Shown: positions 1 to 64,000 of the stretch, in pieces
Layout of the letters: the number at the start of each line of letters is the position of its first letter
Position numbering within the stretch: the stretch's first letter is position 1
NCBI GenBank assembly: GCA_001880285.1
Contig: CP016269.1
Coordinates: 310,001-374,000, forward strand
Direction: 5' to 3'
DNA length: 64,000 bases
DNA from: Flavobacteriaceae bacterium UJ101
GTDB lineage: Bacteria > Bacteroidota > Bacteroidia > Flavobacteriales > UJ101
The notes under the pieces: generated by a model
What the model saw: only the letters and a program-made list of their open reading frames with translations
Told to the model about the DNA's origin: nothing
Database searches by the model: none
Position numbers and translations under genes: made by a program

Positions 1-905
1 ATATATTTAAATACTTCTGATTTTGGTACAGAATCTCGAAAAATCACATTACTTAACCCTCTTTTTTGAACTTCTTGTACCCATTCTTCTTTTTTCATTC
101 CTCCTCCAATTAATTGGAATACAACATTTGTTTCTTGAAGTTGCTCAGCAGCATCTATCAACTGAATCAAATGATTGGCTACACCATGAGCTCCTACATA
201 AGTAATAACAAAATTATTCTCTAATCCTAATTCTCTTCTAAAACTTTGAACATTAAAATCCTGCATTACTTTTTCAGCTAATGAAAAATCTGCAGCATTG
301 GGTATCATAATTACCTTTTTTTCTGGTACTTTCTTTTCATTTATTAGTTTTCTTTCAAAAGCGGGTGTTAATGTATTAATTAGAGTTGCTTTTTTATATA
401 CAAAAGCTTCAAACCAATAAGCAAATTTTATTATAGTTTTATTCGTCACCACACCTGTATCAATAGCAGATTCGGGCCATAAGTCACGTACTTCAAAAAC
501 AAAAGGTTTTCGCTTAAAAATGGATAACACATAAGCTGTAATTCCTAAAAATAAAGGAGGAGAGGTCACAACTATTACATCATAATCATTTTTAATTTTG
601 AACATTCCTGCCCAAATACTTGAAAAAACAAATGAAAAATACCCCCAAAGTCTTCCTAAAAATCCAGAGTTATATGATTCAGAAACATGGCATCTCATAA
701 CTTCAATATCATTTTCTTGAAGTTGCTTTTTAAACCATTTCCCTTTATATTTAGACTTTTTTTCTAATCCATTCGCATGCATCATTCCTGCTATCACTTT
801 AACTTCATGACCTTGTTCTTTCCAAACTTTTGTCATTTCATTAAAACGGGATCCACCATGATCATCATCTTCTAAATAGTATTGATGTATAAGTAATATT
901 TTCAA
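1..905 (-). CDS. GT4-family glycosyltransferase (WbuB-like), 3' end outside window
   Basis: Retaining GT-B glycosyltransferase, presumed to add a sugar to a growing surface-polysaccharide repeat unit at the cytoplasmic membrane. The visible protein (about 301 residues) begins KILLIHQYYLEDDDHGGSRF, typical of WbuB-like GT4 enzymes. It contains VTSPPLF, FEVRDLWPES and VGAHG, the conserved core of that subfamily. Its C-terminal part, with the nucleotide-sugar-binding E-x7-E motif, lies beyond the left edge. No ATG fits. I chose a TTG start at 905-903 because it overlaps the TGA of the upstream gene (TTGA), as expected for translational coupling, and the lysine right after it opens the family's usual N-terminal strand. 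Acceptor and donor are unknown. Confidence 0.85.
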   Translation of the reverse strand, partial: MKILLIHQYYLEDDDHGGSRFNEMTKVWKEQGHEVKVIAGMMHANGLEKKSKYKGKWFKKQLQENDIEVMRCHVSESYNSGFLGRLWGYFSFVFSSIWAGMFKIKNDYDVIVVTSPPLFLGITAYVLSIFKRKPFVFEVRDLWPESAIDTGVVTNKTIIKFAYWFEAFVYKKATLINTLTPAFERKLINEKKVPEKKVIMIPNAADFSLAEKVMQDFNVQSFRRELGLENNFVITYVGAHGVANHLIQLIDAAEQLQETNVVFQLIGGGMKKEEWVQEVQKRGLSNVIFRDSVPKSEVFKY

Positions 906-2791
906 AATGTAATTTTCGTTTTTATTTTATTTCCTTGAACTTTATTATGCAAATTTATACTTTCATTTTTAATTCCATAGTAATTTGATACATAACTATT
1001 TGTTTTTTTCCATATTAATGGTTTTTCATTAAAAGAGCTTTCTATTTTAATTTGATTTTCACTAATTGGATTAATATGCCAGTTTATTTCTAATTCATGT
1101 TCAGGCTTTCCTTCTACACTATCTTTTATTACCCATTCTAATTTATTTTTCTTCTTTATTACAATCCTCTTATGGGTAATATTTCCTAATTCTTTAAAAC
1201 CACAAAATTCACCTTCAAAGATAAAAGCGTCTTCTTTTTCAATAATACTTCCCTTAGCTTTTTTAATCCAGTTATTCCAAATAAACCGAGCCCCTTTTTT
1301 CATTTGATCATAGTTTCCTATTCTTATTGTATTATGAGACTTAGTTCCATTGAAATATTTTAATTCTTCTTCTTTAGTATTATATTTATAAGATCCTGCA
1401 TCCCATAATACATTTATTCCCTTAACCCAAATATCTAAATGTAAATTATCAGCTTGAACGGGTCTATCTTTATAATAACCACATCGAAGAAAAGTAATAA
1501 CATCATTTTCTCTTATAATGTAATACCCACTATTTTTAAAAATAAACTTATTTGATTTATCAAAAGGTATTAGTTTAGCTTTTGATTGTATATGATACCA
1601 ATTAGCATCTTCTTTTTCTTCGTTTGAAATAGTTCCTTTAAACTCAATATTTAATAAAGATGCTAAAGCATATAATTGTGCTTTATAGTTTCTATAATCT
1701 GTATTGGATAATTTAAAAAATAATGCCCCATCATTTGCTCCATAATTAGGTAACCAACCGGTACTATCATCTTGGCACGTATTCAAAAACTCAACTGATT
1801 TCTTAGCTCTTTTATAAACAATAGAATCAAATTTTTCATTATTTAAATGAGCCAATTGTATTCCCCATGTTAAAAGTTGAATAACAACTCTATGATAATT
1901 CATTGAAAATTGTAAAAAAGTACCATCTTCATAAATTTGATACTTTATTTCTTGTTCAAACCATTTTTTTCCTAATTTCTTCCACTTTTTTGCATTTGGT
2001 ATTGTTGGAAATAATAATGGTATTAGATATAATGCTAACGTTTCAGTAATAGCATGATTATTTCGAACTGCAATTCTTGAAAAATGAATATTATGATAAA
2101 CATGATGTATTTGCCAATAAATACTGTTCATGATTTTTTCAAAAATAATATCTGTTAAATATTCAGAATTCTTATAATAATTCAGTGCAAAGATCCAGTT
2201 AAAAACTCTAATTGAAGTTTCCTGACTACAATTATAATTAGGACCTTGGTTAATTGGATTCTTATCTATAAAATCTAAAATTTCTTGAAAAACCTGCTTT
2301 GAACAATCTTTTTGGTAATGATAATCATAACGTATGATCGTATATAAAAAAGAAAATCGAGCTTTTTCCCAAACATATTTTATATCTCCTGCATCAGCAT
2401 TTAGGTTTTCTAAACTTAAACTATGTCTACTAATATCATATTCATATCCTGTATCAGGATTTGTAAGCCAATTATAATTTTCTCCTAAATCAAAATCTAA
2501 TGCACTAAAGTATGTATAGATTCCTTTATTAATTTTTTCATATTCTTTTTTTAATTTTTCCATTTCTACTTTAGGAAAAACTAAATTTTCTTTAGAGCTA
2601 AAAAAAAATTGTGTTTTAGAATTTTTCCACTCTAACAAGGTTATGAATTTTTGAAAAGGAGGATTAATAGGAAATTCTTTTTGTAAAACACCTGTTTTAC
2701 GTTTTAATTCATACCAACTTCTAAACCCAACATACCTCAACCCCATGTTTGATATGACATCAATTAATGAATTTATTTTTGAGAACATCAT
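902..2791 (-). CDS. heparinase II/III family protein
   Basis: 629-residue member of the heparinase II/III-like polysaccharide lyase superfamily. It has an N-terminal alpha-toroid (about residues 100-370, with NNHAITETLALYL matching the conserved Asn-His motif) and a C-terminal beta-sandwich (about 390-620, with WDAGSYKYN and NGTKSHNTIRIGN). Such genes often sit inside bacterial capsule and O-antigen loci. There the product is thought to trim or remodel the glycan rather than feed on it, by analogy with AlgL-type lyases. No convincing signal peptide is visible, which is odd for an exported lyase. It overlaps the downstream glycosyltransferase by 4 bases and lies 11 bases after the SGNH-like gene, so it is almost certainly co-transcribed. 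The substrate is not predictable. Confidence 0.85.
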   Translation of the reverse strand: MMFSKINSLIDVISNMGLRYVGFRSWYELKRKTGVLQKEFPINPPFQKFITLLEWKNSKTQFFFSSKENLVFPKVEMEKLKKEYEKINKGIYTYFSALDFDLGENYNWLTNPDTGYEYDISRHSLSLENLNADAGDIKYVWEKARFSFLYTIIRYDYHYQKDCSKQVFQEILDFIDKNPINQGPNYNCSQETSIRVFNWIFALNYYKNSEYLTDIIFEKIMNSIYWQIHHVYHNIHFSRIAVRNNHAITETLALYLIPLLFPTIPNAKKWKKLGKKWFEQEIKYQIYEDGTFLQFSMNYHRVVIQLLTWGIQLAHLNNEKFDSIVYKRAKKSVEFLNTCQDDSTGWLPNYGANDGALFFKLSNTDYRNYKAQLYALASLLNIEFKGTISNEEKEDANWYHIQSKAKLIPFDKSNKFIFKNSGYYIIRENDVITFLRCGYYKDRPVQADNLHLDIWVKGINVLWDAGSYKYNTKEEELKYFNGTKSHNTIRIGNYDQMKKGARFIWNNWIKKAKGSIIEKEDAFIFEGEFCGFKELGNITHKRIVIKKKNKLEWVIKDSVEGKPEHELEINWHINPISENQIKIESSFNEKPLIWKKTNSYVSNYYGIKNESINLHNKVQGNKIKTKITF

Positions 2792-2802
2792 ATTTTTAAG
2801 GT

Positions 2803-3795
2803 TTATTTATAAACTTCTTTTAACATCCTCTCACCAACACTTGGTTTAAAATGAGAGCTTTCATAATAATTACGGAGATCTGTTGTTATATCATTCTCCC
2901 CAGAAAAATCATATATTGAGCTTTTACCAAAAATATCTTCTAAAACCTTAATATCTTGATCATTAAATTTATTTTTATTGTATAATGGATTAATTACAAT
3001 TTTATAATTTGTTTTTTTATGATCAAAAATAGATTTAATTTCTCTCAACATAGCTTCCATTTCTTTGGTAATTTTTATTTTTAAATGTTCTCTTTCATGA
3101 GTTAAATCAAATTCTTTTCTATCCTCTAATTTTTTATAATAAGCAATCGAATCATTGCTTATCATTTTTTTAACTCTTTCATTACTAATATCATTACCTT
3201 TTGGAGAAGTTTTATTGTCATTTTCAAAAGTTAAATAATTCTCCATTAACTCTTTATCTACACCTAACAAAACATATGATAAATAGGGAACCCAGGCTTT
3301 CTTTGAATATCCCATAAACATTTTCACTTGAAAATTAAGCCATGAATATTTTGAATAATCATAATGAAATAACTCTAAATCAGGATTTTTAAATGTATGA
3401 TCTGTATCTAAAAGTATTAATGCATTTTTAATAGGATAATCATTATCATACAAATACTTAATTTTTGCATACATCCCATAAATTGATTCTCCATTTGTAT
3501 TATACGAAAATGCTATAGCATCTTCAGGTAAAAATTTCTCCCAAGAATTTGTTTTAACCGCCATAGTTCTGGAACTACCAAAAATAAATGAGTTATAAGG
3601 GAATAACTCTTTATTTAATTTAAATTTCTCATGTGTAACATAATCTCTATTTACTCCTAAATATGCATCTTCAATATTGGTTATATCACCATAATCATAT
3701 ATAATTTTATAAGGATCAAAAAAAATATACAAGCCTATAAAAAGTAGTATAGGACTCATAAAAATTAAAACTTTTTTTATAAATAATTCTAACAT
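2803..3795 (-). CDS. membrane-anchored SGNH-like protein paired with MBOAT acyltransferase
   Basis: 330 residues with one N-terminal membrane segment (about 7-27) and a large extracytoplasmic domain. FGSSRTMA (about residue 72) resembles the nucleophile block of SGNH hydrolases. The C-terminal SSHFKPSVG could supply the catalytic histidine. The gene is 12 bases downstream of an AlgI-like MBOAT gene. Such pairs (AlgI with AlgJ/AlgX, DltB with DltD, PatA with PatB) move an acyl group across the membrane and attach it to a polymer. I infer that this protein takes an acyl (probably acetyl) group from the MBOAT partner and O-acylates the polysaccharide in the periplasm. Overall similarity to named families is weak, so the function rests mainly on context. 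Confidence 0.6.
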   Translation of the reverse strand: MLELFIKKVLIFMSPILLFIGLYIFFDPYKIIYDYGDITNIEDAYLGVNRDYVTHEKFKLNKELFPYNSFIFGSSRTMAVKTNSWEKFLPEDAIAFSYNTNGESIYGMYAKIKYLYDNDYPIKNALILLDTDHTFKNPDLELFHYDYSKYSWLNFQVKMFMGYSKKAWVPYLSYVLLGVDKELMENYLTFENDNKTSPKGNDISNERVKKMISNDSIAYYKKLEDRKEFDLTHEREHLKIKITKEMEAMLREIKSIFDHKKTNYKIVINPLYNKNKFNDQDIKVLEDIFGKSSIYDFSGENDITTDLRNYYESSHFKPSVGERMLKEVYK

Positions 3796-3807
3796 ACTTT
3801 ATTCCTT

Positions 3808-5253
3808 TTAAAATTGAAAATAGATAAAATCACTTGATTGGCCACTATAAAAGTTAATCAAAAATACAATCATATAATATACAAACATTCTAATTACAAA
3901 ATGGTATTTTTTTACGTTTTCTAAGCCATATTTTTCTTTTCTATTAAACCATTCAAATATTAAAAAAATCAATAAAATTGGTATAATACTCAAATAAGTA
4001 TCAAAAGAAATAAACTTTAAATTAATGTAATTTTCATTAACAAATATTCTTTTTATATATGTAAAAGCTGATGATACATTTTCAGCTCTAAAAAAAATCC
4101 AACCAAAAACAACTAAAATAAAAGTTGAACCCATTTTAATTATTTCATTAAAAGTAGGAAAGACCCTATTCTCTGCAACATTATTTAAATTAGATCTATT
4201 TTTATTTGCTAATAATAAAGGTAAAAAATACAATGCATTTAAAGCACCCCACACAATAAATGTCCAATTAGCTCCATGCCAGAAACCACTTACTAGAAAA
4301 ATTATAAATGTATTTCTTATTTTCATCTTGGTTCCTCCTCTACTTCCCCCCAAAGGAATATAAAGATAGTCTCTAAACCATGTTGATAATGAAATATGCC
4401 AACGTCTCCAAAACTCAGCAATATCTCTTGAAAAATAAGGAAAAGCAAAATTCTGCATTAAATTAAATCCAAATAATTTTGATACACCTATCGCTATGTT
4501 GGAATACCCTGAAAAATCTCCATATATCTGAAAAGCAAACAAAATACCTCCTAAAAATAATACAATAGATGAGTAATTTTGATAATTTGAAAAAATATCA
4601 TTTACTACAACAGCACAATTGTCAGCAATTACGATTTTAGTAAATAATCCCCATAAAATTTGTCTTAAACCATCTACAGCTTTATCATATTCAAATATTC
4701 TTTTTTTATAAAATTGGGGTAATAAATTAGAAGCTCTTTCTATTGGACCTGCTACTAACTGAGGAAAAAATGATACAAATGCCGCAAAATCAATAAAACT
4801 ATGTGTTGGTTTTAATTGTTTTCTATATACATCTATTGTATAACTTAATGTTTGAAAAGTATAAAAACTGATTCCTACTGGTAATATAATATTCAACCTT
4901 TCGGCTTGAATGGTACTTCCAAAAAAAGTAAATGCATTAACAAATGAATCGACAAAAAAGTTATAATATTTAAAAAAACCTAGTAGTCCTAAATTAACGA
5001 TTAAACTTCCTGATAATAATAATTTCCTTTTATTAAGATGTTTTGTTTTTTCCAACAAAAGTCCTATAGTAAAATCTACTATAGTACTAAATGCTATTAA
5101 AAATAGAAAACGCCAATCCCACCATCCATAAAAAATATAACTTACTACTAATAGAAATATATTTTGATATTTCAATTTATTGTTAAAGATATACCAATAT
5201 AGAAGGAAAACTATAGGTAAGAATAGTGCAAATTCAATTGAATTAAATAACAT
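3808..5253 (-). CDS. MBOAT family O-acyltransferase (AlgI-like)
   Basis: 481-residue polytopic membrane protein of the membrane-bound O-acyltransferase family. The AlgI/DltB core is clear: NLGLLGFFKYYNFF, LPVGISFYTFQTLSYTIDVYR, FAAFVSFFPQLVAGPIERA, FWRRWHISLSTWFRDYLYIPLGG and the active-site block SGFWHGANWTFIVWG with the invariant histidine. Length is normal for AlgI homologues. It should pass an acyl group from a cytoplasmic donor through the membrane to an extracytoplasmic partner, probably the SGNH-like protein encoded just downstream, to O-acylate the polysaccharide. It starts 11 bases after the wecB stop, within the same operon. Confidence 0.93.
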   Translation of the reverse strand: MLFNSIEFALFLPIVFLLYWYIFNNKLKYQNIFLLVVSYIFYGWWDWRFLFLIAFSTIVDFTIGLLLEKTKHLNKRKLLLSGSLIVNLGLLGFFKYYNFFVDSFVNAFTFFGSTIQAERLNIILPVGISFYTFQTLSYTIDVYRKQLKPTHSFIDFAAFVSFFPQLVAGPIERASNLLPQFYKKRIFEYDKAVDGLRQILWGLFTKIVIADNCAVVVNDIFSNYQNYSSIVLFLGGILFAFQIYGDFSGYSNIAIGVSKLFGFNLMQNFAFPYFSRDIAEFWRRWHISLSTWFRDYLYIPLGGSRGGTKMKIRNTFIIFLVSGFWHGANWTFIVWGALNALYFLPLLLANKNRSNLNNVAENRVFPTFNEIIKMGSTFILVVFGWIFFRAENVSSAFTYIKRIFVNENYINLKFISFDTYLSIIPILLIFLIFEWFNRKEKYGLENVKKYHFVIRMFVYYMIVFLINFYSGQSSDFIYFQF

Positions 5254-5264
5254 TTATAACAAGT

Positions 5265-6356
5265 TTACTTAAAAAGTTCTAAAACATGATCCACAATTCG
5301 TTCTGATGTTTTTCCATCCCAAAGATTAGGAATTCCACCTTCTTTCCATTCATTATTAAATAATGTATTTAAATAAGGTTTCAAGTTTTTAGGATTAGTT
5401 CCTACTAACTCATTAGTCCCAATCGTAATGGTTTCTGGTCGTTCTGTATTATCTCTCAATGTCATACATGGTACTTTCATCACTGTAGCTTCTTCTGTTA
5501 TTCCTCCTGAATCCGTTACAACTGCTTTTGCATTCTTCACTAAATAATTAAATTGTAGGTAACCTAGTGGTTCTATCATAAATAAATTTGATGCTTTGAC
5601 CCCTATTTTTTCTAATATCTTAGCTGTTCTTGGGTGCACAGGGAAAATAACAGGAATTCCCTCTACATTATTTACTATCTCATCAATTAATTCTTTCAAT
5701 TTAGCTTCTTCATCTACATTAGCAGGACGATGAAGTGTCATCACAATATATTCCTTCTCTTGTAGTTGTAATTTTTCCCAAACAGCTGGAGCTTCAAATC
5801 GTTCTATATTTTTTAATAGAGTATCAATCATAGTATTCCCCACATAAAAAATTTGCTCTTCCTTAAATCCTAACTTTTTTAAATTTTCATTTGCAATCTC
5901 TGAAGTTGTAAAAAAATAATCTGTAATAGAATCTGTTACCATCCGATTAATTTCTTCTGGCATCGTTAAATCCCAAGAACGAATTCCTGCTTCAACATGT
6001 GCTACTTTAATATTCAATTTTTTAGCCGCAATCGTACATGCCATTGTAGAATTAACATCTCCAACCACAATACATAAATCGCAAGGTGTATTCATTAAGA
6101 TCTCTTCATATCGTTCTATAATACGAGCAGTTTGTTGACCTTGAGTTCCTGAACCAACTTCTAAATTAATATCAGGATGTGGGATTCCTAATTGTTCAAA
6201 AAAACTACCACTCATTTTTTGATCATAATGTTGACCAGTATGAATTAATCGATAATTGATATCAATTCCATTTGATTTTCTTTTTTCTATACTAGCTACA
6301 ATAGGTGCTATTTTCATAAAATTGGGTCTAGCTCCTGCTATAATATCTATCAACAT
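5265..6356 (-). CDS. wecB: UDP-N-acetylglucosamine 2-epimerase (non-hydrolysing)
   Basis: 363-residue cytosolic enzyme interconverting UDP-GlcNAc and UDP-ManNAc. Diagnostic parts are GARPNFMKIAPI at the N-terminus, IHTGQHYD, VVGDVNST, HVEAGIRSWD and VTDSGGITEEA near the C-terminus, all hallmarks of the WecB family. Length is standard. UDP-ManNAc can be used directly or oxidised to UDP-ManNAcA. A nucleotide-sugar 6-dehydrogenase is encoded at 34140-35426 at the other end of the locus, but that one looks more like TviB/WbpO than WecC, so a ManNAcA product is not certain. The gene lies 5 bases after the CapK-like gene and 11 bases before the MBOAT gene. Confidence 0.95.
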   Translation of the reverse strand: MLIDIIAGARPNFMKIAPIVASIEKRKSNGIDINYRLIHTGQHYDQKMSGSFFEQLGIPHPDINLEVGSGTQGQQTARIIERYEEILMNTPCDLCIVVGDVNSTMACTIAAKKLNIKVAHVEAGIRSWDLTMPEEINRMVTDSITDYFFTTSEIANENLKKLGFKEEQIFYVGNTMIDTLLKNIERFEAPAVWEKLQLQEKEYIVMTLHRPANVDEEAKLKELIDEIVNNVEGIPVIFPVHPRTAKILEKIGVKASNLFMIEPLGYLQFNYLVKNAKAVVTDSGGITEEATVMKVPCMTLRDNTERPETITIGTNELVGTNPKNLKPYLNTLFNNEWKEGGIPNLWDGKTSERIVDHVLELFK

Positions 6357-6361
6357 TTTAT

Positions 6362-7681
6362 TTACTTTTTTATATGTGAAACAACTGCTTTTAATTTACC
6401 TGCCTTTGTTCTTGGAATCGATTCCTTATAAACAATGGTATAATTAAAATCTTCTCCTAATTTATTTTTTATTTCTCTATTTAAACTTTTCTCGTCTTTT
6501 TCAGTATAATTTTCTTTTTTTACAATCCAAAATTCGGCACTTCCTTTATTATACTGATGAATTTGCGCTTCTAAAACACCAAATGTAGCTTTAAAAATAT
6601 GATCTAGACGTCCAATTTGCCTTCCATCCGAAAGGTATATATTATCTTCTACTCTACCAATAATTCTTTTTACAACACGACTATTCCTTCCACAATCACA
6701 TTTAAAATTTTCTGAAGGTAGTTCAGCTAAATCTCCTGTATCATAGCGCACAAAAGGTAATACTTTATTAGATAATTGTGTCCCAACAATTCTATAATAC
6801 GAGGTGCTTTCATCTTTTATAAACTCGACATACGAATAATCTTCATTAACATGTAAATTTCCCTCTTCACATTGATAAATATCTGCTACTCCTTCAGCTT
6901 GTCCGTAAAAGTCAAGTAATTTTGTTGAAAACACACTTTCTATTAATAATCGTTGACTACTTGATAAACTCTCAGAACTACATGTTATAGCTTCTAGTTC
7001 TATATTTTTCGTCAAATCTGTATGTTCTTTACTATAAGAAGCTAGAAGAGCTAAACTAGAAGGATAACCATGTAACCATTTTACCTTATGCTTAATAATT
7101 GCTTTTAAATACTCTCTTACTGTTTTTTCTGATAAATGATATTGTGATAATAATAATTGATTAGTCGTTTTAACATCAACCCAATAAGGTGGTTTATTCT
7201 TTTTAGTTGATAAAAAAACACGTCCAATTAGGTTCGCATTTTTTTTCTCTTTAAAAAGTTTATGTGAATTTCTAAAATACCAAACAGCTGCAAATTTCTT
7301 ATTAAAAAAATCTTCTGTTATAGGAAATATAAAAGCAGTACCTGTTGAACCACTTGTATTTAAATCTTGCTGAATTTCAATTTCTTTATTAATAAATAAA
7401 TTCTTATCTTTTAAAATATCCTTTTTAGAAATAATTGGTAAATCTTCTATTTTATTTACATTAAGATAATCATTTTGATAATAGGGTACATTTTTAATTG
7501 CTTCTTTAACTCTATCAAAATCAAGATTTCTTCTATTTTGGTTATCAGATTGAGTAAATTGTTTTAAATATTTTTGAAAACTACCATTAAAGCGATTTTT
7601 TGATTCCTGTTTTCCTTTTAAGTTAACTAGAATCCTCATCATAAAATAGGGTATATTTTTTAAAATCTTTTCTTTATTCAT
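6362..7681 (-). CDS. phenylacetate-CoA ligase-like (CapK) adenylate-forming protein
   Basis: 439-residue member of the ANL (adenylate-forming) superfamily, CapK/PaaK type. The ATP-binding loop is seen as NTSGSTGTAF (about residues 108-117), followed by FYGQAEG (about 259) and RYDTGDLAELP; the C-terminal domain carries IPRTKAGKLKAV with the conserved lysine. A CxC...C cluster in the ECDCGRNSR-type region (about 327-334) is usual in CapK proteins and may bind zinc. CapK-like genes recur in polysaccharide loci, but the acid they activate is usually unknown; one possibility is amide-linking an amino acid or other acid to a sugar. The gene follows the glycosyltransferase gene by one base. Confidence 0.85.
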   Translation of the reverse strand: MNKEKILKNIPYFMMRILVNLKGKQESKNRFNGSFQKYLKQFTQSDNQNRRNLDFDRVKEAIKNVPYYQNDYLNVNKIEDLPIISKKDILKDKNLFINKEIEIQQDLNTSGSTGTAFIFPITEDFFNKKFAAVWYFRNSHKLFKEKKNANLIGRVFLSTKKNKPPYWVDVKTTNQLLLSQYHLSEKTVREYLKAIIKHKVKWLHGYPSSLALLASYSKEHTDLTKNIELEAITCSSESLSSSQRLLIESVFSTKLLDFYGQAEGVADIYQCEEGNLHVNEDYSYVEFIKDESTSYYRIVGTQLSNKVLPFVRYDTGDLAELPSENFKCDCGRNSRVVKRIIGRVEDNIYLSDGRQIGRLDHIFKATFGVLEAQIHQYNKGSAEFWIVKKENYTEKDEKSLNREIKNKLGEDFNYTIVYKESIPRTKAGKLKAVVSHIKK

Positions 7682-7682
7682 T

Positions 7683-8642
7683 TCATAATGATTTATATAA
7701 ATCGGCTAAATCTTTAGCTCCATTTTCATCAAAATTATAATCAAGTGAGGTTTTATAACTATTTTCTATAATTCTTTTTAAACTATTTATATCGTGCAAT
7801 TTATAACATTTCACCAAATTATGCCGATCAACAACATCTGTTGCTAGTATCATTTTATTATAAAACAATCCTTCTTTAATAGTTAATGCGTCCCCATCAG
7901 TTGTGGTATTTCTAATAATAATATCTGATCTTTTTATAACATGAATAAATGAATGTTCATTAGTTAAAATGAGAATATTTTTAGGAACATTTATTTGTTC
8001 ATCATCAATCTTTTTTAAATAGCTTTTCGTTGGATCTGAAATAATTAATTTATATTTTTCACCTAGTTTATCAAATAACTCTATTAGCTCTAAAACTCCA
8101 TATAAATCTTCACCATTTTTATCTAAAGCATATTTACCATTTGTAGAACAAACTACAACATTTTGATGGCTAATAAAATTATCAATTTTTTCAATATTCT
8201 CTTTATCACAATTACTTTTAACAGAACTCAATGGAGGTATAAAAGCTGTAATATATTGTGTGTTTTTATTAATTTTCTTCCCTATTTTCAAACTATCTTC
8301 ATTTAATACAATCGGAATTTTAGTGATCTTTAAAGCTAAATTATTAATAAAATAGCGCCAACCTGAGTATTGTTTCAAATTTCCATGAAATGTTAGAATA
8401 CTTTTTTTATTCAAAAAAAAACAATACACTGCTATTATTAATTTAAAAAATACATTAGAAGTATGTAAATGAATAATTTTATATTCTCTTATTTTTTTTA
8501 ATATATCAAAAAAAGAATTCTTTCTATAATCAATAAACGTATATGGAATTTCTTTTTCTTTTAAGAATTCATTTATCCTACTGATATGAATTGTCACACC
8601 ACCTATTGGAGGAGGTAAAGTACCTATTATCAACAAATTCAT
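7683..8642 (-). CDS. glycosyltransferase (GT4-like, PPPIGGV type)
   Basis: 319-residue GT-B-type protein. The N-terminus MNLLIIGTLPPPIGGVTIHI is characteristic of a GT4-like subfamily, and the C-terminal half contains IIRNTTTDGDALTIKEGLF, the equivalent of the sugar-nucleotide-binding E-x7-E region. The reading frame can be opened further upstream to 8825. I chose the ATG at 8642 because family similarity starts exactly there, the longer version would overlap the upstream wzy-like gene by 184 bases, and TAATG at 8644-8640 makes a coupled stop/start. It probably adds one sugar of the repeat unit in the cytoplasm; donor and linkage are unknown. Confidence 0.85.
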   Translation of the reverse strand: MNLLIIGTLPPPIGGVTIHISRINEFLKEKEIPYTFIDYRKNSFFDILKKIREYKIIHLHTSNVFFKLIIAVYCFFLNKKSILTFHGNLKQYSGWRYFINNLALKITKIPIVLNEDSLKIGKKINKNTQYITAFIPPLSSVKSNCDKENIEKIDNFISHQNVVVCSTNGKYALDKNGEDLYGVLELIELFDKLGEKYKLIISDPTKSYLKKIDDEQINVPKNILILTNEHSFIHVIKRSDIIIRNTTTDGDALTIKEGLFYNKMILATDVVDRHNLVKCYKLHDINSLKRIIENSYKTSLDYNFDENGAKDLADLYKSL

Positions 8643-9910
8643 TATATCTGTTTTAATTTTTCTTCTGTAATTCCACCTCTTTCTTCTAATACATAAAATC
8701 GAAATATAATTAACATAAACATTTGCCAATGAAATGTATAAAACCCTTGAGAAGCTATAGACATTACTAATGTAGTTAATATTATGTAGAAAAATATCTT
8801 TTTCATTAAAAAAATATTTTTCCAATTATATATACTATATGCTATATATTTTAAAACTAAAGCAGTAAATAAAATTAAAGGTATAATACCATATGCCAAT
8901 AAAAAGGCAAGATAATCACTATCTGTAAAAAAAGTTCCTGTTTGAGTCAAAAAATATGTTTTACCCCAACCTAAAAAAAGATTCCAAGGTACAGACAAAG
9001 CCTTGTTTAATTTACCTAACCATATAGCATCACGACCACCAAGCCCTTTTGTATTCCCTTCTTCAATATTGGTAAACAAATAATAGAGTTTTATAAAGTA
9101 TTCGTCATAATATATCACGGCAAAAGTAGACCCTATTAACAAGATAAATAATAACTTATAATTTGCTTTTTTTCTTTTCTTTTCAAAAATCAAATCCATA
9201 ATTAAAAAAGCAATCACAAAGAAAACGAGGGATACTACGTGCGTTCTACTACCAGATAATAAAATAATTAGAACTTCCATTAAACATGCTAATCCTAATA
9301 GGTAATATAATTTTTTATTTTTCTTACAATAAGGCATAATCATAAAATGCACTATAAAAAGTACATTCATTATCATACCATGTAATCCCCCATGTGTTGA
9401 TAAACCTTTAACATAATGACTAAATCGAGCATGGGCAGTTGATTGATAATTATTTATTATAAATTGACCTATAGCTGTCCCCTTATAAAACATTTCAAAA
9501 ATAACAGCTACAAAATCTAAAAACACATAAATAGCTGTAAACCATATAAATATTTTAAATATTTTAAAATCAAATTTAAAAAAACACATAGAGAACACTA
9601 AAAAAAGTAGGGCTCTAAATACTTCTGTATATTCTCGTATATAAAATTCCATCAACATATCCCCTCGAAAAAGCAAACGAATATGATGGGCCAATAATAA
9701 ATACATAAAGAAAATAAATGTATAAGTAGTATCTATTTCAAATCGTATTTTTCTAAAATTAAAAAGTAATATAATCGTTGAAACAAAAAGTGTTACAACA
9801 TATATCCTAAAATTATCACCAACAGGGAAAAGGTAAAAAATGCTCAAAAACAAAATCCACCTTATTTTATCGATTGTATTTTTAGATATACTAAAAACCA
9901 TATACTTCAA
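8642..9910 (-). CDS. O-antigen polymerase/ligase-like membrane protein (Wzy candidate)
   Basis: 422-residue integral membrane protein with roughly 11-12 hydrophobic helices and a large extracytoplasmic loop near residues 270-320. The LLSGSRTHVVSLVFFV segment (about 216-231) matches the conserved motif of the O-antigen ligase/polymerase superfamily (PF04932-type). As the locus also encodes a Wzx-type flippase, this is the best candidate for the Wzy polymerase that joins lipid-linked repeat units in the periplasm. A ligase (WaaL-like) role cannot be excluded. The start overlaps the end of the upstream GT4 gene by 20 bases; Met4 is an alternative start that also overlaps. Confidence 0.8.
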   Translation of the reverse strand: MKYMVFSISKNTIDKIRWILFLSIFYLFPVGDNFRIYVVTLFVSTIILLFNFRKIRFEIDTTYTFIFFMYLLLAHHIRLLFRGDMLMEFYIREYTEVFRALLFLVFSMCFFKFDFKIFKIFIWFTAIYVFLDFVAVIFEMFYKGTAIGQFIINNYQSTAHARFSHYVKGLSTHGGLHGMIMNVLFIVHFMIMPYCKKNKKLYYLLGLACLMEVLIILLSGSRTHVVSLVFFVIAFLIMDLIFEKKRKKANYKLLFILLIGSTFAVIYYDEYFIKLYYLFTNIEEGNTKGLGGRDAIWLGKLNKALSVPWNLFLGWGKTYFLTQTGTFFTDSDYLAFLLAYGIIPLILFTALVLKYIAYSIYNWKNIFLMKKIFFYIILTTLVMSIASQGFYTFHWQMFMLIIFRFYVLEERGGITEEKLKQI

Positions 9911-10976
9911 TATATTGTTTCACACATTTTTCTATAGAATATTTTTCAAGAAAATCAATTTTAACCTTCCTCTTCATTTCTTCTTTAATTTCACCTTCCA
10001 AATTTAGAAAATCGAGTAGTCCTTTTTCTATACTTTCTATATCATGACCATCTAATAAAAGTCCATTTTTCATATTCTCAACCATATTTTTCATTCCTCC
10101 TACTCTCGATACGATAGGAATAAGGCCATGAGACATTGCTTCAATTAAAGATATAGGCATCCCTTCAAATATAGAAGGCAATATAAAAGCTTGTGAAACT
10201 TTCATATATTCATTTACATTCGTTTTTCTTCCAAGAAGAATTATATGGTCACTAGTATATTTTTCTAACTCTAATTTTATCTTTTTATCACCTTCTCCAA
10301 TTATCAAAAGAAGTATTTTTGGGTACTCTTTTAGAATATTATTAAAAGCTTTAACTAAATTAATTTGATTCTTAGCTTCATCAAACCTCCCTACATGCAA
10401 GAAAATAGTATTAAATTTTTCTTTATCATAATTTTCAATCTCCCCTGTACTTTCTTCTAACTTTCTACCATTATATATCATTTTAGCACTATCAGTTGAA
10501 TAAAGCTCTTCAAAACTTTTCAATGATTCTTCGGATATACAAACTGGTTTAACTAATTTAACATTATAAATAAATTTTCTTAGAAAATATTCTCCTTTAT
10601 TTTTAATTAATTTTCTAGCATCACTATGCAAGGTATGAATAAATTTAACTTTATTGTTCAATAAAATATTAGCTAAAAAAACATAATTTAAAGTACTTAA
10701 ATGAGAATGAACTACTTGTGGCTTGTATTTTTTTATAACTCTATATATCTTAAGAAATAAAGAGCGATCAAACCCAAGTTTTTTATTTAAGTTTATATGT
10801 TCTATACTTGAATTTAAATTCTTTTTAAAAAAAGCATAATCTTCATTCAATTTCAAATCAAACATTGTACATAAAATAACTTCATGTCCCTGTTTAGTTA
10901 GTTCATTGCATAAATCTACAACAAACCGCTCTGCACCACCACTTCCTAATGTAGGAATTATTTGTAAAATTTTCAT
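9891..10976 (-). CDS. GT4-family glycosyltransferase
   Basis: 361-residue GT-B enzyme of family GT4. The N-terminus MKILQIIPTLGSGGAERFVV carries the typical glycine-rich acceptor-side loop. The C-terminal donor domain holds FLHVGRFDEAKNQINLVKAF and SIFEGMPISLIEAMSHG, with the two glutamates of the E-x7-E nucleotide-sugar site. It is cytoplasmic or peripheral at the membrane and adds one sugar of the repeat unit. A 61-base spacer separates it from the aminotransferase gene upstream; this spacer has a TTTG box but no good partner, so a separate promoter is uncertain. Confidence 0.92.
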   Translation of the reverse strand: MKILQIIPTLGSGGAERFVVDLCNELTKQGHEVILCTMFDLKLNEDYAFFKKNLNSSIEHINLNKKLGFDRSLFLKIYRVIKKYKPQVVHSHLSTLNYVFLANILLNNKVKFIHTLHSDARKLIKNKGEYFLRKFIYNVKLVKPVCISEESLKSFEELYSTDSAKMIYNGRKLEESTGEIENYDKEKFNTIFLHVGRFDEAKNQINLVKAFNNILKEYPKILLLIIGEGDKKIKLELEKYTSDHIILLGRKTNVNEYMKVSQAFILPSIFEGMPISLIEAMSHGLIPIVSRVGGMKNMVENMKNGLLLDGHDIESIEKGLLDFLNLEGEIKEEMKRKVKIDFLEKYSIEKCVKQYIEVYGF

Positions 10977-11037
10977 TCGTTAATCTTACTATTATGTTTG
11001 ATATTGTATCTTTTTTTCAAACGATTTATATTAGTAC

Positions 11038-12159
11038 TTATGAGTTGAAAAATAGTTTAATCGTTTTAATAATCTTATCTATATCATCATTTGATAATCC
11101 TGCATATAAAGGTAGTCTTACTAAAGTATTTGTATAACGATCACTTTCTTCTAATATTCTTTTTTCTATTTTCTCGTTTTTATAATAATCACTATCATGT
11201 AAACTTAAATAATGAAATACAGCGTGTATATTATTTTCTTTCAAAAAAGTTATCAACTTAGTTCTTTCTTCTAAAGAATTACAAAGTAAATAATACATAT
11301 GACCATTTTTTGTAGCAAATTCAGGAAGTACTCTTTTATTGATCAAAGGTAAATCTTTTAACTCTTTATCATATTGTTCCCATATTTCTAAACGTCGTTT
11401 CTGAATTGCATTTAAACCTTCTAACTGAGCCCATAAAAAAGCTGCATTGAGTTCTGATGGTAAAAATGAGGACCCTGTATCAATCCATCCATATTTATTA
11501 ACTTCACCTCTAAAAAATTGAGATCGATTGGTTCCTTTTTCCCATATAATTTCAGCTCTATTAACAAATCTTTCATCATTAATTCCTAATAAACCTCCTT
11601 CTCCACAATGAATATTTTTTGTTTCATGGAATGAAAAAGCTGATAAATGACCTATCGTACCTAAAGCTCTACCTTTATAATAAGAATCTATTCCTTGAGC
11701 AGCATCTTCTATTACTAATAAATCATATCGATTGGCTATATCCATAATCAAATCCATATCACAAGCTACTCCTGCATAGTGAACGGGAACTATAGCTTTT
11801 GTTTTCGATGTGATTAGGGACTCTATTTTAGATTCATCTATCCCTGGATGGTCCTTTCTACTATCAGCAAAAATTATTTTTGCTCCTTGTCTTATAAACG
11901 CAAGTGCTGTAGACACGAATGTATAAGAAGGAATAATAACTTCATCACCAGCTTTAATATTTGCTAAAATAGCGCACATCTCTAATGCATCAGTGCATGA
12001 TGTTGTTAAAAGTGTTTTTTTAAACCCATAATTTTTTTCAAAAAAAACTTGACATTTCTTTGTAAAAAAACCATTACCTGATAATTTACCATTTGCAATA
12101 GCTTCTTCTATGTAGAGTTGTTCCTTTCCTGTTATGTAAGGTTTATTAAATACAATCAT
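11038..12159 (-). CDS. rffA: dTDP-4-amino-4,6-dideoxygalactose transaminase-like (RffA/WecE)
   Basis: 373-residue PLP-dependent sugar aminotransferase of the DegT/DnrJ/EryC1/StrS family, close to E. coli RffA (WecE): VFNKPYITGKE at the N-terminus, TSCTDALEM, VHYAGVACDM, and the PLP-lysine motif SAFSFHETKNIHCGEGG (Lys181). RffA converts dTDP-4-keto-6-deoxyglucose to dTDP-Fuc4N. An RffC-like acetyltransferase is encoded three genes upstream in the operon, which fits a 4-acetamido sugar. A 2,3-dehydratase and a ketoreductase also sit nearby, so the real substrate could be a 2,6-dideoxy-4-keto sugar instead. Neither rmlA nor rmlB is in the window. It lies 1 base after the small flippase-like gene. 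Confidence 0.88.
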   Translation of the reverse strand: MIVFNKPYITGKEQLYIEEAIANGKLSGNGFFTKKCQVFFEKNYGFKKTLLTTSCTDALEMCAILANIKAGDEVIIPSYTFVSTALAFIRQGAKIIFADSRKDHPGIDESKIESLITSKTKAIVPVHYAGVACDMDLIMDIANRYDLLVIEDAAQGIDSYYKGRALGTIGHLSAFSFHETKNIHCGEGGLLGINDERFVNRAEIIWEKGTNRSQFFRGEVNKYGWIDTGSSFLPSELNAAFLWAQLEGLNAIQKRRLEIWEQYDKELKDLPLINKRVLPEFATKNGHMYYLLCNSLEERTKLITFLKENNIHAVFHYLSLHDSDYYKNEKIEKRILEESDRYTNTLVRLPLYAGLSNDDIDKIIKTIKLFFNS

Positions 12160-12160
12160 T

Positions 12161-12538
12161 TTAATATTTTACTGTTATAAAAAGTGCTAAGATAATCAAA
12201 ATTAAACCAATAACTTTCCCCCAAGTAAATGTTTCACCAAATAAAAATATGCTAAAAATAAAAACTAAAATAAATGATAAACTCATAAAAGGGTATGCAA
12301 AAGATATTTCAAATTTATTCATAGCTGCCATCCAAAAGAAACTAGCAATAAATGCTGAGATAAAACCAAAAAAAATAAAAGGGTTTAATAATAAATATAT
12401 TACTGACCAACCTTTTTCCATCAAAGATTGATTTTCTGGAAAACCTTCAAAATTTCCCATTTTATACTTTATTAATAATTGTCCTATTACAGTAAAAAAT
12501 ATAGTCCCTATAATATAAATAAAATTAAAATATTTCAT
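12161..12538 (-). CDS. small EamA/SMR-like four-helix membrane protein, candidate lipid-sugar flippase
   Basis: 125-residue protein with four predicted transmembrane helices (about 7-23, 46-68, 75-95, 101-122), the size and layout of SMR/EamA proteins such as ArnE/ArnF. FVIGQLLIKYKMG-like and FAYPFMSLSFILVFIFS-type segments match the family. It is encoded directly between a GtrB/ArnC-like undecaprenyl-phosphate glycosyltransferase (3 bases away) and an RffA-like aminotransferase (1 base away). I therefore infer that it flips an undecaprenyl-phosphate-linked deoxy-amino sugar to the periplasmic side, as ArnE/ArnF or GtrA do. A generic small-molecule exporter is possible but less likely in this setting. 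Confidence 0.7.
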   Translation of the reverse strand: MKYFNFIYIIGTIFFTVIGQLLIKYKMGNFEGFPENQSLMEKGWSVIYLLLNPFIFFGFISAFIASFFWMAAMNKFEISFAYPFMSLSFILVFIFSIFLFGETFTWGKVIGLILIILALFITVKY

Positions 12539-12541
12539 TTT

Positions 12542-13465
12542 TTAAAAATTAATTTTTTCTTTAACAATAAATACAGGTCTACCTTTAGATTCTTCAAATA
12601 GTCTACCTATATAAATACCTATTACCCCTAATAATGTTATAACGATACTTGATAAAAACCATATTGAAAGCATTAAACTAGTATAACCTGGTTGATTAAT
12701 TCCTCCTAACAGAAATTTAATGAATACTATAACACCTATTAATAATGAAAAAATTGACATCCCCAATCCTAACGATACAATTAATCGTAATGGTTTATCG
12801 GAAAAAGAAAGAATAGAATCTACTGCTAAATTTACTAATCTTACAAAGCTATAAGAAGTGGTTCCTTCAAATCTCTCCCCATGAATGACTTCTAATTCTC
12901 CAACTTTGAATCCTATCCAACGAATCATCAAAGGAAACATTTTTTTATAATCATTTAGATTAAGAATAGCATTTATAGTATCTTTGCTATAAATACCAAA
13001 ATTAGCAATAGTTGAATCTTGTTTTGTATTTGTCATATAAGAAAAAACGCTATAAAAAACTTTTGATGACATTCTCTTAAAAAAACCGTGTTTTCTTTCT
13101 TTTCTTTTTGCTAAAACAATATCATATTTCTCCTTTATAGCTTTTCTATACAGTCTTTTAATTTCTTGAGGATTATCTTGTAAATCACAATCCATTACAA
13201 CTATCCATTCTCCTGTAGCATATGATAATCCTGCTATAATTGTAGGGTGTTGTCCAAAATTACGACTTAATTTAATTCCTTTTACTTTAGACTCTTTATT
13301 AGTTATTTCTTTAATTTTTTCCCAAGATTTATCAGGACTCCCGTCTTCTGGTAAAATTATTTCATAATCATCCGTGATTTCTGAAACAGCTTCATTTATT
13401 CTTGAAACTAATTCTTCTAAAATACTTTCTGCTTTATAAACTGGACTGACAATTGATATTTTCAT
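12542..13465 (-). CDS. GtrB/ArnC/DPM1-like GT2 glycosyltransferase
   Basis: 307-residue family-2 glycosyltransferase. It starts MKISIVSPVYKAESILEELV; the donor-site Asp is in LPEDGSPD and the metal-binding motif in VMDCDLQDNP. It ends with two membrane helices (about 231-253 and 267-290), the architecture of enzymes that transfer a sugar from a nucleotide to undecaprenyl phosphate (GtrB, ArnC, DPM1). Upstream by 4 bases is an RffC-like acetyltransferase; downstream is a small four-helix flippase candidate. It should therefore load the locally made deoxy-amino sugar onto the lipid carrier for use outside the cytoplasm. The exact donor is an inference. Confidence 0.88.
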   Translation of the reverse strand: MKISIVSPVYKAESILEELVSRINEAVSEITDDYEIILPEDGSPDKSWEKIKEITNKESKVKGIKLSRNFGQHPTIIAGLSYATGEWIVVMDCDLQDNPQEIKRLYRKAIKEKYDIVLAKRKERKHGFFKRMSSKVFYSVFSYMTNTKQDSTIANFGIYSKDTINAILNLNDYKKMFPLMIRWIGFKVGELEVIHGERFEGTTSYSFVRLVNLAVDSILSFSDKPLRLIVSLGLGMSIFSLLIGVIVFIKFLLGGINQPGYTSLMLSIWFLSSIVITLLGVIGIYIGRLFEESKGRPVFIVKEKINF

Positions 13466-13469
13466 CTAT

Positions 13470-14165
13470 TTATTTTTTTATCCAATAATGATATATGTAT
13501 GTGTCCTCAAAAGATGTAAATAAATTCTTCTCATATAACTTGCATGCAGGAATATTATCTCTCTGTGTTGCTACTGTTAGTTCAAGTATTTTATTCGTGT
13601 ATAAATATTTTTGAACCCTTTTTATTAAAGAAGAAGCTATTCCTTTATTTCGTGCTTCATCTTTTACTGCTATCAAATCAATAATTCCTTTATCTTTATT
13701 TACAGTAAAAGCTATAAACCCTAGAATAATATTCTTTTCTTTCCATACATATATTTTCTTATTTTCACTTCCTTTAAAATAATGATTCAACCACACACTA
13801 TACATTTCTTCAAATTTATATCGAAGATTAAAATCTAATTTAAACCTTGAAAATTCACCACTTTTATAAACCAAAGTAATCAAATCATTAGAAATATTTT
13901 TCTCTTCAACAATATATTTATCTTCTAGTTCTACTTTTAATAAATTATTAATTCTATAAATTCTTTTTACATCAATTACATCTATATTAAATTTTTCTTT
14001 TATAAATTTTCTATTTTGCTCTTGTTTATCTGACTCATCAAAAATATAAATTAAATCCCAATCCTCTTCAATATTAAAACTACTATAAAATAGTGATTTA
14101 AGAACTTTTTTCTTTCCTATATTAATTTTGAAGAAATTACTATCCCAATCTAATCTTTCAATCAT
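13470..14165 (-). CDS. GNAT acetyltransferase, RffC (WecD)-like
   Basis: 231-residue protein with an N-terminal region starting MIERLDWDSNFFKINIGK and a C-terminal GNAT domain (about 125-228). The acetyl-CoA-binding loop is in DLIAVKDEARNKGIASSL. The WDS.FF..N-terminal pattern is shared with dTDP-4-amino-4,6-dideoxygalactose N-acetyltransferase (RffC/WecD) and related sugar N-acetyltransferases. It probably N-acetylates the 4-amino sugar made by the RffA-like enzyme encoded at 11038-12159. It is the first gene after a 227-base gap that contains a likely promoter. Confidence 0.75.
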   Translation of the reverse strand: MIERLDWDSNFFKINIGKKKVLKSLFYSSFNIEEDWDLIYIFDESDKQEQNRKFIKEKFNIDVIDVKRIYRINNLLKVELEDKYIVEEKNISNDLITLVYKSGEFSRFKLDFNLRYKFEEMYSVWLNHYFKGSENKKIYVWKEKNIILGFIAFTVNKDKGIIDLIAVKDEARNKGIASSLIKRVQKYLYTNKILELTVATQRDNIPACKLYEKNLFTSFEDTYIYHYWIKK

Positions 14166-14301
14166 TATTTTTATTTTTTACAACTTAATTTAAATAAAAT
14201 TCTCTCTATAATTGACAAACTTTATTTTTCTTTTACACTTAAAATATTTTAACAATTTTACATTATAAAAAACTTTACTTTAATATTCAATAAAAATCGC
14301 A

Positions 14302-14333
14302 CAACTATATTCATTTTAAATTCTATATACAAA
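14302..14333 (-). promoter_or_regulatory. probable Bacteroidota promoter ahead of the rffC-like gene
   Basis: On the minus strand, TTTG (complement of 14330-14333) is followed after exactly 20 bases by TATAGTTG (complement of 14302-14309). This is one base off the Bacteroidota -7 consensus TAnnTTTG. It lies in the only sizeable intergenic gap (14166-14392) of the polysaccharide locus, about 137 bases upstream of the rffC-like start. It would allow the rffC/GtrB/flippase/rffA group and the genes beyond to be transcribed apart from the upstream block. The rest of the gap is plain AT-rich sequence with no gene that I can see. Confidence 0.45.
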
Positions 14334-14392
14334 GTTAAATATACTATCATCCATTTTATAATATCTAACACTTTTTATATATTAATACACCA

Positions 14393-15574
14393 TTAGTAAA
14401 GTTGTCTTTTCAAAATAATCATAAAAAAGAAATAAAACAATCCTGATAAAACATGAGCAATATATATATAATTTATATATTTTGCTTTTACTGTTTTATC
14501 AATTATAAACCTTCTCAAACTTTCAGATAAAGATACCAAAAACAGCAAATATGTTGTAATAACTATTTGCCAATAAAAATTACCATGAGTACTTCTTGGT
14601 CCTCCTTCTGAAATCAATATAAATATTAAGAAAGCAAATACATTTAATAAAATAGTATACAGATATAATTTTTTATTCTTTATTTTTCCCCCATAAAAAA
14701 AACATAAAATCCAAGGAAAGAGTAGTGAAAAAAATATTGATACGGGAAAATAATAACTAGAGTATTTCATTAAATTCCAAAAATCAAATAAACCTATTTT
14801 CAAATATGAGTCTTCATTATTAAGTGACCCTATTTGATATATATATATTAATATAGTTTGCAATAACAAAACCATTGCCCCTATGATCATAGGAATGAAA
14901 TAACTAATATTTTTGAATATATTTTTTCTAAATTCTAATAAAATAAATAATCCTGTTGCTGGTAAATAACAAAGGAAAAAAGAAGGTTTTATTAATAAAC
15001 TTATTATTATTAATAATGACAATATTAAAATAGATTTAATAGATTTATCTTTATTTATAATAATCAAATATTGTTTCCAAAATATAATAATTGCTATAGG
15101 AGTTAAAAATATTATAGTAGAATTATGATACACATTAGGAGTAAACCTACTTAAATAATAAGATCCTCTTAAAAGATTTATATCATGTAAAGAAAATACA
15201 AATAATAATGACATAGCCATCAGTATATAATACAAATCATTTTTAATAATATCCTTCAATAATTCTTTCAAAATATATTTTGATAAAATATATTTAAATA
15301 CCCACGAAATACTCAATAATAAAACTCCATTAATAATTATTAAATGATATTTATTTGAAAAAGCTGAGAGTAAATTTATTAAAAAATAAAATAAAAAATT
15401 TGGAGGATATTTTATTTCATTTAAATTGATAGCATATATAGAATCAATATGAGTTCTAACATCAGAACCAATTCTATAATAAAAAAAACTATAAAATATG
15501 AAAAATAGAAGAAAAACAAATATACTTTCTATATAAATAGAATATTTCTTAAAATTATTTAAATTCATTATCAT
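14393..15574 (-). CDS. polytopic membrane protein, GT-C-like
   Basis: 393 residues with about 10-11 hydrophobic helices. The first extracytoplasmic loop contains RIGSDVRTHIDSIYAINL followed by KYPPNFLFYFLINLLS. An acidic residue in the first large loop followed by a proline/aromatic segment is the usual layout of GT-C glycosyltransferases, which use lipid-linked sugar donors on the outer side of the membrane. It overlaps the next GT-C-like gene by 4 bases. It may transfer the sugar loaded by the GtrB/ArnC-like enzyme, or serve as a second polymerase. No close named family was recognised. Confidence 0.55.
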   Translation of the reverse strand: MIMNLNNFKKYSIYIESIFVFLLFFIFYSFFYYRIGSDVRTHIDSIYAINLNEIKYPPNFLFYFLINLLSAFSNKYHLIIINGVLLLSISWVFKYILSKYILKELLKDIIKNDLYYILMAMSLLFVFSLHDINLLRGSYYLSRFTPNVYHNSTIIFLTPIAIIIFWKQYLIIINKDKSIKSILILSLLIIISLLIKPSFFLCYLPATGLFILLEFRKNIFKNISYFIPMIIGAMVLLLQTILIYIYQIGSLNNEDSYLKIGLFDFWNLMKYSSYYFPVSIFFSLLFPWILCFFYGGKIKNKKLYLYTILLNVFAFLIFILISEGGPRSTHGNFYWQIVITTYLLFLVSLSESLRRFIIDKTVKAKYINYIYIAHVLSGLFYFFFMIILKRQLY

Positions 15575-17610
15575 TTTAATTTATAAATAGTAATTATTTT
15601 ATTTTCAAAAACTTTGCTCAAATGTACATTATCTTCTTCGATACTATTTAAGTTTGGATTACTTTTCTTATTATTCACAAGAAATTTAATATTATTTTTA
15701 AGCATAATAGATTCTATATTCAATCTATTAAAAATCGAATCATTTTTTTTCATGTTATGGTAAACTTCCTCTTTAAAGGAAAAATATTGCTTTTTTTCTC
15801 CATCCCTCTCAATTATATCTAATTTTCTTGGCGTATAAAAGTAACCTTCAATAAATGCTTGTCGACCTGAAAAAGCTGTATAATAAAAGAATCTACCTTT
15901 TTTATCTCCTAAAATAGGCTCATTATTTAAATTTAAATAATGTCGATTAGTTGCAAAAATATCCTTCTTTTCAGAATTATTTTTCAACCACTCTAAAGCT
16001 TGTTTTTCTTCCAACGTAATAACTCCTCTATCTTCTATAGCATAAGTAATATTTGCATACCCATAATTATTAATAATATCTAATACTATTTGCTTTGTAA
16101 ATAACATAACCGCTAAAAAAAACACTCCATAGACCAGCAAAAAAGATCCTTTCGTTTTATATTCATATAACTTCTTAAAACATAATATTGATAGTATATT
16201 AATGAACAGTAAAGACCCAAACATAAAGTAAAAATGAGAACTCCCTTCATGATAAAGAATATACATCAAAACAATACCTGAAAAAGCTATTCCATACATA
16301 TATAATTCAAAGATAGTAGATTTAGTAAAATTTTTAACAAACAATCCTACACTAATTAATAAAAGTATTCCTTGAAAAGGAATAAACATAAAAAAATGAA
16401 ACGGTATTAATAAAAAAGAAAAATTTTCATTTAGTCCTACTAAACCTAAGATCTTCTTACCAAAAGGAAAACTTGTGTTAATAGTATCCATTACAAACAC
16501 CTCTACTGAAGATATACTATCAACACCCAAAATAATATAATGACAAGAAACATAAACAAATAAAGTTAATACAAATAACTTTAAGATATATAAATCTATA
16601 TGCTTTTTTAGAAATGTATTCACAAATAACACACAAAATAATATAACAGGAATCAATAAAGCAAAAACACTTTTAAATCCTGTAAGTATAAATACCCCAA
16701 TTAACAATAACGTTACTTGTATAGTTGTGTATTTTTTATTTTTCAGAAAATCAATCACCAAAAGATTGACTATTATAAATATACAAAAAGATGGTAATAT
16801 AGCATTTGGGTTTTTAAAAATATGATACTCAAAATAATTTAAAGTAACTGATGCTGAAACAGAAGAAACAAATAATGTACTTAGTATAAAAAAAACTATA
16901 TATTTTTCTTCTTTCTTAAAAAAATATTGACCTATGCTATACATACTAAAACTTAGTATACTCAAATAAATAGGTATTATATAATAAAAACTAATATCAA
17001 CTACAGATACTCCTGTAGTTTTATTTAATATACTCACTATCCAATCATCAAAAAAATGATATTTAAAGGGTAAGCCTTTTACATGTATATCTGGAGGAAA
17101 AAAATTTATATCAAAGGCATATGAATTTCCTGCATGCCAGAACTTATCTGAAGTAAAGTAGTCGAAAATTTTAACCTTCTCTAAAGAAGGAGTTCCCATA
17201 ACATATAATGAAAATATAAAAATTATAAAAATTAATATGTAACCTAAATACCTTCTTTCATAAGCAACTTTTAATGGATTCTTATTTTTAAGAAAAAAAT
17301 TCAATATGCTTACTATTAAAGGTATAATTAATAAAATATAAATATTGTTTATTTTTATTGTTACAAAATCTACTAAAAAAACAAAAAATAATCCTAAAAT
17401 ATTAGAAATCAATATATTAGAAAATGGTATATTTGAAAAATCAACTTTAGTCAACCTATAAAAAAATAAGCCTGGTAAAAAAATATATCCTACATATCCT
17501 ATTAAAACTTTTAAAAAATTCAAAATTGATACTTCTGAATAATAATAACTCATAAAAAGTACCAGAATAGATATTAAACCTAAAAATATTTCTTTTTTAT
17601 TTATATTCAT
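15571..17610 (-). CDS. large membrane protein, GT-C glycosyltransferase-like
   Basis: 679 residues: about 12-13 transmembrane helices (residues 1-520) followed by a soluble C-terminal domain of about 150 residues. The loop FPPDIHVKGLPFKYHFFDDW (about 172-191) resembles the acidic/His-Tyr loop seen in GT-C proteins. The C-terminal stretch with ALEWLKNNSEKKDIFATNRH is typical of large archaeal and bacterial membrane glycosyltransferase-like proteins. It probably uses a polyprenyl-phosphate sugar as donor in the periplasm. It overlaps the smaller GT-C-like gene downstream by 4 bases and the oxidoreductase gene upstream by 14, so the four genes 14393-20037 form one transcription unit. Donor and acceptor are not known. 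Confidence 0.6.
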   Translation of the reverse strand: MNINKKEIFLGLISILVLFMSYYYSEVSILNFLKVLIGYVGYIFLPGLFFYRLTKVDFSNIPFSNILISNILGLFFVFLVDFVTIKINNIYILLIIPLIVSILNFFLKNKNPLKVAYERRYLGYILIFIIFIFSLYVMGTPSLEKVKIFDYFTSDKFWHAGNSYAFDINFFPPDIHVKGLPFKYHFFDDWIVSILNKTTGVSVVDISFYYIIPIYLSILSFSMYSIGQYFFKKEEKYIVFFILSTLFVSSVSASVTLNYFEYHIFKNPNAILPSFCIFIIVNLLVIDFLKNKKYTTIQVTLLLIGVFILTGFKSVFALLIPVILFCVLFVNTFLKKHIDLYILKLFVLTLFVYVSCHYIILGVDSISSVEVFVMDTINTSFPFGKKILGLVGLNENFSFLLIPFHFFMFIPFQGILLLISVGLFVKNFTKSTIFELYMYGIAFSGIVLMYILYHEGSSHFYFMFGSLLFINILSILCFKKLYEYKTKGSFLLVYGVFFLAVMLFTKQIVLDIINNYGYANITYAIEDRGVITLEEKQALEWLKNNSEKKDIFATNRHYLNLNNEPILGDKKGRFFYYTAFSGRQAFIEGYFYTPRKLDIIERDGEKKQYFSFKEEVYHNMKKNDSIFNRLNIESIMLKNNIKFLVNNKKSNPNLNSIEEDNVHLSKVFENKIITIYKLK

Positions 17611-18598
17611 TTTTAATACAATTATTTTTCTCTTTTATATTTTCGCCTATGGTTCTTACCTCTTCAATCAATTTTGCTTGAACTAAAATATTATTCCATT
17701 CTTTTTCAAAATTATTTTCTTTAACTATTGTAGTAAAATGATTAATCATATTTTTGAAATGATCATCTTCTTTTAATTGAATTTCCTTTTTATCTCCTTG
17801 TTTTTCAATTATAATCGTTGGTTTAAAATCCTTTTTAGCAGTATAAGCCCTCGTTGTTGTTAGTTTTCCCTTACTTCCCCATATTTCATATCCACATTGA
17901 TAAAAGTTATCAAACCCAAAGGATACCTCAGAAAAAATATCCTTTTCTTTATGGACCAAAAAAGCACCTCCAAACCAATCTACATTAAATTGGTCATTTT
18001 TCTTTAAAAAAGAGGATTTTACTTGAAAACTGTCCCCCATCATAAATGTGGTAGCTTTTAACGTATATGCTCCTGCATCAAGTAATGCTCCTCCTCCCAA
18101 ATCTTTATTATACCTAATATTTGTTTTTTCAGGAAATGGAGGAAATCCAAAATAGGCCCTAAATGCTCTTATAGCTCCTATTTCATCATTCTTTAACAGA
18201 TCAAATACAAACTGATGTTGAGAATGGTGCTGAAATTGAAAATTTTCAACTACAGCAATATTATTTTCTTTTGCACACTTTACTACATTTTCTGCTTCTG
18301 AAAATGTCATAACTGCAGATTTTTCTACCAGTACATGCTTTCTATTTTTAATAGCTTTCATAATCCATTCATAATGTAACCCTGTAGGTAATGGAATATA
18401 AACAGCTTCAATAGATTCATCATTTAGAATCGCATCATATGTTTCTGCATATTTACATTGAAATTTCTCAGCTACTTCTTTTGCTTTACTAATATTTCTA
18501 CTACTAACTGTAATACTATTATTATCAGATGCTCTTAATATTGCTGGAATAACGGAATTTACCGCTATATTTGCACAACTTATTATACCCCAGTTCAT
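17597..18598 (-). CDS. Gfo/Idh/MocA oxidoreductase, probable sugar 3-ketoreductase
   Basis: 333-residue NAD(P)-dependent oxidoreductase. It has an N-terminal Rossmann domain (NWGIISCANIAVNSVIPAI; VYIPLPTGLHYEW), the EK motif in HVLVEKSAVMT, and a C-terminal GFO_IDH_MocA domain with GGGALLDAGAYTL. Homologues next to NDP-hexose 2,3-dehydratases (for example KijD10 and TylC1 types) reduce the 3-keto group left by the dehydratase, giving a dTDP-4-keto-2,6-dideoxyhexose. The gene is 8 bases downstream of such a dehydratase, so I assign the same role. The stereochemistry of the reduction cannot be read from sequence. Confidence 0.82.
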   Translation of the reverse strand: MNWGIISCANIAVNSVIPAILRASDNNSITVSSRNISKAKEVAEKFQCKYAETYDAILNDESIEAVYIPLPTGLHYEWIMKAIKNRKHVLVEKSAVMTFSEAENVVKCAKENNIAVVENFQFQHHSQHQFVFDLLKNDEIGAIRAFRAYFGFPPFPEKTNIRYNKDLGGGALLDAGAYTLKATTFMMGDSFQVKSSFLKKNDQFNVDWFGGAFLVHKEKDIFSEVSFGFDNFYQCGYEIWGSKGKLTTTRAYTAKKDFKPTIIIEKQGDKKEIQLKEDDHFKNMINHFTTIVKENNFEKEWNNILVQAKLIEEVRTIGENIKEKNNCIKNEYK

Positions 18599-18606
18599 GT
18601 TTATAT

Positions 18607-20037
18607 TTATATATATGAAATTGCTGAAATTAAACTCCTTGCTTGAATATTTACAAAATTATTAAATTGAATGAATTTTTTTAACTGATTCAATGTCAGC
18701 CAATTATAATTACTCGGCACTTCCTCTGAAAAACTATCATTCACTTTAATAATCATATTTCTATTTTGTTCTTTATAAAAACGTCCTCCTTCTTCTGATT
18801 GATAGGTATCATAAAGAACTTCATCAGAGTTCGCATTTAAAATAGTACTTAAAAACGGAATTGTTTCCATATTTTTATTATTTACAGAACTGCATTGAAC
18901 AGTTGGTGCCATTTCAATAGTGTCCATAAAACCTGGTTCAACTCTCCCTTGTACTAAAAAGTGATAGATCCCTTTAATTTCTTTAACAATAAAAGCACAT
19001 ATTCCTTTATGCATAGGTTTTATTAAAGGCTGATCCCATGAAACGACTTCTCTATTTCCTATTTCCACCGTAACACCTATAACTTCAAAATAGTCATTAT
19101 TAATCTGAGAAATTGTTTTTTCGCCTATTTCCCAGTCAGTTATATCAAAAACTGATTTAATACTTGTGTGAAGTTCATATTTTGATTTTAAATCTGTCAA
19201 CCAATGTATTATTTCTTGAAAAGGTCGTTTTGAAACATTATGAACTAACAATGACTTAAGAAAATGATTTCCAATAGATGATTGGTTACCTTTTATTATA
19301 TTAAAGAAATTATATGTATCTAATTTATAATCACCATATAAAAGTCCTGATATAACCGTTCGGGTATCCATATTTATAATATTATCAAAACTCATAAGGT
19401 ATTTAATTTGTCCTAATGTCAGCCATCTAAAATCTTGCTTAAGCTCTATATCTTCTTCAACATTAATAATAATATTTCGATTTCTTTTTCTAAAGAAACG
19501 TGCTCCTTGTTCTGATTGTAATTGATCTAAAATTACATTTTCTGGTTTTACATTGATAAAATATTCTAAATAATTAGGAAATCTTCCACCATGTACTTTT
19601 GTATAATTACTTTTCGTTGCTTGAACAGTAGGTGATAATTGTACACAATTTACATTGCCTGGTTCTATTTTAGCTTGTACCAAAAAATAAAGTACACCTT
19701 CTATTTCCTTTGTAATAAAACCTAAATAACCTATTTCTGGTTGATTGATAATAGGTTGTTCCCAATTTAGTAGTTCTTGATTTTGATATTTTATATCTAC
19801 TTGTAATCCTTTTATAGAAAAAAATTTGTTAGAAGAATGCTTTAAAGCACCTTCTTCTTTTGAAAATGACCAATTTCTTAGTTTATTAAATTCAATTTGA
19901 TTAACCTGTACTTTTACCTCTTCATTTCGTTCTTTAACCCAATTTAAAATTTCTTCATTTCCATAAAAAGGGTTTTCTAACAATAAAGATGATTTTAAAA
20001 TTTTATAATAAAGATTATTTATACTATGATTATTCAT
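18607..20037 (-). CDS. NDP-hexose 2,3-dehydratase
   Basis: 476-residue protein of the NDP-hexose 2,3-dehydratase family (EvaA, TylX3, SpnO type), which removes the 2-OH of dTDP-4-keto-6-deoxyglucose. The family has two similar halves, and both are visible: GYLGFITKEIEGVLYFLVQAKIEPG paired with GICAFIVKEIKGIYHFLVQGRVEPG-type blocks, then QLSPTVQ with EMAPTVQ, then LQSEQGARFFRKRNRN with YQSEEGGRFYKEQNRN. Its partner ketoreductase follows at once. This chemistry is best known from glycosylated antibiotics; here it sits in a surface-glycan locus. It is preceded by a 51-base AT-rich spacer after the GT4 gene, without a convincing promoter. Confidence 0.9.
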   Translation of the reverse strand: MNNHSINNLYYKILKSSLLLENPFYGNEEILNWVKERNEEVKVQVNQIEFNKLRNWSFSKEEGALKHSSNKFFSIKGLQVDIKYQNQELLNWEQPIINQPEIGYLGFITKEIEGVLYFLVQAKIEPGNVNCVQLSPTVQATKSNYTKVHGGRFPNYLEYFINVKPENVILDQLQSEQGARFFRKRNRNIIINVEEDIELKQDFRWLTLGQIKYLMSFDNIINMDTRTVISGLLYGDYKLDTYNFFNIIKGNQSSIGNHFLKSLLVHNVSKRPFQEIIHWLTDLKSKYELHTSIKSVFDITDWEIGEKTISQINNDYFEVIGVTVEIGNREVVSWDQPLIKPMHKGICAFIVKEIKGIYHFLVQGRVEPGFMDTIEMAPTVQCSSVNNKNMETIPFLSTILNANSDEVLYDTYQSEEGGRFYKEQNRNMIIKVNDSFSEEVPSNYNWLTLNQLKKFIQFNNFVNIQARSLISAISYI

Positions 20038-20088
20038 TCAGACAAATTTTTGATAAAAATAATGGTTTATAGTTGATTTTTTTTATTT

Positions 20089-21183
20089 TTATTTACTTAT
20101 TTTCAATTCATTGAATAACTGGAGCCACTGATTAATAATAACTTCAATATCAAATTGTTTCATATTTTCTTTTGACTTTATACCAAATTTTCTCCTTTTA
20201 TCTTCTGACTCCATTAAAATCATTAACTGATCTGCTAAATTCTGAATATCTAAATATTTTGAAAGAAGACCACTCTCTTTATGCTTTACAATTTCAGAAG
20301 GGCCTGTTGGACATTTCCAAGCCACAATAGGCAATCCAAAAGATGATGCTTCCAACAAAGTCATAGGAAACCCTTCATAACGAGAACTTAAAACATAAAT
20401 AGAACTACTCAAATAATAATCCTCAACATTTTTAACTATTGGAAGAATTTCAATAACATCATTTAACTCTAATTGTTTCACTTTATTTTCTATAACTTCA
20501 GCATTTTCTGAACCTAATCCTATTATTTTCAAATTCCATTCAGGAAATTTTCTATGAACAATATTCCAAACATCTATCAAAAGGTCATATCCTTTTACAA
20601 AAGGAATTCTACCTAAAGTAATTACCTCTTTTTTTGAATAATCAGCATATTCATCTGATAATTTTTCTATTAAAGGATTATATATTACTGTTGAATTATT
20701 TAGATCCCACGACTTTTGATCTTCCTGAGTTAAAAGAACAACTTTAGAAAATTTTCTTAAATTTTTTTCAATCCGTTTAACTAAATACTTTCGATATATT
20801 TTATGTATAATATTTTTAGACTGAATTTCCAAGGCCATTTTAGAGCTATGATATTCCACAATTTTTTTACAAGGATGGTTTATTGAATGTAAAAAATATA
20901 TTTCTAATCCAAACATAGAAATACAAATATCAGGATTCTCCTCTATAATTAATTCAGTGACTTTTTGAATATGTTCTTTATTCTTAATCTTATTATTTTG
21001 AACATTTAAATAATGAATTTTTATTTCAGGAGAGAATGTAAAGAAAGGAGGTTTATTTCCTTTTTCAAGTGTCACTATACCAACATCATAACCTTTATCA
21101 ACAAAATAATTAGCTTTTACAGATAAAACTCTTTCTACCCCTCCTGGTGTATCAATACGATCAATAAAATAAAGTATTTTCAT
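20089..21183 (-). CDS. GT4-family glycosyltransferase, tandem copy 1
   Basis: 364-residue GT-B glycosyltransferase. It begins MKILYFIDRIDTPGGVERVL and has a donor site with SSRYEGFPMTLLEASSFGLP and a WKCPTGPSEI segment typical of family-4 enzymes acting on amino-sugar or galactose donors. It is clearly a paralogue of the next gene (21183-22337), with matching N-termini, HSS/HFS centre and CP-x-GPSEI C-terminus, so the pair arose by tandem duplication. The two genes share one base. It probably adds one sugar of the repeat unit. Confidence 0.92.
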   Translation of the reverse strand: MKILYFIDRIDTPGGVERVLSVKANYFVDKGYDVGIVTLEKGNKPPFFTFSPEIKIHYLNVQNNKIKNKEHIQKVTELIIEENPDICISMFGLEIYFLHSINHPCKKIVEYHSSKMALEIQSKNIIHKIYRKYLVKRIEKNLRKFSKVVLLTQEDQKSWDLNNSTVIYNPLIEKLSDEYADYSKKEVITLGRIPFVKGYDLLIDVWNIVHRKFPEWNLKIIGLGSENAEVIENKVKQLELNDVIEILPIVKNVEDYYLSSSIYVLSSRYEGFPMTLLEASSFGLPIVAWKCPTGPSEIVKHKESGLLSKYLDIQNLADQLMILMESEDKRRKFGIKSKENMKQFDIEVIINQWLQLFNELKISK

Positions 21184-22337
21184 TATTCTTCTTGTAAATC
21201 TTTAAAAATGGTATCCCATTTAGGCATAATAATGTCTTGAGAAAATCGTTTCACATTTTCTTTAGCCTTTTGTCCCATCTGCTTACGCAAATTATCATCT
21301 TCCATTACTTTTCTTAATTTCAATGATAAATCATAAGCATCTTGAGGATTCGCTAACAAACCATCTTCTCCATCTTGAATAATTTCTGAGGGGCCACAAG
21401 GACAATCAAAAGAAACCAATGCTAAACCATGCCAAGCAGCTTCAGTTAAAACTAATCCGAAACCTTCATAACGAGATGATAAAGCATATATTGAACTTGT
21501 TAAGTATTCTTCTTTTAACTTAAGAGTTGGAGGTAATATTTTAACTTGTTCTTTTAAATCAAATTTTTCAACAATCGGATCTAAATAATCTGTTTTAGAT
21601 CTTCTACCAATAATTTTTAATTTCCAATCCGGAAAATCATCTTTTAAATAGGACCATGCTTCTATTAAGTATTCAAATGCTTTAATAAAATTGGTTTTCC
21701 CTACAGCAATAACCGTTTTTTGTTTATAATTATCATTAGTTTCTATCTCCTCTGAAACAGTAAGTGGATTATAAACATATTCTGCATTATTTAAATTCCA
21801 TGATTTTAAATCTCTTTTCGTTGAAAAAATAGCTCTATCATATTTTGAAAAAACTTTATGATATCTTTTCAATTCAAAATTTTCAAAAAAGAATTTAGTT
21901 AATTTAGGAAATTTGGCAGTTTCAGTCTGAATCAAAATTCCTTCTCTAGAAAAATGATATTCTACAATCTTTTTACTTTGATCTTTAATTTTATATACTA
22001 TATCATGATCAAAATTAAAAAGTGAAATTGCAAAATCTACTTTTAATTCATTTAATAAATTAGTAGCTTTTTCTAAATACTCTTTTTTTAATTCTTTAAT
22101 TTTTAACCTTTTTTTTAAAAAATTAGATTGTTTTGCTATCTCCTCTAAATGAATATCTAAATTAAAAACTTTTATTTTATCATTCAACGGAAAAAAAGGA
22201 GTACTATTCTCTTTATCTGTAGTTATAATATAAACTTCATATTTCTTTACTTTAGCAAAATAGTTTGCTTTTAAAGATAAAATACGTTCCATACCTCCTG
22301 GTGTAGACAAGCGATCAATAAAATATACTATTTTCAT
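21183..22337 (-). CDS. GT4-family glycosyltransferase, tandem copy 2
   Basis: 384-residue GT4 enzyme, paralogous to the downstream neighbour. It begins MKIVYFIDRLSTPGGMERIL and its donor-binding region reads SSRYEGFGLVLTEAAWHGL, then CPCGPSEIIQDGEDG. It is about 20 residues longer in the acceptor domain than its paralogue, where acceptor specificity is set, so the two probably recognise different acceptors. It overlaps the GT2 gene upstream by one base, consistent with coupled translation. Confidence 0.92.
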   Translation of the reverse strand: MKIVYFIDRLSTPGGMERILSLKANYFAKVKKYEVYIITTDKENSTPFFPLNDKIKVFNLDIHLEEIAKQSNFLKKRLKIKELKKEYLEKATNLLNELKVDFAISLFNFDHDIVYKIKDQSKKIVEYHFSREGILIQTETAKFPKLTKFFFENFELKRYHKVFSKYDRAIFSTKRDLKSWNLNNAEYVYNPLTVSEEIETNDNYKQKTVIAVGKTNFIKAFEYLIEAWSYLKDDFPDWKLKIIGRRSKTDYLDPIVEKFDLKEQVKILPPTLKLKEEYLTSSIYALSSRYEGFGLVLTEAAWHGLALVSFDCPCGPSEIIQDGEDGLLANPQDAYDLSLKLRKVMEDDNLRKQMGQKAKENVKRFSQDIIMPKWDTIFKDLQEE

Positions 22338-23209
22338 TATATCTTATATTTATGGTAAATAAATTTCATATCTGATAGAATAGCTTTTCTTTGTTTATAT
22401 AAATTTTTTATAATAAACCATAAATAACCACTCGTTATTGACTGTGTAAAAGATAAATTATCATACCTTTTTTTCATCATTTTAAATTCCCAATCTGTAT
22501 AATATTTAGTATTAGGAAATTTTTCTTTTCTTCTTTTAATTGCCTTTTCTATTACTAAAAAGCTACTTTCAGCTGCTTTTTTAACATCACTAGACAAAGA
22601 ATTTTTATGACTTCTCCTATAATAATATAATGGTATATCTAAACAAATTGGTTTTCCTAGCTCTTCTAACTTAAAATATAAATCTGTATCTTCTCCAGCT
22701 GTAACATTTTCAATTTTATCGATTTGAGAATATAATTCTTTTCTAAATAAAACTAGGGGTGTTATACCAGGACAAGTCATATGACTTTCACCTTCGGGAA
22801 TAGGTTTTGGATAACTTGATAATTTCCAATTTTCTAGATTTTCATCACATAAATAAAAAGGCGAATGAACTATAGATGCTTCAGGAAATTCTAAATGTTT
22901 ATTATATAATAGTTGCAATGCATATTGAGAAATAGCATCATCAGAATCTAAAAACGTAACATACTCCCCCTTTGCTTCTTTTAAAAGTCTATCTCTAGTA
23001 AAGGCAATTCCTTCATTCTTATCATTAACAGAATATCGAATTCTTTTATCTTTGACTAACAAATTATTAATTATATCAACACTATTATCCGTTGAACAGT
23101 CATCAACTATATATATTTCAAAATCTTGATAAGTCTGAACTAAAATACTATTAATACATTCTTCAATGTATCTTCCATTATTATAATTTGCTATTAAAAC
23201 TGAAATCAT
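22337..23209 (-). CDS. GT2-family glycosyltransferase
   Basis: 290-residue inverting GT-A enzyme. The N-terminus MISVLIANYNNGRYIEECIN, the nucleotide-binding IVDDCSTDNS and the DxD-like metal site in FLDSDDAI are canonical GT2 features; EDTDLYFKL carries the catalytic-base ED motif. There are no membrane helices, so it is a cytoplasmic enzyme adding one sugar to the lipid-linked repeat. It overlaps the GT42-like gene upstream by 4 bases and the GT4 gene downstream by 1. Confidence 0.93.
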   Translation of the reverse strand: MISVLIANYNNGRYIEECINSILVQTYQDFEIYIVDDCSTDNSVDIINNLLVKDKRIRYSVNDKNEGIAFTRDRLLKEAKGEYVTFLDSDDAISQYALQLLYNKHLEFPEASIVHSPFYLCDENLENWKLSSYPKPIPEGESHMTCPGITPLVLFRKELYSQIDKIENVTAGEDTDLYFKLEELGKPICLDIPLYYYRRSHKNSLSSDVKKAAESSFLVIEKAIKRRKEKFPNTKYYTDWEFKMMKKRYDNLSFTQSITSGYLWFIIKNLYKQRKAILSDMKFIYHKYKI

Positions 23210-24177
23210 AAATTTTCTTTTTCAAAATAATAGGGTAAATCTGGATATAATTTTGCTTTTTTGGATCCTATAAATAATTGTATTCCTTTTGGTTTCAATA
23301 TTAAATCATTAAATTCTTTAATATATTCATCTCCTGGTACGAACCCTCCTTTATAATTTTTAGGATCTGCATTACCATGGTTCTTATCTTTTTTATCATT
23401 AGGAACAAAATCTCTCAAATATTGAATATTAGCTACCTTATCATATTCAGAAATTTCATAGAAATAACGACTATTATTCATATCCAATCCTAAACAAATT
23501 ATTTCTTTATATCCTTCTAAGTAACAAAAGTTTAAAATTTTATTAATCGATCCTAAATGATGTATTAATGTTTCATTATTTAGTGGAAAAATTTTACTTT
23601 TTTCGCGAAACTTAATTAGATCAAATAATATTCTTTTATTAGGGATTGAATGGAAATAAGGTACTTGACAATAATAGTCTTTTAAATATTCAAAATTAGA
23701 AAATTCTTCCTTATCAAGTATATGTGCTTTAATATTTAAATAACTAAAAATCTGTGGTATATTTTGATAAATCGCATCATTTTTCCAATTCTTATATGCA
23801 ATTTCTCTAATTTCCTTCATTTTTGCAAATTCTAAAAAAGCAATTGTTGGTTTAAAATTTTTGTTCATAAAAGATTGGTTAAGGCATATAATATCATGTT
23901 TATTAATATGCTTCCACTGTTCTTCTGATATATCATTTATCGAGGTTCCTGATCCTACTATAAAAACGGTATCAGATTTCTTATACTTCGAATAATCTAA
24001 AGTTTTTATGTTCGGCCATTCTGAATTATTTAATTCTTTCCTAGCAAAATACGATGGTATATCTCTTTTAAGGAAGTATAGAGTATCTTTATAAGAAAAA
24101 GATTCTTTTCTATACTTAATTTTTATAAATACATATAATGGGACACAAATTATGTTATAAAGTATATTTTTTATCAT
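23206..24177 (-). CDS. GT42/MAF_flag10-like putative nonulosonate transferase
   Basis: 323 residues, with an amphipathic/hydrophobic N-terminus (about 5-20). VFIVGSGTSINDI (about 71-83) followed by IICLNQSF parallels the nucleotide-binding start of Campylobacter Cst sialyltransferases (GNGPSL...RCNQ). Further on, LGSINKILNFCYLEGYKEII and LGLDMNNSRYFY match the layout of the Cst GYKEI-SGIDFY region, and NHGNADPKN could supply the late catalytic histidine. MAF/DUF115 proteins, which attach pseudaminic acid to flagellin, share this fold. As the gene is part of a pseudaminic-acid locus, I infer a pseudaminic-acid transferase. I see the pattern similarity directly; the function is inferred. Confidence 0.6.
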   Translation of the reverse strand: MIKNILYNIICVPLYVFIKIKYRKESFSYKDTLYFLKRDIPSYFARKELNNSEWPNIKTLDYSKYKKSDTVFIVGSGTSINDISEEQWKHINKHDIICLNQSFMNKNFKPTIAFLEFAKMKEIREIAYKNWKNDAIYQNIPQIFSYLNIKAHILDKEEFSNFEYLKDYYCQVPYFHSIPNKRILFDLIKFREKSKIFPLNNETLIHHLGSINKILNFCYLEGYKEIICLGLDMNNSRYFYEISEYDKVANIQYLRDFVPNDKKDKNHGNADPKNYKGGFVPGDEYIKEFNDLILKPKGIQLFIGSKKAKLYPDLPYYFEKENL

Positions 24178-25574
24178 TTCTGTTTTTTAATAAAGTTCAA
24201 AAGTAAAATAAATAGCAATAACAGTATCAAAATATAAATAGAAATTTTAATCATTATATTCTGATTAACAATAAAAAAAGCTACTAGTGTCATAAAAATA
24301 GTAATCAATAAAGATTCAACAGGTCTATAATTTACTTTTGAAAAATTTTTAAATTCTTTCAGTAAAAAACCTCTGTAGCTTAAATAAGTAACCCCTATAA
24401 AATAACCTACAGCTACTCCATAAATACCATAGATTGGTGTTACAATCAGATATATCAGTACTGTTAAAATTCCTCCTATAAAAGAAACTTTCCATAATTC
24501 TTTTGTCTTTTCTGTAAAAAATAAAACGGAGGTCGAAGCCATATACATAGGTTTATGATTAACAATCATAACAAGTATTATAACTAGATAATAGGAATCT
24601 TTTAATGTTTGATTTCTCATCAAAAAATCAACAAGTTCTTTTGAAAATATAGCTATTCCAAAAGTACCCGCAAAAACTAAAATTTGTACTATTCTTATTA
24701 AATATAATACTCTAATTTCATTCTTTTCCCTGTATTCTTTCATTATAATAGGACTCAATGCCTTATTAATTGCAAAAGAGGACAAATCTGCATAGCTATA
24801 TAATTTTTCTGCAAAATTATATTTTCCTATTAAACCTATATTAACGTTATAACGATCCATTATTATTTTATTGGAAGACCCTATTAAAAAACTTCCATAA
24901 CTATGAAAAACAGTAGGTAGTGAAATTTTTAAATATTGAATTATCAATCTTCTTTTAAAATTAAATATAGGTTTAATTCCTAATTTCATTAATGGATACC
25001 AACATGAAAAATTCCAGAATAATGTTCCTATAAAGGTGGCGTAAAACCATCCCATATATCCCATTTTATAAAACCGAATAAATACTACATTAAAAAAAAT
25101 TGTTATTAAAGAAGTTAATATTGTTCTTATTGTTATTGGTAAAGGTTTTTCTTCTAATTGATAGTAAAATAATGCCATATTTGAAACAGGACCAAAAAAT
25201 AACACTGGAAAAATTAATAAGAAAAGAATTAAGTATTTGTTATCTCCAACTTCATCAGGCATCAAAACATACAAAATAACAAACTGCAAAAAGGCATATA
25301 CAATCGTCCACAAAATTAAAAACCCATAAATTTGACGCCAAATCATGATATATCTATCAGGATGTTTAACATATGTATTGACCAATATTACACCAAAACC
25401 TAGTATAGAAAAAGCTCCTAAAAATGCTGAATAAGACATTATAGTTCCATGTATACCATAATCAACATCAGTTAAAAACTCTGTTATAAAGGGTAGCACA
25501 AAAAAACCAATGACTTTTGGTATTTGTGGTCCTAAACCGTATATAAATGAATTTAAAAAAAGTCTTTTTAGCAT
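24174..25574 (-). CDS. oligosaccharide flippase (Wzx-like)
   Basis: 466-residue polytopic protein with about 14 helices, of the polysaccharide-synthesis/MATE-like (MOP) superfamily. The start LKRLFLNSFIYGLGPQIPKVIGFFVLPF is typical of RfbX/Wzx proteins, and the helix pattern ends with a basic tail. It should flip the undecaprenyl-diphosphate-linked repeat unit to the periplasm, where the Wzy candidate (8642-9910) would polymerise it. It overlaps the GT42-like gene by 4 bases and lies 27 bases downstream of the PIG-L gene. Confidence 0.9.
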   Translation of the reverse strand: MLKRLFLNSFIYGLGPQIPKVIGFFVLPFITEFLTDVDYGIHGTIMSYSAFLGAFSILGFGVILVNTYVKHPDRYIMIWRQIYGFLILWTIVYAFLQFVILYVLMPDEVGDNKYLILFLLIFPVLFFGPVSNMALFYYQLEEKPLPITIRTILTSLITIFFNVVFIRFYKMGYMGWFYATFIGTLFWNFSCWYPLMKLGIKPIFNFKRRLIIQYLKISLPTVFHSYGSFLIGSSNKIIMDRYNVNIGLIGKYNFAEKLYSYADLSSFAINKALSPIIMKEYREKNEIRVLYLIRIVQILVFAGTFGIAIFSKELVDFLMRNQTLKDSYYLVIILVMIVNHKPMYMASTSVLFFTEKTKELWKVSFIGGILTVLIYLIVTPIYGIYGVAVGYFIGVTYLSYRGFLLKEFKNFSKVNYRPVESLLITIFMTLVAFFIVNQNIMIKISIYILILLLLFILLLNFIKKQK

Positions 25575-25601
25575 TCAAAGATTATTTATTAAGCTATCCT
25601 T

Positions 25602-26306
25602 TTATATAATACTACGTACAATACAAAATGCTTCAGCATAATTTTTCCCAACAATAATTCCTCGTTGTTGAGCTAATATTTTAAGAGCTTCTGGTGATCT
25701 TGGATGTGGAAAAGATCTTTTTTCAAACTCATAAGCTTCCATACCTTTAATTTTTGCCTCAACATCTTGCTTACTAACCTCTATAAACAAATTTGGAATA
25801 AATTTTCTTGGTTCAGATGAAGCTATCCATTCTGTTCCTGATGGTGTCTCAAAAGTAATAATTGTATGAACTTTTTCATGACTCATGGGTCTTGTTGCTG
25901 TAACTACAGCTTCAAAAGTTCTTTGATGATCGATATTAACATCCCCTCCATGATGGGTGAAAATAATTTCAGGATTAAATTCTTCCTTTTCTTTTTCTAT
26001 AACCTTTATAATATCCAATAAATCTACTGAGTCAAATCGATTATCTGGAAAATCATAAATACCTACTGACTCATATCCTATCGATTTTCTAGCTTCTTCA
26101 ATATTTTGGCGATGGATTGTTAATTCTTCTTGCCATTTTTCTTGATCTCTTATGTCAGAGCGTGATGTGATACCTTCTCCTAAAATAATTGCTCTAATAA
26201 CACAATTATGCTCATGAATCAATTTATGCATAGTTGCTCCTAACCCCAACAATTCATCATCAGGATGAGCTACAACTACTAATATTTTCTTATTTTCAAA
26301 AATCAT
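25602..26306 (-). CDS. PIG-L/LmbE family N-deacetylase
   Basis: 234-residue zinc-dependent deacetylase of the PIG-L family. The metal-binding AHPDDE is at residues 13-18 and the second HxxDxxxDH-type block, HGGDVNIDH, at about 119-127. Known members remove N-acetyl groups from sugars such as GlcNAc-PI, GlcNAc-Ins and bacillithiol precursors. The gene overlaps pseI by 11 bases, so it should act in the pseudaminic-acid pathway, perhaps exposing an amine that the nearby formyltransferase (27323-28018) then formylates. A role on another sugar in the glycan is possible. Confidence 0.85.
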   Translation of the reverse strand: MIFENKKILVVVAHPDDELLGLGATMHKLIHEHNCVIRAIILGEGITSRSDIRDQEKWQEELTIHRQNIEEARKSIGYESVGIYDFPDNRFDSVDLLDIIKVIEKEKEEFNPEIIFTHHGGDVNIDHQRTFEAVVTATRPMSHEKVHTIITFETPSGTEWIASSEPRKFIPNLFIEVSKQDVEAKIKGMEAYEFEKRSFPHPRSPEALKILAQQRGIIVGKNYAEAFCIVRSII

Positions 26307-27330
26307 AATCTATATCCTCTTTTTGTAATCGATCTCCCAAAAAAAGATCTTTTTTCACTTTTTTACCTATAATAACTTCTAAATATTTAGGTGGTAATCC
26401 AAACCCTGGGCGTACAGATCGAACATTATCATGGCTAATATAATCACCTTTTGAAATATTTTTAGAAACATATAAAGATCTTGAAAATCTTTTTCCAGAA
26501 ATTTGTTTAGATGTTAAGTCATAAGTGACTTTCCCCAGTGCTGATTCAGCTTGCCTTACTTTTTCAACCATATCTGTAAATTCTTTTTCATCCATTGAAA
26601 AAGAAGCATCTGGGCCACCTATTTCCTTATTTAAAATAAAATGCTTTTCTATTACTCTAGCCCCCATAGCTACTGACAATACAGGTATTAAACTTCCTAA
26701 TGTATGGTCTGATAGACCTACTTTCACGTTAAAATCTTTACCAAATTGTTTTATCATCATTAAATTAGCTTCTTCAATAGGAGCAGGATAAGATGAAGTA
26801 CATTTTAATAAAGTTATATCTGTACATCCCTCTTCTCTACATGTTTCTACTGCTAATTTTATATCATTATAATCGGCAATTCCTGTTGATATTATCACAG
26901 GTTTTCCTTTAGAAGCAACATATTTCAATAAAGGTATATCGGTTATTTCAAAAGAAGCAATTTTATAAATAGGACAATCTAAATCTTCTAAAAAATCAAC
27001 AGCAGTTAAATCAAAAGGGGTTGAAAAACAAATTAACCCTTCTCGTTTTGCTTCATCAAATAATTCTTTATGCCATTCCCATGGCAAACTAGCTTCTTCA
27101 TATAATTCATATAAATTCTTCCCATCCCATATTGTTCCTCCTTGTACAATAAAATCATCTTTTGAAGAATTAAGTGTCATAGTATCTGGAGTATAAGTTT
27201 GCATCTTTATTGCATCTGCTCCAGCTCTCTTCGCAGCTCTAATTGTTTCTTTAGCAATATTAATATCACCTCCATGATTAGCTGACAATTCTGCTATTAT
27301 AAATACTTTATCAGACATATTTTTATTCAT
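26296..27330 (-). CDS. pseI: pseudaminic acid synthase
   Basis: 344-residue enzyme of the NeuB family. It condenses 2,4-diacetamido-2,4,6-trideoxy-L-altrose with phosphoenolpyruvate to give pseudaminic acid. The N-terminal TIM barrel (AELSANHGGDINIAKETI; IKMQTYTPDTMTL; CFSTPFDLTAVDFL) is followed by the C-terminal antifreeze-like SAF domain (about 285-344) with VRPGFGLPPKYL, the PseI-type version. QTYTPDTMT and the SAF signature favour PseI over NeuB or LegI. It overlaps its neighbours on both sides (8 and 11 bases). Confidence 0.93.
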   Translation of the reverse strand: MNKNMSDKVFIIAELSANHGGDINIAKETIRAAKRAGADAIKMQTYTPDTMTLNSSKDDFIVQGGTIWDGKNLYELYEEASLPWEWHKELFDEAKREGLICFSTPFDLTAVDFLEDLDCPIYKIASFEITDIPLLKYVASKGKPVIISTGIADYNDIKLAVETCREEGCTDITLLKCTSSYPAPIEEANLMMIKQFGKDFNVKVGLSDHTLGSLIPVLSVAMGARVIEKHFILNKEIGGPDASFSMDEKEFTDMVEKVRQAESALGKVTYDLTSKQISGKRFSRSLYVSKNISKGDYISHDNVRSVRPGFGLPPKYLEVIIGKKVKKDLFLGDRLQKEDIDYDF

Positions 27331-28018
27331 TCTCTTTTTTTTGATTAATTATTATTTTTGCATCTGCAATAATTGTTTGGTCTGCTTTTAAAGAAGCTCT
27401 AGTAAATTCTATTTTAAAATTATCTGTTTTAATATAAGCTTTAGGATACCCTTCTGCATCTAACATTCTTATATAATCATATATTCTCTCTATATCTGAA
27501 AATGATGTTATATCGCTCTGATTTGCCACTCTCCTTTTAAACTCTACAATTTTTCCTTTCTGCTCAATAGGATTCAAATCTTTTTCAATGATTTCTTTAA
27601 TCATTGTTTTAATTAAATTATTAGATCGATAAAAGATTTCTTCAGCAGTACCATAAAGTGATAAATCTTTTTTTAAATAGATTGGTCCTCCATCTAATTC
27701 TTTAACAACTTTTAGTGCTGATATTTTTGTTTCTTTAAATCCTCTATCTATTAAGTTTTGCAATGGACTCCCTCCTCTTCCAAATGGTAAATCAGTCATA
27801 TGGAATACAACACATTCAAAATTAGCAAAAATTTCCTCAGGAATTATATAAGACCAATGAGGAATGAAAATTTTATCTATTCTACTATCTACTAAGTTTT
27901 TATATGTAAAATCTTTCTTTTCACGAATAAAGACCCATTCTATGTTATCAGAAGATAGTTCTTCTACTAAACTTTTATTCCACTTTTTCTCAGATAGTAT
28001 AGCAAACTTTCTTTTCAT
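27323..28018 (-). CDS. formyltransferase-family protein (sugar N-formyltransferase candidate)
   Basis: 231 residues related to methionyl-tRNA formyltransferase (PF00551 fold). VVFHMTDLPFGRGGSPLQNL (about 70-89) holds the catalytic histidine (His73) and the P-x-x-RGG loop; ELDGGPIY (about 107-114) holds the catalytic aspartate. It is far shorter than tRNA formyltransferase and lacks its C-terminal tRNA domain. It lies between pseH and pseI, so I infer formylation of an amine on the pseudaminic-acid precursor or product with N10-formyl-tetrahydrofolate. The Asn normally two residues before the catalytic His appears replaced by Val71, which is worth checking. Confidence 0.75.
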   Translation of the reverse strand: MKRKFAILSEKKWNKSLVEELSSDNIEWVFIREKKDFTYKNLVDSRIDKIFIPHWSYIIPEEIFANFECVVFHMTDLPFGRGGSPLQNLIDRGFKETKISALKVVKELDGGPIYLKKDLSLYGTAEEIFYRSNNLIKTMIKEIIEKDLNPIEQKGKIVEFKRRVANQSDITSFSDIERIYDYIRMLDAEGYPKAYIKTDNFKIEFTRASLKADQTIIADAKIIINQKKENE

Positions 28019-28053
28019 ATTATTTTAAATTTAAATCAAACATTTATTCAATT

Positions 28054-28557
28054 TTATATTTTTAATAAAAGTTCATAATTATTTGAATTTTCTTTTACAA
28101 CCTTAAAATTAAATTGATAATGAAGAGTCAATGACTTTACATTATCCTTTAAAACTTCTGCTTTTATTTTTTTTAATCCTAATTCTTCAAAAAATAACTT
28201 TAATGTTGCTGTTAACATTTTTTTTCCATAACCCATTCCCATTAATTCTGGATTTAAAAAAAAACCCCAAAAAGCTTCCTTACTTTCTAAATCATATTTG
28301 TTAATATAAACAGCTCCAATAATCTGATCTTTTTTATTTACTGTCCAATAAAAATTTTTATCATTTTTACTTAATTTTTCAATAAAATCAAAATGGTCTC
28401 TTTCACTGATAATATCAGAATTTGTCATCATATTTCTAACTGATATATCATTTCTCATTTTCAATACCTCCCTCTTTTCTTCTATTGAAAGTTTAAAATA
28501 ATTTTTAAATGTAAAATCTTCAATTATATAATCTTTATCTCTATCAATTAATAACAT
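28054..28557 (-). CDS. pseH: UDP-4-amino-4,6-dideoxy-N-acetyl-L-altrosamine N-acetyltransferase (PseH-type GNAT)
   Basis: 167-residue single-domain GNAT acetyltransferase. MRNDISVRNMMTNSDII is the characteristic PseH-like start of the core, and the acetyl-CoA loop is in PELMGMGYGKKMLTATL. PseH acetylates the 4-amino group made by PseC, giving the diacetylated sugar used by PseG. Position between pseG (13 bases) and the formyltransferase (35 bases) supports this. The acyl group could differ from acetyl. Length fits the family. Confidence 0.85.
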   Translation of the reverse strand: MLLIDRDKDYIIEDFTFKNYFKLSIEEKREVLKMRNDISVRNMMTNSDIISERDHFDFIEKLSKNDKNFYWTVNKKDQIIGAVYINKYDLESKEAFWGFFLNPELMGMGYGKKMLTATLKLFFEELGLKKIKAEVLKDNVKSLTLHYQFNFKVVKENSNNYELLLKI

Positions 28558-28570
28558 ATAAAATTTTATA

Positions 28571-29563
28571 TTAAGTATTACTAATTTCTACAAAATGTTT
28601 TTTATGGTTTTCTTTACTTTTTTGTATTTTTTCCATAAAGCTTTTATCCAAATCTTTTCTTAAGCATTCATCCAAATCGATCTTTAATCGATCTTTATCT
28701 AAAATATTTAAATCACCATAACCATTCACATACCCATTATCATTTAAATATTTAAACATATACTCTTGATTATCAATATAATAACCAGATACCACATTAA
28801 TTCCTAAAGCTAGTGCTTCTATACACATTGAACTAGAAGGCAATATACCCGAACAAGCTCTTTTCATCAAATCACTTACTTCTTTAGAGCTTAATTTGCT
28901 ATATAATTGAATATTTTCATATTTTCTCGCAAATTCTTCTACATCAAAATATTTCTCATTTTGATCATTTAATATTATATTGATTTTATATGACAAATGA
29001 TATTTTAAATCAATAGTCATCTTAACATATTCATATGTTAGATTATTAAAATCTGTACCTCCAAAAGCTATTAAAATTTCCTTTTTTTTATCCATTTGTT
29101 CAATTAATAAAAAATCTTTTCTTAGTAAAGCATTTTCTAATCCTAAAAAAAGCTTTGTATAACTTTCTTTTGAATAAGACTTATAAGATGTAATATCAAT
29201 CTGGTTAATAATTGCATCTGCTACAAAATGTCGATCAGCAAGGTCATCAATACAAACTAATTTGCAACCAGATTTTTTAATTTTTTGTTGGTAATCTGTT
29301 GAAAAAAAATAATTATCGAGAACTACAATTTCATCTCCCTCTAACATAGTAAGAAATTGATTAAAATGAGTTTCATCTTCTTCAAGTTTTATCCTTTTAT
29401 GGCAAATCTTATTAATTTCTTCTTCAATAAAAGAATTCAAAAAACGTGTAACGAAAACACATTCAAAATCATTCCTTAATGATTCTGCTAAAGCCAACAA
29501 ACGTATAACATGTCCATATCCTATATCTTGACTCGCATCAGCACGAAATAAAATTTTTTTCAT
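28571..29563 (-). CDS. pseG: UDP-2,4-diacetamido-2,4,6-trideoxy-beta-L-altropyranose hydrolase
   Basis: 330-residue GT-B-fold hydrolase that removes UDP in the pseudaminic-acid pathway. The N-terminus carries FRADASQDIGYGHVIRLLAL, with the catalytic GxGH-type histidine. VCIDDLADRHFVADAIINQ and the C-terminal GILPSSSMCIEALALGI are the PseG/SpsG signatures. It has no fused acetyltransferase domain; a separate PseH follows. It lies 4 bases downstream of the cytidylyltransferase gene. Confidence 0.92.
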   Translation of the reverse strand: MKKILFRADASQDIGYGHVIRLLALAESLRNDFECVFVTRFLNSFIEEEINKICHKRIKLEEDETHFNQFLTMLEGDEIVVLDNYFFSTDYQQKIKKSGCKLVCIDDLADRHFVADAIINQIDITSYKSYSKESYTKLFLGLENALLRKDFLLIEQMDKKKEILIAFGGTDFNNLTYEYVKMTIDLKYHLSYKINIILNDQNEKYFDVEEFARKYENIQLYSKLSSKEVSDLMKRACSGILPSSSMCIEALALGINVVSGYYIDNQEYMFKYLNDNGYVNGYGDLNILDKDRLKIDLDECLRKDLDKSFMEKIQKSKENHKKHFVEISNT

Positions 29564-29567
29564 CCGA

Positions 29568-30323
29568 TCAAACCTTTTTTTGAATTATTTCTTTATTTAT
29601 TTCAAAAATCCAATGTTCTCTTTCATATAACATAACAATATCATCTAAATTGAACGCTATATTAGGTTGAAAATACTTGAATAAAGCACATTGTGTTAGA
29701 TAATCTTCTTTAGTATCAACTGTTAATCTCAATTTATCTAAACCAGAATAATGAAAATCCTTAAAAAAATTCAATTTATAATGATTTGGATTATTTTTAA
29801 AAAATAGAGTAACGTGTTCCTTTTCTTCTAAAGTCAACTTATCTTCTTGTAAGTTTTCAAAGCAATAACCTGAAATAACCTCTATATTCATTCCTAGAGG
29901 ATAACTAATAGAATAAGTATAATCTGCTTTCTTTTCAATATGATCATTAATTACTTTATCGATTAATTCGTGATGAACACACGGATTGTCTGCTGTTAAG
30001 CGAACAATATAATCATATTTAAATTTTGATTGTACAGCAACAAACCTACTTAAAACATCATTTTCATCTCCTCTAAAAAGAGATATATTATTTTTAGTTT
30101 TTATATGGTTTTCTAACTGATCATCTTTTTTATTTATGGATGTTACTACTTCAATAGCATTAATATATTTTGATGCACCTATCCTATCAATAATAACATC
30201 AATTATTGTAGTCTTAGATGAATAAGGTAATTTTTTCAATATTTTACCTGGAAGCCTAGTAGAGCCCATCCTAGCTTGAATAACAGCGGCTATTTTATAT
30301 TTATGTTGTTGTCCATCCTCCAT
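29568..30323 (-). CDS. SpsF-like cytidylyltransferase (probable CMP-pseudaminic acid synthetase)
   Basis: 251-residue nucleotidyltransferase. The signature AAVIQARMGSTRLPGKILKK (about 12-31) is that of the SpsF branch of acylneuraminate cytidylyltransferases, not of classic PseF or NeuA. RLTADNPCVHHELID contains the DxP metal site. By position it should activate pseudaminic acid with CTP, giving the CMP-sugar for the transferase. Its start overlaps the end of the SDR gene by 23 bases. No second CMP-sugar synthetase occurs in the window, so this one is the only candidate here. Confidence 0.82.
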   Translation of the reverse strand: MEDGQQHKYKIAAVIQARMGSTRLPGKILKKLPYSSKTTIIDVIIDRIGASKYINAIEVVTSINKKDDQLENHIKTKNNISLFRGDENDVLSRFVAVQSKFKYDYIVRLTADNPCVHHELIDKVINDHIEKKADYTYSISYPLGMNIEVISGYCFENLQEDKLTLEEKEHVTLFFKNNPNHYKLNFFKDFHYSGLDKLRLTVDTKEDYLTQCALFKYFQPNIAFNLDDIVMLYEREHWIFEINKEIIQKKV

Positions 30324-31074
30324 CTACAGCTATATTTTGACCTGTTACATAATTGGAACTATCACTCGATAAAAAAACACAAACTCCTTGTAATTCTTCA
30401 GGACTTCCAATTCTTCCTAATAATGTTTTGGCTGACAAATTGGTTATAAAGGTTTCTGATTTTTGTACTTCTATTGAAGGGAAAGGTCCTGGGGAAATAG
30501 CATTAACACAAATATTTTCTCTTCCTAATAATGAAGCAAAATACTTAGTCAATTGGATAACACCTGCCTTTGCTGCTCCATATTGGGGTGGATTCAAAAA
30601 CATCTCATTATCTTTATACACTTTAAAATCCGGAGAAACCATACCATACATAGATGCTATATTTATTATTTTTCCTTTTCCTTGTTTTCTAAAAATAGGT
30701 ATAATAGATTTAATACATTTATGAACGCTATCTAAAGTTCCTTCTATCCCTATTCTAAAGGCATCATCATCAAAATCATCCATTTCTCCTCCTGCAATAG
30801 CATAAAAAGCATTGTTTATGAGTACATCTATTTTACCATACTTCTTTTCTATATCTAAAAAAATATTTTTGATAGTCGTAGAAGACGAACTTATATCAAA
30901 TTTTTCAAAATCTGGTTTGTCTAATTCATTTTTAAAAACATCATCAAATCGTTCTTTTGATCTTCCTAAAACTATCACAGTAGCATTTTGTTTTAGAAGT
31001 CCTAAAGTCATCGCTTTCCCTAGGTATCCATAGCCTCCTGTTATTAATACATTTTTATCTTTTAAGTCAAACAT
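30301..31074 (-). CDS. SDR-family oxidoreductase inside the pse operon
   Basis: 257-residue classical short-chain dehydrogenase. The NAD(P)-binding ITGGYGYLGKAMTLG is at about 11-25, NNA in VLINNAF, the catalytic Ser in NIASMYGM, the YxxxK in QYGAAKAG (Tyr about 166), and the C-terminal VDGG is typical. It is not part of the canonical six-enzyme Pse pathway. PtmA of Campylobacter, an SDR next to a cytidylyltransferase in a nonulosonic-acid locus, is a possible analogue. Its overlap with the cytidylyltransferase gene argues for a role in the same pathway, but the reaction is unknown. Confidence 0.85.
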   Translation of the reverse strand: MFDLKDKNVLITGGYGYLGKAMTLGLLKQNATVIVLGRSKERFDDVFKNELDKPDFEKFDISSSSTTIKNIFLDIEKKYGKIDVLINNAFYAIAGGEMDDFDDDAFRIGIEGTLDSVHKCIKSIIPIFRKQGKGKIINIASMYGMVSPDFKVYKDNEMFLNPPQYGAAKAGVIQLTKYFASLLGRENICVNAISPGPFPSIEVQKSETFITNLSAKTLLGRIGSPEELQGVCVFLSSDSSNYVTGQNIAVDGGWTTT

Positions 31075-31080
31075 TACTAT

Positions 31081-31947
31081 CTATTTTAAAATCCAATTAG
31101 AAGGATTTATATATTTCTCATCATCTATAGAAAACTTTTCAAAATCTATATTCTTAAGGATTTCCAGATCAATTTTATTTAATTCTTCAACATTTTCCTT
31201 TAATTGATCCAGACTATTAACACCAATTACCAGTTTATCTACAAAACTATTTTTAATGATAAAGTATAGCGCTAAAAGAGTAGGTGAAACTCCATAATCA
31301 TTAGCTGTTCGATGAAAGTCAACTATTTTTTCTTTTACAGGTGAAAAAAAAGGAGGAATATCATCCTCATTCATAAAAATTAATCCTTGAGAAAAAACAG
31401 ACCTAACATGAACCTCAATATTCTTTTTATTTAAAATTTCTAAATAAGGAATGAATTTCTGATTAAAAATATTTATTGGAATTTGAATTAAATCAAATTT
31501 AACATTATCATTTAATAGAGTTAATAAATCATCTACTGAGTACAATGAGAACCCTATTTTTTGGACTAATCCTTCATTTTTCAAGCTCATCATTTCATCA
31601 AAACTCTGAGTATCATTTAAATATATACTAAAATTATGAAATAAATAGCCATAAATCATTCTTTGCTTTAATCTGTCAATAGAATCTTTAAATTCTTTAT
31701 CAACTCCTTTACTTCCTGAATATTTAGTTATAATTTTATAATCATTTGAAATAGGAATATTACCTATGACCTGTTCACTATCTCCATATGCATATGCAGT
31801 ATCTAAGGTATTAATACCAACTTCTTTAGCAAATGTTAAAATATCATTTACTTCATTAGCATTTGTCTTGCCATGAGTATTACTTATACCATAATTTATT
31901 CCAAATTGAACAGTTCCTAATGCTATTTTATCATTATAACAACTCAT
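31081..31947 (-). CDS. aldo/keto reductase inside the pse operon
   Basis: 288-residue member of the aldo/keto reductase superfamily. The N-terminus ALGTVQFGINYGISN, the catalytic region INTLDTAYAYGDSE (with Asp and Tyr) and the C-terminal LVIGVNSLDQLKEN for NADPH binding are visible. Like the SDR next to it (6 bases), it is additional to the standard pseudaminic-acid pathway and overlaps pseC by 14 bases. It may reduce a keto intermediate or alter a side chain of the nonulosonic acid. Its substrate is not predictable. Confidence 0.85.
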   Translation of the reverse strand: MSCYNDKIALGTVQFGINYGISNTHGKTNANEVNDILTFAKEVGINTLDTAYAYGDSEQVIGNIPISNDYKIITKYSGSKGVDKEFKDSIDRLKQRMIYGYLFHNFSIYLNDTQSFDEMMSLKNEGLVQKIGFSLYSVDDLLTLLNDNVKFDLIQIPINIFNQKFIPYLEILNKKNIEVHVRSVFSQGLIFMNEDDIPPFFSPVKEKIVDFHRTANDYGVSPTLLALYFIIKNSFVDKLVIGVNSLDQLKENVEELNKIDLEILKNIDFEKFSIDDEKYINPSNWILK

Positions 31948-33088
31948 AAAAACTTAATACTCTATCAATTACATAGTTCTGTTCTTCATCAGTTAAAGAT
32001 GGATACATAGGTAAACTAATACATCTTTCATAATATTTTTCTGAATTAGATAAATCTGCTCCATCATAGCCTATTGCTTTATAATAAGGCAGAGTATGAA
32101 CTGGAATATAGTGTATTTGAGCATATATGTTATTTTCTTTCAAATAATCATACATTTTTTTTCTATCATCTACTTCAATAACAAATAAATGATGTGCATT
32201 ATACATTCCTTCAGGTAAAGATTGATACTTTATTTTCCCTTCAAATGCTTTCTTATATACTTGTGCTATTTCGTTTCGTTTCTTGACACCACTTTCATTC
32301 TTAAAAAGCTGACTAATTCCTAATGCTGATTGAAAGTCTGTTAAACGGTAATTATATCCTAATGTTTTCATTTCATAATACCATCCTCCATGGTTTTCTT
32401 CCATATTTTCTTTTGTAATACCATGGGTACGAAGCAACAATAATTTTTCATATAAACTTTTAGAGTTTGTTGTGATCATTCCTCCTTCTCCACAAGCTAT
32501 ATGTTTAACTGGATGAAAAGAAAAAATACTTAAATCAGCATATTGACCATTCCCACACATTTGTTTTTCTCCCTTAGAATCCAAAAAATAACCTCCAGGA
32601 GCATGGCATGCATCTTCAATAACCCATAAGTCATGCTCATTGGCTAATTCTTTAAATGCCTCTAAATTTACTGGTAATCCTCCAAAATCAACAGGGATTA
32701 TCCCTTTAAAAAAACCTTTAGGTTTACTTTCAATAAGTTTTCTTACTGATTCTATATCTAATATATAAGTTTCTGGATTAATATCAGCAAACCAAACTTC
32801 TCCTTCTACATATCGAATACAATTTGCACTTGCTGCAAAAGTTATAGGAGTTGTAATAACTCTATCCCCTTTCTCTAATCCTAATGCTAAAACAGACAAA
32901 TGTAACCCGGCTGTTGCATTATTAACAGAGACAGCATATTCTGCTCCAACATATTTAGCAAACTTATCTTCAAACTCCTTGACCTTAGGCCCTTGCGTTA
33001 AATAATCAGCCTGTAGAGTTTCAATTACAGCTTTTATATCATCTTCTTCTATTGATTGACGACCGTATGGAATTGCTTTTTCTATCAT
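31934..33088 (-). CDS. pseC: UDP-4-amino-4,6-dideoxy-N-acetyl-beta-L-altrosamine transaminase
   Basis: 384-residue PLP-dependent aminotransferase, second step of the pseudaminic-acid pathway. AIPYGRQSIEEDDIKAVIE, SVNNATAGLHLS, ITTPITFAASANCI and the PLP-lysine block SIFSFHPVKHIACGEGG (Lys195) match PseC. Length is normal. It overlaps pseB by 4 bases and the aldo/keto reductase gene by 14, as expected for a coupled operon. Confusion with other DegT-family aminotransferases is unlikely because pseB precedes it directly. Confidence 0.94.
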   Translation of the reverse strand: MIEKAIPYGRQSIEEDDIKAVIETLQADYLTQGPKVKEFEDKFAKYVGAEYAVSVNNATAGLHLSVLALGLEKGDRVITTPITFAASANCIRYVEGEVWFADINPETYILDIESVRKLIESKPKGFFKGIIPVDFGGLPVNLEAFKELANEHDLWVIEDACHAPGGYFLDSKGEKQMCGNGQYADLSIFSFHPVKHIACGEGGMITTNSKSLYEKLLLLRTHGITKENMEENHGGWYYEMKTLGYNYRLTDFQSALGISQLFKNESGVKKRNEIAQVYKKAFEGKIKYQSLPEGMYNAHHLFVIEVDDRKKMYDYLKENNIYAQIHYIPVHTLPYYKAIGYDGADLSNSEKYYERCISLPMYPSLTDEEQNYVIDRVLSFYELL

Positions 33089-34101
33089 AACACTTCAAAA
33101 TTTGAGTCTACATGTTCTTTTATCAAACTTCTCAATCCTTCTACCGTCTCCCATTCTTCATTATTTCCTGAATTATATATAAATCCGATAGGAACTTGTT
33201 TAGCATTAAACTCTTTAATAAAATCTTTTAAATCCCAATTAGCCACTGTTGGCAAAATAGTATAATATTTTCCTAAATCATAAGTATAAAATGAGTCTGA
33301 ACTAGCAATCATTTCTTCATGTAATTTCTCTCCAGGTCTAATTCCTACAACTCTATGCTCAATATTAGGTGCAATCGCTTTTGCCACATCTGTTATTTTA
33401 TATGAAGGGATTTTAGGTATAAAAATCTCTCCTCCCCAAGCATGTTCTAAAGCGTGTAAAACCATATCTACACCACCATCCAAAGAGATATTAAATCGGG
33501 TCATTTCTAAATCTGTTATCGGTAAAAACCCTTCTTCTCTCTTTTTTATAAAAAATGGTATTACGGAACCATTTGATCCCATAACATTTCCATAGCGTAC
33601 TACTGAAAATCTGATATCATTCCACCCTTTTATATTATTAGCTGCTACGAATAATTTATCTGAAGTCAATTTGGTTGCACCATATAAATTAATAGGTGCG
33701 CATGCTTTATCGGTTGATAAGGCCACCACTCGTTCTACATTTGTTTCTAAACAAGCATGTATTACGTTTTCGGCTCCATTAACATTAGTTTTAATACATT
33801 CTGATGGGTTATATTCTGCTAAATGAACGTGCTTCATTGCTGCTGCATGAATCACATAATCAATATCTTTCATTGCTCTTACCAAACGTTCTTTATCTCT
33901 TACATCTCCAATAAAGAAACGAATAGCAGGATATTTATCTAAAGGAAATTCTTGAGCCATTACGAATTGTTTCTGCTCATCTCTTGAAAAAATCACCAAT
34001 CTTTTTACTTCAGGATATTCTGAAAATATTCTTCTTGTTAAGGCTTTCCCTAATGATCCTGTTCCACCTGTAATTAAAATAGATTTATTATTTAGACTCA
34101 T
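33085..34101 (-). CDS. pseB: UDP-N-acetylglucosamine 4,6-dehydratase (inverting)
   Basis: 338-residue extended SDR, first enzyme of the pseudaminic-acid pathway. It converts UDP-GlcNAc to the 4-keto-6-deoxy L-arabino sugar. Seen are ITGGTGSLGKAL (residues 10-21), the catalytic ALSTDKACAPINLYGATK with TDK at 130-132 and Tyr140/Lys144, RYGNVMGSNGSVIPFF, and GEKLHEEMI near the C-terminus. It is the soluble single-domain form without membrane helices, as expected of PseB rather than of PglF/WbpM. It is preceded by a 38-base spacer after the dehydrogenase gene. Confidence 0.95.
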   Translation of the reverse strand: MSLNNKSILITGGTGSLGKALTRRIFSEYPEVKRLVIFSRDEQKQFVMAQEFPLDKYPAIRFFIGDVRDKERLVRAMKDIDYVIHAAAMKHVHLAEYNPSECIKTNVNGAENVIHACLETNVERVVALSTDKACAPINLYGATKLTSDKLFVAANNIKGWNDIRFSVVRYGNVMGSNGSVIPFFIKKREEGFLPITDLEMTRFNISLDGGVDMVLHALEHAWGGEIFIPKIPSYKITDVAKAIAPNIEHRVVGIRPGEKLHEEMIASSDSFYTYDLGKYYTILPTVANWDLKDFIKEFNAKQVPIGFIYNSGNNEEWETVEGLRSLIKEHVDSNFEVL

Positions 34102-34139
34102 GTTATTTTTTAAATTACTTAATTTTATACATCCTTTAT

Positions 34140-35426
34140 TTATAATCTTCCATCAACTATATCTCGATCTAAAAACGACTTTGTATCAAATACTACTCCT
34201 TTAGATTCTTTCAATAGATTTATGTCTAAATCTAAAAATTCTTTATGAGATACAGCTATTATTATAGAAGAATAACGCTTTCCTCCTATTGAGTTCACTA
34301 ATTCAATTCCATATTCTTCTTTTACCTCCTCTTTATTAGCCCAAGGATCATAAATATCTACATCAACACCAAACTGTGTTAACTCACTATAAATATCTAC
34401 TACTTTAGTATTTCGAATATCAGGACAATTTTCTTTAAACGTTATTCCTAATATTAAAGATTTTGAACCTTTAATTGTGTGACCATTTTGTATTAATAAC
34501 TTTACCACTTTATTTGCTACAAACATTCCCATATTATCATTCACTCTCCTCCCTGATAATATAACTTGTGGGTGATATCCTAGTGACTCGGCTTTATGAG
34601 CTAAATAATAAGGATCTACTCCTATACAATGACCTCCTACTAATCCTGGTTTAAACTTTAAGAAATTCCATTTTGTTCCAGCAGCTTCTAAAACATCAAT
34701 TGTATCAATTCCAATACGGTCAAATATTAGAGCCAATTCATTTACAAAAGAAATATTCACATCACGTTGTGCATTTTCAATTGCCTTTGAAGCTTCAGCT
34801 ACTTTTATACTACTTGCTTTATGTGTACCTGCCTTTATAATAGAAGCATATAAATTATCCACATAAGTTGCAACTTCTTCTGTTGATCCTGAAGTTACTT
34901 TTTTAATTGTAGTTAGTGTATTAACCTTATCTCCTGGATTAATTCGTTCAGGAGAATATCCACAATAAAAATCTTTATTAAACTTCAATCCAGATTCACT
35001 TTCTAAAACAGGAACACAATCCTCTTCTGTACACCCTGGGTATACTGTTGATTCATAAATGACTAAATCATTTTTTTTCAGGATACTCCCTAACATTTTC
35101 GAAGCACTCAGTAATGGTTTCAAATCAGGTGCTTTAAAAGCATTAATTGGTGTAGGGACTGTCACAATAAACACATTACATTCCGAAATAGATTGTAATT
35201 CTGAAGTGAATTTCAATCCTTTTTCATTATCTTGATAAGACATTACCTCTTGTAATTCCTTAGGATCAGCTTCTAATGTATGATCTTCTCCTCTGGATAA
35301 TTCTTCAACTCGTTCTGTATTTATATCAAAACCAATTGTTCTGTATTTTTTTCCAAATTCAAGTGCTAAGGGTAAGCCTACATAACCTAATCCTATTACA
35401 CATATTTGAGCTTTAGATTTTTTCAT
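34140..35426 (-). CDS. nucleotide-sugar 6-dehydrogenase (TviB/WbpO-like)
   Basis: 428-residue NAD-dependent UDP-hexose dehydrogenase. It has ICVIGLGYVGLPLALEFGKK at the N-terminus, VTVPTPIN, YESTVYPGCTEE, the substrate-binding GLVGGHCIGVDPYYL with the catalytic cysteine, and the C-terminal ILGITFKENCPDIRNTKVVD. The pattern follows Vi-antigen TviB and WbpO, which oxidise UDP-GlcNAc or UDP-GalNAc to the uronic acid, more closely than UDP-glucose dehydrogenase. It is probably the first gene of the long polysaccharide operon and supplies an acidic sugar to the glycan. Confidence 0.9.
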   Translation of the reverse strand: MKKSKAQICVIGLGYVGLPLALEFGKKYRTIGFDINTERVEELSRGEDHTLEADPKELQEVMSYQDNEKGLKFTSELQSISECNVFIVTVPTPINAFKAPDLKPLLSASKMLGSILKKNDLVIYESTVYPGCTEEDCVPVLESESGLKFNKDFYCGYSPERINPGDKVNTLTTIKKVTSGSTEEVATYVDNLYASIIKAGTHKASSIKVAEASKAIENAQRDVNISFVNELALIFDRIGIDTIDVLEAAGTKWNFLKFKPGLVGGHCIGVDPYYLAHKAESLGYHPQVILSGRRVNDNMGMFVANKVVKLLIQNGHTIKGSKSLILGITFKENCPDIRNTKVVDIYSELTQFGVDVDIYDPWANKEEVKEEYGIELVNSIGGKRYSSIIIAVSHKEFLDLDINLLKESKGVVFDTKSFLDRDIVDGRL

Positions 35427-35442
35427 ATTAATTTTTTCGGAC

Positions 35443-35468
35443 TGTAAAATTATAAAATTTATTTTACA
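35443..35468. repeat. AT-rich perfect inverted repeat upstream of the polysaccharide operon
   Basis: TGTAAAAT at 35443-35450 and ATTTTACA at 35461-35468 are perfect inverted copies around a 10-base centre. They lie in the 63-base spacer between cysN and the dehydrogenase gene that heads the polysaccharide locus. It could be an operator for a dimeric regulator or a weak hairpin. No TAnnTTTG promoter box is evident in the spacer, so this is a weak call. Confidence 0.3.
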
Positions 35469-35489
35469 CTATATTAAATAATTAACATC

Positions 35490-36746
35490 TTAAATAATCA
35501 TTCCAGCTGCAACTGTTTCGCTCGTCGTTACATCTACCAAAATTAAACTTCCTGTTATTCTATTTCTTGAATAAGAATCTGTATATAATGGGTTTGTTGT
35601 TCTTAATTTAACACGAACAATATCATTCATTTTGATCTCTTCTTCTCCTTCTTTTTTCCCTAAAGTATTAACGTCTACTTTGTAAGTTACTTCTTTTATC
35701 ATCGCCTTTACTTCATTTGAAGTATGCTTTAAATAATATTTTCCTCTAGGGCTTGGTGATTCACTATTCAACCAACATAGCATAACATCTAAATCTTGAG
35801 TTGAATTAGGTAAAGAATCTTCTTTAACAATCATATCACCTCTTCCTAAATCAATATCATCTTCTAATTGTATCGATACTGACATAGGAGGAAACGCTTC
35901 TTTTACTTGACCTTTGAATGTATCAATTGATTTAATTTTTGATTTAAATCCTGAAGGAAGTAACATTACTTCTTCTCCTTGTTTTAAAACACCTCCTGCA
36001 ACTCTTCCTGCATAACCTCTATAATCGTGAAATTCATCTGATTTTGGACGTATTACAGTTTGAATTGGGAAACGTACATCTTCAAAATCTTGATCCCCTG
36101 TTATGTAAATTGTCTCTAATGTTTCTAATAACGGTTTTCCTTTATACCATGGAGTTTTTTCAGATGATTCCACTACATTATCTCCTTTCAAAGCTGAAAT
36201 AGGAATGAAACGAATATCTTTAACATCCAATAAAGCTGAAAAATTTTCATATTGTTGTACAATATCCTCAAAGACTTCTTCTGAATAATCTACCAAATCC
36301 ATCTTATTCACACAAACTACTAAATGAGGTATTTGTAATAATGAAGCAATATAAGAGTGACGCTTAGTTTGTTCAATAACACCATTTCTAGCATCAATTA
36401 ATATTAAAGCAACATTTGCTGTTGAAGCTCCTGTTACCATATTACGCGTATATTGTATGTGACCTGGAGTATCTGCTATGATAAACTTACGTTTTGGAGT
36501 TGAAAAATATCGATATGCTACATCAATTGTAATTCCTTGCTCTCGTTCATCTTTTAAACCATCTGTCAATAAGGCTAAATCCATATCTTCCAGTCCACGC
36601 TTTTTTGAAGAATCTTCCATGGCATTTAACTGATCTTCAAATATAGATTTAGAATCGTATAATAAACGTCCAATTAATGTACTCTTTCCATCATCTACAC
36701 TTCCCGCTGTAGTAAAACGTAGTATTTCTTTATCTTGACTTATCAT
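35490..36746 (-). CDS. cysN: sulfate adenylyltransferase subunit 1 (GTPase)
   Basis: 418-residue GTPase subunit of ATP sulfurylase, which drives the formation of adenosine 5'-phosphosulfate. The EF-Tu-like GTP motifs are clear: GSVDDGKSTLIGRLL (about 15-29), DTPGHIQY, and VNKMDLV. Length shows that it is the stand-alone form, without a fused CysC kinase. It lies 52 bases downstream of cysD. No APS kinase, APS reductase or sulfotransferase is encoded in the window, so it is not clear whether the product feeds cysteine synthesis or sulfation. Confidence 0.96.
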   Translation of the reverse strand: MISQDKEILRFTTAGSVDDGKSTLIGRLLYDSKSIFEDQLNAMEDSSKKRGLEDMDLALLTDGLKDEREQGITIDVAYRYFSTPKRKFIIADTPGHIQYTRNMVTGASTANVALILIDARNGVIEQTKRHSYIASLLQIPHLVVCVNKMDLVDYSEEVFEDIVQQYENFSALLDVKDIRFIPISALKGDNVVESSEKTPWYKGKPLLETLETIYITGDQDFEDVRFPIQTVIRPKSDEFHDYRGYAGRVAGGVLKQGEEVMLLPSGFKSKIKSIDTFKGQVKEAFPPMSVSIQLEDDIDLGRGDMIVKEDSLPNSTQDLDVMLCWLNSESPSPRGKYYLKHTSNEVKAMIKEVTYKVDVNTLGKKEGEEEIKMNDIVRVKLRTTNPLYTDSYSRNRITGSLILVDVTTSETVAAGMII

Positions 36747-36798
36747 TTTTCTTTATCCGTTATTTATAATATATTAGAAATTTAGAAGAATTGTATTT

Positions 36799-37701
36799 CT
36801 AAAAATACCCTTCTCTTTTACGATCTTCCATTGCTGTTTCACTTCGCTTATCATCAGCTCTGTTTCCACGCTCTGTTTGACGTGCTATAGATACTTCTTC
36901 AACTATTTTTTCTAATGTATCGGCATCTGACTCATCACCTCCTGTTATGGTTATATCACCTAATGTTCTAAATCGTATTTTTTTTGTTACAATCTCTTCT
37001 CCTTCTCGTAAGTTTAAAAATTCAGAATTGGGAATCCAAGTACCATTTCTATAAACAACTTCACGTTCATGTGCAAAATATAATGATGGGATTTCAATCT
37101 TTTCATGCATTATATAATTCCATATATCCATTTCTGTCCAATTTGATATTGGAAATACTCGGAAATGTTCTCCAAAGTTTAATCGTCCATTAAATAAATT
37201 CCATAATTCTGGACGTTGGTTTTTAGGATCCCACTGTCCAAAATCATCTCGATGGGAAAAAAAGCGTTCTTTAGCTCTTGCTTTTTCTTCATCTCTTCTT
37301 CCTCCTCCCATACAACAATCAAACCCATTCTCCTCTATAGCATCTAACAATGTAGTGGTCTGCAAGGCATTACGACTTGCATTAATACCGGTTTCTTCTT
37401 TCACACGTTTTTCATCAATCGACTTCTGAACAGAACCTACTACCAACTGAACACCCAACTTTTTCACCAACTGATCTCTAAAAGCTATGGTTTCAGGAAA
37501 ATTATGTCCTGTATCTACGTGAAATAATGGGAATGGGATCTTTCCAGGGTAAAATGCTTTTCTAGCTAAATGTGTTAAAACAATAGAGTCTTTTCCTCCT
37601 GAAAATAAAATTGCCGGATTATTAAATTGAGCTATCACCTCTCGCAATACAAAAATTGCTTCTGATTCTAACTCTTCTAAATAAGAAAGATTATATTTCA
37701 T
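36799..37701 (-). CDS. cysD: sulfate adenylyltransferase subunit 2
   Basis: 300-residue catalytic subunit of ATP sulfurylase, an adenine-nucleotide alpha-hydrolase of the PAPS reductase fold. The PP-loop FSGGKDSIVLTHLA is at about 33-46; GGGRRDEEKARAKER and the C-terminal ETAMEDRKREGYF are CysD signatures. With cysN just downstream it forms a heterodimer. It lies 77 bases after the DUF2061 gene, probably in the same transcript from the promoter at 38100-38131. Confidence 0.97.
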   Translation of the reverse strand: MKYNLSYLEELESEAIFVLREVIAQFNNPAILFSGGKDSIVLTHLARKAFYPGKIPFPLFHVDTGHNFPETIAFRDQLVKKLGVQLVVGSVQKSIDEKRVKEETGINASRNALQTTTLLDAIEENGFDCCMGGGRRDEEKARAKERFFSHRDDFGQWDPKNQRPELWNLFNGRLNFGEHFRVFPISNWTEMDIWNYIMHEKIEIPSLYFAHEREVVYRNGTWIPNSEFLNLREGEEIVTKKIRFRTLGDITITGGDESDADTLEKIVEEVSIARQTERGNRADDKRSETAMEDRKREGYF

Positions 37702-37778
37702 AAATATTTTTTGATAGCTACAAATCTACAGTTTTTTAAATAGTTATCAAATCCGTTTACGATAAAATAACAAAGAGT

Positions 37779-38054
37779 TTATTCGTTTTCTTCTTCTTGA
37801 TCAAGCTTATAAATTGAACGATACCATATTCTCTCGTGAAGATAATAAAAAATCATTTTTAAAACGGCTTCGGTTAATGCTATTCCTGTAGCTTTTTCAA
37901 TAGCATCTTTATCTTCTTGGAAAAATAAATAACTCAAAACGAAAGTAGTTAATGAGGCCAAAATACGCCATGTTATGGTTTTATAAATATGGATTCTAGC
38001 ACTCTTCTGAAGTTTTTTCTTGGGTATTTGTTTTTCTACATCTCCTTCTGCCAT
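37779..38054 (-). CDS. DUF2061 membrane protein
   Basis: 91-residue protein with a charged N-terminus and two hydrophobic stretches (about 28-46 and 55-73). YKTITWRILASLTTFVLSYL and the C-terminal YYLHERIWYR identify the DUF2061 family. Its function is unknown; members often sit beside sulfate-activation genes, as here ahead of cysD. Its start is 45 bases downstream of a good -7 promoter box, making it the first gene of the DUF2061-cysD-cysN unit. Confidence 0.85.
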   Translation of the reverse strand: MAEGDVEKQIPKKKLQKSARIHIYKTITWRILASLTTFVLSYLFFQEDKDAIEKATGIALTEAVLKMIFYYLHERIWYRSIYKLDQEEENE

Positions 38055-38093
38055 CCTTTTTATAGTAAAATGATAATTTTCTATTCAATTTAT

Positions 38094-38124
38094 TTTGCAC
38101 AAATATACGTTTTAGGCATCTTTG
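38094..38124 (+). promoter_or_regulatory. Bacteroidota promoter for the YciO-like gene
   Basis: TTTG at 38094-38097, a 19-base spacer, then CATCTTTG at 38117-38124, one mismatch from TAnnTTTG. The ATG of the YciO-like gene is at 38156, about 30 bases downstream. It lies within the same 38 bases as the divergent DUF2061-cysDN promoter, so the two directions probably compete for RNA polymerase. Confidence 0.5.
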
Positions 38125-38131
38125 TAACAAA
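38100..38131 (-). promoter_or_regulatory. Bacteroidota promoter for DUF2061-cysD-cysN
   Basis: Read on the minus strand, TTTG (complement of 38128-38131) is followed after exactly 20 bases by TATATTTG (complement of 38100-38107). This is a full match to the Bacteroidota -33/-7 consensus. The start codon of the DUF2061 gene follows about 45 bases further on. It overlaps the opposite-strand promoter of the YciO-like gene almost completely. Confidence 0.7.
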
Positions 38132-38155
38132 ATTTTTAACTTATTAAGTTTTGAT

Positions 38156-38779
38156 ATGGCAAAGTTAATCAAATTATATGAAAATAATCCAGATGAAAAA
38201 AAAATTGATCAGATTGTAGAAATACTCAAAAAAGGAGGTATTATTATCTATCCTACTGATACAGTTTATGGAATTGGTTGTGACATTACCCATACAAAAG
38301 CAATGGAAAAAGTAGCTTTAATTAAAGGTATTAAATTATCTAAAGCGAATTTTTCTTTTATCTGTAATGATTTGAGTCATATTTCTGATTTCACAAAACC
38401 CATACCTACAGCCACTTATAAAATTTTGAAACGATGCCTCCCAGGAGCCTTCACTTTTATTCTAGAAGCTAACAATCGACTTCCTAAAGCTTTTAAAGGG
38501 AAAAAAACGATTGGAATCCGTGTTCCTGACAATACTATCCCGAGAATTATTGTAGAAAAGCTAGGCAATCCTATTTTAACTACTTCCGTATTAGATCATG
38601 ATGAAATTTTAGAATACACAACAGATCCTGAACTCATTCTTGAACGTCATGATAAAATTGTAGATCTTGTAATAGACGGAGGTTATGGAAATAATGTAGC
38701 TTCTACCATTGTTGATTTATCTCAAAATTCAATCGAAATTATTCGAGAAGGAAAAGGTGATATAAATTTATTATATTAG
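38156..38779 (+). CDS. YciO/YrdC/Sua5-family protein
   Basis: 207-residue single-domain member of the Sua5-YciO-YrdC family, whose true synthases make threonylcarbamoyl-AMP for tRNA t6A. The start (residues 1-60, with KKGGIIIYPTDTVYGIGCD), NFSFICNDLSHIS, LPGAFTFILEA and VSTIVDLS-like end match E. coli YciO better than TsaC. YciO proteins have the same fold, but their role in t6A synthesis is uncertain. The Nramp-like gene follows after 4 bases. Confidence 0.85.
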   Translation: MAKLIKLYENNPDEKKIDQIVEILKKGGIIIYPTDTVYGIGCDITHTKAMEKVALIKGIKLSKANFSFICNDLSHISDFTKPIPTATYKILKRCLPGAFTFILEANNRLPKAFKGKKTIGIRVPDNTIPRIIVEKLGNPILTTSVLDHDEILEYTTDPELILERHDKIVDLVIDGGYGNNVASTIVDLSQNSIEIIREGKGDINLLY

Positions 38780-38783
38780 ATGT

Positions 38784-40001
38784 GTGAGAACATTTCATTA
38801 TAAAGATTTAGGTCCAGGATTATTATTTGCGGGAGCTGCCATTGGTGTATCCCACTTAGTTCAATCAACTAAGGCTGGAGCAGAATTTGGGTTATCTTTT
38901 TTATGGGTATTGTTATTCGTTAATCTTTTTAAATATCCTTTTTTCTTATTTGGAGCAAAATATACTGCCATTACAAAAGAAAGTCTTCTAGACGGTTATC
39001 TAAAAATAGGAAAACCTTTTTTATGGATCTACTTTATATTAAACTTGTTTACCATATTTACCATTCAAGCAGCCGTTACACTTGTTACAGCAGGTATTAT
39101 TATGTCATTATTTGATGGAACTAACATTTTCATTTGGGCATTAGGTATTACTATAATTTGTTCTTTTTTACTAACCATTGGCAAATTCAAACTATTAGAT
39201 CGTTTTATTAAATTTATTATTATAACTCTTACTATAAGTACATTCTTTGCTTTATACTTTGCCTTTAATAATACCGATATTCATTTCAATTGGACACAAC
39301 AATTTCCCAAAGAAGCTTATGGTATCACCTTTTTAATTGCCTTTATGGGTTGGATGCCAGCTCCATTAGATGTTTCTATTTGGAATTCTTTATGGATTAC
39401 TGAAAAAACCAAATCTAAAACCTTATCTACTAAAAAAATAGTATTCGACTTTAATATAGGCTATTTTGGAACCATTATATTAGCTTTTTGTTTCCTTTTC
39501 TTAGGCTATCTTGTAATGTATAACTCGGGAGAAACTTTTTCTCCTAAAGCAGGTATTTTTGCTAAACAATTAATCGACTTATATACTAAAAACCTAGGAG
39601 AACACTTCTATTATTTAATAGGAATTGCTGCTTTCACCACTATGTTAAGTACTACCCTAACTACTTTAGATGCTTCACCTAGAGCCATGGCAAAAACAAC
39701 TTCTTTATTATTTCCTAAAAAATCTTCAAAAAACTATTACCGTATTTGGATGATTATTTTAATCATAGGAACCCTACTTATTTTAAAATTGTTTGTTGAA
39801 AACATGGGAACCATGATCAAAATTGCAACTATTCTCTCTTTTGCATCAGCTCCATTTTATGCGATCATGAATTTCTATCTAATCAACAGTCAATTTGTGG
39901 ACAAAATGTATCATCCTAAAATAATTATGAAAACTCTTAGTGTTTTAGGAATATTATTTTTGCTTAGTTTTTCTATCGGCTATATACTTTTTATCATATA
40001 A
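38784..40001 (+). CDS. Nramp-family transporter lacking the canonical metal-binding motifs
   Basis: 405 residues and 11 predicted helices of the LeuT-like Nramp fold. In true Mn/Fe transporters, helix 1 has DPGN and helix 6 has MPH. Here the helix 1 region reads GAAIGVSHLVQS (about 17-28), without DPGN, and helix 6 reads MGWMPAPLDVSIW (about 188-200), with Ala193 where the histidine should be. The substrate is therefore probably not a transition metal, or is bound in another way. The start is GTG at 38784, 4 bases after the upstream stop; the ATG at 38780 is out of frame. Confidence 0.8.
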   Translation: MRTFHYKDLGPGLLFAGAAIGVSHLVQSTKAGAEFGLSFLWVLLFVNLFKYPFFLFGAKYTAITKESLLDGYLKIGKPFLWIYFILNLFTIFTIQAAVTLVTAGIIMSLFDGTNIFIWALGITIICSFLLTIGKFKLLDRFIKFIIITLTISTFFALYFAFNNTDIHFNWTQQFPKEAYGITFLIAFMGWMPAPLDVSIWNSLWITEKTKSKTLSTKKIVFDFNIGYFGTIILAFCFLFLGYLVMYNSGETFSPKAGIFAKQLIDLYTKNLGEHFYYLIGIAAFTTMLSTTLTTLDASPRAMAKTTSLLFPKKSSKNYYRIWMIILIIGTLLILKLFVENMGTMIKIATILSFASAPFYAIMNFYLINSQFVDKMYHPKIIMKTLSVLGILFLLSFSIGYILFII

Positions 40002-40031
40002 AAAAACATAATGCATTGCATAACAATAACT

Positions 40032-40067
40032 TAATCTGATACACATCATAATAATGATGATAGATTA
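40032..40067. repeat. nested dyad symmetry upstream of the chitinase gene
   Basis: CATCAT/ATGATG (40044-40049 and 40054-40059) around AATA sits inside an outer TAATCT/AGATTA pair (40032-40037 and 40062-40067). It lies 31 bases after the Nramp-like gene and about 105 bases before the chitinase start. It may be an operator or an RNA hairpin. No T-run follows, so it is not a standard terminator. Confidence 0.3.
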
Positions 40068-40171
40068 TACAAACAGTTGTTTGTATAAAAATCACTGCAT
40101 CTTATATAAAAACAATTAAAAATACACAATTTCACAATAGATTATTATAGAAATTTTAAACATAAATAAAT

Positions 40172-43100
40172 ATGAGAAAAATTAATCTACTAATGATCTT
40201 TGCACTTTGTTGTAGTTCTTTGCTTTTTTCACAAGCTACTGAATACCAGCACAAAAAAGATCATCATCAAAAAGAAGTAATTGGTTATTTTACCAATTGG
40301 GATGCCTGGAAAGCAGCCAATCATGGTGTGACCAAAGGATTTTACAATCAATTAAATATTGATTATTCTCAGTACACTATTTTAAACTGGTCCTTTTTAG
40401 GTGTTGCCAAGGATGGTTCTTTACATAGTGGTGATTTACGTAATAAAAATATCTATCAAGAAGGTACAGTTCAAGATCCTGGCCCAATGTTTTATGATGA
40501 CATTTACTCTAGTTGGGATTATTGGTTACTTTATGGAGATTTACAAATCTTTCAATATTTACCTGATGACTTAGACAAAAAAAATACTCATGAATCTTAT
40601 TGGGCTTATGAGCAATATGGTTACAAAGGTAATGGTAGTGGATGGATTAATACCAAAACAGGGGAATCAGGTAGTTTCCCTCTCCCTTTACCTAAACCTG
40701 GTTCTAACAAAGGACTTTTAGATTTAGCTCACGCAAACAATGTAAAAGTTATGGTATCTATTGGAGGATGGAGTATGTCTAAACATTTTCCTGATGTAGC
40801 AGCTGATCCAGCTAAAAGAGCTCGTTTTGTGGAAGATTGTTCTAAACTTATTAATATGGGATTTGATGGAATTGATATTGATTGGGAATTTCCAGGAGTT
40901 TCAGGAATGAATTTTCAAGGAACTAGTCATGATTACACTAATTTTGCCATCTTAATGGAAGAAATAAGAGCTGCTATTGGACCTGACAAACTACTAACAG
41001 CAGCTTTTGGGCAAACACCTAATAAATTATCAGGTTTTGACTGGAATCGATTAGATCAATCCATGGATTACTTTAATATGATGACTTATGACTTCCACGG
41101 AGGATGGTCAAATATAGCAGGACATAATGCTCCTTTATATTCTTATGATGGCGAAGAATATGGTCCCATGTCTGTTGATGATACTTTTCAATACTTGGTA
41201 AGTATTGGAGTAAACCCTCAAAAAATAAATCTTGGAGTTGGTTTTTACGGTCGTGGAGTCATTACAAATGGTAATGCAGCCTTAAATGCTCCAACTGTTA
41301 AAGTTAATAAAACCATTCAACCTGATGGCCCTATTTCTACTGCTGGAGATTACACCAATTGGGGTGCTTTTGATGCTACGCCTATGTATAACTATATTCA
41401 ACAAAATAAAGAAGGATGGACTTACAACTGGGATGACCAAGCTAAAGTACCTTATTTAACAAAAGGTAACTATTTTCTTAGTTTTGACGATCAACGTTCC
41501 ATCGAAGAAAAAGCAAAGTATGTAAATGCTAAAAACGCAGGTGGGGTTATCATATGGCAAGTTTTTGGAGATCAAAAACCAGGTACTATTACAGAAACTA
41601 TTGCAAGTAAATTACCTTACGCTCCTTCAACTGAAGCGCCGTTAGTTAATACATTAAATCGTGTTTTTGCAGAAAACGGAACACCTGATAACATCCCTCC
41701 AACAATTACACTTGTAAAACCCGAAAGTAATACCTTATTTTCTCAAGAAACTTTAGATACTATTGCTATTGAAGTTACCATTTCAGATACAGATGGTCTA
41801 ATAAGTTCTACTGAATTTACAATCAATTCTGAAATCGTTTCATTTTCACAATCACAAAATTCATTTACTTTAAATTATTTACCTCAAAGCTTTGGAGACT
41901 ATTCTTTAAATATTACAGCTACTGACAATGATGGTGCAACCTCATCTTTATCTAGTACCTTTAAAATTGAAGAAAAAAGCATTATCAATAATGCTCCAGA
42001 ATTCACTGGAATTCAAAACATACAAATCACGGTTGGAGATTCTTTTAATGCTCTAGATAATATAACAGCTCAAGATATCGAAGATGGTGATTTAACATCT
42101 TCAATCACAATAGAAGGTACTGTAGATACTAATACAGTAGGCTCTTATACACTAACCTACTCTGTTCAAGACACTCAAGGTTTAACTACACAAGCAGAAA
42201 GAGTTATAACAGTTCAATCTTCTACAAATGGAAATAATGGACTTAATGATTTAATTTCAGAAACAATGTGGGCTGAACTATTTCCTAATCGTTATGGACA
42301 AAGTACTCACATAACACAATCAGACACAACCGATTTTTATAGTTACGCTAATTTTGTTGAGGCAGTTCAACGAATGCAAAATATTCAAATAACATTTGAG
42401 CGAAAATGTGCTACAAACGCCTATAAAATCACACGAAAAGACAAAACAACAGGAGCTACAGTAGTCATTAGAGAAGACGATAATTTTTCTTCTAGCTCTG
42501 CTACTATCATAACACAAGTAGTCGATTATGGTTCTTTCCTTTCAGAAGGAAATTTAGAAACTAAAAAACGAGAATTAATGGCTTTCTTAGCTAATATTTC
42601 TCAAGAAACAACAGGCGGTTGGGATACAGCTCCAGGAGGGAAATACGCTTGGGGGTTATATTTTAGAGAAGAACAAGGTTATGCAGGTTCTTCATCAATA
42701 GGTTATGTAGATTCTGGTAGTACTTTATATCCTCCAACAGCTGGAAAATCATATCATGGAAGAGGACCAATACAATTAAGTTGGAATTATAATTATGGAC
42801 AAGTAAGTCAATTTTTATATGGTGACAAACAAATTTTATTAGACAATCCTGAAAAAGTGATTGAAGATGGCGCTTTAGCCTTTCAGACTGCCATTTGGTT
42901 TTGGATGACACCGCAATATCCTAAACCTTCAGCTCATGATTCTATGGTAGGTAATTGGCAACCTACAGCTCAACAAAGAGATGCTGGATTAATCCCTGGA
43001 TTTGGCTCTACAGTCAATATTATTAACGGTGGTATTGAGTGTAACAGTGGAACTGAAAACACAAAAGTTTTAGGAAGAATTGGTCACTATGAACGCTATA

Positions 43101-44080
43101 CAACCCTTGCAGGAATTGGAATGGCTTTAGACGGAACAGATAATGTAGTAGAACTAGGATGTGCCAATATGCCTGCTTTCCAAATTGATTATCAAGAATG
43201 TGGAAGCACGCCTGAACTTGCTGCATTAGATTTTATCAACCCTAAAAATGGAGATTTTATTACACTAGCAAGTGGTGAGAATGTAAATATTGAATTAAAT
43301 ATTACAGATCCAAACCAATCTGTTTCCAATATTCAAATTACAGTTGATAATCAAACTTTTAATGGAACAACAGCTACTTGGACTCCAAATGGTTTTGGAG
43401 CATATACCCTAACAGCTACTGCTAAAGATGGTAATACAAATTTAGAAAAAAGTATTACCATAACTCTTATTGATTCTGATGTAGCTACAGGTTGTGAAGG
43501 AATTGCTTCTTGGAGTGCCCAAGCGTATGCTACTCCTAACACAGAAGTATATTACAACGGTGCTATCTATAAAAACAAATGGTATGCTGAAGCTACAGAC
43601 CAACCAGGCTCTTCAGATGTTTGGGCGTTTGTAGATTATTGTGGTGAAGGTCCTGATCTAAGTACTACTTGTGGTTATGAAGAATGGAATACTAATAAAG
43701 TATATGCAACCGGTGGTTTACAAGTGTATTATCAAGGAAATATTTACCAAAGTAATTGGTGGACGAAAGGAAACATTCCTTCATCAACAAACGAATGGTC
43801 TTTAGTATCTTCTTGTCCTAACACTTCTGCTAGAATTGCCACAACAGAAATTTTTGAACTTCCTACTTTTAAAGTATATCCTAATCCTACTTCTGATATA
43901 TTGTATATTCAAACCGATAAATCAGTTGTTAAAGGAATGATATACTCTTTAACAGGTCGCCCTATTCAAACATTCAATTCTAAACAGATTCAAGTTCATA
44001 GCTTATCAAGTGGAACTTATCTCTTAAAAGTCATTTTCTCAGATGGATCTAGTCAAAGTACTAAATTCTCTAAGAAATAA
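40172..44080 (+). CDS. secreted bifunctional GH18-GH19 chitinase with T9SS sorting domain
   Basis: 1302-residue secreted chitin hydrolase. Order: signal peptide (about 1-22); GH18 catalytic domain (about 33-485) with the DxxDxDxE motif in FDGIDIDWEF (Glu near 238); two Ig/PKD-like linkers (about 510-600 and 607-685), the second with a DUF5011-like IEDGDLTSSI; GH19 domain (about 690-1000) with catalytic Glu in SQETTGGW (near 812) and LYFREEQ (near 833), plus GRGPIQLSWNYNYG; a third Ig-like domain (about 1014-1100); two CBM5/12-like chitin-binding modules (about 1108-1155 and 1165-1215); a T9SS type-A tail (about 1228-1302) with VYPNPTSDILYI. Joining retaining and inverting chitinases in one chain suggests attack on crystalline chitin. 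It is monocistronic, with its own terminator. Confidence 0.95.
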   Translation: MRKINLLMIFALCCSSLLFSQATEYQHKKDHHQKEVIGYFTNWDAWKAANHGVTKGFYNQLNIDYSQYTILNWSFLGVAKDGSLHSGDLRNKNIYQEGTVQDPGPMFYDDIYSSWDYWLLYGDLQIFQYLPDDLDKKNTHESYWAYEQYGYKGNGSGWINTKTGESGSFPLPLPKPGSNKGLLDLAHANNVKVMVSIGGWSMSKHFPDVAADPAKRARFVEDCSKLINMGFDGIDIDWEFPGVSGMNFQGTSHDYTNFAILMEEIRAAIGPDKLLTAAFGQTPNKLSGFDWNRLDQSMDYFNMMTYDFHGGWSNIAGHNAPLYSYDGEEYGPMSVDDTFQYLVSIGVNPQKINLGVGFYGRGVITNGNAALNAPTVKVNKTIQPDGPISTAGDYTNWGAFDATPMYNYIQQNKEGWTYNWDDQAKVPYLTKGNYFLSFDDQRSIEEKAKYVNAKNAGGVIIWQVFGDQKPGTITETIASKLPYAPSTEAPLVNTLNRVFAENGTPDNIPPTITLVKPESNTLFSQETLDTIAIEVTISDTDGLISSTEFTINSEIVSFSQSQNSFTLNYLPQSFGDYSLNITATDNDGATSSLSSTFKIEEKSIINNAPEFTGIQNIQITVGDSFNALDNITAQDIEDGDLTSSITIEGTVDTNTVGSYTLTYSVQDTQGLTTQAERVITVQSSTNGNNGLNDLISETMWAELFPNRYGQSTHITQSDTTDFYSYANFVEAVQRMQNIQITFERKCATNAYKITRKDKTTGATVVIREDDNFSSSSATIITQVVDYGSFLSEGNLETKKRELMAFLANISQETTGGWDTAPGGKYAWGLYFREEQGYAGSSSIGYVDSGSTLYPPTAGKSYHGRGPIQLSWNYNYGQVSQFLYGDKQILLDNPEKVIEDGALAFQTAIWFWMTPQYPKPSAHDSMVGNWQPTAQQRDAGLIPGFGSTVNIINGGIECNSGTENTKVLGRIGHYERYTTLAGIGMALDGTDNVVELGCANMPAFQIDYQECGSTPELAALDFINPKNGDFITLASGENVNIELNITDPNQSVSNIQITVDNQTFNGTTATWTPNGFGAYTLTATAKDGNTNLEKSITITLIDSDVATGCEGIASWSAQAYATPNTEVYYNGAIYKNKWYAEATDQPGSSDVWAFVDYCGEGPDLSTTCGYEEWNTNKVYATGGLQVYYQGNIYQSNWWTKGNIPSSTNEWSLVSSCPNTSARIATTEIFELPTFKVYPNPTSDILYIQTDKSVVKGMIYSLTGRPIQTFNSKQIQVHSLSSGTYLLKVIFSDGSSQSTKFSKK

Positions 44081-44098
44081 TTTCTATAATAGACAACG

Positions 44099-44129
44099 AA
44101 AGCCCTGAATCGTCATAATTCAGGGCTTT
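44099..44129 (+). terminator. rho-independent terminator after the chitinase gene
   Basis: AGCCCTGAAT at 44101-44110 and ATTCAGGGCT at 44118-44127 form a perfect 10-bp stem (12 bp with flanking A-T pairs), closed by a 7-base loop and followed by a T-rich run. It begins 19 bases after the chitinase stop. Confidence 0.85.
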
Positions 44130-44195
44130 TCTTTATTATTTAATTAAGAAGTTATTTCAATAACAATATAAATTCAAGATATTACTTACTAAAGC

Positions 44196-45275
44196 TTACT
44201 CTTCTTCAAACATTCTAACATGTACTTTTCCTCCTTTTTGAATCCATCCACGAAACATTCCAGTCGTATTAAAAGGTGTTGCAATATTTCCTTGCCGATC
44301 TAAAGCAATAATACCTCCGTCTCCATTTTTATCTACTAATTTTTTATGTACTACTTCATTAGACGCTTCTTTCAAAGAAAGACCTTTATACTTCATTAAA
44401 GCTGCAATATCATAAGCTACCACATTTCGAATAAAAAACTCACCATGACCCGTTGCAGATACTCCACAAGTTGCATTATCAGCGTAAGTACCTGCACCTA
44501 TTATCGGAGAGTCTCCTATTCTACCATAACGTTTGTTTGTCATTCCCCCTGTAGAAGTTCCTGCAGCTATATTTCCATATTGATCTAATGCCACAGCACC
44601 CACTGTCCCCATTTTAGGAGCCTCAATATAAACATCCTTATATACCTGTGCTTGGCTTTTATCATCATGATCCAATTGAACTTGTTCTTTCTTTTTTATA
44701 TTTTGTAATTGATTATATCGTTTCTCTGTAAAAAAGTAGTTTGAATCTACTATTTCTAATCCATTTTTCTCAGCAAAAAGTTCTGCTCCTTTTCCTGCCA
44801 TCATTACATGAGGTGATTTTTCCATTACTATAAATGCTCCTTCGATAGGGCTTTTAATATGTGAAACCCCTGCAACAGCTCCTGCCTTTCCTGTTTTACC
44901 ATCCATAATTGAAGCATCTAATTCATTTTTACCATCATGAGTAAAAACAGCTCCAACTCCAGCATTAAACAAAGGAGAAGCTTCCAAAACCTGAATAGCT
45001 TTAATAACTGCTTCAGTTGATTTCCCTCCTTTTTCTAAAACAGCATAACCTTGTTTTAAAGCTTCTTCTAATTTTATTTCATATTCTTTTTCTAATACTT
45101 CTGAAATATTTTCTTTTTTAATTCCTCCTGCCCCTCCATGGATAACAATCGTAATTGGACCATTTTTTTCTCTAGACATTTGTTTTTCTGATACCTCTTC
45201 ATCATTCTTTTTACTTATAGAATTACATGAGAAAAGCATTAAAAAACTTATAAGGGTGTAAAACGTTATTTTCAT
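44196..45275 (-). CDS. isoaspartyl peptidase/L-asparaginase, lipoprotein
   Basis: 359-residue Ntn-hydrolase of the plant-type asparaginase family, which cleaves isoaspartyl dipeptides and L-asparagine. IVIHGGAGG near residue 43 is the N-terminal block. The autocleavage site and nucleophile is Thr224 in KMGTVGAVALD, and GRIGDSPIIGAGTYAD and ATGHGEFFIRN are conserved. The N-terminus (LISFLMLFSCNS) has a lipobox with Cys17, so the precursor is likely exported and membrane-anchored, which differs from the cytosolic E. coli IaaA. The gene stands alone, on the minus strand. Confidence 0.93.
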   Translation of the reverse strand: MKITFYTLISFLMLFSCNSISKKNDEEVSEKQMSREKNGPITIVIHGGAGGIKKENISEVLEKEYEIKLEEALKQGYAVLEKGGKSTEAVIKAIQVLEASPLFNAGVGAVFTHDGKNELDASIMDGKTGKAGAVAGVSHIKSPIEGAFIVMEKSPHVMMAGKGAELFAEKNGLEIVDSNYFFTEKRYNQLQNIKKKEQVQLDHDDKSQAQVYKDVYIEAPKMGTVGAVALDQYGNIAAGTSTGGMTNKRYGRIGDSPIIGAGTYADNATCGVSATGHGEFFIRNVVAYDIAALMKYKGLSLKEASNEVVHKKLVDKNGDGGIIALDRQGNIATPFNTTGMFRGWIQKGGKVHVRMFEEE

Positions 45276-45306
45276 ACTATTTTTCTTTAAAGTTAAATAT
45301 ACTAAA

Positions 45307-45334
45307 AAATCCCAACCGTATACGATTGGGATTT
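45307..45334 (-). terminator. rho-independent terminator after purB
   Basis: AAATCCCAA (45307-45315) and TTGGGATTT (45326-45334) form a 9-bp stem, and the loop itself holds the palindrome CGTATACG, so the hairpin may extend. On the minus strand it is followed by a run of T. It lies about 20 bases past the purB stop and just ahead of the asparaginase gene. Confidence 0.8.
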
Positions 45335-45353
45335 AAATATCATATTATTCATA

Positions 45354-46781
45354 TTAAACTTTCATTTCATACTCCATTCCTAATAAATCCTTATTCTTTT
45401 CTAATACAGGATTTAAATGATAATGAAGAAAGTCAACCGTTTGTTGTTCTGCAAATCCAGTATATTTTTTAGGATCTGCTACTTTTTTTAATTCTTCTAA
45501 AGTAAAAGGATATGTTTTATCATTTGCAATACGTTCTAATAAATCGTTCTCTTTTCCTTCTTGTTTTACTTGTAAACCTGCCTCAATACTATGTACACGA
45601 ATACTTTCATGCAATTCTTGACGATCTCCTCCCGCTTTCACACCTTCCATAATAAACATTTCGGTCATCATAAATGGCAATTCTGCCATCACATGTTTTT
45701 CTATTACCTTAGGATAAACTACCATTCCATCCACAACATTATGCCAAATCGATAATAAAGCATCTGTAGCTAGAAAGGCTTGCGGAATCGATAAACGCTT
45801 GTTTGCAGAATCATCCAATGTTCTTTCAAACCATTGTGTAGCCGCAACCTGAGCAGGACTATTGGTTAACGCAATAACAAATTTAGCTAGTGAAGAAATA
45901 CGTTCAGAACGCATAGGATTACGTTTATAAGCCATAGCACTTGAACCAATTTGTTTTTTAGCAAAAGGCTCTTCCATCTCTTTTAAATTAGATAATAAAC
46001 GTAAATCATTGGTGAATTTATGTGCTGATTGTGCAATACTTGATAACACGTTCAATACGCGACTATCTACTTTACGATCATACGTTTGACCTGTTACAGC
46101 CTGGCTTGCTTTAAAGCCCATTTTTTGAGCTACTTTCTCATCCAATTGAATTAATTTTTCATAATCTCCTTCAAAAAGATCTTTATAACTAGCTCCTGTT
46201 CCTGTTGTTCCTTTTACTCCTCGTAACTTTAATGAATCTATTACAAATTCAAGCTCTTCAATATCCATTAATAAGCTTTGTAACCACAAGGTTGCTCGTT
46301 TTCCAACCGTAGTCAATTGTGCTGGCTGATAATGTGTAAAGCCTAAAGTAGGTAATCCTTTATTTTCTTTAGCAAAATTACCCAACAAGTGCATTACATT
46401 GATTAATTTCTTCTTAATAATTTGTAAGCCTTCTTTATGTTGAATAATATCTGTATTATCTCCTACAAAAGCAGAAGTTGCACCTAAATGAATAATAGGT
46501 TTTGCAGCAGGTGCCACATCTCCAAAAGCATGAACATGCGCCATTACATCATGACGAAATTCTTTTTCATATTGAGCTGCTACTTTAAAGTCAATATTGT
46601 TGACTTGAGTTTTCATTTCTTGTAATTGCTCATCTGTAATGGCAAGACCTAACTCTTGCTCGCTCTCTGCTAAAGCAATCCACAATTTTCTCCAAGTGGA
46701 AAATTTCATTTCTGGAGAAAATGTATATAACATTTCTTTACTACCGTAACGCTCTACTAATGGGTTGGAATATTGATTCAT
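45354..46781 (-). CDS. purB: adenylosuccinate lyase
   Basis: 475-residue enzyme of the fumarase/aspartase superfamily. It acts twice in purine synthesis, splitting SAICAR and adenylosuccinate to release fumarate. The three conserved regions are seen: HDVMAHVHAFG (with HLGATSAFVGDNTD), GFTHYQPAQLTTVGKR, and the signature loop GSSAMAYKRNPMRSE. The overall pattern is nearer the animal-type PurB (about 480 residues) than the short Bacillus form. It has its own promoter-like box and terminator. Confidence 0.97.
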   Translation of the reverse strand: MNQYSNPLVERYGSKEMLYTFSPEMKFSTWRKLWIALAESEQELGLAITDEQLQEMKTQVNNIDFKVAAQYEKEFRHDVMAHVHAFGDVAPAAKPIIHLGATSAFVGDNTDIIQHKEGLQIIKKKLINVMHLLGNFAKENKGLPTLGFTHYQPAQLTTVGKRATLWLQSLLMDIEELEFVIDSLKLRGVKGTTGTGASYKDLFEGDYEKLIQLDEKVAQKMGFKASQAVTGQTYDRKVDSRVLNVLSSIAQSAHKFTNDLRLLSNLKEMEEPFAKKQIGSSAMAYKRNPMRSERISSLAKFVIALTNSPAQVAATQWFERTLDDSANKRLSIPQAFLATDALLSIWHNVVDGMVVYPKVIEKHVMAELPFMMTEMFIMEGVKAGGDRQELHESIRVHSIEAGLQVKQEGKENDLLERIANDKTYPFTLEELKKVADPKKYTGFAEQQTVDFLHYHLNPVLEKNKDLLGMEYEMKV

Positions 46782-46815
46782 TTGTACTGTTTTATTTTCA
46801 TCTTGATTGAAGCCT

Positions 46816-46823
46816 CAAAAATA
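46816..46823 (-). promoter_or_regulatory. -7 promoter box for purB
   Basis: The minus strand reads TATTTTTG (complement of 46816-46823), a full match to TAnnTTTG, 34 bases upstream of the purB ATG. I do not see a good TTTG box 19-21 bases before it, so only the -7 element is called. Confidence 0.4.
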
Positions 46824-46870
46824 CAAATTTTGAGCGTTTCATGTATGTTAGGTTAAGGTTAAGGATTTGG

Positions 46871-46921
46871 GTTGTAAGTTGTAAGTTGTAAGTTGTAAGT
46901 TGTAAGTTGTAAGTTGTAAGT
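46871..46921 (+). repeat. heptanucleotide tandem repeat, about 7 copies
   Basis: The unit GTTGTAA is repeated seven times without error from 46871 to 46919 and then begins an eighth copy. Just before it, GGTTAA occurs twice with partial similarity. It lies in the 272-base region between the divergent purB and HCO-like genes, about 130 bases upstream of the latter. Repeats of this kind can change copy number by slippage. The rest of this intergenic region is AT-rich with no gene seen. Confidence 0.9.
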
Positions 46922-47053
46922 AAAAATATTAAAATCTACATTATATATTATCAATATTATTACACAGGTTTCTTTTAATTAAGGTTGTAAGGAAATTAAA
47001 AAAGAGGTAAGTTTGTTTTATATCTGTGATGTTAATCATTAGTTTCTATTTAA

Positions 47054-48253
47054 ATGAATTCACATTTTTATAAAATAAGCTTATCTTTTTTCTTTGTTAT
47101 TGCCATTATCGGAACTACCATGCGGGCTTTCTCTTTTTTTGATATTCCTTTAGAATACAAACATTTACTACATGCTCATTCTCATGTAGCTTTTCAAGGA
47201 TGGGTTTATACTTTGGTCATCCTTTTTACTACTCATTTATTTTTAACAACAGAACAAATAAAAAAAGGGTACTATTCTCTTCAATTTATTTTAACTATTG
47301 TGATTGTTTTAGGAATATTGATTGCGTTCTCACTTCAAGGCTATGCATTATTTTCTATCGTTTTCTCTTCTTTATTTCAATTGTTAAACTATTGGTTTAT
47401 TTTTCAGTTTTTCAATGATGTAAAAAAACATAAACCTACTCTCTCACTACGTTTTATAAAAACAGGATTCTGGTTAGGATTATTGTCTACACTAGCTCCT
47501 TGGGGAATTGGTATATTAACAGCTAAAGGGTATGCACATACAGAAGCTTACAGTTCTGTGCTCTACTTTTTCCTTCATTTTCAATACAATGGTTGGTTCT
47601 TATTTGTTGTTTTTGGGTTATTATTTAAATGGTTAGAAACCAATCAAATTACCTACAACACAAAAAAAGCAACTCTTTTCTATCAATTATTTACTTGGGC
47701 TATTATTCCAGCCTATACATTGTCATTATTAGGAATGAGTTTTAAAGATTATATTCTAATTCCAGCTATTATTGCAGCACTTTTGCAAATTATCGGATTA
47801 GGAGTACTCTACCAACTCTTAATTCCTATTCATAAAAAATGGCTTTCCACTCAGCATTTTTTAATTCAATTACTTTTAAAATGTGCATTTCTAGCCTTTA
47901 CTCTTAAAGTCGGATTACAATTTTTATCGTTACTTCCTTCTTTACAAGCCTATACATTCTCTAATCGTTTTATCATTATGGCCTATATGCATCTAAATTT
48001 AATTGGAATTATTTCGTTTAGCTTTATCGCCTATCTTTTTCATTTAAAATGGTTAAAAATTAATTGGATATCCACTTGTGGTAGTCTTTTTATTGTATTG
48101 GGATTTTTAATTAGTGAATTATTACTTGTTACCAGTGGTTTCAACCTATATCAATCTAATCTCATTCTTTTACTTTTCAGTGGATTAATGGCACTAGGTG
48201 TTCTTTTCTTAATTATGGGAAGTTTTAAGAAAGCTAATCTTTTCAATAAGTAA
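47054..48253 (+). CDS. 12-helix membrane protein with intramembrane histidines (heme-copper-oxidase-like)
   Basis: 399 residues with about 12 predicted helices and almost no soluble parts. Helix 2 has LLHAHSHVAFQGW (about 37-49), helix 6 YFFLHFQYNGWF (about 170-181) and helix 10 YMHLNLIGI (about 310-318). Histidines in helices 2, 6 and 10 of a 12-helix bundle recall the ligand layout of heme-copper oxidase subunit I and NO reductase; NnrS proteins are another comparison. I do not recognise a named family with certainty. It is 78 bases upstream of modA on the same strand. Its role is unknown; heme or metal binding in the membrane is an inference. Confidence 0.55.
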   Translation: MNSHFYKISLSFFFVIAIIGTTMRAFSFFDIPLEYKHLLHAHSHVAFQGWVYTLVILFTTHLFLTTEQIKKGYYSLQFILTIVIVLGILIAFSLQGYALFSIVFSSLFQLLNYWFIFQFFNDVKKHKPTLSLRFIKTGFWLGLLSTLAPWGIGILTAKGYAHTEAYSSVLYFFLHFQYNGWFLFVVFGLLFKWLETNQITYNTKKATLFYQLFTWAIIPAYTLSLLGMSFKDYILIPAIIAALLQIIGLGVLYQLLIPIHKKWLSTQHFLIQLLLKCAFLAFTLKVGLQFLSLLPSLQAYTFSNRFIIMAYMHLNLIGIISFSFIAYLFHLKWLKINWISTCGSLFIVLGFLISELLLVTSGFNLYQSNLILLLFSGLMALGVLFLIMGSFKKANLFNK

Positions 48254-48331
48254 ATCATTCTTTTGTAAAATAAATTCTATCGTATTTCTATTGAAACTAG
48301 TATCTTTACCTTACAATTCTATTTCAATAGC

Positions 48332-49087
48332 ATGAAAAAAATAATATGGACACTTTTCATCTGTTTTATATTTCTCTCTTGTCATCAAAAACAAGAAGAA
48401 AAATTAAACATTGCAGTGGCTGCAAACATGCAATTTGCTATGAAAGAATTGGTTAAGACTTTTACCCAAGAGACGGAAATTTCATGTGAATTAATCATAA
48501 GTTCTTCGGGTAAATTAACCGCTCAAATAAAAGAAGGAGCTCCTTTTGATGTTTTTGTTTCGGCTAATATGAAATATCCTACGGAATTATTTGAAACCGG
48601 ATATACAATAGAAAAACCCCAAGTTTATGCTTATGGAAAATTAGTTTTATGGTCTATGTTCGATCATATTACACCTTCTATTGAATTACTTCGTAGTCCA
48701 GAAGTTAGACATATTGTATTGGCAAATCCTAAAATGGCACCCTATGGCGCTGCTTCTATGGAAGTTATCAACCATTACAATATGAATACTGAATTACAAG
48801 ATAAATTGGTCTTCGGAGAAAGTATTGCACAAACCAATCAGTTTATCATTTCAAAATCAGCCGAAGTTGGTTTTACAGCAAAATCGGTTGTGTTAGCTTC
48901 TAAACTGAAAAATCAAGGGCATTGGATTGATATTGATGACATATACACGCCTATCGCACAAGGAGTCGTTATTATAAAACAACAAAACAATTTACAACCA
49001 CAAGCTGAAAAATTCTATCATTTTCTTTTTTCCAATACGGCTCAAAAGATTCTTCAAAACTATGGCTATGCAACCATTCAAAACTAA
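48332..49087 (+). CDS. modA: molybdate ABC transporter substrate-binding lipoprotein
   Basis: 251 residues. The signal peptide ends in a lipobox (FIFLSCHQK, Cys17), so the protein is membrane-anchored in the periplasm. LNIAVAANMQFAMKELVKTF, LIISSSGKLTAQIKEGAPFDVFVSAN and KMAPYGAASMEV are the oxyanion-binding ModA signatures. It binds molybdate or tungstate and delivers it to ModB. It is the first gene of the mod operon; the TOBE gene follows after 3 bases. Confidence 0.93.
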   Translation: MKKIIWTLFICFIFLSCHQKQEEKLNIAVAANMQFAMKELVKTFTQETEISCELIISSSGKLTAQIKEGAPFDVFVSANMKYPTELFETGYTIEKPQVYAYGKLVLWSMFDHITPSIELLRSPEVRHIVLANPKMAPYGAASMEVINHYNMNTELQDKLVFGESIAQTNQFIISKSAEVGFTAKSVVLASKLKNQGHWIDIDDIYTPIAQGVVIIKQQNNLQPQAEKFYHFLFSNTAQKILQNYGYATIQN

Positions 49088-49090
49088 TCT

Positions 49091-49489
49091 ATGAATACAT
49101 TTAAAGGAACCATACAATCCATTGAAACAAACGGGAGTCTTTCTTTAGTAAAAATAGAGGTTCAAACCTTAATTTTTAGTACAGTTGTTATTGAAACACC
49201 CCATACGGCTCCTTATTTAAAAAAAGGTACTACTATTCATATATTGTTTAAAGAAACTGAAGTTGTTATTGGGAAAAACACAGATCATCTTGTAAGTATG
49301 CAAAATAAGGTACAAGGAGAAATTTCTAAAATAGAAAAGGGTGCTTTATTAAGTAAACTTATCCTTCATACAGCAATTGGAGAGCTCACAGCAATTATAA
49401 CATCCAATGCAATTGAACAACTAAACTTGCAAGAAGGAGAACATGTTGTTGCTATGATTAAAACAAATGAAATAATGTTATCAAAATGA
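49091..49489 (+). CDS. TOBE-domain molybdate-binding protein
   Basis: 132-residue cytosolic protein made of two TOBE/Mop-like domains (about 1-65 and 68-132), the second reading VQGEISKIEKGALLSKLIL and HVVAMIKTNEIMLSK. Proteins of this kind (molbindins) bind and store molybdate. It lies between modA and modB and overlaps modB through ATGA, so it is surely made together with the transporter. It may buffer molybdate or regulate uptake. Confidence 0.88.
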   Translation: MNTFKGTIQSIETNGSLSLVKIEVQTLIFSTVVIETPHTAPYLKKGTTIHILFKETEVVIGKNTDHLVSMQNKVQGEISKIEKGALLSKLILHTAIGELTAIITSNAIEQLNLQEGEHVVAMIKTNEIMLSK

Positions 49490-50163
49490 TGGATTGGGAA
49501 CCTTTACTATTAACTTTCAAATTAGCTTTAATCACAACTTTATTATTATTGGTTATTGCTATTCCTCTAGCTTATTGGCTGGCTCATACTCAATCACGTA
49601 TAAAACCCATTATTGAGACTTTGGTTAGTATGCCTTTGGTATTGCCTCCTACTGTTTTAGGATTTTATTTACTAGTCACCTTTAGTCCTTCTAATTCATT
49701 TGGGGCTTGGTTAAATGATTTTTTTGGAATACAACTTATTTTTTCTTTTAAAGGACTCATTTTTGCTTCAATTATTTATAGCTTGCCTTTTATGGTACAT
49801 CCCATCCAAGCAGGCTTTTCCAATTTACCTTCCTCTCTTACGGAAGCTTCTTACGCATTAGGTAAGTCAAAAACGACTACCCTTTTTAAAGTACTGTTAC
49901 CCAATATAAAACCTTCTCTATTAACGGGAATTGTTTTGGCTTTTGCCCATACTATAGGAGAATTTGGCGTGGTATTAATGATTGGCGGAAATATACCTGG
50001 AAAAACAAAAGTTGCTTCTATTGCGATATACGATGAGGTTGAAGCCCTTAATTATAGTGCTGCTAATTCATATTCTTTTATTTTATTTATAATTTCCTTT
50101 AGTATATTATTAGTCGTCTATCTAATTAATGGAGGGTATTTAAAACGTTTTGGAAAATGGTGA
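49486..50163 (+). CDS. modB: molybdate ABC transporter permease
   Basis: 225 residues with about five helices. The permease EAA-like loop is in LTEASYALGKSKTTTLFKVLLPNIKPSLLTG, and SMPLVLPPTVLGFYLL and AHTIGEFGVVLMIGGNIPG are the ModB signatures. It forms the membrane channel for molybdate. The start ATG overlaps the TOBE gene stop by 4 bases, and its stop overlaps modC by 7 bases. Confidence 0.95.
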   Translation: MMDWEPLLLTFKLALITTLLLLVIAIPLAYWLAHTQSRIKPIIETLVSMPLVLPPTVLGFYLLVTFSPSNSFGAWLNDFFGIQLIFSFKGLIFASIIYSLPFMVHPIQAGFSNLPSSLTEASYALGKSKTTTLFKVLLPNIKPSLLTGIVLAFAHTIGEFGVVLMIGGNIPGKTKVASIAIYDEVEALNYSAANSYSFILFIISFSILLVVYLINGGYLKRFGKW

Positions 50164-51032
50164 AAATTGAATTACAAAAGAAATTAACTGCTGCCAAAGG
50201 ATCTTTATTTCTCGATGTCAAAATCAATATCGAAAAAGGACAATTGATTACCTTGTATGGAAAATCGGGTGCTGGTAAAACATCTATTCTTCGAATGATT
50301 GCCGGACTGCTTCAAGCAGATCAAGGCTTTATTTCTGTTCATGATTCCATATGGTTGGATACTCAAAAAAAAATCAATCTTAAGCCTCAAAAAAGAAAAA
50401 TAGGATTTGTATTTCAAGATTATGCTTTGTTTCCCAATATGACGGTAAAGGAAAACCTTCTTTTTGCTCTCGAAAAAGATCAAAACCCAAACATCGTTCA
50501 TGAATTAATCGAAATGATAGAACTTGGGGATTTACAACATAAAAAGCCTGAAACTTTATCAGGAGGGCAAAAACAACGGGTTGCATTAGCTCGTGCATTG
50601 GTTAGAAAACCTGAAATTTTAATGCTTGATGAACCTCTCTCTGCATTGGATCTGGATATGCGCATTAAACTACAAGATTACATTCTTAAAGTTCACAAAC
50701 AATACCATTTAACTACTTTATTAATTAGTCATGAACTCGGTGAAATCATTAAAATGTCTGATTATGTTTTCATACTTGAGAATGGTAAAATGATCAAGCA
50801 AGGAAAACCTATTGAACTTTTTACCCAAAAACAGGTTAGTGGAAAGTTTCAATTTACAGGTGAAATTATTGACATTAAAAAAGAAGATGTTTTATATATT
50901 GTAACCATATTAATTGGTGCTAATTTTGTCAAAATTGTAGCCGATGAAAGTGAAATTCAAAACCTTAGCATTGGAAACCAAGTTATTGTTGCATCCAAAG
51001 CTTTCAATCCTTTAATTCAAAAAATTAATTAA
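50157..51032 (+). CDS. modC: molybdate ABC transporter ATP-binding protein
   Basis: 291 residues. Walker A is GKSGAGKTS (about 35-43), the Q loop FVFQDYALFPNMTV, the signature LSGGQKQRVALARAL, Walker B ILMLDEPLSALD, and the switch histidine is in LLISHELGE. The C-terminal part (about 230-291) looks like a single shortened regulatory TOBE-like region. It powers ModB. It is slightly shorter than E. coli ModC (352), which has two Mop repeats; the separate TOBE protein may make up for that. Confidence 0.93.
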   Translation: MVKIELQKKLTAAKGSLFLDVKINIEKGQLITLYGKSGAGKTSILRMIAGLLQADQGFISVHDSIWLDTQKKINLKPQKRKIGFVFQDYALFPNMTVKENLLFALEKDQNPNIVHELIEMIELGDLQHKKPETLSGGQKQRVALARALVRKPEILMLDEPLSALDLDMRIKLQDYILKVHKQYHLTTLLISHELGEIIKMSDYVFILENGKMIKQGKPIELFTQKQVSGKFQFTGEIIDIKKEDVLYIVTILIGANFVKIVADESEIQNLSIGNQVIVASKAFNPLIQKIN

Positions 51033-51088
51033 TTGAATTAACTATAATTGATGTATTACAATTTTTTCATTATTTTTGTTACCAAACA

Positions 51089-51400
51089 ATGAAGTTTTTT
51101 ATTTACATATTCAGCATTTTCATTCTCACCTTGACTGTTCAACCTTGTCAAGATGGAGCTGATGACACCACTATTTCATATGAGCACCAAGATGACAATC
51201 ATGACCATGAAAATCACCAAGATTCATGCTCACCCTTCTGTTCATGCATATGCTGTGGTATGGTATCATCTGATATTGAATTAAATAAGGTTGCTTCTAC
51301 CAAAGAATTACCTGAATACAAAACAACACATACTTCTTTTTATAAAAATCTTTATTTTAAAGAATTTATAGACTCCATTACGCATCCTCCTATAGTATAA
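51089..51400 (+). CDS. small Cys/His-rich exported protein (DUF6660-like)
   Basis: 103 residues with a signal peptide (about 1-19) and a His/Asp-rich stretch (YEHQDDNHDHENHQDSC) followed by CSPFCSCICCGM: seven cysteines and five or more histidines within about 45 residues. This is the look of a periplasmic metal-binding protein. Such small proteins commonly precede CusA-type efflux genes in flavobacteria. I infer a copper or other soft-metal chaperone or sensor. It is separated from the pump gene by a hairpin (51412-51431). Confidence 0.75.
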   Translation: MKFFIYIFSIFILTLTVQPCQDGADDTTISYEHQDDNHDHENHQDSCSPFCSCICCGMVSSDIELNKVASTKELPEYKTTHTSFYKNLYFKEFIDSITHPPIV

Positions 51401-51411
51401 TTAGTATTTTG

Positions 51412-51431
51412 AATGATCTAAAAAGATCATT
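51412..51431 (+). terminator. hairpin between the Cys/His-rich gene and the cusA-like gene
   Basis: AATGATCT (51412-51419) and AGATCATT (51424-51431) form a perfect 8-bp stem with an AAAA loop, 12 bases after the small-protein stop. Only a weak T-run follows, so it may be a leaky terminator, a processing site or an mRNA-stabilising element that sets the ratio of the two products. Confidence 0.45.
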
Positions 51432-51513
51432 TATTCATTCTTAAAAAAAATTATGAAAGATTCTATTCATAGAAATCTATTTATACAATACTTATATACT
51501 ATAAAAATACACA

Positions 51514-54500
51514 ATGGACAAAATCATTGAATTTTCAGTTAAAAACAAACTGATCATCTTCCTATTTATCTTAGGATTAATTGGTTGGGGAAGTTATTCA
51601 ATCAAACAACTACCTATTGATGCTTTACCCGATATTACCAACAACCAAGTACAAATTATTACCTTGGCACCCACTTTAGCTGCCCAAGAGGTAGAACAAT
51701 ATATCTCTTATCCTATTGAAACCGCTATTGCCACCGTTCCCAATTTAGTTGAGCAACGCTCTATTTCTCGTTTTGGATTATCGGTTGTAACCGTGGTTTT
51801 TAAAGAGGATATGGATATTTACCTAGCCAGACAAATCATTACCGAAAAACTAAAAGAGGCTGAAGAAGCAATCCCCCCAGGAGTTGGAACACCTGAATTA
51901 GCTCCTGTTTCAACGGGGTTAGGTGAAATCTATCAATATACTTTAAAACTTCAAAAAGGTTTTGAAGAAAAATACAATGACACGGATTTAAGAACCTTAC
52001 AAGATTGGATTGTTAAGAAACAATTATTAGGAATTCCCGGAGTGGCTGAAGTCAGCACATTGGGAGGGCACTTAAAGCAATATGAAGTTGCCATCCAACC
52101 TAATAAATTAAAAAGTTTAAATATTACCATTCAAGAAGTATTTCAAGCTTTAGAGCAAAATAATGAAAATACGGGAGGCTCTTATATTGACAAAAAGCCC
52201 AATGCTTATTTTATTCGTGGGATTGGTTTAATTTCTTCATTAGATGACATCGAACAAATTGTAATTAAAACGGTAAACGGTATGCCTATTTTAATGCGTG
52301 ATGTTGCAGATGTTCAGTATGGAAGTGCCACACGCTACGGAGCTGTTACTTCAGATGGTAAAGGTGAAAGTGTTGGAGGAATGGTTTTAATGCTAAAAGG
52401 TGAAAATTCAGCTACTGTTACCGAAGCCGTAAAAAAACGAATTGCTCAAATTCAAGAATCCTTACCAGAAGGTGTTGTTATTGAACCCTTTTTAGATCGT
52501 CAAAAATTAGTAAACAACGCTATTTCCACTGTAAAAACCAATTTATTAGAAGGAGCCTTAATCGTCATTTTTGTTTTGGTTTTATTATTAGGAAACTGGC
52601 GTGCTGGATTGATTGTAGCTTCTGTAATTCCTCTTGCTTTATTATTTGCTATTTCTATGATGAATCTCTTTGGAGTCTCAGGAAACCTAATGTCATTAGG
52701 TGCTATAGATTTTGGGTTAGTCGTTGATGGAGCAGTGATCATTGTAGAAAGCATCATTCATCGTATTACTTCAAATAAAAAATTACAAACGTCTCCTAAG
52801 TTAACAGCTGAAGAAATGGATCATCAAGTAATTGACTCTTCTAAAAAGATTCGTAAATCAGCTGCTTTTGGAGAAATTATCATCCTAATTGTTTATTTAC
52901 CTATTTTAACTCTTGTCGGAATAGAAGGTAAAATGTTCAAGCCCATGGCTATGACTGTTGCTTTTGCTATTTTGGGGGCTTTTATTCTATCATTAACCTA
53001 TGTCCCTATGATGTCAGCCTTGTGTCTAAGCCGCAAAACAACACATAAAAAGAATATTTCAGATCGATTAATTGAATCATTAGAAAACCTATATCAACCT
53101 GTATTAAAAGCAGCCTTAAAAATCAAATGGATTGTTATCACAGTATCATTAGTTATTTTTGGTTTTGCTACCTACTTATTCAATACAATGGGAGGAGAGT
53201 TTATCCCTACTCTTGATGAAGGTGATTTAGCTATCAATTTTCGAATAAAACCCGGAAGTTCGCTTTCACAAACTATTGAAACCACTACAAAGCTTGAAAA
53301 AATTTTATTAGGATTCCCTGAAGTTGAAAAAGTGGTTTCCAAAATTGGTGCTGGTGAAATTCCAACCGATCCTATGCCTATGGAATCAGGCGATATGATT
53401 ATTGTTTTAAAACCCAAAAAAGAATGGACTACAGCCACCAATCGAGATGATTTGGTTAATAAAATGAAAGAAGCACTATCCATTATTCCTGGAGTAGGAT
53501 TTGAGTTTTCTCAACCTGTTCAATTACGCTTTAATGAGTTAATGACTGGAGTTCGTTCTGATGTCGCTATAAAAATTTATGGTGATGATCTGGATATACT
53601 AGCAGAAAAGGGGAATAAGGTTTCTTCTTTAATTAACAAGGTTCAAGGGGTTGGTGACATTCAAGTAGAACAAGTACAAGGGTTACCTCAAATTACTGTA
53701 CGTTATAATAAAGCCAAGCTTTCACAATATGGTTTGAAAGTAAATGATATTAATATGGTTTTACGAACTGCCTTTGCAGGAAGTAAGGCTGGAATTGTAT
53801 TTGAAGGAGAGAAACGTTTTGATTTAGTTGTTCGTCTTGGTAAAGAAAATCGATCTAATATTCATGATATTAAAAGTTTATACATCAATACCACTACAGG
53901 ACAACAAATCCCTATTGAACAAGTAGCCGATATTCAATATGAATTTAGCGCTATGCAAATTTCAAGAGATAGCGGAAAACGCCGTATTACTATCGGTCTA
54001 AATATCCGAAATCGTGATGTAGAATCTGTTATTAACGATATTGACGGTATTCTTTCTCAAAAGTTAGACTTACCAACAGGGTATACCATTCAATATGGAG
54101 GACAATTTGAAAATTTACAAAGCGCTAAAAATCGCTTGTTCATTGCAATTCCAGTAGCCCTATTGTTAATCTTAACCTTATTGTACTTCACTTTCCATTC
54201 ACTAAAACAAAGTTTACTCATCTTTACAGCAATTCCTCTTTCTGCTATTGGAGGAGTTCTAGCACTTTGGATTCGTGATATGCCTTTCAGTATTTCTGCC
54301 GGAATTGGTTTTATTGCCTTATTTGGAGTTGCAGTGCTGAATGGTATTGTATTGATTGGTTATTTTAATCAATTAGAAAAAGAAGGTATGACTGACATTT
54401 ACCAACGTGTTATAGAAGGGACTAAAGTACGTCTACGTCCAGTTATTTTAACTGCATCTGTAGCTTCTTTAGGTTTTTTACCTATGGCTATTTCAACCTC

Positions 54501-55827
54501 CGCAGGTGCAGAAGTTCAAAAACCACTGGCTACTGTCGTTATTGGAGGATTAATTTCGGCTACTTTTTTAACCCTCATTGTACTACCTTGTTTGTACATA
54601 TTATTTTCTAATACAAAAAAAATGAATTTTCATAAAAACAGTGTTACACTCCTACTCTTTTTCGGAAGCTTGATAGGATTAAATGCGCAGCAAATCACTT
54701 CTGCTCAAGAAGCTATTGATTATGCTATAGAACATAATTTAGAAGTCAAATCTGCTGAAAAAATAAGCACTCAACAAGAATTAAAATCAAAACAGAATTT
54801 TAGATTAGGAAATACAGAGTTTGGTGTAGAATATGGAAAATATAACAGCGCAACAGAACGTGATTTAGCTTTTTCTGTTTCTCAATCGTTTCCTTTTCCA
54901 ACTGTTTTTGCCAAAAATAAGGCATTAAATAAAGCGCAACTTGAAGGAAGCAAATTATGGATTGATGCAACAAAACGAACACTAGAAAAAGAAATTTCAC
55001 AACTTTGGCAAAAAGGTATTTACCTACAAAGTCGTAAACAACTCTTAATTCATCAAGATAGTTTAATTCAACAATTGGCTAGAGGAACCCAAATTCAATA
55101 TCAAACAGGTGATGTAAACTATTTAACTAAAATTAATGCAGAATCATACAGTGCTGATTATAAAAAACAATTAAAACAATTGGATAAGGAGATTGAAACA
55201 GTTGAATATCAATTACAATTCTATATTGGAAACAATACCGTCTTTTGGAGAAAAAATTCTTTTAAACCCCTCATTTTTCAAGAAGAATTATCCATAGAAA
55301 ATCATCCTTTATTAAAGTATTATAAAAATCAAACATTAATCAACGAAAAGAAAATTGAGGTGGAAAAGGGACGATTATTACCTGAATTTAAACTAGGGTA
55401 CAACAATCAATCCCTCATAGAAAATCCTACCTATGATTTAGGAGATCGTTTTTCTTTTTATAGTTTGGGGATTTCTGTTCCTATTTTTAATAAAAATAAA
55501 ACCGATGTTGAATTAGCACAAATTGAAGCTGAAAAAAGTCAGCTGGATGCTCAATATGCTTCAAAAAAGTTTGAAAACGATTATCTTATTTTAAAGAATG
55601 AATTAGAAAAACAACAAATAAGTTTGGATTATTTCAACAACACGGCACTTAAACAATCTAAAGAAATTCAACATTTTGCTTTACGAAACTATCAAGAAGG
55701 TGAAATTAATCAAATTGAGTATTTGCAATATCTGAACAGAGCATTGGAAATCGATTTCAATTATTTAGATGAAATCTATAAATACAATGAATTAGTAATA
55801 GAATTGGAAAGTTTAACCAAAGAATAA
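51514..55827 (+). CDS. CusA/CzcA-family heavy-metal RND pump fused to a TolC-like outer membrane factor
   Basis: 1437 residues. Residues 1-1035 are a heavy-metal-efflux RND pump: KQLPIDALPDITNNQVQI, DFGLVVDGAVIIVES in helix 4 with the acidic proton-relay residues, GGEFIPTLDEGDLAI, and GIGFIALFGVAVLNGIVL. Residues about 1037-1437 resemble an outer membrane factor: after MNFHKNSVTLLLFFGSLIG comes ITSAQEAIDYAIEHNLEVKSAE, then coiled-coil helices and PIFNKNKTDVELAQIEAEK. The stretch at 1037-1058 looks like a former signal peptide. No separate cusC gene is present, so the fused part probably does this job. The in-frame ATG at 54622 could also give a separate outer membrane protein. Confidence 0.92.
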   Translation: MDKIIEFSVKNKLIIFLFILGLIGWGSYSIKQLPIDALPDITNNQVQIITLAPTLAAQEVEQYISYPIETAIATVPNLVEQRSISRFGLSVVTVVFKEDMDIYLARQIITEKLKEAEEAIPPGVGTPELAPVSTGLGEIYQYTLKLQKGFEEKYNDTDLRTLQDWIVKKQLLGIPGVAEVSTLGGHLKQYEVAIQPNKLKSLNITIQEVFQALEQNNENTGGSYIDKKPNAYFIRGIGLISSLDDIEQIVIKTVNGMPILMRDVADVQYGSATRYGAVTSDGKGESVGGMVLMLKGENSATVTEAVKKRIAQIQESLPEGVVIEPFLDRQKLVNNAISTVKTNLLEGALIVIFVLVLLLGNWRAGLIVASVIPLALLFAISMMNLFGVSGNLMSLGAIDFGLVVDGAVIIVESIIHRITSNKKLQTSPKLTAEEMDHQVIDSSKKIRKSAAFGEIIILIVYLPILTLVGIEGKMFKPMAMTVAFAILGAFILSLTYVPMMSALCLSRKTTHKKNISDRLIESLENLYQPVLKAALKIKWIVITVSLVIFGFATYLFNTMGGEFIPTLDEGDLAINFRIKPGSSLSQTIETTTKLEKILLGFPEVEKVVSKIGAGEIPTDPMPMESGDMIIVLKPKKEWTTATNRDDLVNKMKEALSIIPGVGFEFSQPVQLRFNELMTGVRSDVAIKIYGDDLDILAEKGNKVSSLINKVQGVGDIQVEQVQGLPQITVRYNKAKLSQYGLKVNDINMVLRTAFAGSKAGIVFEGEKRFDLVVRLGKENRSNIHDIKSLYINTTTGQQIPIEQVADIQYEFSAMQISRDSGKRRITIGLNIRNRDVESVINDIDGILSQKLDLPTGYTIQYGGQFENLQSAKNRLFIAIPVALLLILTLLYFTFHSLKQSLLIFTAIPLSAIGGVLALWIRDMPFSISAGIGFIALFGVAVLNGIVLIGYFNQLEKEGMTDIYQRVIEGTKVRLRPVILTASVASLGFLPMAISTSAGAEVQKPLATVVIGGLISATFLTLIVLPCLYILFSNTKKMNFHKNSVTLLLFFGSLIGLNAQQITSAQEAIDYAIEHNLEVKSAEKISTQQELKSKQNFRLGNTEFGVEYGKYNSATERDLAFSVSQSFPFPTVFAKNKALNKAQLEGSKLWIDATKRTLEKEISQLWQKGIYLQSRKQLLIHQDSLIQQLARGTQIQYQTGDVNYLTKINAESYSADYKKQLKQLDKEIETVEYQLQFYIGNNTVFWRKNSFKPLIFQEELSIENHPLLKYYKNQTLINEKKIEVEKGRLLPEFKLGYNNQSLIENPTYDLGDRFSFYSLGISVPIFNKNKTDVELAQIEAEKSQLDAQYASKKFENDYLILKNELEKQQISLDYFNNTALKQSKEIQHFALRNYQEGEINQIEYLQYLNRALEIDFNYLDEIYKYNELVIELESLTKE

Positions 55828-55847
55828 AACATTTAAATTATCATATA

Positions 55848-57068
55848 ATGAACAAAATTAATATTATTATAGCTCTTTTAATCTTTACTGTATCATGCAA
55901 AAAACATGAAGAAGGTGATGGGCATCAACACGAATCAGAACATTCTCACACTGAAACAACAATTACTGCAGAAGATCATCATGATGAAGAAGGTATCGTG
56001 AATCTAACCGAGAAACAAGTAGAAGTAGCTGATTTTCAATATGGCACTTTTGAAATGAAAAATTTAAGTAACATTGTTCGTGTAAATGGAGAAACCAATT
56101 TACCCCCTCAAAATAGAGCCGTTGTAACTACGCTAATTAGTGGAAACATTAAACAAATTTTTATTGAAGAAGGAGATTTAGTTAAAAAGGGGCAAACCTT
56201 AGCCATAGTAGAAAATCCAGATTTTTTAGCTTTACAACGCGAATACTATAGTGCTATTAGTGCTTCTTCCTATACGAAAAAGGAATACAAGCGTCAAAAG
56301 AAGTTATACGAAGAAAAAATAACTGCACGTAAAAAATATGAACTTGCTAAAGCCAATTATGATGCAGAACAAGCTAATATTGCTGGTTTGGCTAGTCAAT
56401 TACGTCAATTAAGTATTTCTCCTTCCAATGTTGCTAAAGGTAAATTTACGCGTACATTTCCAGTTGTTGCTCCTATTTCTGGCTCTATTGGACATATTGA
56501 TGCTTCAATAGGAAGTTATGCCGATTTGTCTCAAGAACTTTTTACCATTGTAGATAACTCTAAAATTCATTTAGACCTTAATATTTATGAAAAAGATTTA
56601 AGTAAAATCAAAGTAGGTCAAAAAGTATCGTTTACCTTAACCAATCAAGATCATAGTATCATCAATGGTAAAATATTTGCCGTAAGTAAAACATTTGAAC
56701 CGGATACTAAAACCGTTTTAGCACATGCTACAGTAGATAATTCAAAAAATGAATTAGTTGCTAATATGTTTGTCAATGCCGTTATTGAAATTGGTAAAAA
56801 TCAAGTGAAAGCATTACCAAATGAAGCCATTGTCAAATTAAAAGGGAAAGATTATATCTTTATCAAAGAAGATCATGAAAAAGAAGAAGTCCATGATGAA
56901 GTTCCCTTTAAAATGATTGAAGTTTCTACTGGGAAAAGTGAATTAGGGTATACAGCAGTAGAACCTATTGATAAAATTGACTCTAATGCACAAATTGTTA
57001 CAAAAAACACGTATTTCTTACAAAGTCAAGCTGTTATTAATGAAGGTGGCGATAGTCATGGGCATTGA
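55848..57068 (+). CDS. RND efflux periplasmic adaptor (CusB-like), His-rich N-terminus
   Basis: 406-residue membrane-fusion protein. The lipobox is FTVSCKKH (Cys17). It is followed by a His/Glu-rich stretch (about 20-50, with HQHESEHSHTETT) likely to bind metal, then a barrel-sandwich/lipoyl domain around the helical hairpin (about 75-215), with FIEEGDLVKKGQTLAIVENPDF, and a beta-barrel domain (about 220-300). It links the inner pump to the outer channel and may hand metal to the pump. It follows the pump gene by 20 bases and ends the operon at a strong terminator. Confidence 0.92.
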   Translation: MNKINIIIALLIFTVSCKKHEEGDGHQHESEHSHTETTITAEDHHDEEGIVNLTEKQVEVADFQYGTFEMKNLSNIVRVNGETNLPPQNRAVVTTLISGNIKQIFIEEGDLVKKGQTLAIVENPDFLALQREYYSAISASSYTKKEYKRQKKLYEEKITARKKYELAKANYDAEQANIAGLASQLRQLSISPSNVAKGKFTRTFPVVAPISGSIGHIDASIGSYADLSQELFTIVDNSKIHLDLNIYEKDLSKIKVGQKVSFTLTNQDHSIINGKIFAVSKTFEPDTKTVLAHATVDNSKNELVANMFVNAVIEIGKNQVKALPNEAIVKLKGKDYIFIKEDHEKEEVHDEVPFKMIEVSTGKSELGYTAVEPIDKIDSNAQIVTKNTYFLQSQAVINEGGDSHGH

Positions 57069-57093
57069 TAATTAAAAACTATAATTTAGTTTG

Positions 57094-57132
57094 AAAATGG
57101 AATCATAAACCATAACTTTATGATTCCATTTT
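57094..57132 (+). terminator. rho-independent terminator after the cusB-like gene
   Basis: AAAATGGAATCATAA (57094-57108) and TTATGATTCCATTTT (57118-57132) pair perfectly over 15 bp around a 9-base loop, 25 bases after the adaptor stop. The hairpin ends 7 bases before the start codon of the GNAT gene, so little room is left for a separate promoter there. Confidence 0.8.
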
Positions 57133-57139
57133 ATACTTT

Positions 57140-57673
57140 ATGAGTAATCAATATAACTTTTCAACCGAGAGACTTTCTATTTGCCAGTTAGAAAAAGATC
57201 ATTTTCCTCTTTTTCAACAAGAACTTGTACAAAGTGCTCAAAATATTTTGACACCAACAGTTTTAAAGTCATTACCTGATACTTGGCATACTATTCATAC
57301 AAAGGAGCAAATTATAAACTGGTTTAAAGAGCAACTACAAGAAAGTATTTTTTTAATCATTCGGTTGCATACTAATCAACAAATTATAGGTTATCTTTTC
57401 TTAATGGAATCTATTGCTTCAAAAGATCAATACACTTTACAATTAGGCTATTTATTCTCTCAACAATATTGGGGAAAAGGATTAGGGACTGAATTGATTA
57501 AAGGTTTGGTTAAATGTTGTGAAAAAAAAGGAACCATTCAATCTATATCAGGAGGTGTTGTAAAAGACAATATAGGTTCCATAAAAGTTCTAGAGAAAAA
57601 TGGATTTCATATTATAGAAGGAAAATTATCATCAGATTCTATGATTTTTTTAAAGAGAGAATTTGATCTATAA
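57140..57673 (+). CDS. GNAT-family N-acetyltransferase (RimJ/RimL-like)
   Basis: 177-residue acetyltransferase. RLSICQLEKDHFPLF at the N-terminus and the acetyl-CoA loop GYLFSQQYWGKGLGTELI, then VKDNIGSIKVLEKNGFH, are typical of the RimJ/RimL subgroup, which acetylates protein N-termini or small amines. The substrate is unknown. The gene starts right after the terminator of the metal efflux operon, so it may depend on readthrough or on a promoter inside the hairpin. Confidence 0.88.
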   Translation: MSNQYNFSTERLSICQLEKDHFPLFQQELVQSAQNILTPTVLKSLPDTWHTIHTKEQIINWFKEQLQESIFLIIRLHTNQQIIGYLFLMESIASKDQYTLQLGYLFSQQYWGKGLGTELIKGLVKCCEKKGTIQSISGGVVKDNIGSIKVLEKNGFHIIEGKLSSDSMIFLKREFDL

Positions 57674-57807
57674 ATACCTTTTTTTTATATCTTTTTCCGC
57701 TTAAAACCCTTTATTTAAAAAAGTTTCACCACTCAACTTTTTCTTCTTGTATTCCATACAAAAAAACATTATGTTTGTTTAGACTAACATATTTATATAA
57801 CATTTAA

Positions 57808-59118
57808 ATGAAACAATCAAAGTCTTACTTGTACGCTTTTATTCTCGTCACTATACTATTTTTTTTATGGGGATTTATTACCGTTTTGGTTGATTCATTG
57901 ATACCACGTTTACGTGAACTTTTTACACTTTCTTATTTTCAAGCTGGATTGGTACAATTTGCTTTTTTTGGAGCCTATTTTTTGCTCTCAATACCGGCTA
58001 GTTTTATTCTTTCTAAAATTGGATACAAACGAGGAATTATTTTAGGACTATTCACCATGGCCATAGCTTGCTTATTATTCTATCCGGCAGCTTCATTTCG
58101 TGAATTCAAAATCTTCATATTAGCCTATTTTATACTAGCGGGTGGTATGACCATTCTTCAAGTAGCCGCCAACCCTTTTGTTGCTGTACTGGGAAATGAA
58201 AGTGGTGCCTCTAGTCGTTTAAATTTATCTCAAGCATTCAATTCGTTAGGAACAGCCATTGCACCTATTGTAGGTGCCTTATTTATCCTTAGTGACACGA
58301 TTAAAACTCCTGAAGAAATTGCTTTACTAGATACTACTTCAAAAGAAGTTTATTTGGCTCATGAAGCTGCTGCTGTACAAAAACCCTTTATAGGATTGGC
58401 TATATTTATCATTTGTATTGCTATCATTTTCTTTTTTGCTAAACTACCACAATTAATCAATGAAAAAACGATAGGAACCTATAAAGACACATTAAGACAT
58501 AAGAACTTAATTCTTGGTGTTTTGGGAATCTTCTTCTATGTAGGTGCCGAAGTAGCTATCGGGAGTTACTTAGTTAATTACTTTTTAGATATGAACTTAG
58601 TAGAATACATTCAACAAAATACACTTTTAAAATCCTTTGCTGAACGTACATTAAATTCTTCCTTACAAACCAAGGACCCTAAAGCCATAGTAGGTGTTTT
58701 TGTTACTTTCTATTGGTCTGGAGCTATGATTGGTCGCTTTATAGGTTCTTATTTGACCAGAGTAATAGCACCAGGAAAAGTTTTAGGAATATTTGCTTCA
58801 ATCGCAATATTTCTAATACTCATATCCATAAGTACTACTGGATTTATTTCCATGTTCAGTATTTTAAGTGTTGGATTATTTAACTCTATTATGTTTCCTA
58901 CTATTTTCACCTTAGCTATCGATCGCATAGGGGATTTAAAACCTAAAGCTTCTGGATTATTATGTACAGCTATTGTAGGAGGAGCTATCATACCACCTAT
59001 ATTTGGATTATTAACTGATCATGTAGGTTTTAAAACGGCTCTACTCTTTATCATATTATGTTATGGTTATATACTTTACTATGGAATAAAAAATGCTAAA
59101 ACAATAACTCATGTTTAA
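57808..59118 (+). CDS. FucP-like sugar:H+ symporter (MFS)
   Basis: 436-residue, 12-helix major facilitator of the fucose permease type. FFLWGFITVLVDSLIPRLRELF and AGLVQFAFFGAYFLLSIPA are the FucP signatures, followed by QVAANPFVAVLG and LFNSIMFPTIFTLAI in the C-half. It should import a hexose or deoxyhexose with protons. Its stop overlaps the start of the GH92 gene by 8 bases, so the imported sugar is probably mannose or a related sugar set free by that enzyme. Confidence 0.92.
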   Translation: MKQSKSYLYAFILVTILFFLWGFITVLVDSLIPRLRELFTLSYFQAGLVQFAFFGAYFLLSIPASFILSKIGYKRGIILGLFTMAIACLLFYPAASFREFKIFILAYFILAGGMTILQVAANPFVAVLGNESGASSRLNLSQAFNSLGTAIAPIVGALFILSDTIKTPEEIALLDTTSKEVYLAHEAAAVQKPFIGLAIFIICIAIIFFFAKLPQLINEKTIGTYKDTLRHKNLILGVLGIFFYVGAEVAIGSYLVNYFLDMNLVEYIQQNTLLKSFAERTLNSSLQTKDPKAIVGVFVTFYWSGAMIGRFIGSYLTRVIAPGKVLGIFASIAIFLILISISTTGFISMFSILSVGLFNSIMFPTIFTLAIDRIGDLKPKASGLLCTAIVGGAIIPPIFGLLTDHVGFKTALLFIILCYGYILYYGIKNAKTITHV

Positions 59119-61432
59119 AAATTTTCTTTTACTATCTTTATTAGCCACGATAAGTTTTAATTGTCAAAAAATAAAATCAAACACTTCCGCTTCAACCACT
59201 TCCTCAAAAAAAGATTTTACACAATTTGTTAATCCTTTTATTGGAACGAGTAAAATGGGACATACTTTCCCCGGAGCTACAGCTCCTTTTGGAATGGTTC
59301 AATTAAGCCCTCAAACTAATTTTGAACCCATGCATGATCAACAAGGAGCATATAATAAAAAAACATACGAATATTGTGCTGGTTACCAATCTTCCGATTC
59401 AACAATTCTTGGTTTTGCCCATACTAATTTTAGCGGAACAGGCCATGCTGACTTAGGTGATTTTCTTGTGATGCCAACCACTGGAACTTTAATATTAGAT
59501 CCATTAAAAACAAAAAACAATACACCTGGTTATTACTCTTCCTTTACTCATAATACTGAAAAAGCAAGCCCTGGTTATTATGAAGTGAACTTAGATCGTT
59601 ATGATATTAAAGCCCAACTCACCGCTAGTGAACGTGTTGGTTTCCATCAATATACTTTTCCCAAAACAGATAGTGCTCATATTATTTTAGATATGATTTA
59701 CAACGTTTATCATCATCAAAATAAAAATGTTTGGACTTTTATCCGTGTAGAAAATGATTCATTAATTACAGGTTATAGACAAACAAAAGGCTGGGCTCGA
59801 ACTCGAAAAGTTTTCTTTGCTATGCAATTCTCTAAACCTTTTAAAAATTATGGTCATCAAAAATATGATTCTGTAGTTTATAATGGTTTTTATCGCTACT
59901 TTGATGAAACCCAAAACTTTCCTGAAATGGCTGGAAAAAATTTAAGAGCTTACTTTAACTTTAATATGCAAGAAAATGAAACATTAAAAATAAAAACCGC
60001 TCTTTCTTCCGTAAGTACAAAAGGTGCTCTAAAAAATTTGCAAACCGAAATTCCTCATTGGAATTTTGAAAAAACAAAAACACAAACCCAGCAAAAATGG
60101 AATGAAGAATTATCAAAAATAGATGTTAAAACCTTATCTAAAGCGAAAAAAGAAACTTTTTATACAGCACTCTATCACACTATGCTGAGTCCTATTATTT
60201 ATGAAGATGTAGACGGTCAATACCGTGGTTTAGATCAAAATATTTATACTTCTAACGATTTTACAAATTACACTATCTTTTCACTTTGGGATACCTATAG
60301 AGCCCTACATCCCCTATTTAATATAATACACCCTGAGCGTAACAACGATATGATAAAATCTATGTTAGCCCATCATGATCAAAGTGTTCATCATATGCTA
60401 CCTATTTGGAGTCATTATGCTAATGAAAATTGGTGTATGATTGGTTACCATGCTACTTCTGTAATAGCAGATGCAATAGCTAAAGGTGTAGGTAATTTTG
60501 ATCAACAACACGCTTTAGAAGCTTCCATTAATACCGCAAATGTCCCCTACTTTGGAGAATTAAGCGAATATATGAAATATCACTATGTGCCTGATGATAA
60601 AGGTCGTTACTCTGTATCTAAAACATTAGAATATGCTTATAATGATTGGTGTATTGCTCAAATGGCTGAACAACTTGATCATCCCAAAGCAGTTCAAGAA
60701 TTTACCGAAAGAGCTTCCTATTATCAAAATGTTTATGATCCTACCATTGGTTTTATGCGACCTAAACTATCCAATGGTCAATTTAGATCAAAATATGATC
60801 CACTAGATACACACGGACAAGGTTTTATTGAAGGGAATGCATGGAATTATGGACTTTATGTTCCTCATCAATTAGATCATATGATTGAAATAATGGGTGG
60901 AAAAGAATCGTTTAGTGAACATCTGGATTCTTTATTTACAATGCAACTGGATGATAAATATATTACTAAAAATGAAGATATTACACGTGACGGTATAATA
61001 GGAAATTATGTACATGGAAATGAACCTGGTCATCATATTCCTTATCTATACAACTGGACAGGAAAACCATGGAAAACCCAAGAACGTGTTCGAATGATTT
61101 TAGATACTATGTACGGAAACACACGTGACGGACTTTGTGGAAATGATGATGCTGGACAGATGTCTGCTTGGTATATTTTTAGTAGCCTTGGTTTTTACCC
61201 TGTAACACCAGGAAGTGACGAATATGCTATTGGGAGTCCTAATATTGTAGAAGCTACTATTCATTTAGAAAATGGTAAAACATTAACTATAGAAACTCTT
61301 AACCAAAGTAAAGAGAATGTTTACGTTCGTAAGGTTGAAGTAAATGGTAAAGAAATTACAAATAATATCTTAAAACATCATGATATTAGCAATGGTGGAC
61401 GCATTGTATTTTATATGAGTAAAACCCCTTGA
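59111..61432 (+). CDS. GH92 alpha-mannosidase, lipoprotein
   Basis: 773-residue glycoside hydrolase family 92 exo-acting alpha-mannosidase. The signal peptide ends with a lipobox (ATISFNCQK, Cys18). FVNPFIGTSKMGHTFPGATAPFGMVQ is the N-domain hallmark; YTIFSLWDTYRALHPLFNI, HGNEPGHHIPYLYNW and GNDDAGQMSAWYIFSSLGFYPV are the catalytic-domain signatures. These calcium-dependent enzymes trim mannose from N-glycans and yeast mannans. No SusC/SusD pair accompanies it; the co-translated FucP-like symporter is its only partner here. Confidence 0.94.
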   Translation: MFKNFLLLSLLATISFNCQKIKSNTSASTTSSKKDFTQFVNPFIGTSKMGHTFPGATAPFGMVQLSPQTNFEPMHDQQGAYNKKTYEYCAGYQSSDSTILGFAHTNFSGTGHADLGDFLVMPTTGTLILDPLKTKNNTPGYYSSFTHNTEKASPGYYEVNLDRYDIKAQLTASERVGFHQYTFPKTDSAHIILDMIYNVYHHQNKNVWTFIRVENDSLITGYRQTKGWARTRKVFFAMQFSKPFKNYGHQKYDSVVYNGFYRYFDETQNFPEMAGKNLRAYFNFNMQENETLKIKTALSSVSTKGALKNLQTEIPHWNFEKTKTQTQQKWNEELSKIDVKTLSKAKKETFYTALYHTMLSPIIYEDVDGQYRGLDQNIYTSNDFTNYTIFSLWDTYRALHPLFNIIHPERNNDMIKSMLAHHDQSVHHMLPIWSHYANENWCMIGYHATSVIADAIAKGVGNFDQQHALEASINTANVPYFGELSEYMKYHYVPDDKGRYSVSKTLEYAYNDWCIAQMAEQLDHPKAVQEFTERASYYQNVYDPTIGFMRPKLSNGQFRSKYDPLDTHGQGFIEGNAWNYGLYVPHQLDHMIEIMGGKESFSEHLDSLFTMQLDDKYITKNEDITRDGIIGNYVHGNEPGHHIPYLYNWTGKPWKTQERVRMILDTMYGNTRDGLCGNDDAGQMSAWYIFSSLGFYPVTPGSDEYAIGSPNIVEATIHLENGKTLTIETLNQSKENVYVRKVEVNGKEITNNILKHHDISNGGRIVFYMSKTP

Positions 61433-61553
61433 TGATTTTATATATTAGATATTAAACAGATTTAATTTTTATACAATTTAAAATTTACTAGAGATAGATT
61501 GAAATAAATATTTATCTCATATTAAAACACATTAATAAACCAAAATCAATCTC

Positions 61554-62024
61554 TTAGCTTATCAATGTCGTTATATTCTTGTTGTCCTTTTTGTTTGTTA
61601 TTGAAAGAAAAAAAAGTATCGCAGCTAAAGGAACAAAAACATAATTTACCACTCCTCCAGGTGCTGTTCCAGTAGTTACTATTGGTTTTAATATTCCTAG
61701 TATTAAACGCATCAAATACTCAATAAAGATGAATATATACATTAAAGGAATCAAAGCTTTATATCTCCAACTAACTATAACATAAAAAATTCCCATAATT
61801 AGCTGTGATAAACCCCAAAGCGAAAAAATAAGAATTACAGTACTAGAGCCTCCATTAGTAAAGGTATCTAAGGGTATTGTTGCTATGCTTTGAGCTCCTC
61901 CATCAGGTGCAAACATATGTATTAAACTCCTTACCACAGTCATAATTGTAAATAGATAGAAAAAATATAGCGCGATCTTTGTTCCTCTATAATCATCATT
62001 AATTTCTTTTGGTAAAATTTTCAT
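61554..62024 (-). CDS. small integral membrane protein, unknown function
   Basis: 156 residues with four predicted helices (about 18-40, 60-85, 90-112, 125-148) and a loop rich in small residues (FAPDGGAQSIATIP) after helix 1. No family was recognised with confidence; it resembles the general plan of DUF4345-like and other four-helix proteins. It stands alone on the minus strand, convergent with the GH92 gene. Function unknown. Confidence 0.65.
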   Translation of the reverse strand: MKILPKEINDDYRGTKIALYFFYLFTIMTVVRSLIHMFAPDGGAQSIATIPLDTFTNGGSSTVILIFSLWGLSQLIMGIFYVIVSWRYKALIPLMYIFIFIEYLMRLILGILKPIVTTGTAPGGVVNYVFVPLAAILFFLSITNKKDNKNITTLIS

Positions 62025-62338
62025 TACTTAATTAATTTTTTAGTTTCATTTATTTTTAATTACAGCTAACAGTACTTGCATGATGTGATTGTATCCCAAA
62101 GAAGAATCGTTAATGATCTTATTGAGTAGTTTTTCTAAATCATACCCTAACTTTTTAAACACCTAAAACTTGGTAGTTCCTGATGTAAATAAAATGATAT
62201 ATACAAATACAATACCACCATGGTCATTCATAAAGGCAAATTACTATCTTGAGAGAAACTGGAGTATGTTAATTTTAAGTTTAAACCAAACTAATATATT
62301 CTAATATAAAAATTATTTCTCTTTTTAAGAATACAAGT
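62025..62338. other. 314-base region without an intact gene
   Basis: AT-rich spacer between two minus-strand genes. Apart from a short decayed-looking minus-strand ORF (62046-62162) I see no gene, tRNA, clear hairpin or repeat here. It may carry the upstream region of the small membrane protein gene at 61554-62024. Confidence 0.5.
62046..62162 (-). pseudogene. short decayed ORF, possible gene remnant
   Basis: On the minus strand a 38-codon frame opens with GTG at 62162, directly after an in-frame TAG, and ends with TGA at 62048-62046. It reads protein-like (VFKKLGYDLEKLLNKIINDS, then SLGYNHIMQVLLAV), with an amphipathic helix pattern. The stop right before it suggests the tail end of a larger gene that has decayed. 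I could not match it to a family, and chance is possible. Confidence 0.25.
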
Positions 62339-63790
62339 TTATACAATACTCCCTGTTTTCTTGTTATCACGAATTAATAACAATCCTAAAAACATAATTA
62401 ACCCATTATAAATTAATATTTCAAAACCAATTTCATGACCATTTTGATCTGCAAAATATTTAATAAGATACGAAATAACCGGAGCAAAGAAAGCTACCAA
62501 AGGAACCCATCGATCTTTTATATTCCATTTGGTAAAAAGACCAAAGGCATACATTCCTAACAAAGGTCCATAAGTATAACCTGCTGCTTTGAATAGTTCC
62601 CAAATAACTGATTCATCTTTAAAAGCTTCTTTGAACAGTAAAATAATAAAAATTAAAAGTATACTAAATCCAACATGTACTATTTTACGCAATCTTTTGG
62701 CATTTTCTTTGGTTTCTATTTCTAAAATATCTACCGAAAAAGAAGTCGTTAATGAAGTTAGAGCAGAATCGGCACTAGAATAAGCCGCAGCAATTAATCC
62801 TAAAATAAAAAAAGCAGATGTAACCTTACCTAATTCAGGTAACATCGCAATCATAGGAAAGAGTTTATCTTTATGAAAATCAAGACCATGTTGTTGTGCA
62901 TATTGTGTCAATAGTAAGCCTAAGACCAGAAAAACTAAATTCACAAAAATAAGAACAACACTAAATGAAAGCATGTTTTTTTGTGCTTCTTTTACGTTCT
63001 TACAGCTTAGGTTTTTTTGCATCATATCCTGATCTAAACCTGTCATGGTAATCGTAATAAAAATACCTGCTAAAAAGTTCTTAAGAAAAAATTTACCATC
63101 ATTGGCATCATCAAAAAAGAAAATTTGACTCATTTCAGATTGTAAAACAGATTCAGAAATTGCTGAGAATGAATTCAGTTGTAATGCCCCACTAACAAAA
63201 TAAATGGTTACTCCAACCGCTATTAACATAAAAAGGGTTTGTAAGGTATCGGTCCAAATAATCGTTTTGATTCCTGCCCGAAATGTATAAACCCAAATTA
63301 ATACAATGGTCAAGGTTACAGTTAACCAGTACGGAACATTATATTGATCAAAAATTAACCATTGTAAAACATTGGCCACTAAAAATAATCGAAATGCTGC
63401 ACCAATTGTACGTGAAATTAAAAAAGCTACAGCTCCTGTTTTATAACTAAAAAAGCCAAATCGACCTTTTAAATAACCATAAATAGAAGTTAAATTGAGT
63501 CGATAATAAAGGGGTAATAAAACAAATGAAATAACTAAATAACCAAAAAAATAGCCCAAAACTACTTGCATATAGCTAAATGACTTGGCTTCTACTGCTC
63601 CAGGAACGGAAATAAATGTTACTCCTGATAATGAAGCCCCAATCATTCCAAAGGCTACAATATACCAAGGTGATTCTTTTTTACCTGTAAAAAATGCATC
63701 ATTATCATCTGATTTACCTGTAAAAAACGAAATAGAAATCAAGGCTATGAAGTAACCTATAATTAAAATTACAATTTCCGTTGCTGACAT
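62339..63790 (-). CDS. sodium:solute symporter (SSS family)
   Basis: 483-residue, about 13-helix transporter of the SSS family. YIVAFGMIGASLSGVTFISVPG near the N-terminus (sodium-site helix), RTIGAAFRLFLVANVLQWLIF, and GLIAAAYSSADSALTSLTTSFSVDI later on are the family signatures. It takes up an organic solute with sodium; the subgroup (sialate-, sugar- or amino-acid-like) is not clear. The minus strand has TATATTTG (complement of 63819-63826) about 29 bases before the start, a likely -7 promoter box. The gene is divergent from recR. Confidence 0.92.
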   Translation of the reverse strand: MSATEIVILIIGYFIALISISFFTGKSDDNDAFFTGKKESPWYIVAFGMIGASLSGVTFISVPGAVEAKSFSYMQVVLGYFFGYLVISFVLLPLYYRLNLTSIYGYLKGRFGFFSYKTGAVAFLISRTIGAAFRLFLVANVLQWLIFDQYNVPYWLTVTLTIVLIWVYTFRAGIKTIIWTDTLQTLFMLIAVGVTIYFVSGALQLNSFSAISESVLQSEMSQIFFFDDANDGKFFLKNFLAGIFITITMTGLDQDMMQKNLSCKNVKEAQKNMLSFSVVLIFVNLVFLVLGLLLTQYAQQHGLDFHKDKLFPMIAMLPELGKVTSAFFILGLIAAAYSSADSALTSLTTSFSVDILEIETKENAKRLRKIVHVGFSILLIFIILLFKEAFKDESVIWELFKAAGYTYGPLLGMYAFGLFTKWNIKDRWVPLVAFFAPVISYLIKYFADQNGHEIGFEILIYNGLIMFLGLLLIRDNKKTGSIV

Positions 63791-63818
63791 ATTTTAGCTT
63801 CTTAGTTAAAAATTCTTT

Positions 63819-63826
63819 CAAATATA
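63819..63826 (-). promoter_or_regulatory. -7 promoter box for the sodium:solute symporter gene
   Basis: Minus-strand TATATTTG, a full match to TAnnTTTG, lies 28 bases upstream of the ATG at 63790. No convincing TTTG partner is visible 19-21 bases before it. Confidence 0.4.
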
Positions 63827-63839
63827 GTAAATTTACGCC

Positions 63840-64000
63840 ATGAATTACCCTAGTAAGATTTTAGAAAATGCTGTATACGAAATTTCACAGCTACCTGGAA
63901 TAGGTAAACGTTCTGCGCTACGTTTGGTTTTACATATGCTACGACATGAAAAAGAAGATACAAAACGTTTAGCATTTGCCTTAAATCAATTGGTAGAAGA
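63840..64000 (+). CDS. recR: recombination mediator protein RecR, 5' part
   Basis: The first 53 codons of recR, cut by the right edge. The protein begins [20 protein letters not shown] and continues [15 protein letters not shown], which is the helix-hairpin-helix region of RecR. RecR loads RecA on gapped DNA with RecF/RecO. The ATG at 63840-63842 is the natural start; it is divergent from the symporter gene with a 49-base spacer. Confidence 0.95.

Follow-up and report, generated by a model that had tools for sequence, protein, structure and literature searches.

What do the eight consecutive open reading frames that fill positions 11038–20037, all on the minus strand, do together in the window analysed here, a 64,000-nucleotide stretch of the genome of Flavobacteriaceae bacterium UJ101? 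An earlier note had read them as a periplasmic decoration module of the Arn/Gtr type for a 2-deoxy, 4-amino sugar, lying inside a Wzx/Wzy locus. Leaving the 2-deoxy step aside, we consider it reasonably likely that the block encodes a three-component cassette for extracytoplasmic glycosylation with a sugar of the Fuc4NAc type. Its products probably make an unusual acetylated amino sugar, couple it to a lipid, move it through the inner membrane and add it to a sugar chain at the cell surface.

Organization of the gene block

All eight genes were found at the positions claimed in the earlier note, and they are tightly packed: 14 nt are common to the genes of a sugar 3-ketoreductase and a 679-aa membrane protein, and the latter gene shares 4 nt with that of a 393-aa membrane protein. 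One gap, an AT-rich non-coding stretch of 227 nt (14166–14392), separates the 393-aa gene from an acetyltransferase gene; because of it, the block may be transcribed in two parts, and the downstream genes may have a promoter of their own there. A promoter-like site within it (14290–14262) matched at 10 of 12 positions, and the promoter scan of the gap as a whole gave nothing above chance. The Wzx/Wzy setting was borne out by a wzx gene (24174–25574), separate from the block, and a candidate Wzy_C-type polymerase or ligase (8642–9910) in the same locus. Since the locus already has both, neither role calls for the 393-aa or the 679-aa protein.

Enzymes for sugar synthesis

The identities previously given to the four soluble enzymes proved correct, their closest solved relatives being EvaA, a sugar 3-ketoreductase, WecE and WecD. 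The EvaA-like NDP-hexose 2,3-dehydratase (18607–20037) carries two Hexose_dehydrat domains (PF03559, Pfam 3e-147), has EvaA as its closest solved structure (PDB 4j7g, 5e-105), and is predicted to take the C2 hydroxyl off dTDP-4-keto-6-deoxyglucose. Adjoining it, as in TDP-2-deoxysugar pathways, is its partner, a Gfo/Idh/MocA sugar 3-ketoreductase (17597–18598; GFO_IDH_MocA, Pfam 5e-21). The closest solved structure of this enzyme is the sugar 3-ketoreductase 3rbv (4e-59), and its Lys93 and Tyr178, which are kept in relatives, align with a Lys and a Tyr of 3rbv. The dehydratase recurs across Bacteroidota loci, and a second copy lies in the same genome at about 622.7–624.2 kb. A C4 reductase of the usual type is missing from the block, the only close copy in the genome being found at about 624–625 kb, beside the other dehydratase.

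The WecE-type PLP sugar 4-aminotransferase (AT; 11038–12159) is a DegT aminotransferase that scored 552.4 bits against the NCBIfam WecE equivalog (cut-off 375) and 502 bits against TIGR02379 (cut-off 434.85). Its closest solved structure is WecE (PDB 4piw, 5e-117), and it is the only WecE-type AT in the genome. The GNAT N-acetyltransferase (NAT; 13470–14165) matched NCBIfam PRK10975 below the cut-off (8e-20); with 71.6 bits against a WecD/RffC equivalog cut-off of 219, it is classed as WecD-like only. A profile of its relatives matched the TDP-fucosamine acetyltransferase structure (PDB 2fs5, 2e-11), and the enzyme is predicted to acetylate the 4-amino group.

Candidates for lipid loading and flipping

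The family 2 glycosyltransferase (GT2; 12542–13465) resembles PgfS (4e-66) and ArnC (4e-54) over its full length, both NCBIfam matches being below the cut-off, and has hydrophobic stretches at residues 225–260 and 260–292, in agreement with the GtrB/ArnC-like enzyme with two C-terminal helices that had been proposed. It is the only close copy in this genome. Judged from its sequence, it corresponds to the polyprenyl-phosphate sugar synthase of three-component systems and is predicted to load the sugar onto undecaprenyl phosphate. Between the GT2 and AT genes lies that of a 125-aa protein (12161–12538), which passed the Pfam cut-off for EamA (4.5e-8), matched the NCBIfam ArnF model below the cut-off (8e-13) and showed four hydrophobic stretches, as expected of the small four-helix EamA/SMR-like protein described before. 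By its similarity matches, this protein is a candidate for the flippase, of GtrA, SMR or MATE type, that is encoded alongside in three-component systems.

Conservation of the GT2-NAT-AT triad

GT2, NAT and AT genes together on one strand, termed here the triad, were present in 13 Bacteroidia loci, out of 28 others with a NAT; around these triads, stretches of up to about 8 kb per side, less at contig ends, were read. Within these stretches, none of the other triads had an SMR-like protein nearby, and a dehydratase/3-ketoreductase pair was seen only in locus L094, where triad and pair lie side by side as separate units, the dehydratase set including a C4 reductase and a GT2 of its own. Relatives of the 393-aa protein were found only in L094, L107 and L108, each beside a triad, which with the window makes four of four places. 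Thus, of the co-occurrence of eight genes implied by the earlier note, the triad and the 393-aa protein beside it stood, and linkage of the triad to the dehydratase/ketoreductase pair, the SMR-like protein and the 679-aa protein did not. The condition under which the earlier note would give up the module, unlinked homologues in related genomes, therefore applies in part. The conserved unit is the triad, which differs from the eight-gene module proposed earlier. It may serve as a conserved marker for finding such systems across Bacteroidia.

Polytopic proteins of various sizes follow the triad in several loci: 491 and 504 aa in L107, 492 and 518 aa in L108, 602 aa in L109, 617 aa in L151, 430–433 aa in L153–L155, 560 aa (DUF6044) in L156, and 456 and 622 aa in L166. 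A conserved donor side combined with a changing acceptor side would be expected to give such a pattern. The neighbour of the triad in L150 and L152 is a 13-TM protein that we take to be an amino-acid permease, so a transferase does not adjoin every triad.

The two large membrane proteins

The 679-aa polytopic protein (15571–17610), with more than 10 hydrophobic stretches and a C-terminal soluble domain, and the 393-aa polytopic protein (M393; 14393–15574), a possible second transferase whose gene is linked to the triad, are candidate extracytoplasmic glycosyltransferases of the GT-C type. Their likeness to GT-C transferases lies at the level of motifs only: neither matched a Pfam or NCBIfam family or a PDB relative, and AlphaFold models reached a pLDDT of 39.8 for the 393-aa protein (two-sequence alignment) and 39.7 for the 679-aa protein (single sequence). 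Residues D38, H42, H150-N151, K196-P197, E323-x-G-x-R327, N332-F-x-W-Q and HVLSG are invariant in the 393-aa protein and its relatives. All searches left the 679-aa protein an orphan; no relatives were detected in 296 genomes of the order or in a GTDB contig scan, and comparison with 139 membrane proteins of the other loci by hhalign and phmmer gave nothing convincing. Weak matches among 395 genomes of the phylum resembled chance where inspected. Its motif D155-xxx-H...YHFFDDW resembles one in the 617-aa protein beside the L151 triad, and is treated as a lead only, because it was defined after both proteins had been seen. The analysis flags polytopic protein families without annotation as candidate glycosyltransferases.

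Proposed pathway

The sugar-making, lipid-loading and flipping set that a GtrABC/Arn-like mode of working calls for was found in one gene block. In the route we infer, dTDP-4-keto-6-deoxyglucose would come from RmlA and RmlB, whose genes lie outside the block, and the WecE-type AT and WecD-like NAT would convert the 4-keto sugar into a 4-acetamido-4,6-dideoxyhexose of the Fuc4NAc type. The ArnC/GtrB-like GT2 would then transfer this sugar to undecaprenyl phosphate, the ArnF/SMR-like 125-aa protein would flip the lipid-linked sugar, and the 393-aa protein, the 679-aa protein or both would pass it to a polysaccharide or lipid of the cell surface.

The dehydratase and 3-ketoreductase may act before the AT, in which case the donor would be a 4-acetamido-2,4,6-trideoxyhexose; on gene linkage and the absent local C4 reductase, we put the chances that the pair makes the sugar 2-deoxy at about even. 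Their genes head the block, and an overlap chain runs from the ketoreductase gene through the 679-aa gene to the 393-aa gene. Among 83 dehydratase loci, the near neighbourhood has either a C4 reductase or a WecE-like aminotransferase and in no case the two together, and locus L042 independently combines an ArnC-like GT2, two SMR/EamA-like proteins and a dehydratase-aminotransferase-ketoreductase set. Loci L034, L036 and L041, which at first resembled a dehydratase-aminotransferase-ketoreductase set with a GT2, were not counted as further support of this kind, since three genes, presumably encoding 2-oxoacid oxidoreductase subunits, intervene there. Against the 2-deoxy step, the nearest relatives of the dehydratase mostly lie beside a C4 reductase. 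The window AT grouped with triad ATs and stood apart from the ATs whose genes, in other genomes, lie between those of a dehydratase and a ketoreductase; since the triad AT rows were picked by similarity to the window AT, this separation is the only informative part. Given this grouping, the other triads without the pair and the separate units of L094, the 2-deoxy, 4-amino sugar of the earlier note becomes one reading only, and the 2-deoxy step looks like a local extension of the recurring core. A tentative proposal, clearly short of even chances, is that the block makes an undecaprenyl-phosphate-linked 4-acetamido-2,4,6-trideoxyhexose and attaches it on the outer side of the membrane, the 393-aa and 679-aa proteins then representing two new families of extracytoplasmic glycosyltransferases.

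Alternative explanations

The block might instead consist of two neighbouring cassettes with separate jobs, a rather unlikely arrangement in our estimate. The dehydratase/3-ketoreductase product would be finished by the C4 reductase at about 624–625 kb, and the resulting 2,6-dideoxyhexose would go to cytoplasmic glycosyltransferases or to the 679-aa protein, whereas the GT2-NAT-AT-SMR-393-aa set would handle ordinary Fuc4NAc via the periplasm. L094 has just such a side-by-side layout with separate GT2s, dehydratase-ketoreductase-GT2-reductase units recur in L025, L067, L068, L087, L089 and L094, and, in the stretches read, the dehydratase is not near other triads. A C4 reductase accompanies most of the nearest relatives of the dehydratase as well as the second copy that this genome carries, and the 227-nt gap parts the halves of the block. 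However, the block has no C4 reductase, the reductase locus is already served by the paralogous dehydratase pair, and the triad-tied 393-aa gene overlaps the 679-aa gene, which in turn overlaps the ketoreductase gene, so that the two halves are physically joined.

It is very unlikely that no periplasmic decoration takes place, the GT2 being an ordinary cytoplasmic transferase that builds the Wzx/Wzy repeat unit and the membrane proteins being of polymerase, ligase or acyl-transfer type. The rest of the locus is of the Wzx/Wzy type, no SMR-like flippase candidate lies near the other triads, and for the 393-aa and 679-aa proteins, candidates for a GT-C fold, the searches gave no PDB relative and models with a pLDDT of about 40. 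The GT2, however, matches ArnC and PgfS across both terminal helices as well, an arrangement typical of polyprenyl-phosphate glycosyltransferases; the SMR/ArnF-like gene sits between GT2 and AT, and a Wzx and a Wzy candidate are already at hand. For the cassette for a Fuc4NAc-type sugar, which we prefer, several further points count on the other side: the SMR-like protein is not conserved at other triads, the 679-aa protein has no detected relatives, both large membrane proteins are only candidates for a GT-C fold, the triads of L150 and L152 have a permease-like neighbour, and the gap splits the block.

Comparison with known systems

Like the Arn pathway, which places L-Ara4N on lipid A, the block has an aminotransferase, an ArnC-like GT2, an ArnF-like SMR protein and polytopic transferase candidates. 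Unlike it, the block encodes enzymes for a dTDP-hexose rather than a UDP-pentose and an acetyltransferase rather than a formyltransferase; no ArnA or ArnD homologue was found in the block, and scores lay below the equivalog levels of ArnB (213 vs 631 bits), ArnC (184 vs 529) and ArnF (49 vs 99). With the synthesis of TDP-Fuc4NAc for enterobacterial common antigen, the block shares a WecE-equivalog aminotransferase and a WecD-like acetyltransferase. For that antigen, WecF uses the Fuc4NAc sugar in the cytoplasm, whereas the block links the sugar enzymes with a flippase candidate and a GT2 of the polyprenyl-phosphate type. The dehydratase adjoining a 3-ketoreductase recalls the EvaA pathways to the TDP-2-deoxysugars of antibiotics, but here the pair lies in a surface polysaccharide locus and is linked to lipid-loading genes. 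Among the open-licence PMC papers that literature searches returned, no title or abstract described the combination, which is weak evidence of absence.

As in GtrABC-type and other three-component systems (PMC11127046), a lipid-phosphate sugar synthase, a small flippase and polytopic transferase candidates are clustered, here beside Wzx/Wzy genes. The flippase candidate is SMR/EamA-like, unlike that of GtrABC, and the transferases are only candidates by fold; neither a GtrA-family flippase nor a GtrC/GtrII-type transferase appeared among the Pfam matches of the block. The predicted donor also sets the block apart from those systems (PMC11127046), being a 4-acetamido-6-deoxy sugar, possibly also 2-deoxy, that the block itself makes; this would carry the three-component principle beyond plain hexoses and pentofuranoses, to deoxy-amino sugars made in the same gene block.

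Organization of the block and its encoded enzymes

As the earlier note had proposed, and as the ORF order confirmed, eight consecutive genes occupy positions 11038-20037; all lie on the minus strand and are transcribed from 20037 to 11038. In transcription order, they encode a 2,3-dehydratase (18607-20037), a Gfo/Idh/MocA 3-ketoreductase (17597-18598), a 679-aa membrane protein (15571-17610), a 393-aa membrane protein (14393-15574), a GNAT acetyltransferase (13470-14165), a GT2 (12542-13465), a 125-aa SMR/EamA-like protein (12161-12538) and a DegT aminotransferase (11038-12159). The ketoreductase and 679-aa genes overlap by 14 nt, the 679-aa and 393-aa genes overlap by 4 nt, and an AT-rich gap of 227 nt lies between the 393-aa and acetyltransferase genes. 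Promoter and terminator scans gave no signal above chance.

The identities previously assigned to the soluble enzymes, including an RffA-like aminotransferase and an RffC-like acetyltransferase, held in domain and structure searches. The dehydratase contains two PF03559 domains (Pfam), and its closest solved structure is EvaA (4j7g, 5e-105). That of the ketoreductase is the sugar 3-ketoreductase 3rbv (4e-59), with whose Lys and Tyr its Lys93 and Tyr178, invariant in four aligned relatives, are aligned. The aminotransferase scored above both NCBIfam WecE cut-offs and matched solved WecE structures; the acetyltransferase is WecD-like, under the NCBIfam equivalog cut-off, and a profile of its relatives matched the TDP-fucosamine acetyltransferase 2fs5 (2e-11). 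The proposed ArnC-like GT2 and small EamA/SMR-like protein were likewise supported, the former by full-length NCBIfam matches to PgfS and ArnC under cut-off and by two hydrophobic stretches at its C-terminal end, the latter by EamA (Pfam) and ArnF (NCBIfam, under cut-off) matches.

A conserved GT2-acetyltransferase-aminotransferase unit

The acetyltransferase profile matched 36 of 395 genomes of the class at 1e-10, the window's genome counted. A further 28 loci carrying a strong acetyltransferase were read up to about 8 kb per side (less at contig ends): both a GT2 and an aminotransferase lay on the same strand within three genes of the acetyltransferase in 13 cases, a GT2 only in five and an aminotransferase only in two. 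No SMR-like neighbor was found at any of the 28 within these limits, nor was a dehydratase, the stretch read at L176 ending before the dehydratase of L094, a locus on the same contig. Of the co-occurrence of eight genes that the earlier note had suggested looking for, this triad was seen, with a 393-aa homolog beside it in some genomes; the dehydratase and the SMR-like protein were not seen in these stretches. Among 395 genomes of the phylum, the 393-aa profile matched only the window, L107 and L108; in the stretches read at the acetyltransferase loci, its only matches were L107, L108 and L176. L107 and L108, from two genomes of another family, contain the triad, two polytopic proteins and the 393-aa homolog, with no dehydratase nearby, and L109 contains the triad with a 602-aa polytopic protein. 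At L156, a DUF6044 polytopic protein (9902-11584) immediately follows the triad, a placement that hints at DUF6044 being a transferase.

Proposed pathway and comparison with known systems

In the proposed pathway, the aminotransferase would convert a 4-keto sugar to a 4-amino sugar, the acetyltransferase would acetylate it, and the GT2 would transfer the product to undecaprenyl phosphate; most simply, the conserved donor is of the Fuc4NAc type. Judging from their kind and place, the SMR-like protein would flip the lipid-linked sugar and the membrane proteins would transfer it. We consider it rather probable that the block is a three-component glycosylation system. The principle of a lipid-phosphate sugar synthase, a flippase and a GT-C transferase has been published, with glucose, galactose and pentofuranose as described donors (PMC11127046); what sets the block apart from these is its predicted donor and its membrane proteins of unannotated families. 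Since the block proteins fall under the NCBIfam equivalog level for Arn proteins and none matches a GtrA or GtrC family (Pfam, NCBIfam), the block would work like the Arn and Gtr systems but belong to neither.

The 679-aa and 393-aa proteins had no Pfam or NCBIfam match and no PDB relative, and their AlphaFold models (pLDDT 39.7 and 39.8, respectively) were too poor for use, so the GT-C assignment in the earlier note stays a candidate one for both. A hallmark of GT-C enzymes is the presence of acidic residues in an early loop on the extracytoplasmic side. In the 393-aa family, an Asp-x3-His (D38, H42) directly after the first helix is invariant, and there are further motifs (K-P, E-x-G-x-R and N-F-x-W-Q); the 679-aa protein has D155-x3-H and then YHFFDDW; because of this hallmark, the early motifs are suggestive, and only suggestive, of candidate GT-C transferases. 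The 679-aa motif resembles one in a 617-aa protein of L151, a likeness defined post hoc with both sequences in view and only a lead.

The dehydratase and a possible 2-deoxy step

In the source genome, the dehydratase pair may additionally turn the donor 2-deoxy: the pair comes first in the block, there is overlap from its genes into those of the membrane proteins, and the block has no C4 reductase. Three observations argue against this step: the layout of L094, the aminotransferase tree and the company of the dehydratase's nearest relatives. L094, from an uncultured Flavobacteriales, contains in order a dehydratase, a ketoreductase, a methyltransferase-like gene, a GT2, a C4 reductase, a 730-aa membrane protein with TPRs, a second GT2, an acetyltransferase, a WecE-type aminotransferase and the 393-aa homolog. 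In a tree of 20 triad aminotransferases (window's included) and 13 dehydratase-linked WecE-like ones, the two sets formed separate groups (triad-side support 95/86). Because the triad rows were chosen for their resemblance to the window's enzyme, the position of that enzyme in the triad set is in part a result of the choice. The informative points are that its close relatives belong to loci with no adjoining dehydratase, L094 excepted, and that the dehydratase-linked enzymes form another group.

Scanning GTDB with the dehydratase alignment gave 559 confirmed loci, of which the best 80, mostly from Bacteroidota, were scored together with the source genome's second copy and two loci from the order search (83 rows, L013 and L071 being on the same contig). 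Among these 83, the near neighborhood held only another aminotransferase type in 34, a WecE-like aminotransferase in 13, only a C4 reductase in 18, another aminotransferase plus a C4 reductase in three and none of these genes in 15; a WecE-like aminotransferase and a C4 reductase never occurred together among the nearest genes. An ArnC-like GT2 was close to the dehydratase in nine of the 83, seven of them with a C4 reductase, so the combination of a dehydratase unit with a lipid-loading-type GT2 is a recurrent one, mostly of the reductase (2,6-dideoxyhexose) kind. Only in row L042 did a WecE-like aminotransferase occur with both an ArnC-like GT2 and two SMR/EamA-like proteins. Overall, the full 2-deoxy version of the three-component reading appears possible but doubtful.

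Repeated dehydratase-ketoreductase-ArnC-like GT2 units were seen at L025, L067, L068, L087, L089, L090 and L094, with a C4 reductase in most and a large polytopic protein in several; such units are candidates for a three-component system that handles 2,6-dideoxyhexoses.

Genomic context

The source genome is a single contig of 3.07 Mb, in which neither the GT2 nor the WecE-type aminotransferase has a second close copy. RmlC is encoded in another part of the genome. A second dehydratase/3-ketoreductase pair lies at about 621.8-624.2 kb, next to a C4 reductase candidate that has an Epimerase domain and is without a second close copy in this genome; pair and reductase candidate together take up about 621.8-625.1 kb (L011:13775-17087). 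Genes that we take, from reading their sequences, to encode RmlA and RmlB are close by. From the second pair and the C4 reductase candidate, the organism probably makes a 2,6-dideoxyhexose too.

The G+C content is 22-31% at window positions 1-36000 and about 31-35% further on, a contrast which suggests that 1-36000 is an acquired polysaccharide island; the minimum lies over the two membrane-protein genes. Positions 25602-34101 encode NeuB, a cytidylyltransferase, PIG-L, a formyltransferase-C domain, GNAT, DegT, aldo-keto reductase and SDR proteins, and this looks like a nonulosonic acid pathway of the pseudaminic/legionaminic type, perhaps with formylation. Further on, 40172-44080 encodes a 1302-aa protein in which chitinase domains of the GH18 and GH19 families are combined with a cellulose-binding domain and a C-terminal sorting domain of the Por secretion system.

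Follow-up and report, generated by a model that had tools for sequence, protein, structure and literature searches.

The window analyzed here is a 64,000-nucleotide stretch with a G+C content of 29%, from a Bacteroidota genome that consists of one 3.07-Mb contig. The gene of interest encodes a 323-residue protein, P0001, and lies on the minus strand in a run of genes that includes those for the synthesis of pseudaminic acid (Pse), a sialic acid-like sugar of bacteria, with wzx upstream and a GT2 gene downstream (see the table). Its ORF is exactly the one that an earlier inspection of the letters without database searches, the sequence-only reading, had delimited; the plus strand is crowded with stops there.

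Table. Genes and predicted functional residues at the P0001 locus (window positions).
Feature	Position	Strand	Evidence
P0001, predicted CMP-nonulosonate (CMP-Pse) transferase, 323 aa	23206..24177	minus	ORF, fold, profile, and context
GSGTSIN codons (residues 75-81), predicted nucleotide-binding loop	23935..23955	minus	G75, G77, S79, and N81 invariant
N100, Asn of CLNQ	23878..23880	minus	invariant, 13/13
S210, aligned to Cst-II Ser132	23548..23550	minus	HMMER profile alignment to 1ro7; S/T in 13/13
GYKEIICLGLDMNNSRY, residues 222-238	23464..23514	minus	aligned with Cst-II GYKEIYLSGIDF...Y; G230, D232, and Y238 invariant
H267, candidate general base (Cst-II His188 equivalent)	23377..23379	minus	profile column on His188
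GT2 glycosyltransferase	22337..23209	minus	PF00535, E 7.5e-33; 4-bp overlap with P0001
Wzx-type flippase	24174..25574	minus	PF01943, 47.4 bits; 4-bp overlap with P0001
PIG-L family deacetylase	25602..26306	minus	PF02585, 76.9 bits
PseI, pseudaminic acid synthase	26296..27330	minus	TIGR03586, 511 bits (cut-off 340)
Formyltransferase-like protein	27323..28018	minus	PF21553, 96.9 bits
PseH N-acetyltransferase	28054..28557	minus	TIGR03585, 119 bits (cut-off 93)
PseG	28571..29563	minus	TIGR03590, 178 bits (cut-off 154)
CMP-sugar synthetase, PseF role (donor-making)	29568..30323	minus	PF02348, 92.6 bits
PseC aminotransferase	31934..33088	minus	TIGR03588, 453 bits (cut-off 424)
PseB dehydratase	33085..34101	minus	TIGR03589, 512 bits (cut-off 408)

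The sequence-only reading had placed P0001 in a Pse locus next to Wzx, and profile searches bear this out: PseB, PseC, PseG, PseH, and PseI all exceed their NCBIfam cut-offs, and the flippase is recognized by PF01943. The CMP-sugar synthetase of the locus had no match to the NCBIfam PseF model; its PF02348 match spans window positions 29586-30290 (G000 339586-340290). PseI is flanked by the PIG-L deacetylase and the formyltransferase-like gene. A PIG-L/formyltransferase pair likewise sits beside NeuB in locus L036 (4326-5267 and 5264-5935), and a formyltransferase lies beside PseI in locus L014. This placement suggests that the nonulosonic acid, or its precursor, is first N-deacetylated and then N-formylated. 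Between the CMP-sugar synthetase and PseC are an SDR gene and an aldo-keto reductase-like gene (window 30301-31947), and a 28% identical homologue of the latter is found in the L014 Pse locus (12657-13568). On the other side of P0001, an NDP-hexose 2,3-dehydratase gene (PF03559, 487 bits) adjoins a Gfo/Idh oxidoreductase gene (window 17597-20037); the two probably represent a deoxysugar branch of the same polysaccharide locus.

Relatives of P0001 are rare and divergent. A scan of genome contigs with the single sequence returned no relative, and a scan with a four-sequence alignment returned seven. Relatives occur in 4 of the 196 genomes nearest the window, its own included, and in 7 of 395 genomes of the phylum; they are scattered over Bacteroidota, Rhodospirillales, Gallionellaceae, Sulfitobacter, a Woesearchaeota archaeon, and two contigs of a viral collection (L015 and L016), on both of which the relative has GT2-like genes close by. 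None was found in the phage and plasmid records searched. On a phylogenetic tree, the 13-member family is split from the PF01973 proteins above cut-off with 100/100 support and a long branch, and the joins within it are weak and poorly resolved. Three proteins that the search only just reached (L040, L041, and L034 4188-4976) are themselves PF01973 proteins above the cut-off, and when one PF01973 protein was compared with the family by profile, no more than 32 columns matched. L034 holds two proteins of this fold superfamily, the PF01973 protein just named and a member of the P0001 family; in its polysaccharide cluster, a GAPDH-like enzyme adjoins a cytidylyltransferase (7761-10485).

All of the motifs that had been picked out by eye are present: GSGTSI at residues 75-80, CLNQ at 98-101, GYKEI at 222-226, GLDMNNSRYFYE at 230-241, and a late histidine, H267. 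Eight residues (G75, G77, S79, N81, N100, G230, D232, and Y238) are invariant in the 13-sequence alignment, in which the other members are only 19-31% identical to P0001; the motifs therefore exceed what chance would produce. The late histidine is present in nine of the 13 sequences and missing from four.

We then compared these positions with those of the Campylobacter sialyltransferase Cst-II. The GSGTSIN segment corresponds to the first Rossmann loop of Cst-II, with the structural alignment starting at model residue 69, opposite Cst-II residue 2. From this start and the Cst-II sequence, N100 is the presumed equivalent of Asn31. The profile alignment sets GYKEI on GYKEI, D232 on Asp154, and Y238 on Tyr162, and it puts Asn234 in the column of Tyr156. 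Tyr156 and Tyr162 are the two phosphate-binding tyrosines of Cst-II. By the structural register, the place of Asn51 is presumably taken by Glu116. Two active-site residues of Cst-II thus appear, from these alignments, to be replaced in P0001: Asn51 by Glu and Tyr156 by Asn. The column of H267 falls on His188, the residue that acts as general base in Cst-II (PMC4202792).

Curated family profiles leave P0001 without a home. The sequence-only reading had named PF06002 (GT42) and PF01973 (Maf/MptE) as the models to search. PF06002 matched neither P0001 up to an E value of 10 nor its relatives up to 1, and across 296 genomes of the phylum it had one match, below threshold. PF01973, the sole Pfam match of P0001, scored 13.2 bits, well below its cut-off of 34.6 bits; several relatives also score below threshold with this model. 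By curated cut-offs, P0001 is therefore outside both families, which fits the suggestion of a divergent, possibly new family and not that of a GT42 member. PHROGs had no match to P0001. PF05159 (KpsC/KpsS) was found neither in P0001 nor, by profile, anywhere in the genome, which by the same approach has no PF01973 gene above cut-off and no flagellin gene. An NCBIfam CbiT match to P0001 (E 0.0013), far under its cut-off, was treated as chance, and a phmmer search of the PDB with P0001 alone gave only HST2 deacetylases (E 0.1) and was uninformative.

The 13-sequence profile was more telling. Among 177,635 PDB sequences, it matched only chains of Cst-I and Cst-II, with E values from 4e-5 to 9e-5. 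When the three most divergent relatives were removed as a check for drift, Cst-II was still the top PDB match, at an E value of 0.04. Because of this latter value, the link to Cst is suggestive by sequence and becomes convincing only when it is combined with the fold.

The structure of P0001 was modeled from nine sequences (pLDDT 62.5, pTM 0.67). The core was modeled well; residues 240-272, which include H267, have a pLDDT under 50, and the hydrophobic N-terminal helix (residues 2-23) is a low-confidence part. The model aligned with a Pasteurella sialyltransferase (9c08; Z 10.9, rmsd 3.7, 178 residues), Maf (5mu5; Z 10.2, rmsd 4.5, 200 residues), Cst-I (Z 10.1, rmsd 4.7, 197 residues), and Cst-II (Z 9.8, rmsd 4.5, 190 residues). 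The top nine Foldseek matches were mammalian GT29 sialyltransferases, none of them below an E value of 0.001. Modeling succeeded better for a homologue found in a Rhodospirillales bin, L009 (pLDDT 76.1, pTM 0.82). This second model matched Cst-II (Z 11.9, rmsd 3.8, 190 residues), Maf (Z 11.7), and Cst-I (Z 11.5); further down its match list, unrelated folds begin at Z 3.8, after a drop from 8.0. Structure comparison had been chosen beforehand as the test that could overturn the proposed kinship, and the predicted fold proved not to be unrelated to GT42 and Maf, its best matches being sialyltransferases and Maf. A CMP-binding pocket, which the sequence-only reading also called for, is suggested by the conserved residues. 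The models thus place P0001 with the Cst-type modified Rossmann fold (a GT-A variant), which is also that of the central Maf domain. HPPK of Methanocaldococcus jannaschii, which belongs to the MptE branch of this superfamily, matched as well (Z 9.6 to P0001 and 11.2 to the homologue). Since this archaeal protein is no glycosyltransferase, the fold alone is no proof of glycosyltransferase activity.

Genomic context supplies a third line of evidence. We located the NeuB genes (PF03102, 12 genomes) and the CMP-sugar synthetase genes (PF02348, 14 genomes) around the relatives. Eleven of 14 relatives, each from a separate genome, lie within 5 kb of one or the other, compared with 3 of 126 GT4 genes (Fisher 1.8e-11); this control is conservative because the GT4 genes were taken from the eight of the 14 genomes that have NeuB near the relative. 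One relative (G554) is counted solely through a NeuB fragment. For two others (G110 and G557), the contig stretch that carries the relative has no donor genes, and for a third (G555) they are 12.8 kb away. Just upstream of the Sulfitobacter relative is a NeuB fragment, a 130-aa ORF (L011 6993-7842), which has the look of a NeuB gene disrupted by a frameshift or by decay.

The partner loci differ in the sugar that they make and have the CMP-nonulosonate pathway in common. The L014 relative sits in a Pse locus. Leg-type loci surround the L036 relative, with NeuC, NeuB, NeuD, and PtmE, and the L039 relative, with NeuC and NeuD. In L007 and L035, the relative is accompanied by a short NeuB and by a CMP synthetase fused to a Kdn-9-P-phosphatase-like domain. 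These short NeuB-like proteins (L007 5777-6652 and L035 7692-8582) are about 291-296 aa long and 69% identical to each other, and the domain fused to the cytidylyltransferase is an HAD phosphatase matching Kdn-9-phosphatase models; a Kdn-type pathway is possible. Since relatives are found in Pse, Leg, and Kdn-like loci, the family is general to nonulosonic acids. The shared context is what would be expected of a family of nonulosonic acid transferases, and it argues that the type of donor follows the locus. For P0001, it is solely its own locus that points to Pse.

Taken together, the fold, the profile match to Cst-I and Cst-II, and the locus support the proposal of a Pse transferase of the GT42/Maf type, first made in the sequence-only reading. 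The type holds for the fold; membership in either family does not, given scores below the curated cut-offs, and the family as a whole is not confined to Pse. We consider it likely that P0001 is an inverting CMP-Pse transferase that provides a surface glycan with its Pse, acting on a lipid-linked glycan before export by Wzx. Such an enzyme would be a single-domain, membrane-associated, inverting nonulosonic acid transferase. PseB, PseC, PseH, PseG, PseI, and the CMP synthetase would make a CMP-activated Pse derivative, possibly N-formylated, and the Cst/Maf-type Rossmann domain is predicted to bind it through the GSGTSIN loop, N100, S210, and Y238. H267 may then deprotonate the acceptor hydroxyl of a lipid-linked oligosaccharide made by the neighboring GT2/GT4 enzymes, and Wzx would flip the product afterwards. 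A lipid-linked acceptor is suggested by the lack of a flagellin gene, the lack of the domains that flank the Maf core, and the coupling to wzx and GT genes; the N-terminal helix would suit it.

Alternatively, P0001 might transfer another nonulosonic acid or some other CMP-sugar, leaving Pse to a different enzyme of the locus. The variety of loci around the relatives, which include Leg, Kdn-like, and undefined CMP-sugar loci, indicates that donor use varies in the family, and the two relatives without nearby donor genes must draw their donor from elsewhere. However, the only NeuB-family gene in the P0001 genome is PseI, 2.3 kb away, and PF02348 finds just one further gene there, a distant second copy that is probably KdsB; CMP-Pse and CMP-Kdo are therefore the only evident donors, and we regard a donor other than Pse as improbable. 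That P0001 is a true Maf, a protein O-glycosyltransferase placing Pse on flagellin or another protein, is very unlikely: the fold comparisons put Maf near the top, and CMP-nonulosonates are the donors of Maf enzymes (PMC11339370), but a genome without a flagellin gene by profile, a 323-aa protein without the extra N- and C-terminal domains, and a gene that overlaps both wzx and a GT2 gene all speak against it. Equally hard to credit is an MptE-like enzyme of the pterin diphosphokinase type, or a regulatory one, that shares the fold and is no glycosyltransferase, as the MptE-like PF01973 match and the HPPK fold match might have it, but the PDB profile matches are sialyltransferases only, linkage to CMP-nonulosonate genes is strong across separate genomes, and the family is separated from PF01973 proteins above cut-off on the tree.

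P0001 belongs to a small family, as yet without a name, whose predicted fold is that of known bacterial sialyltransferases and which falls under every curated family cut-off. The wider proposal seems to us evenly balanced: a separate glycosyltransferase family that adds nonulosonic acids (Pse, Leg, and Kdn-like) to lipid-linked polysaccharide units in Bacteroidota, Pseudomonadota, and archaea, with a donor site altered by Glu in place of Asn51 and a single phosphate-binding Tyr.

Among known systems, the GT42 enzymes Cst-I and Cst-II of Campylobacter resemble P0001 in fold (Z about 10-12), motif order, and single-domain build; N100, S210, GYKEI, and Y238 are kept, and the late His aligns with His188. 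Unlike GT42, P0001 has no PF06002 match, presumably carries E116 at the place of Asn51, has N234 in the Tyr156 column, and is expected to use Pse rather than Neu5Ac as the donor. The central domain of Maf (PF01973), the flagellin Pse transferase (PMC11339370), is similar in fold (Z 10.2-11.7) and in using a nonulosonic acid donor, whereas P0001 lacks the N- and C-terminal Maf domains, is encoded in a polysaccharide locus, and belongs to a clade separate from PF01973 proteins above the cut-off.

Few Pse transferases are known for glycans other than those of flagellin; in the literature searched, these were KpsS1 (PMC12887879) and GtfS (PMC6120980). KpsS1 (GT118), a retaining Pse transferase of the Acinetobacter baumannii capsule that is related to KpsC/KpsS (PMC12887879), shares with P0001 the proposed role of adding Pse to a polysaccharide but not the Cst/Maf-type fold, and the genome of P0001 has no PF05159 protein. 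GtfS of Tannerella forsythia, which adds Pse to the S-layer O-glycan (PMC6120980), is likewise from Bacteroidota and encoded in a cluster of pse genes, wzx, and GT genes; in contrast to the 323-aa P0001 with its Cst/Maf-type domain, it is a 445-aa enzyme of the GT-B type. If our interpretation is correct, a compact Cst/Maf-type enzyme tied to pathways for Pse, Leg, and Kdn-like sugars would stand beside KpsS1 and GtfS as a third solution, would allow the missing transferase to be annotated in many nonulosonate loci, and would be a candidate tool for making Pse and Leg glycans enzymatically.
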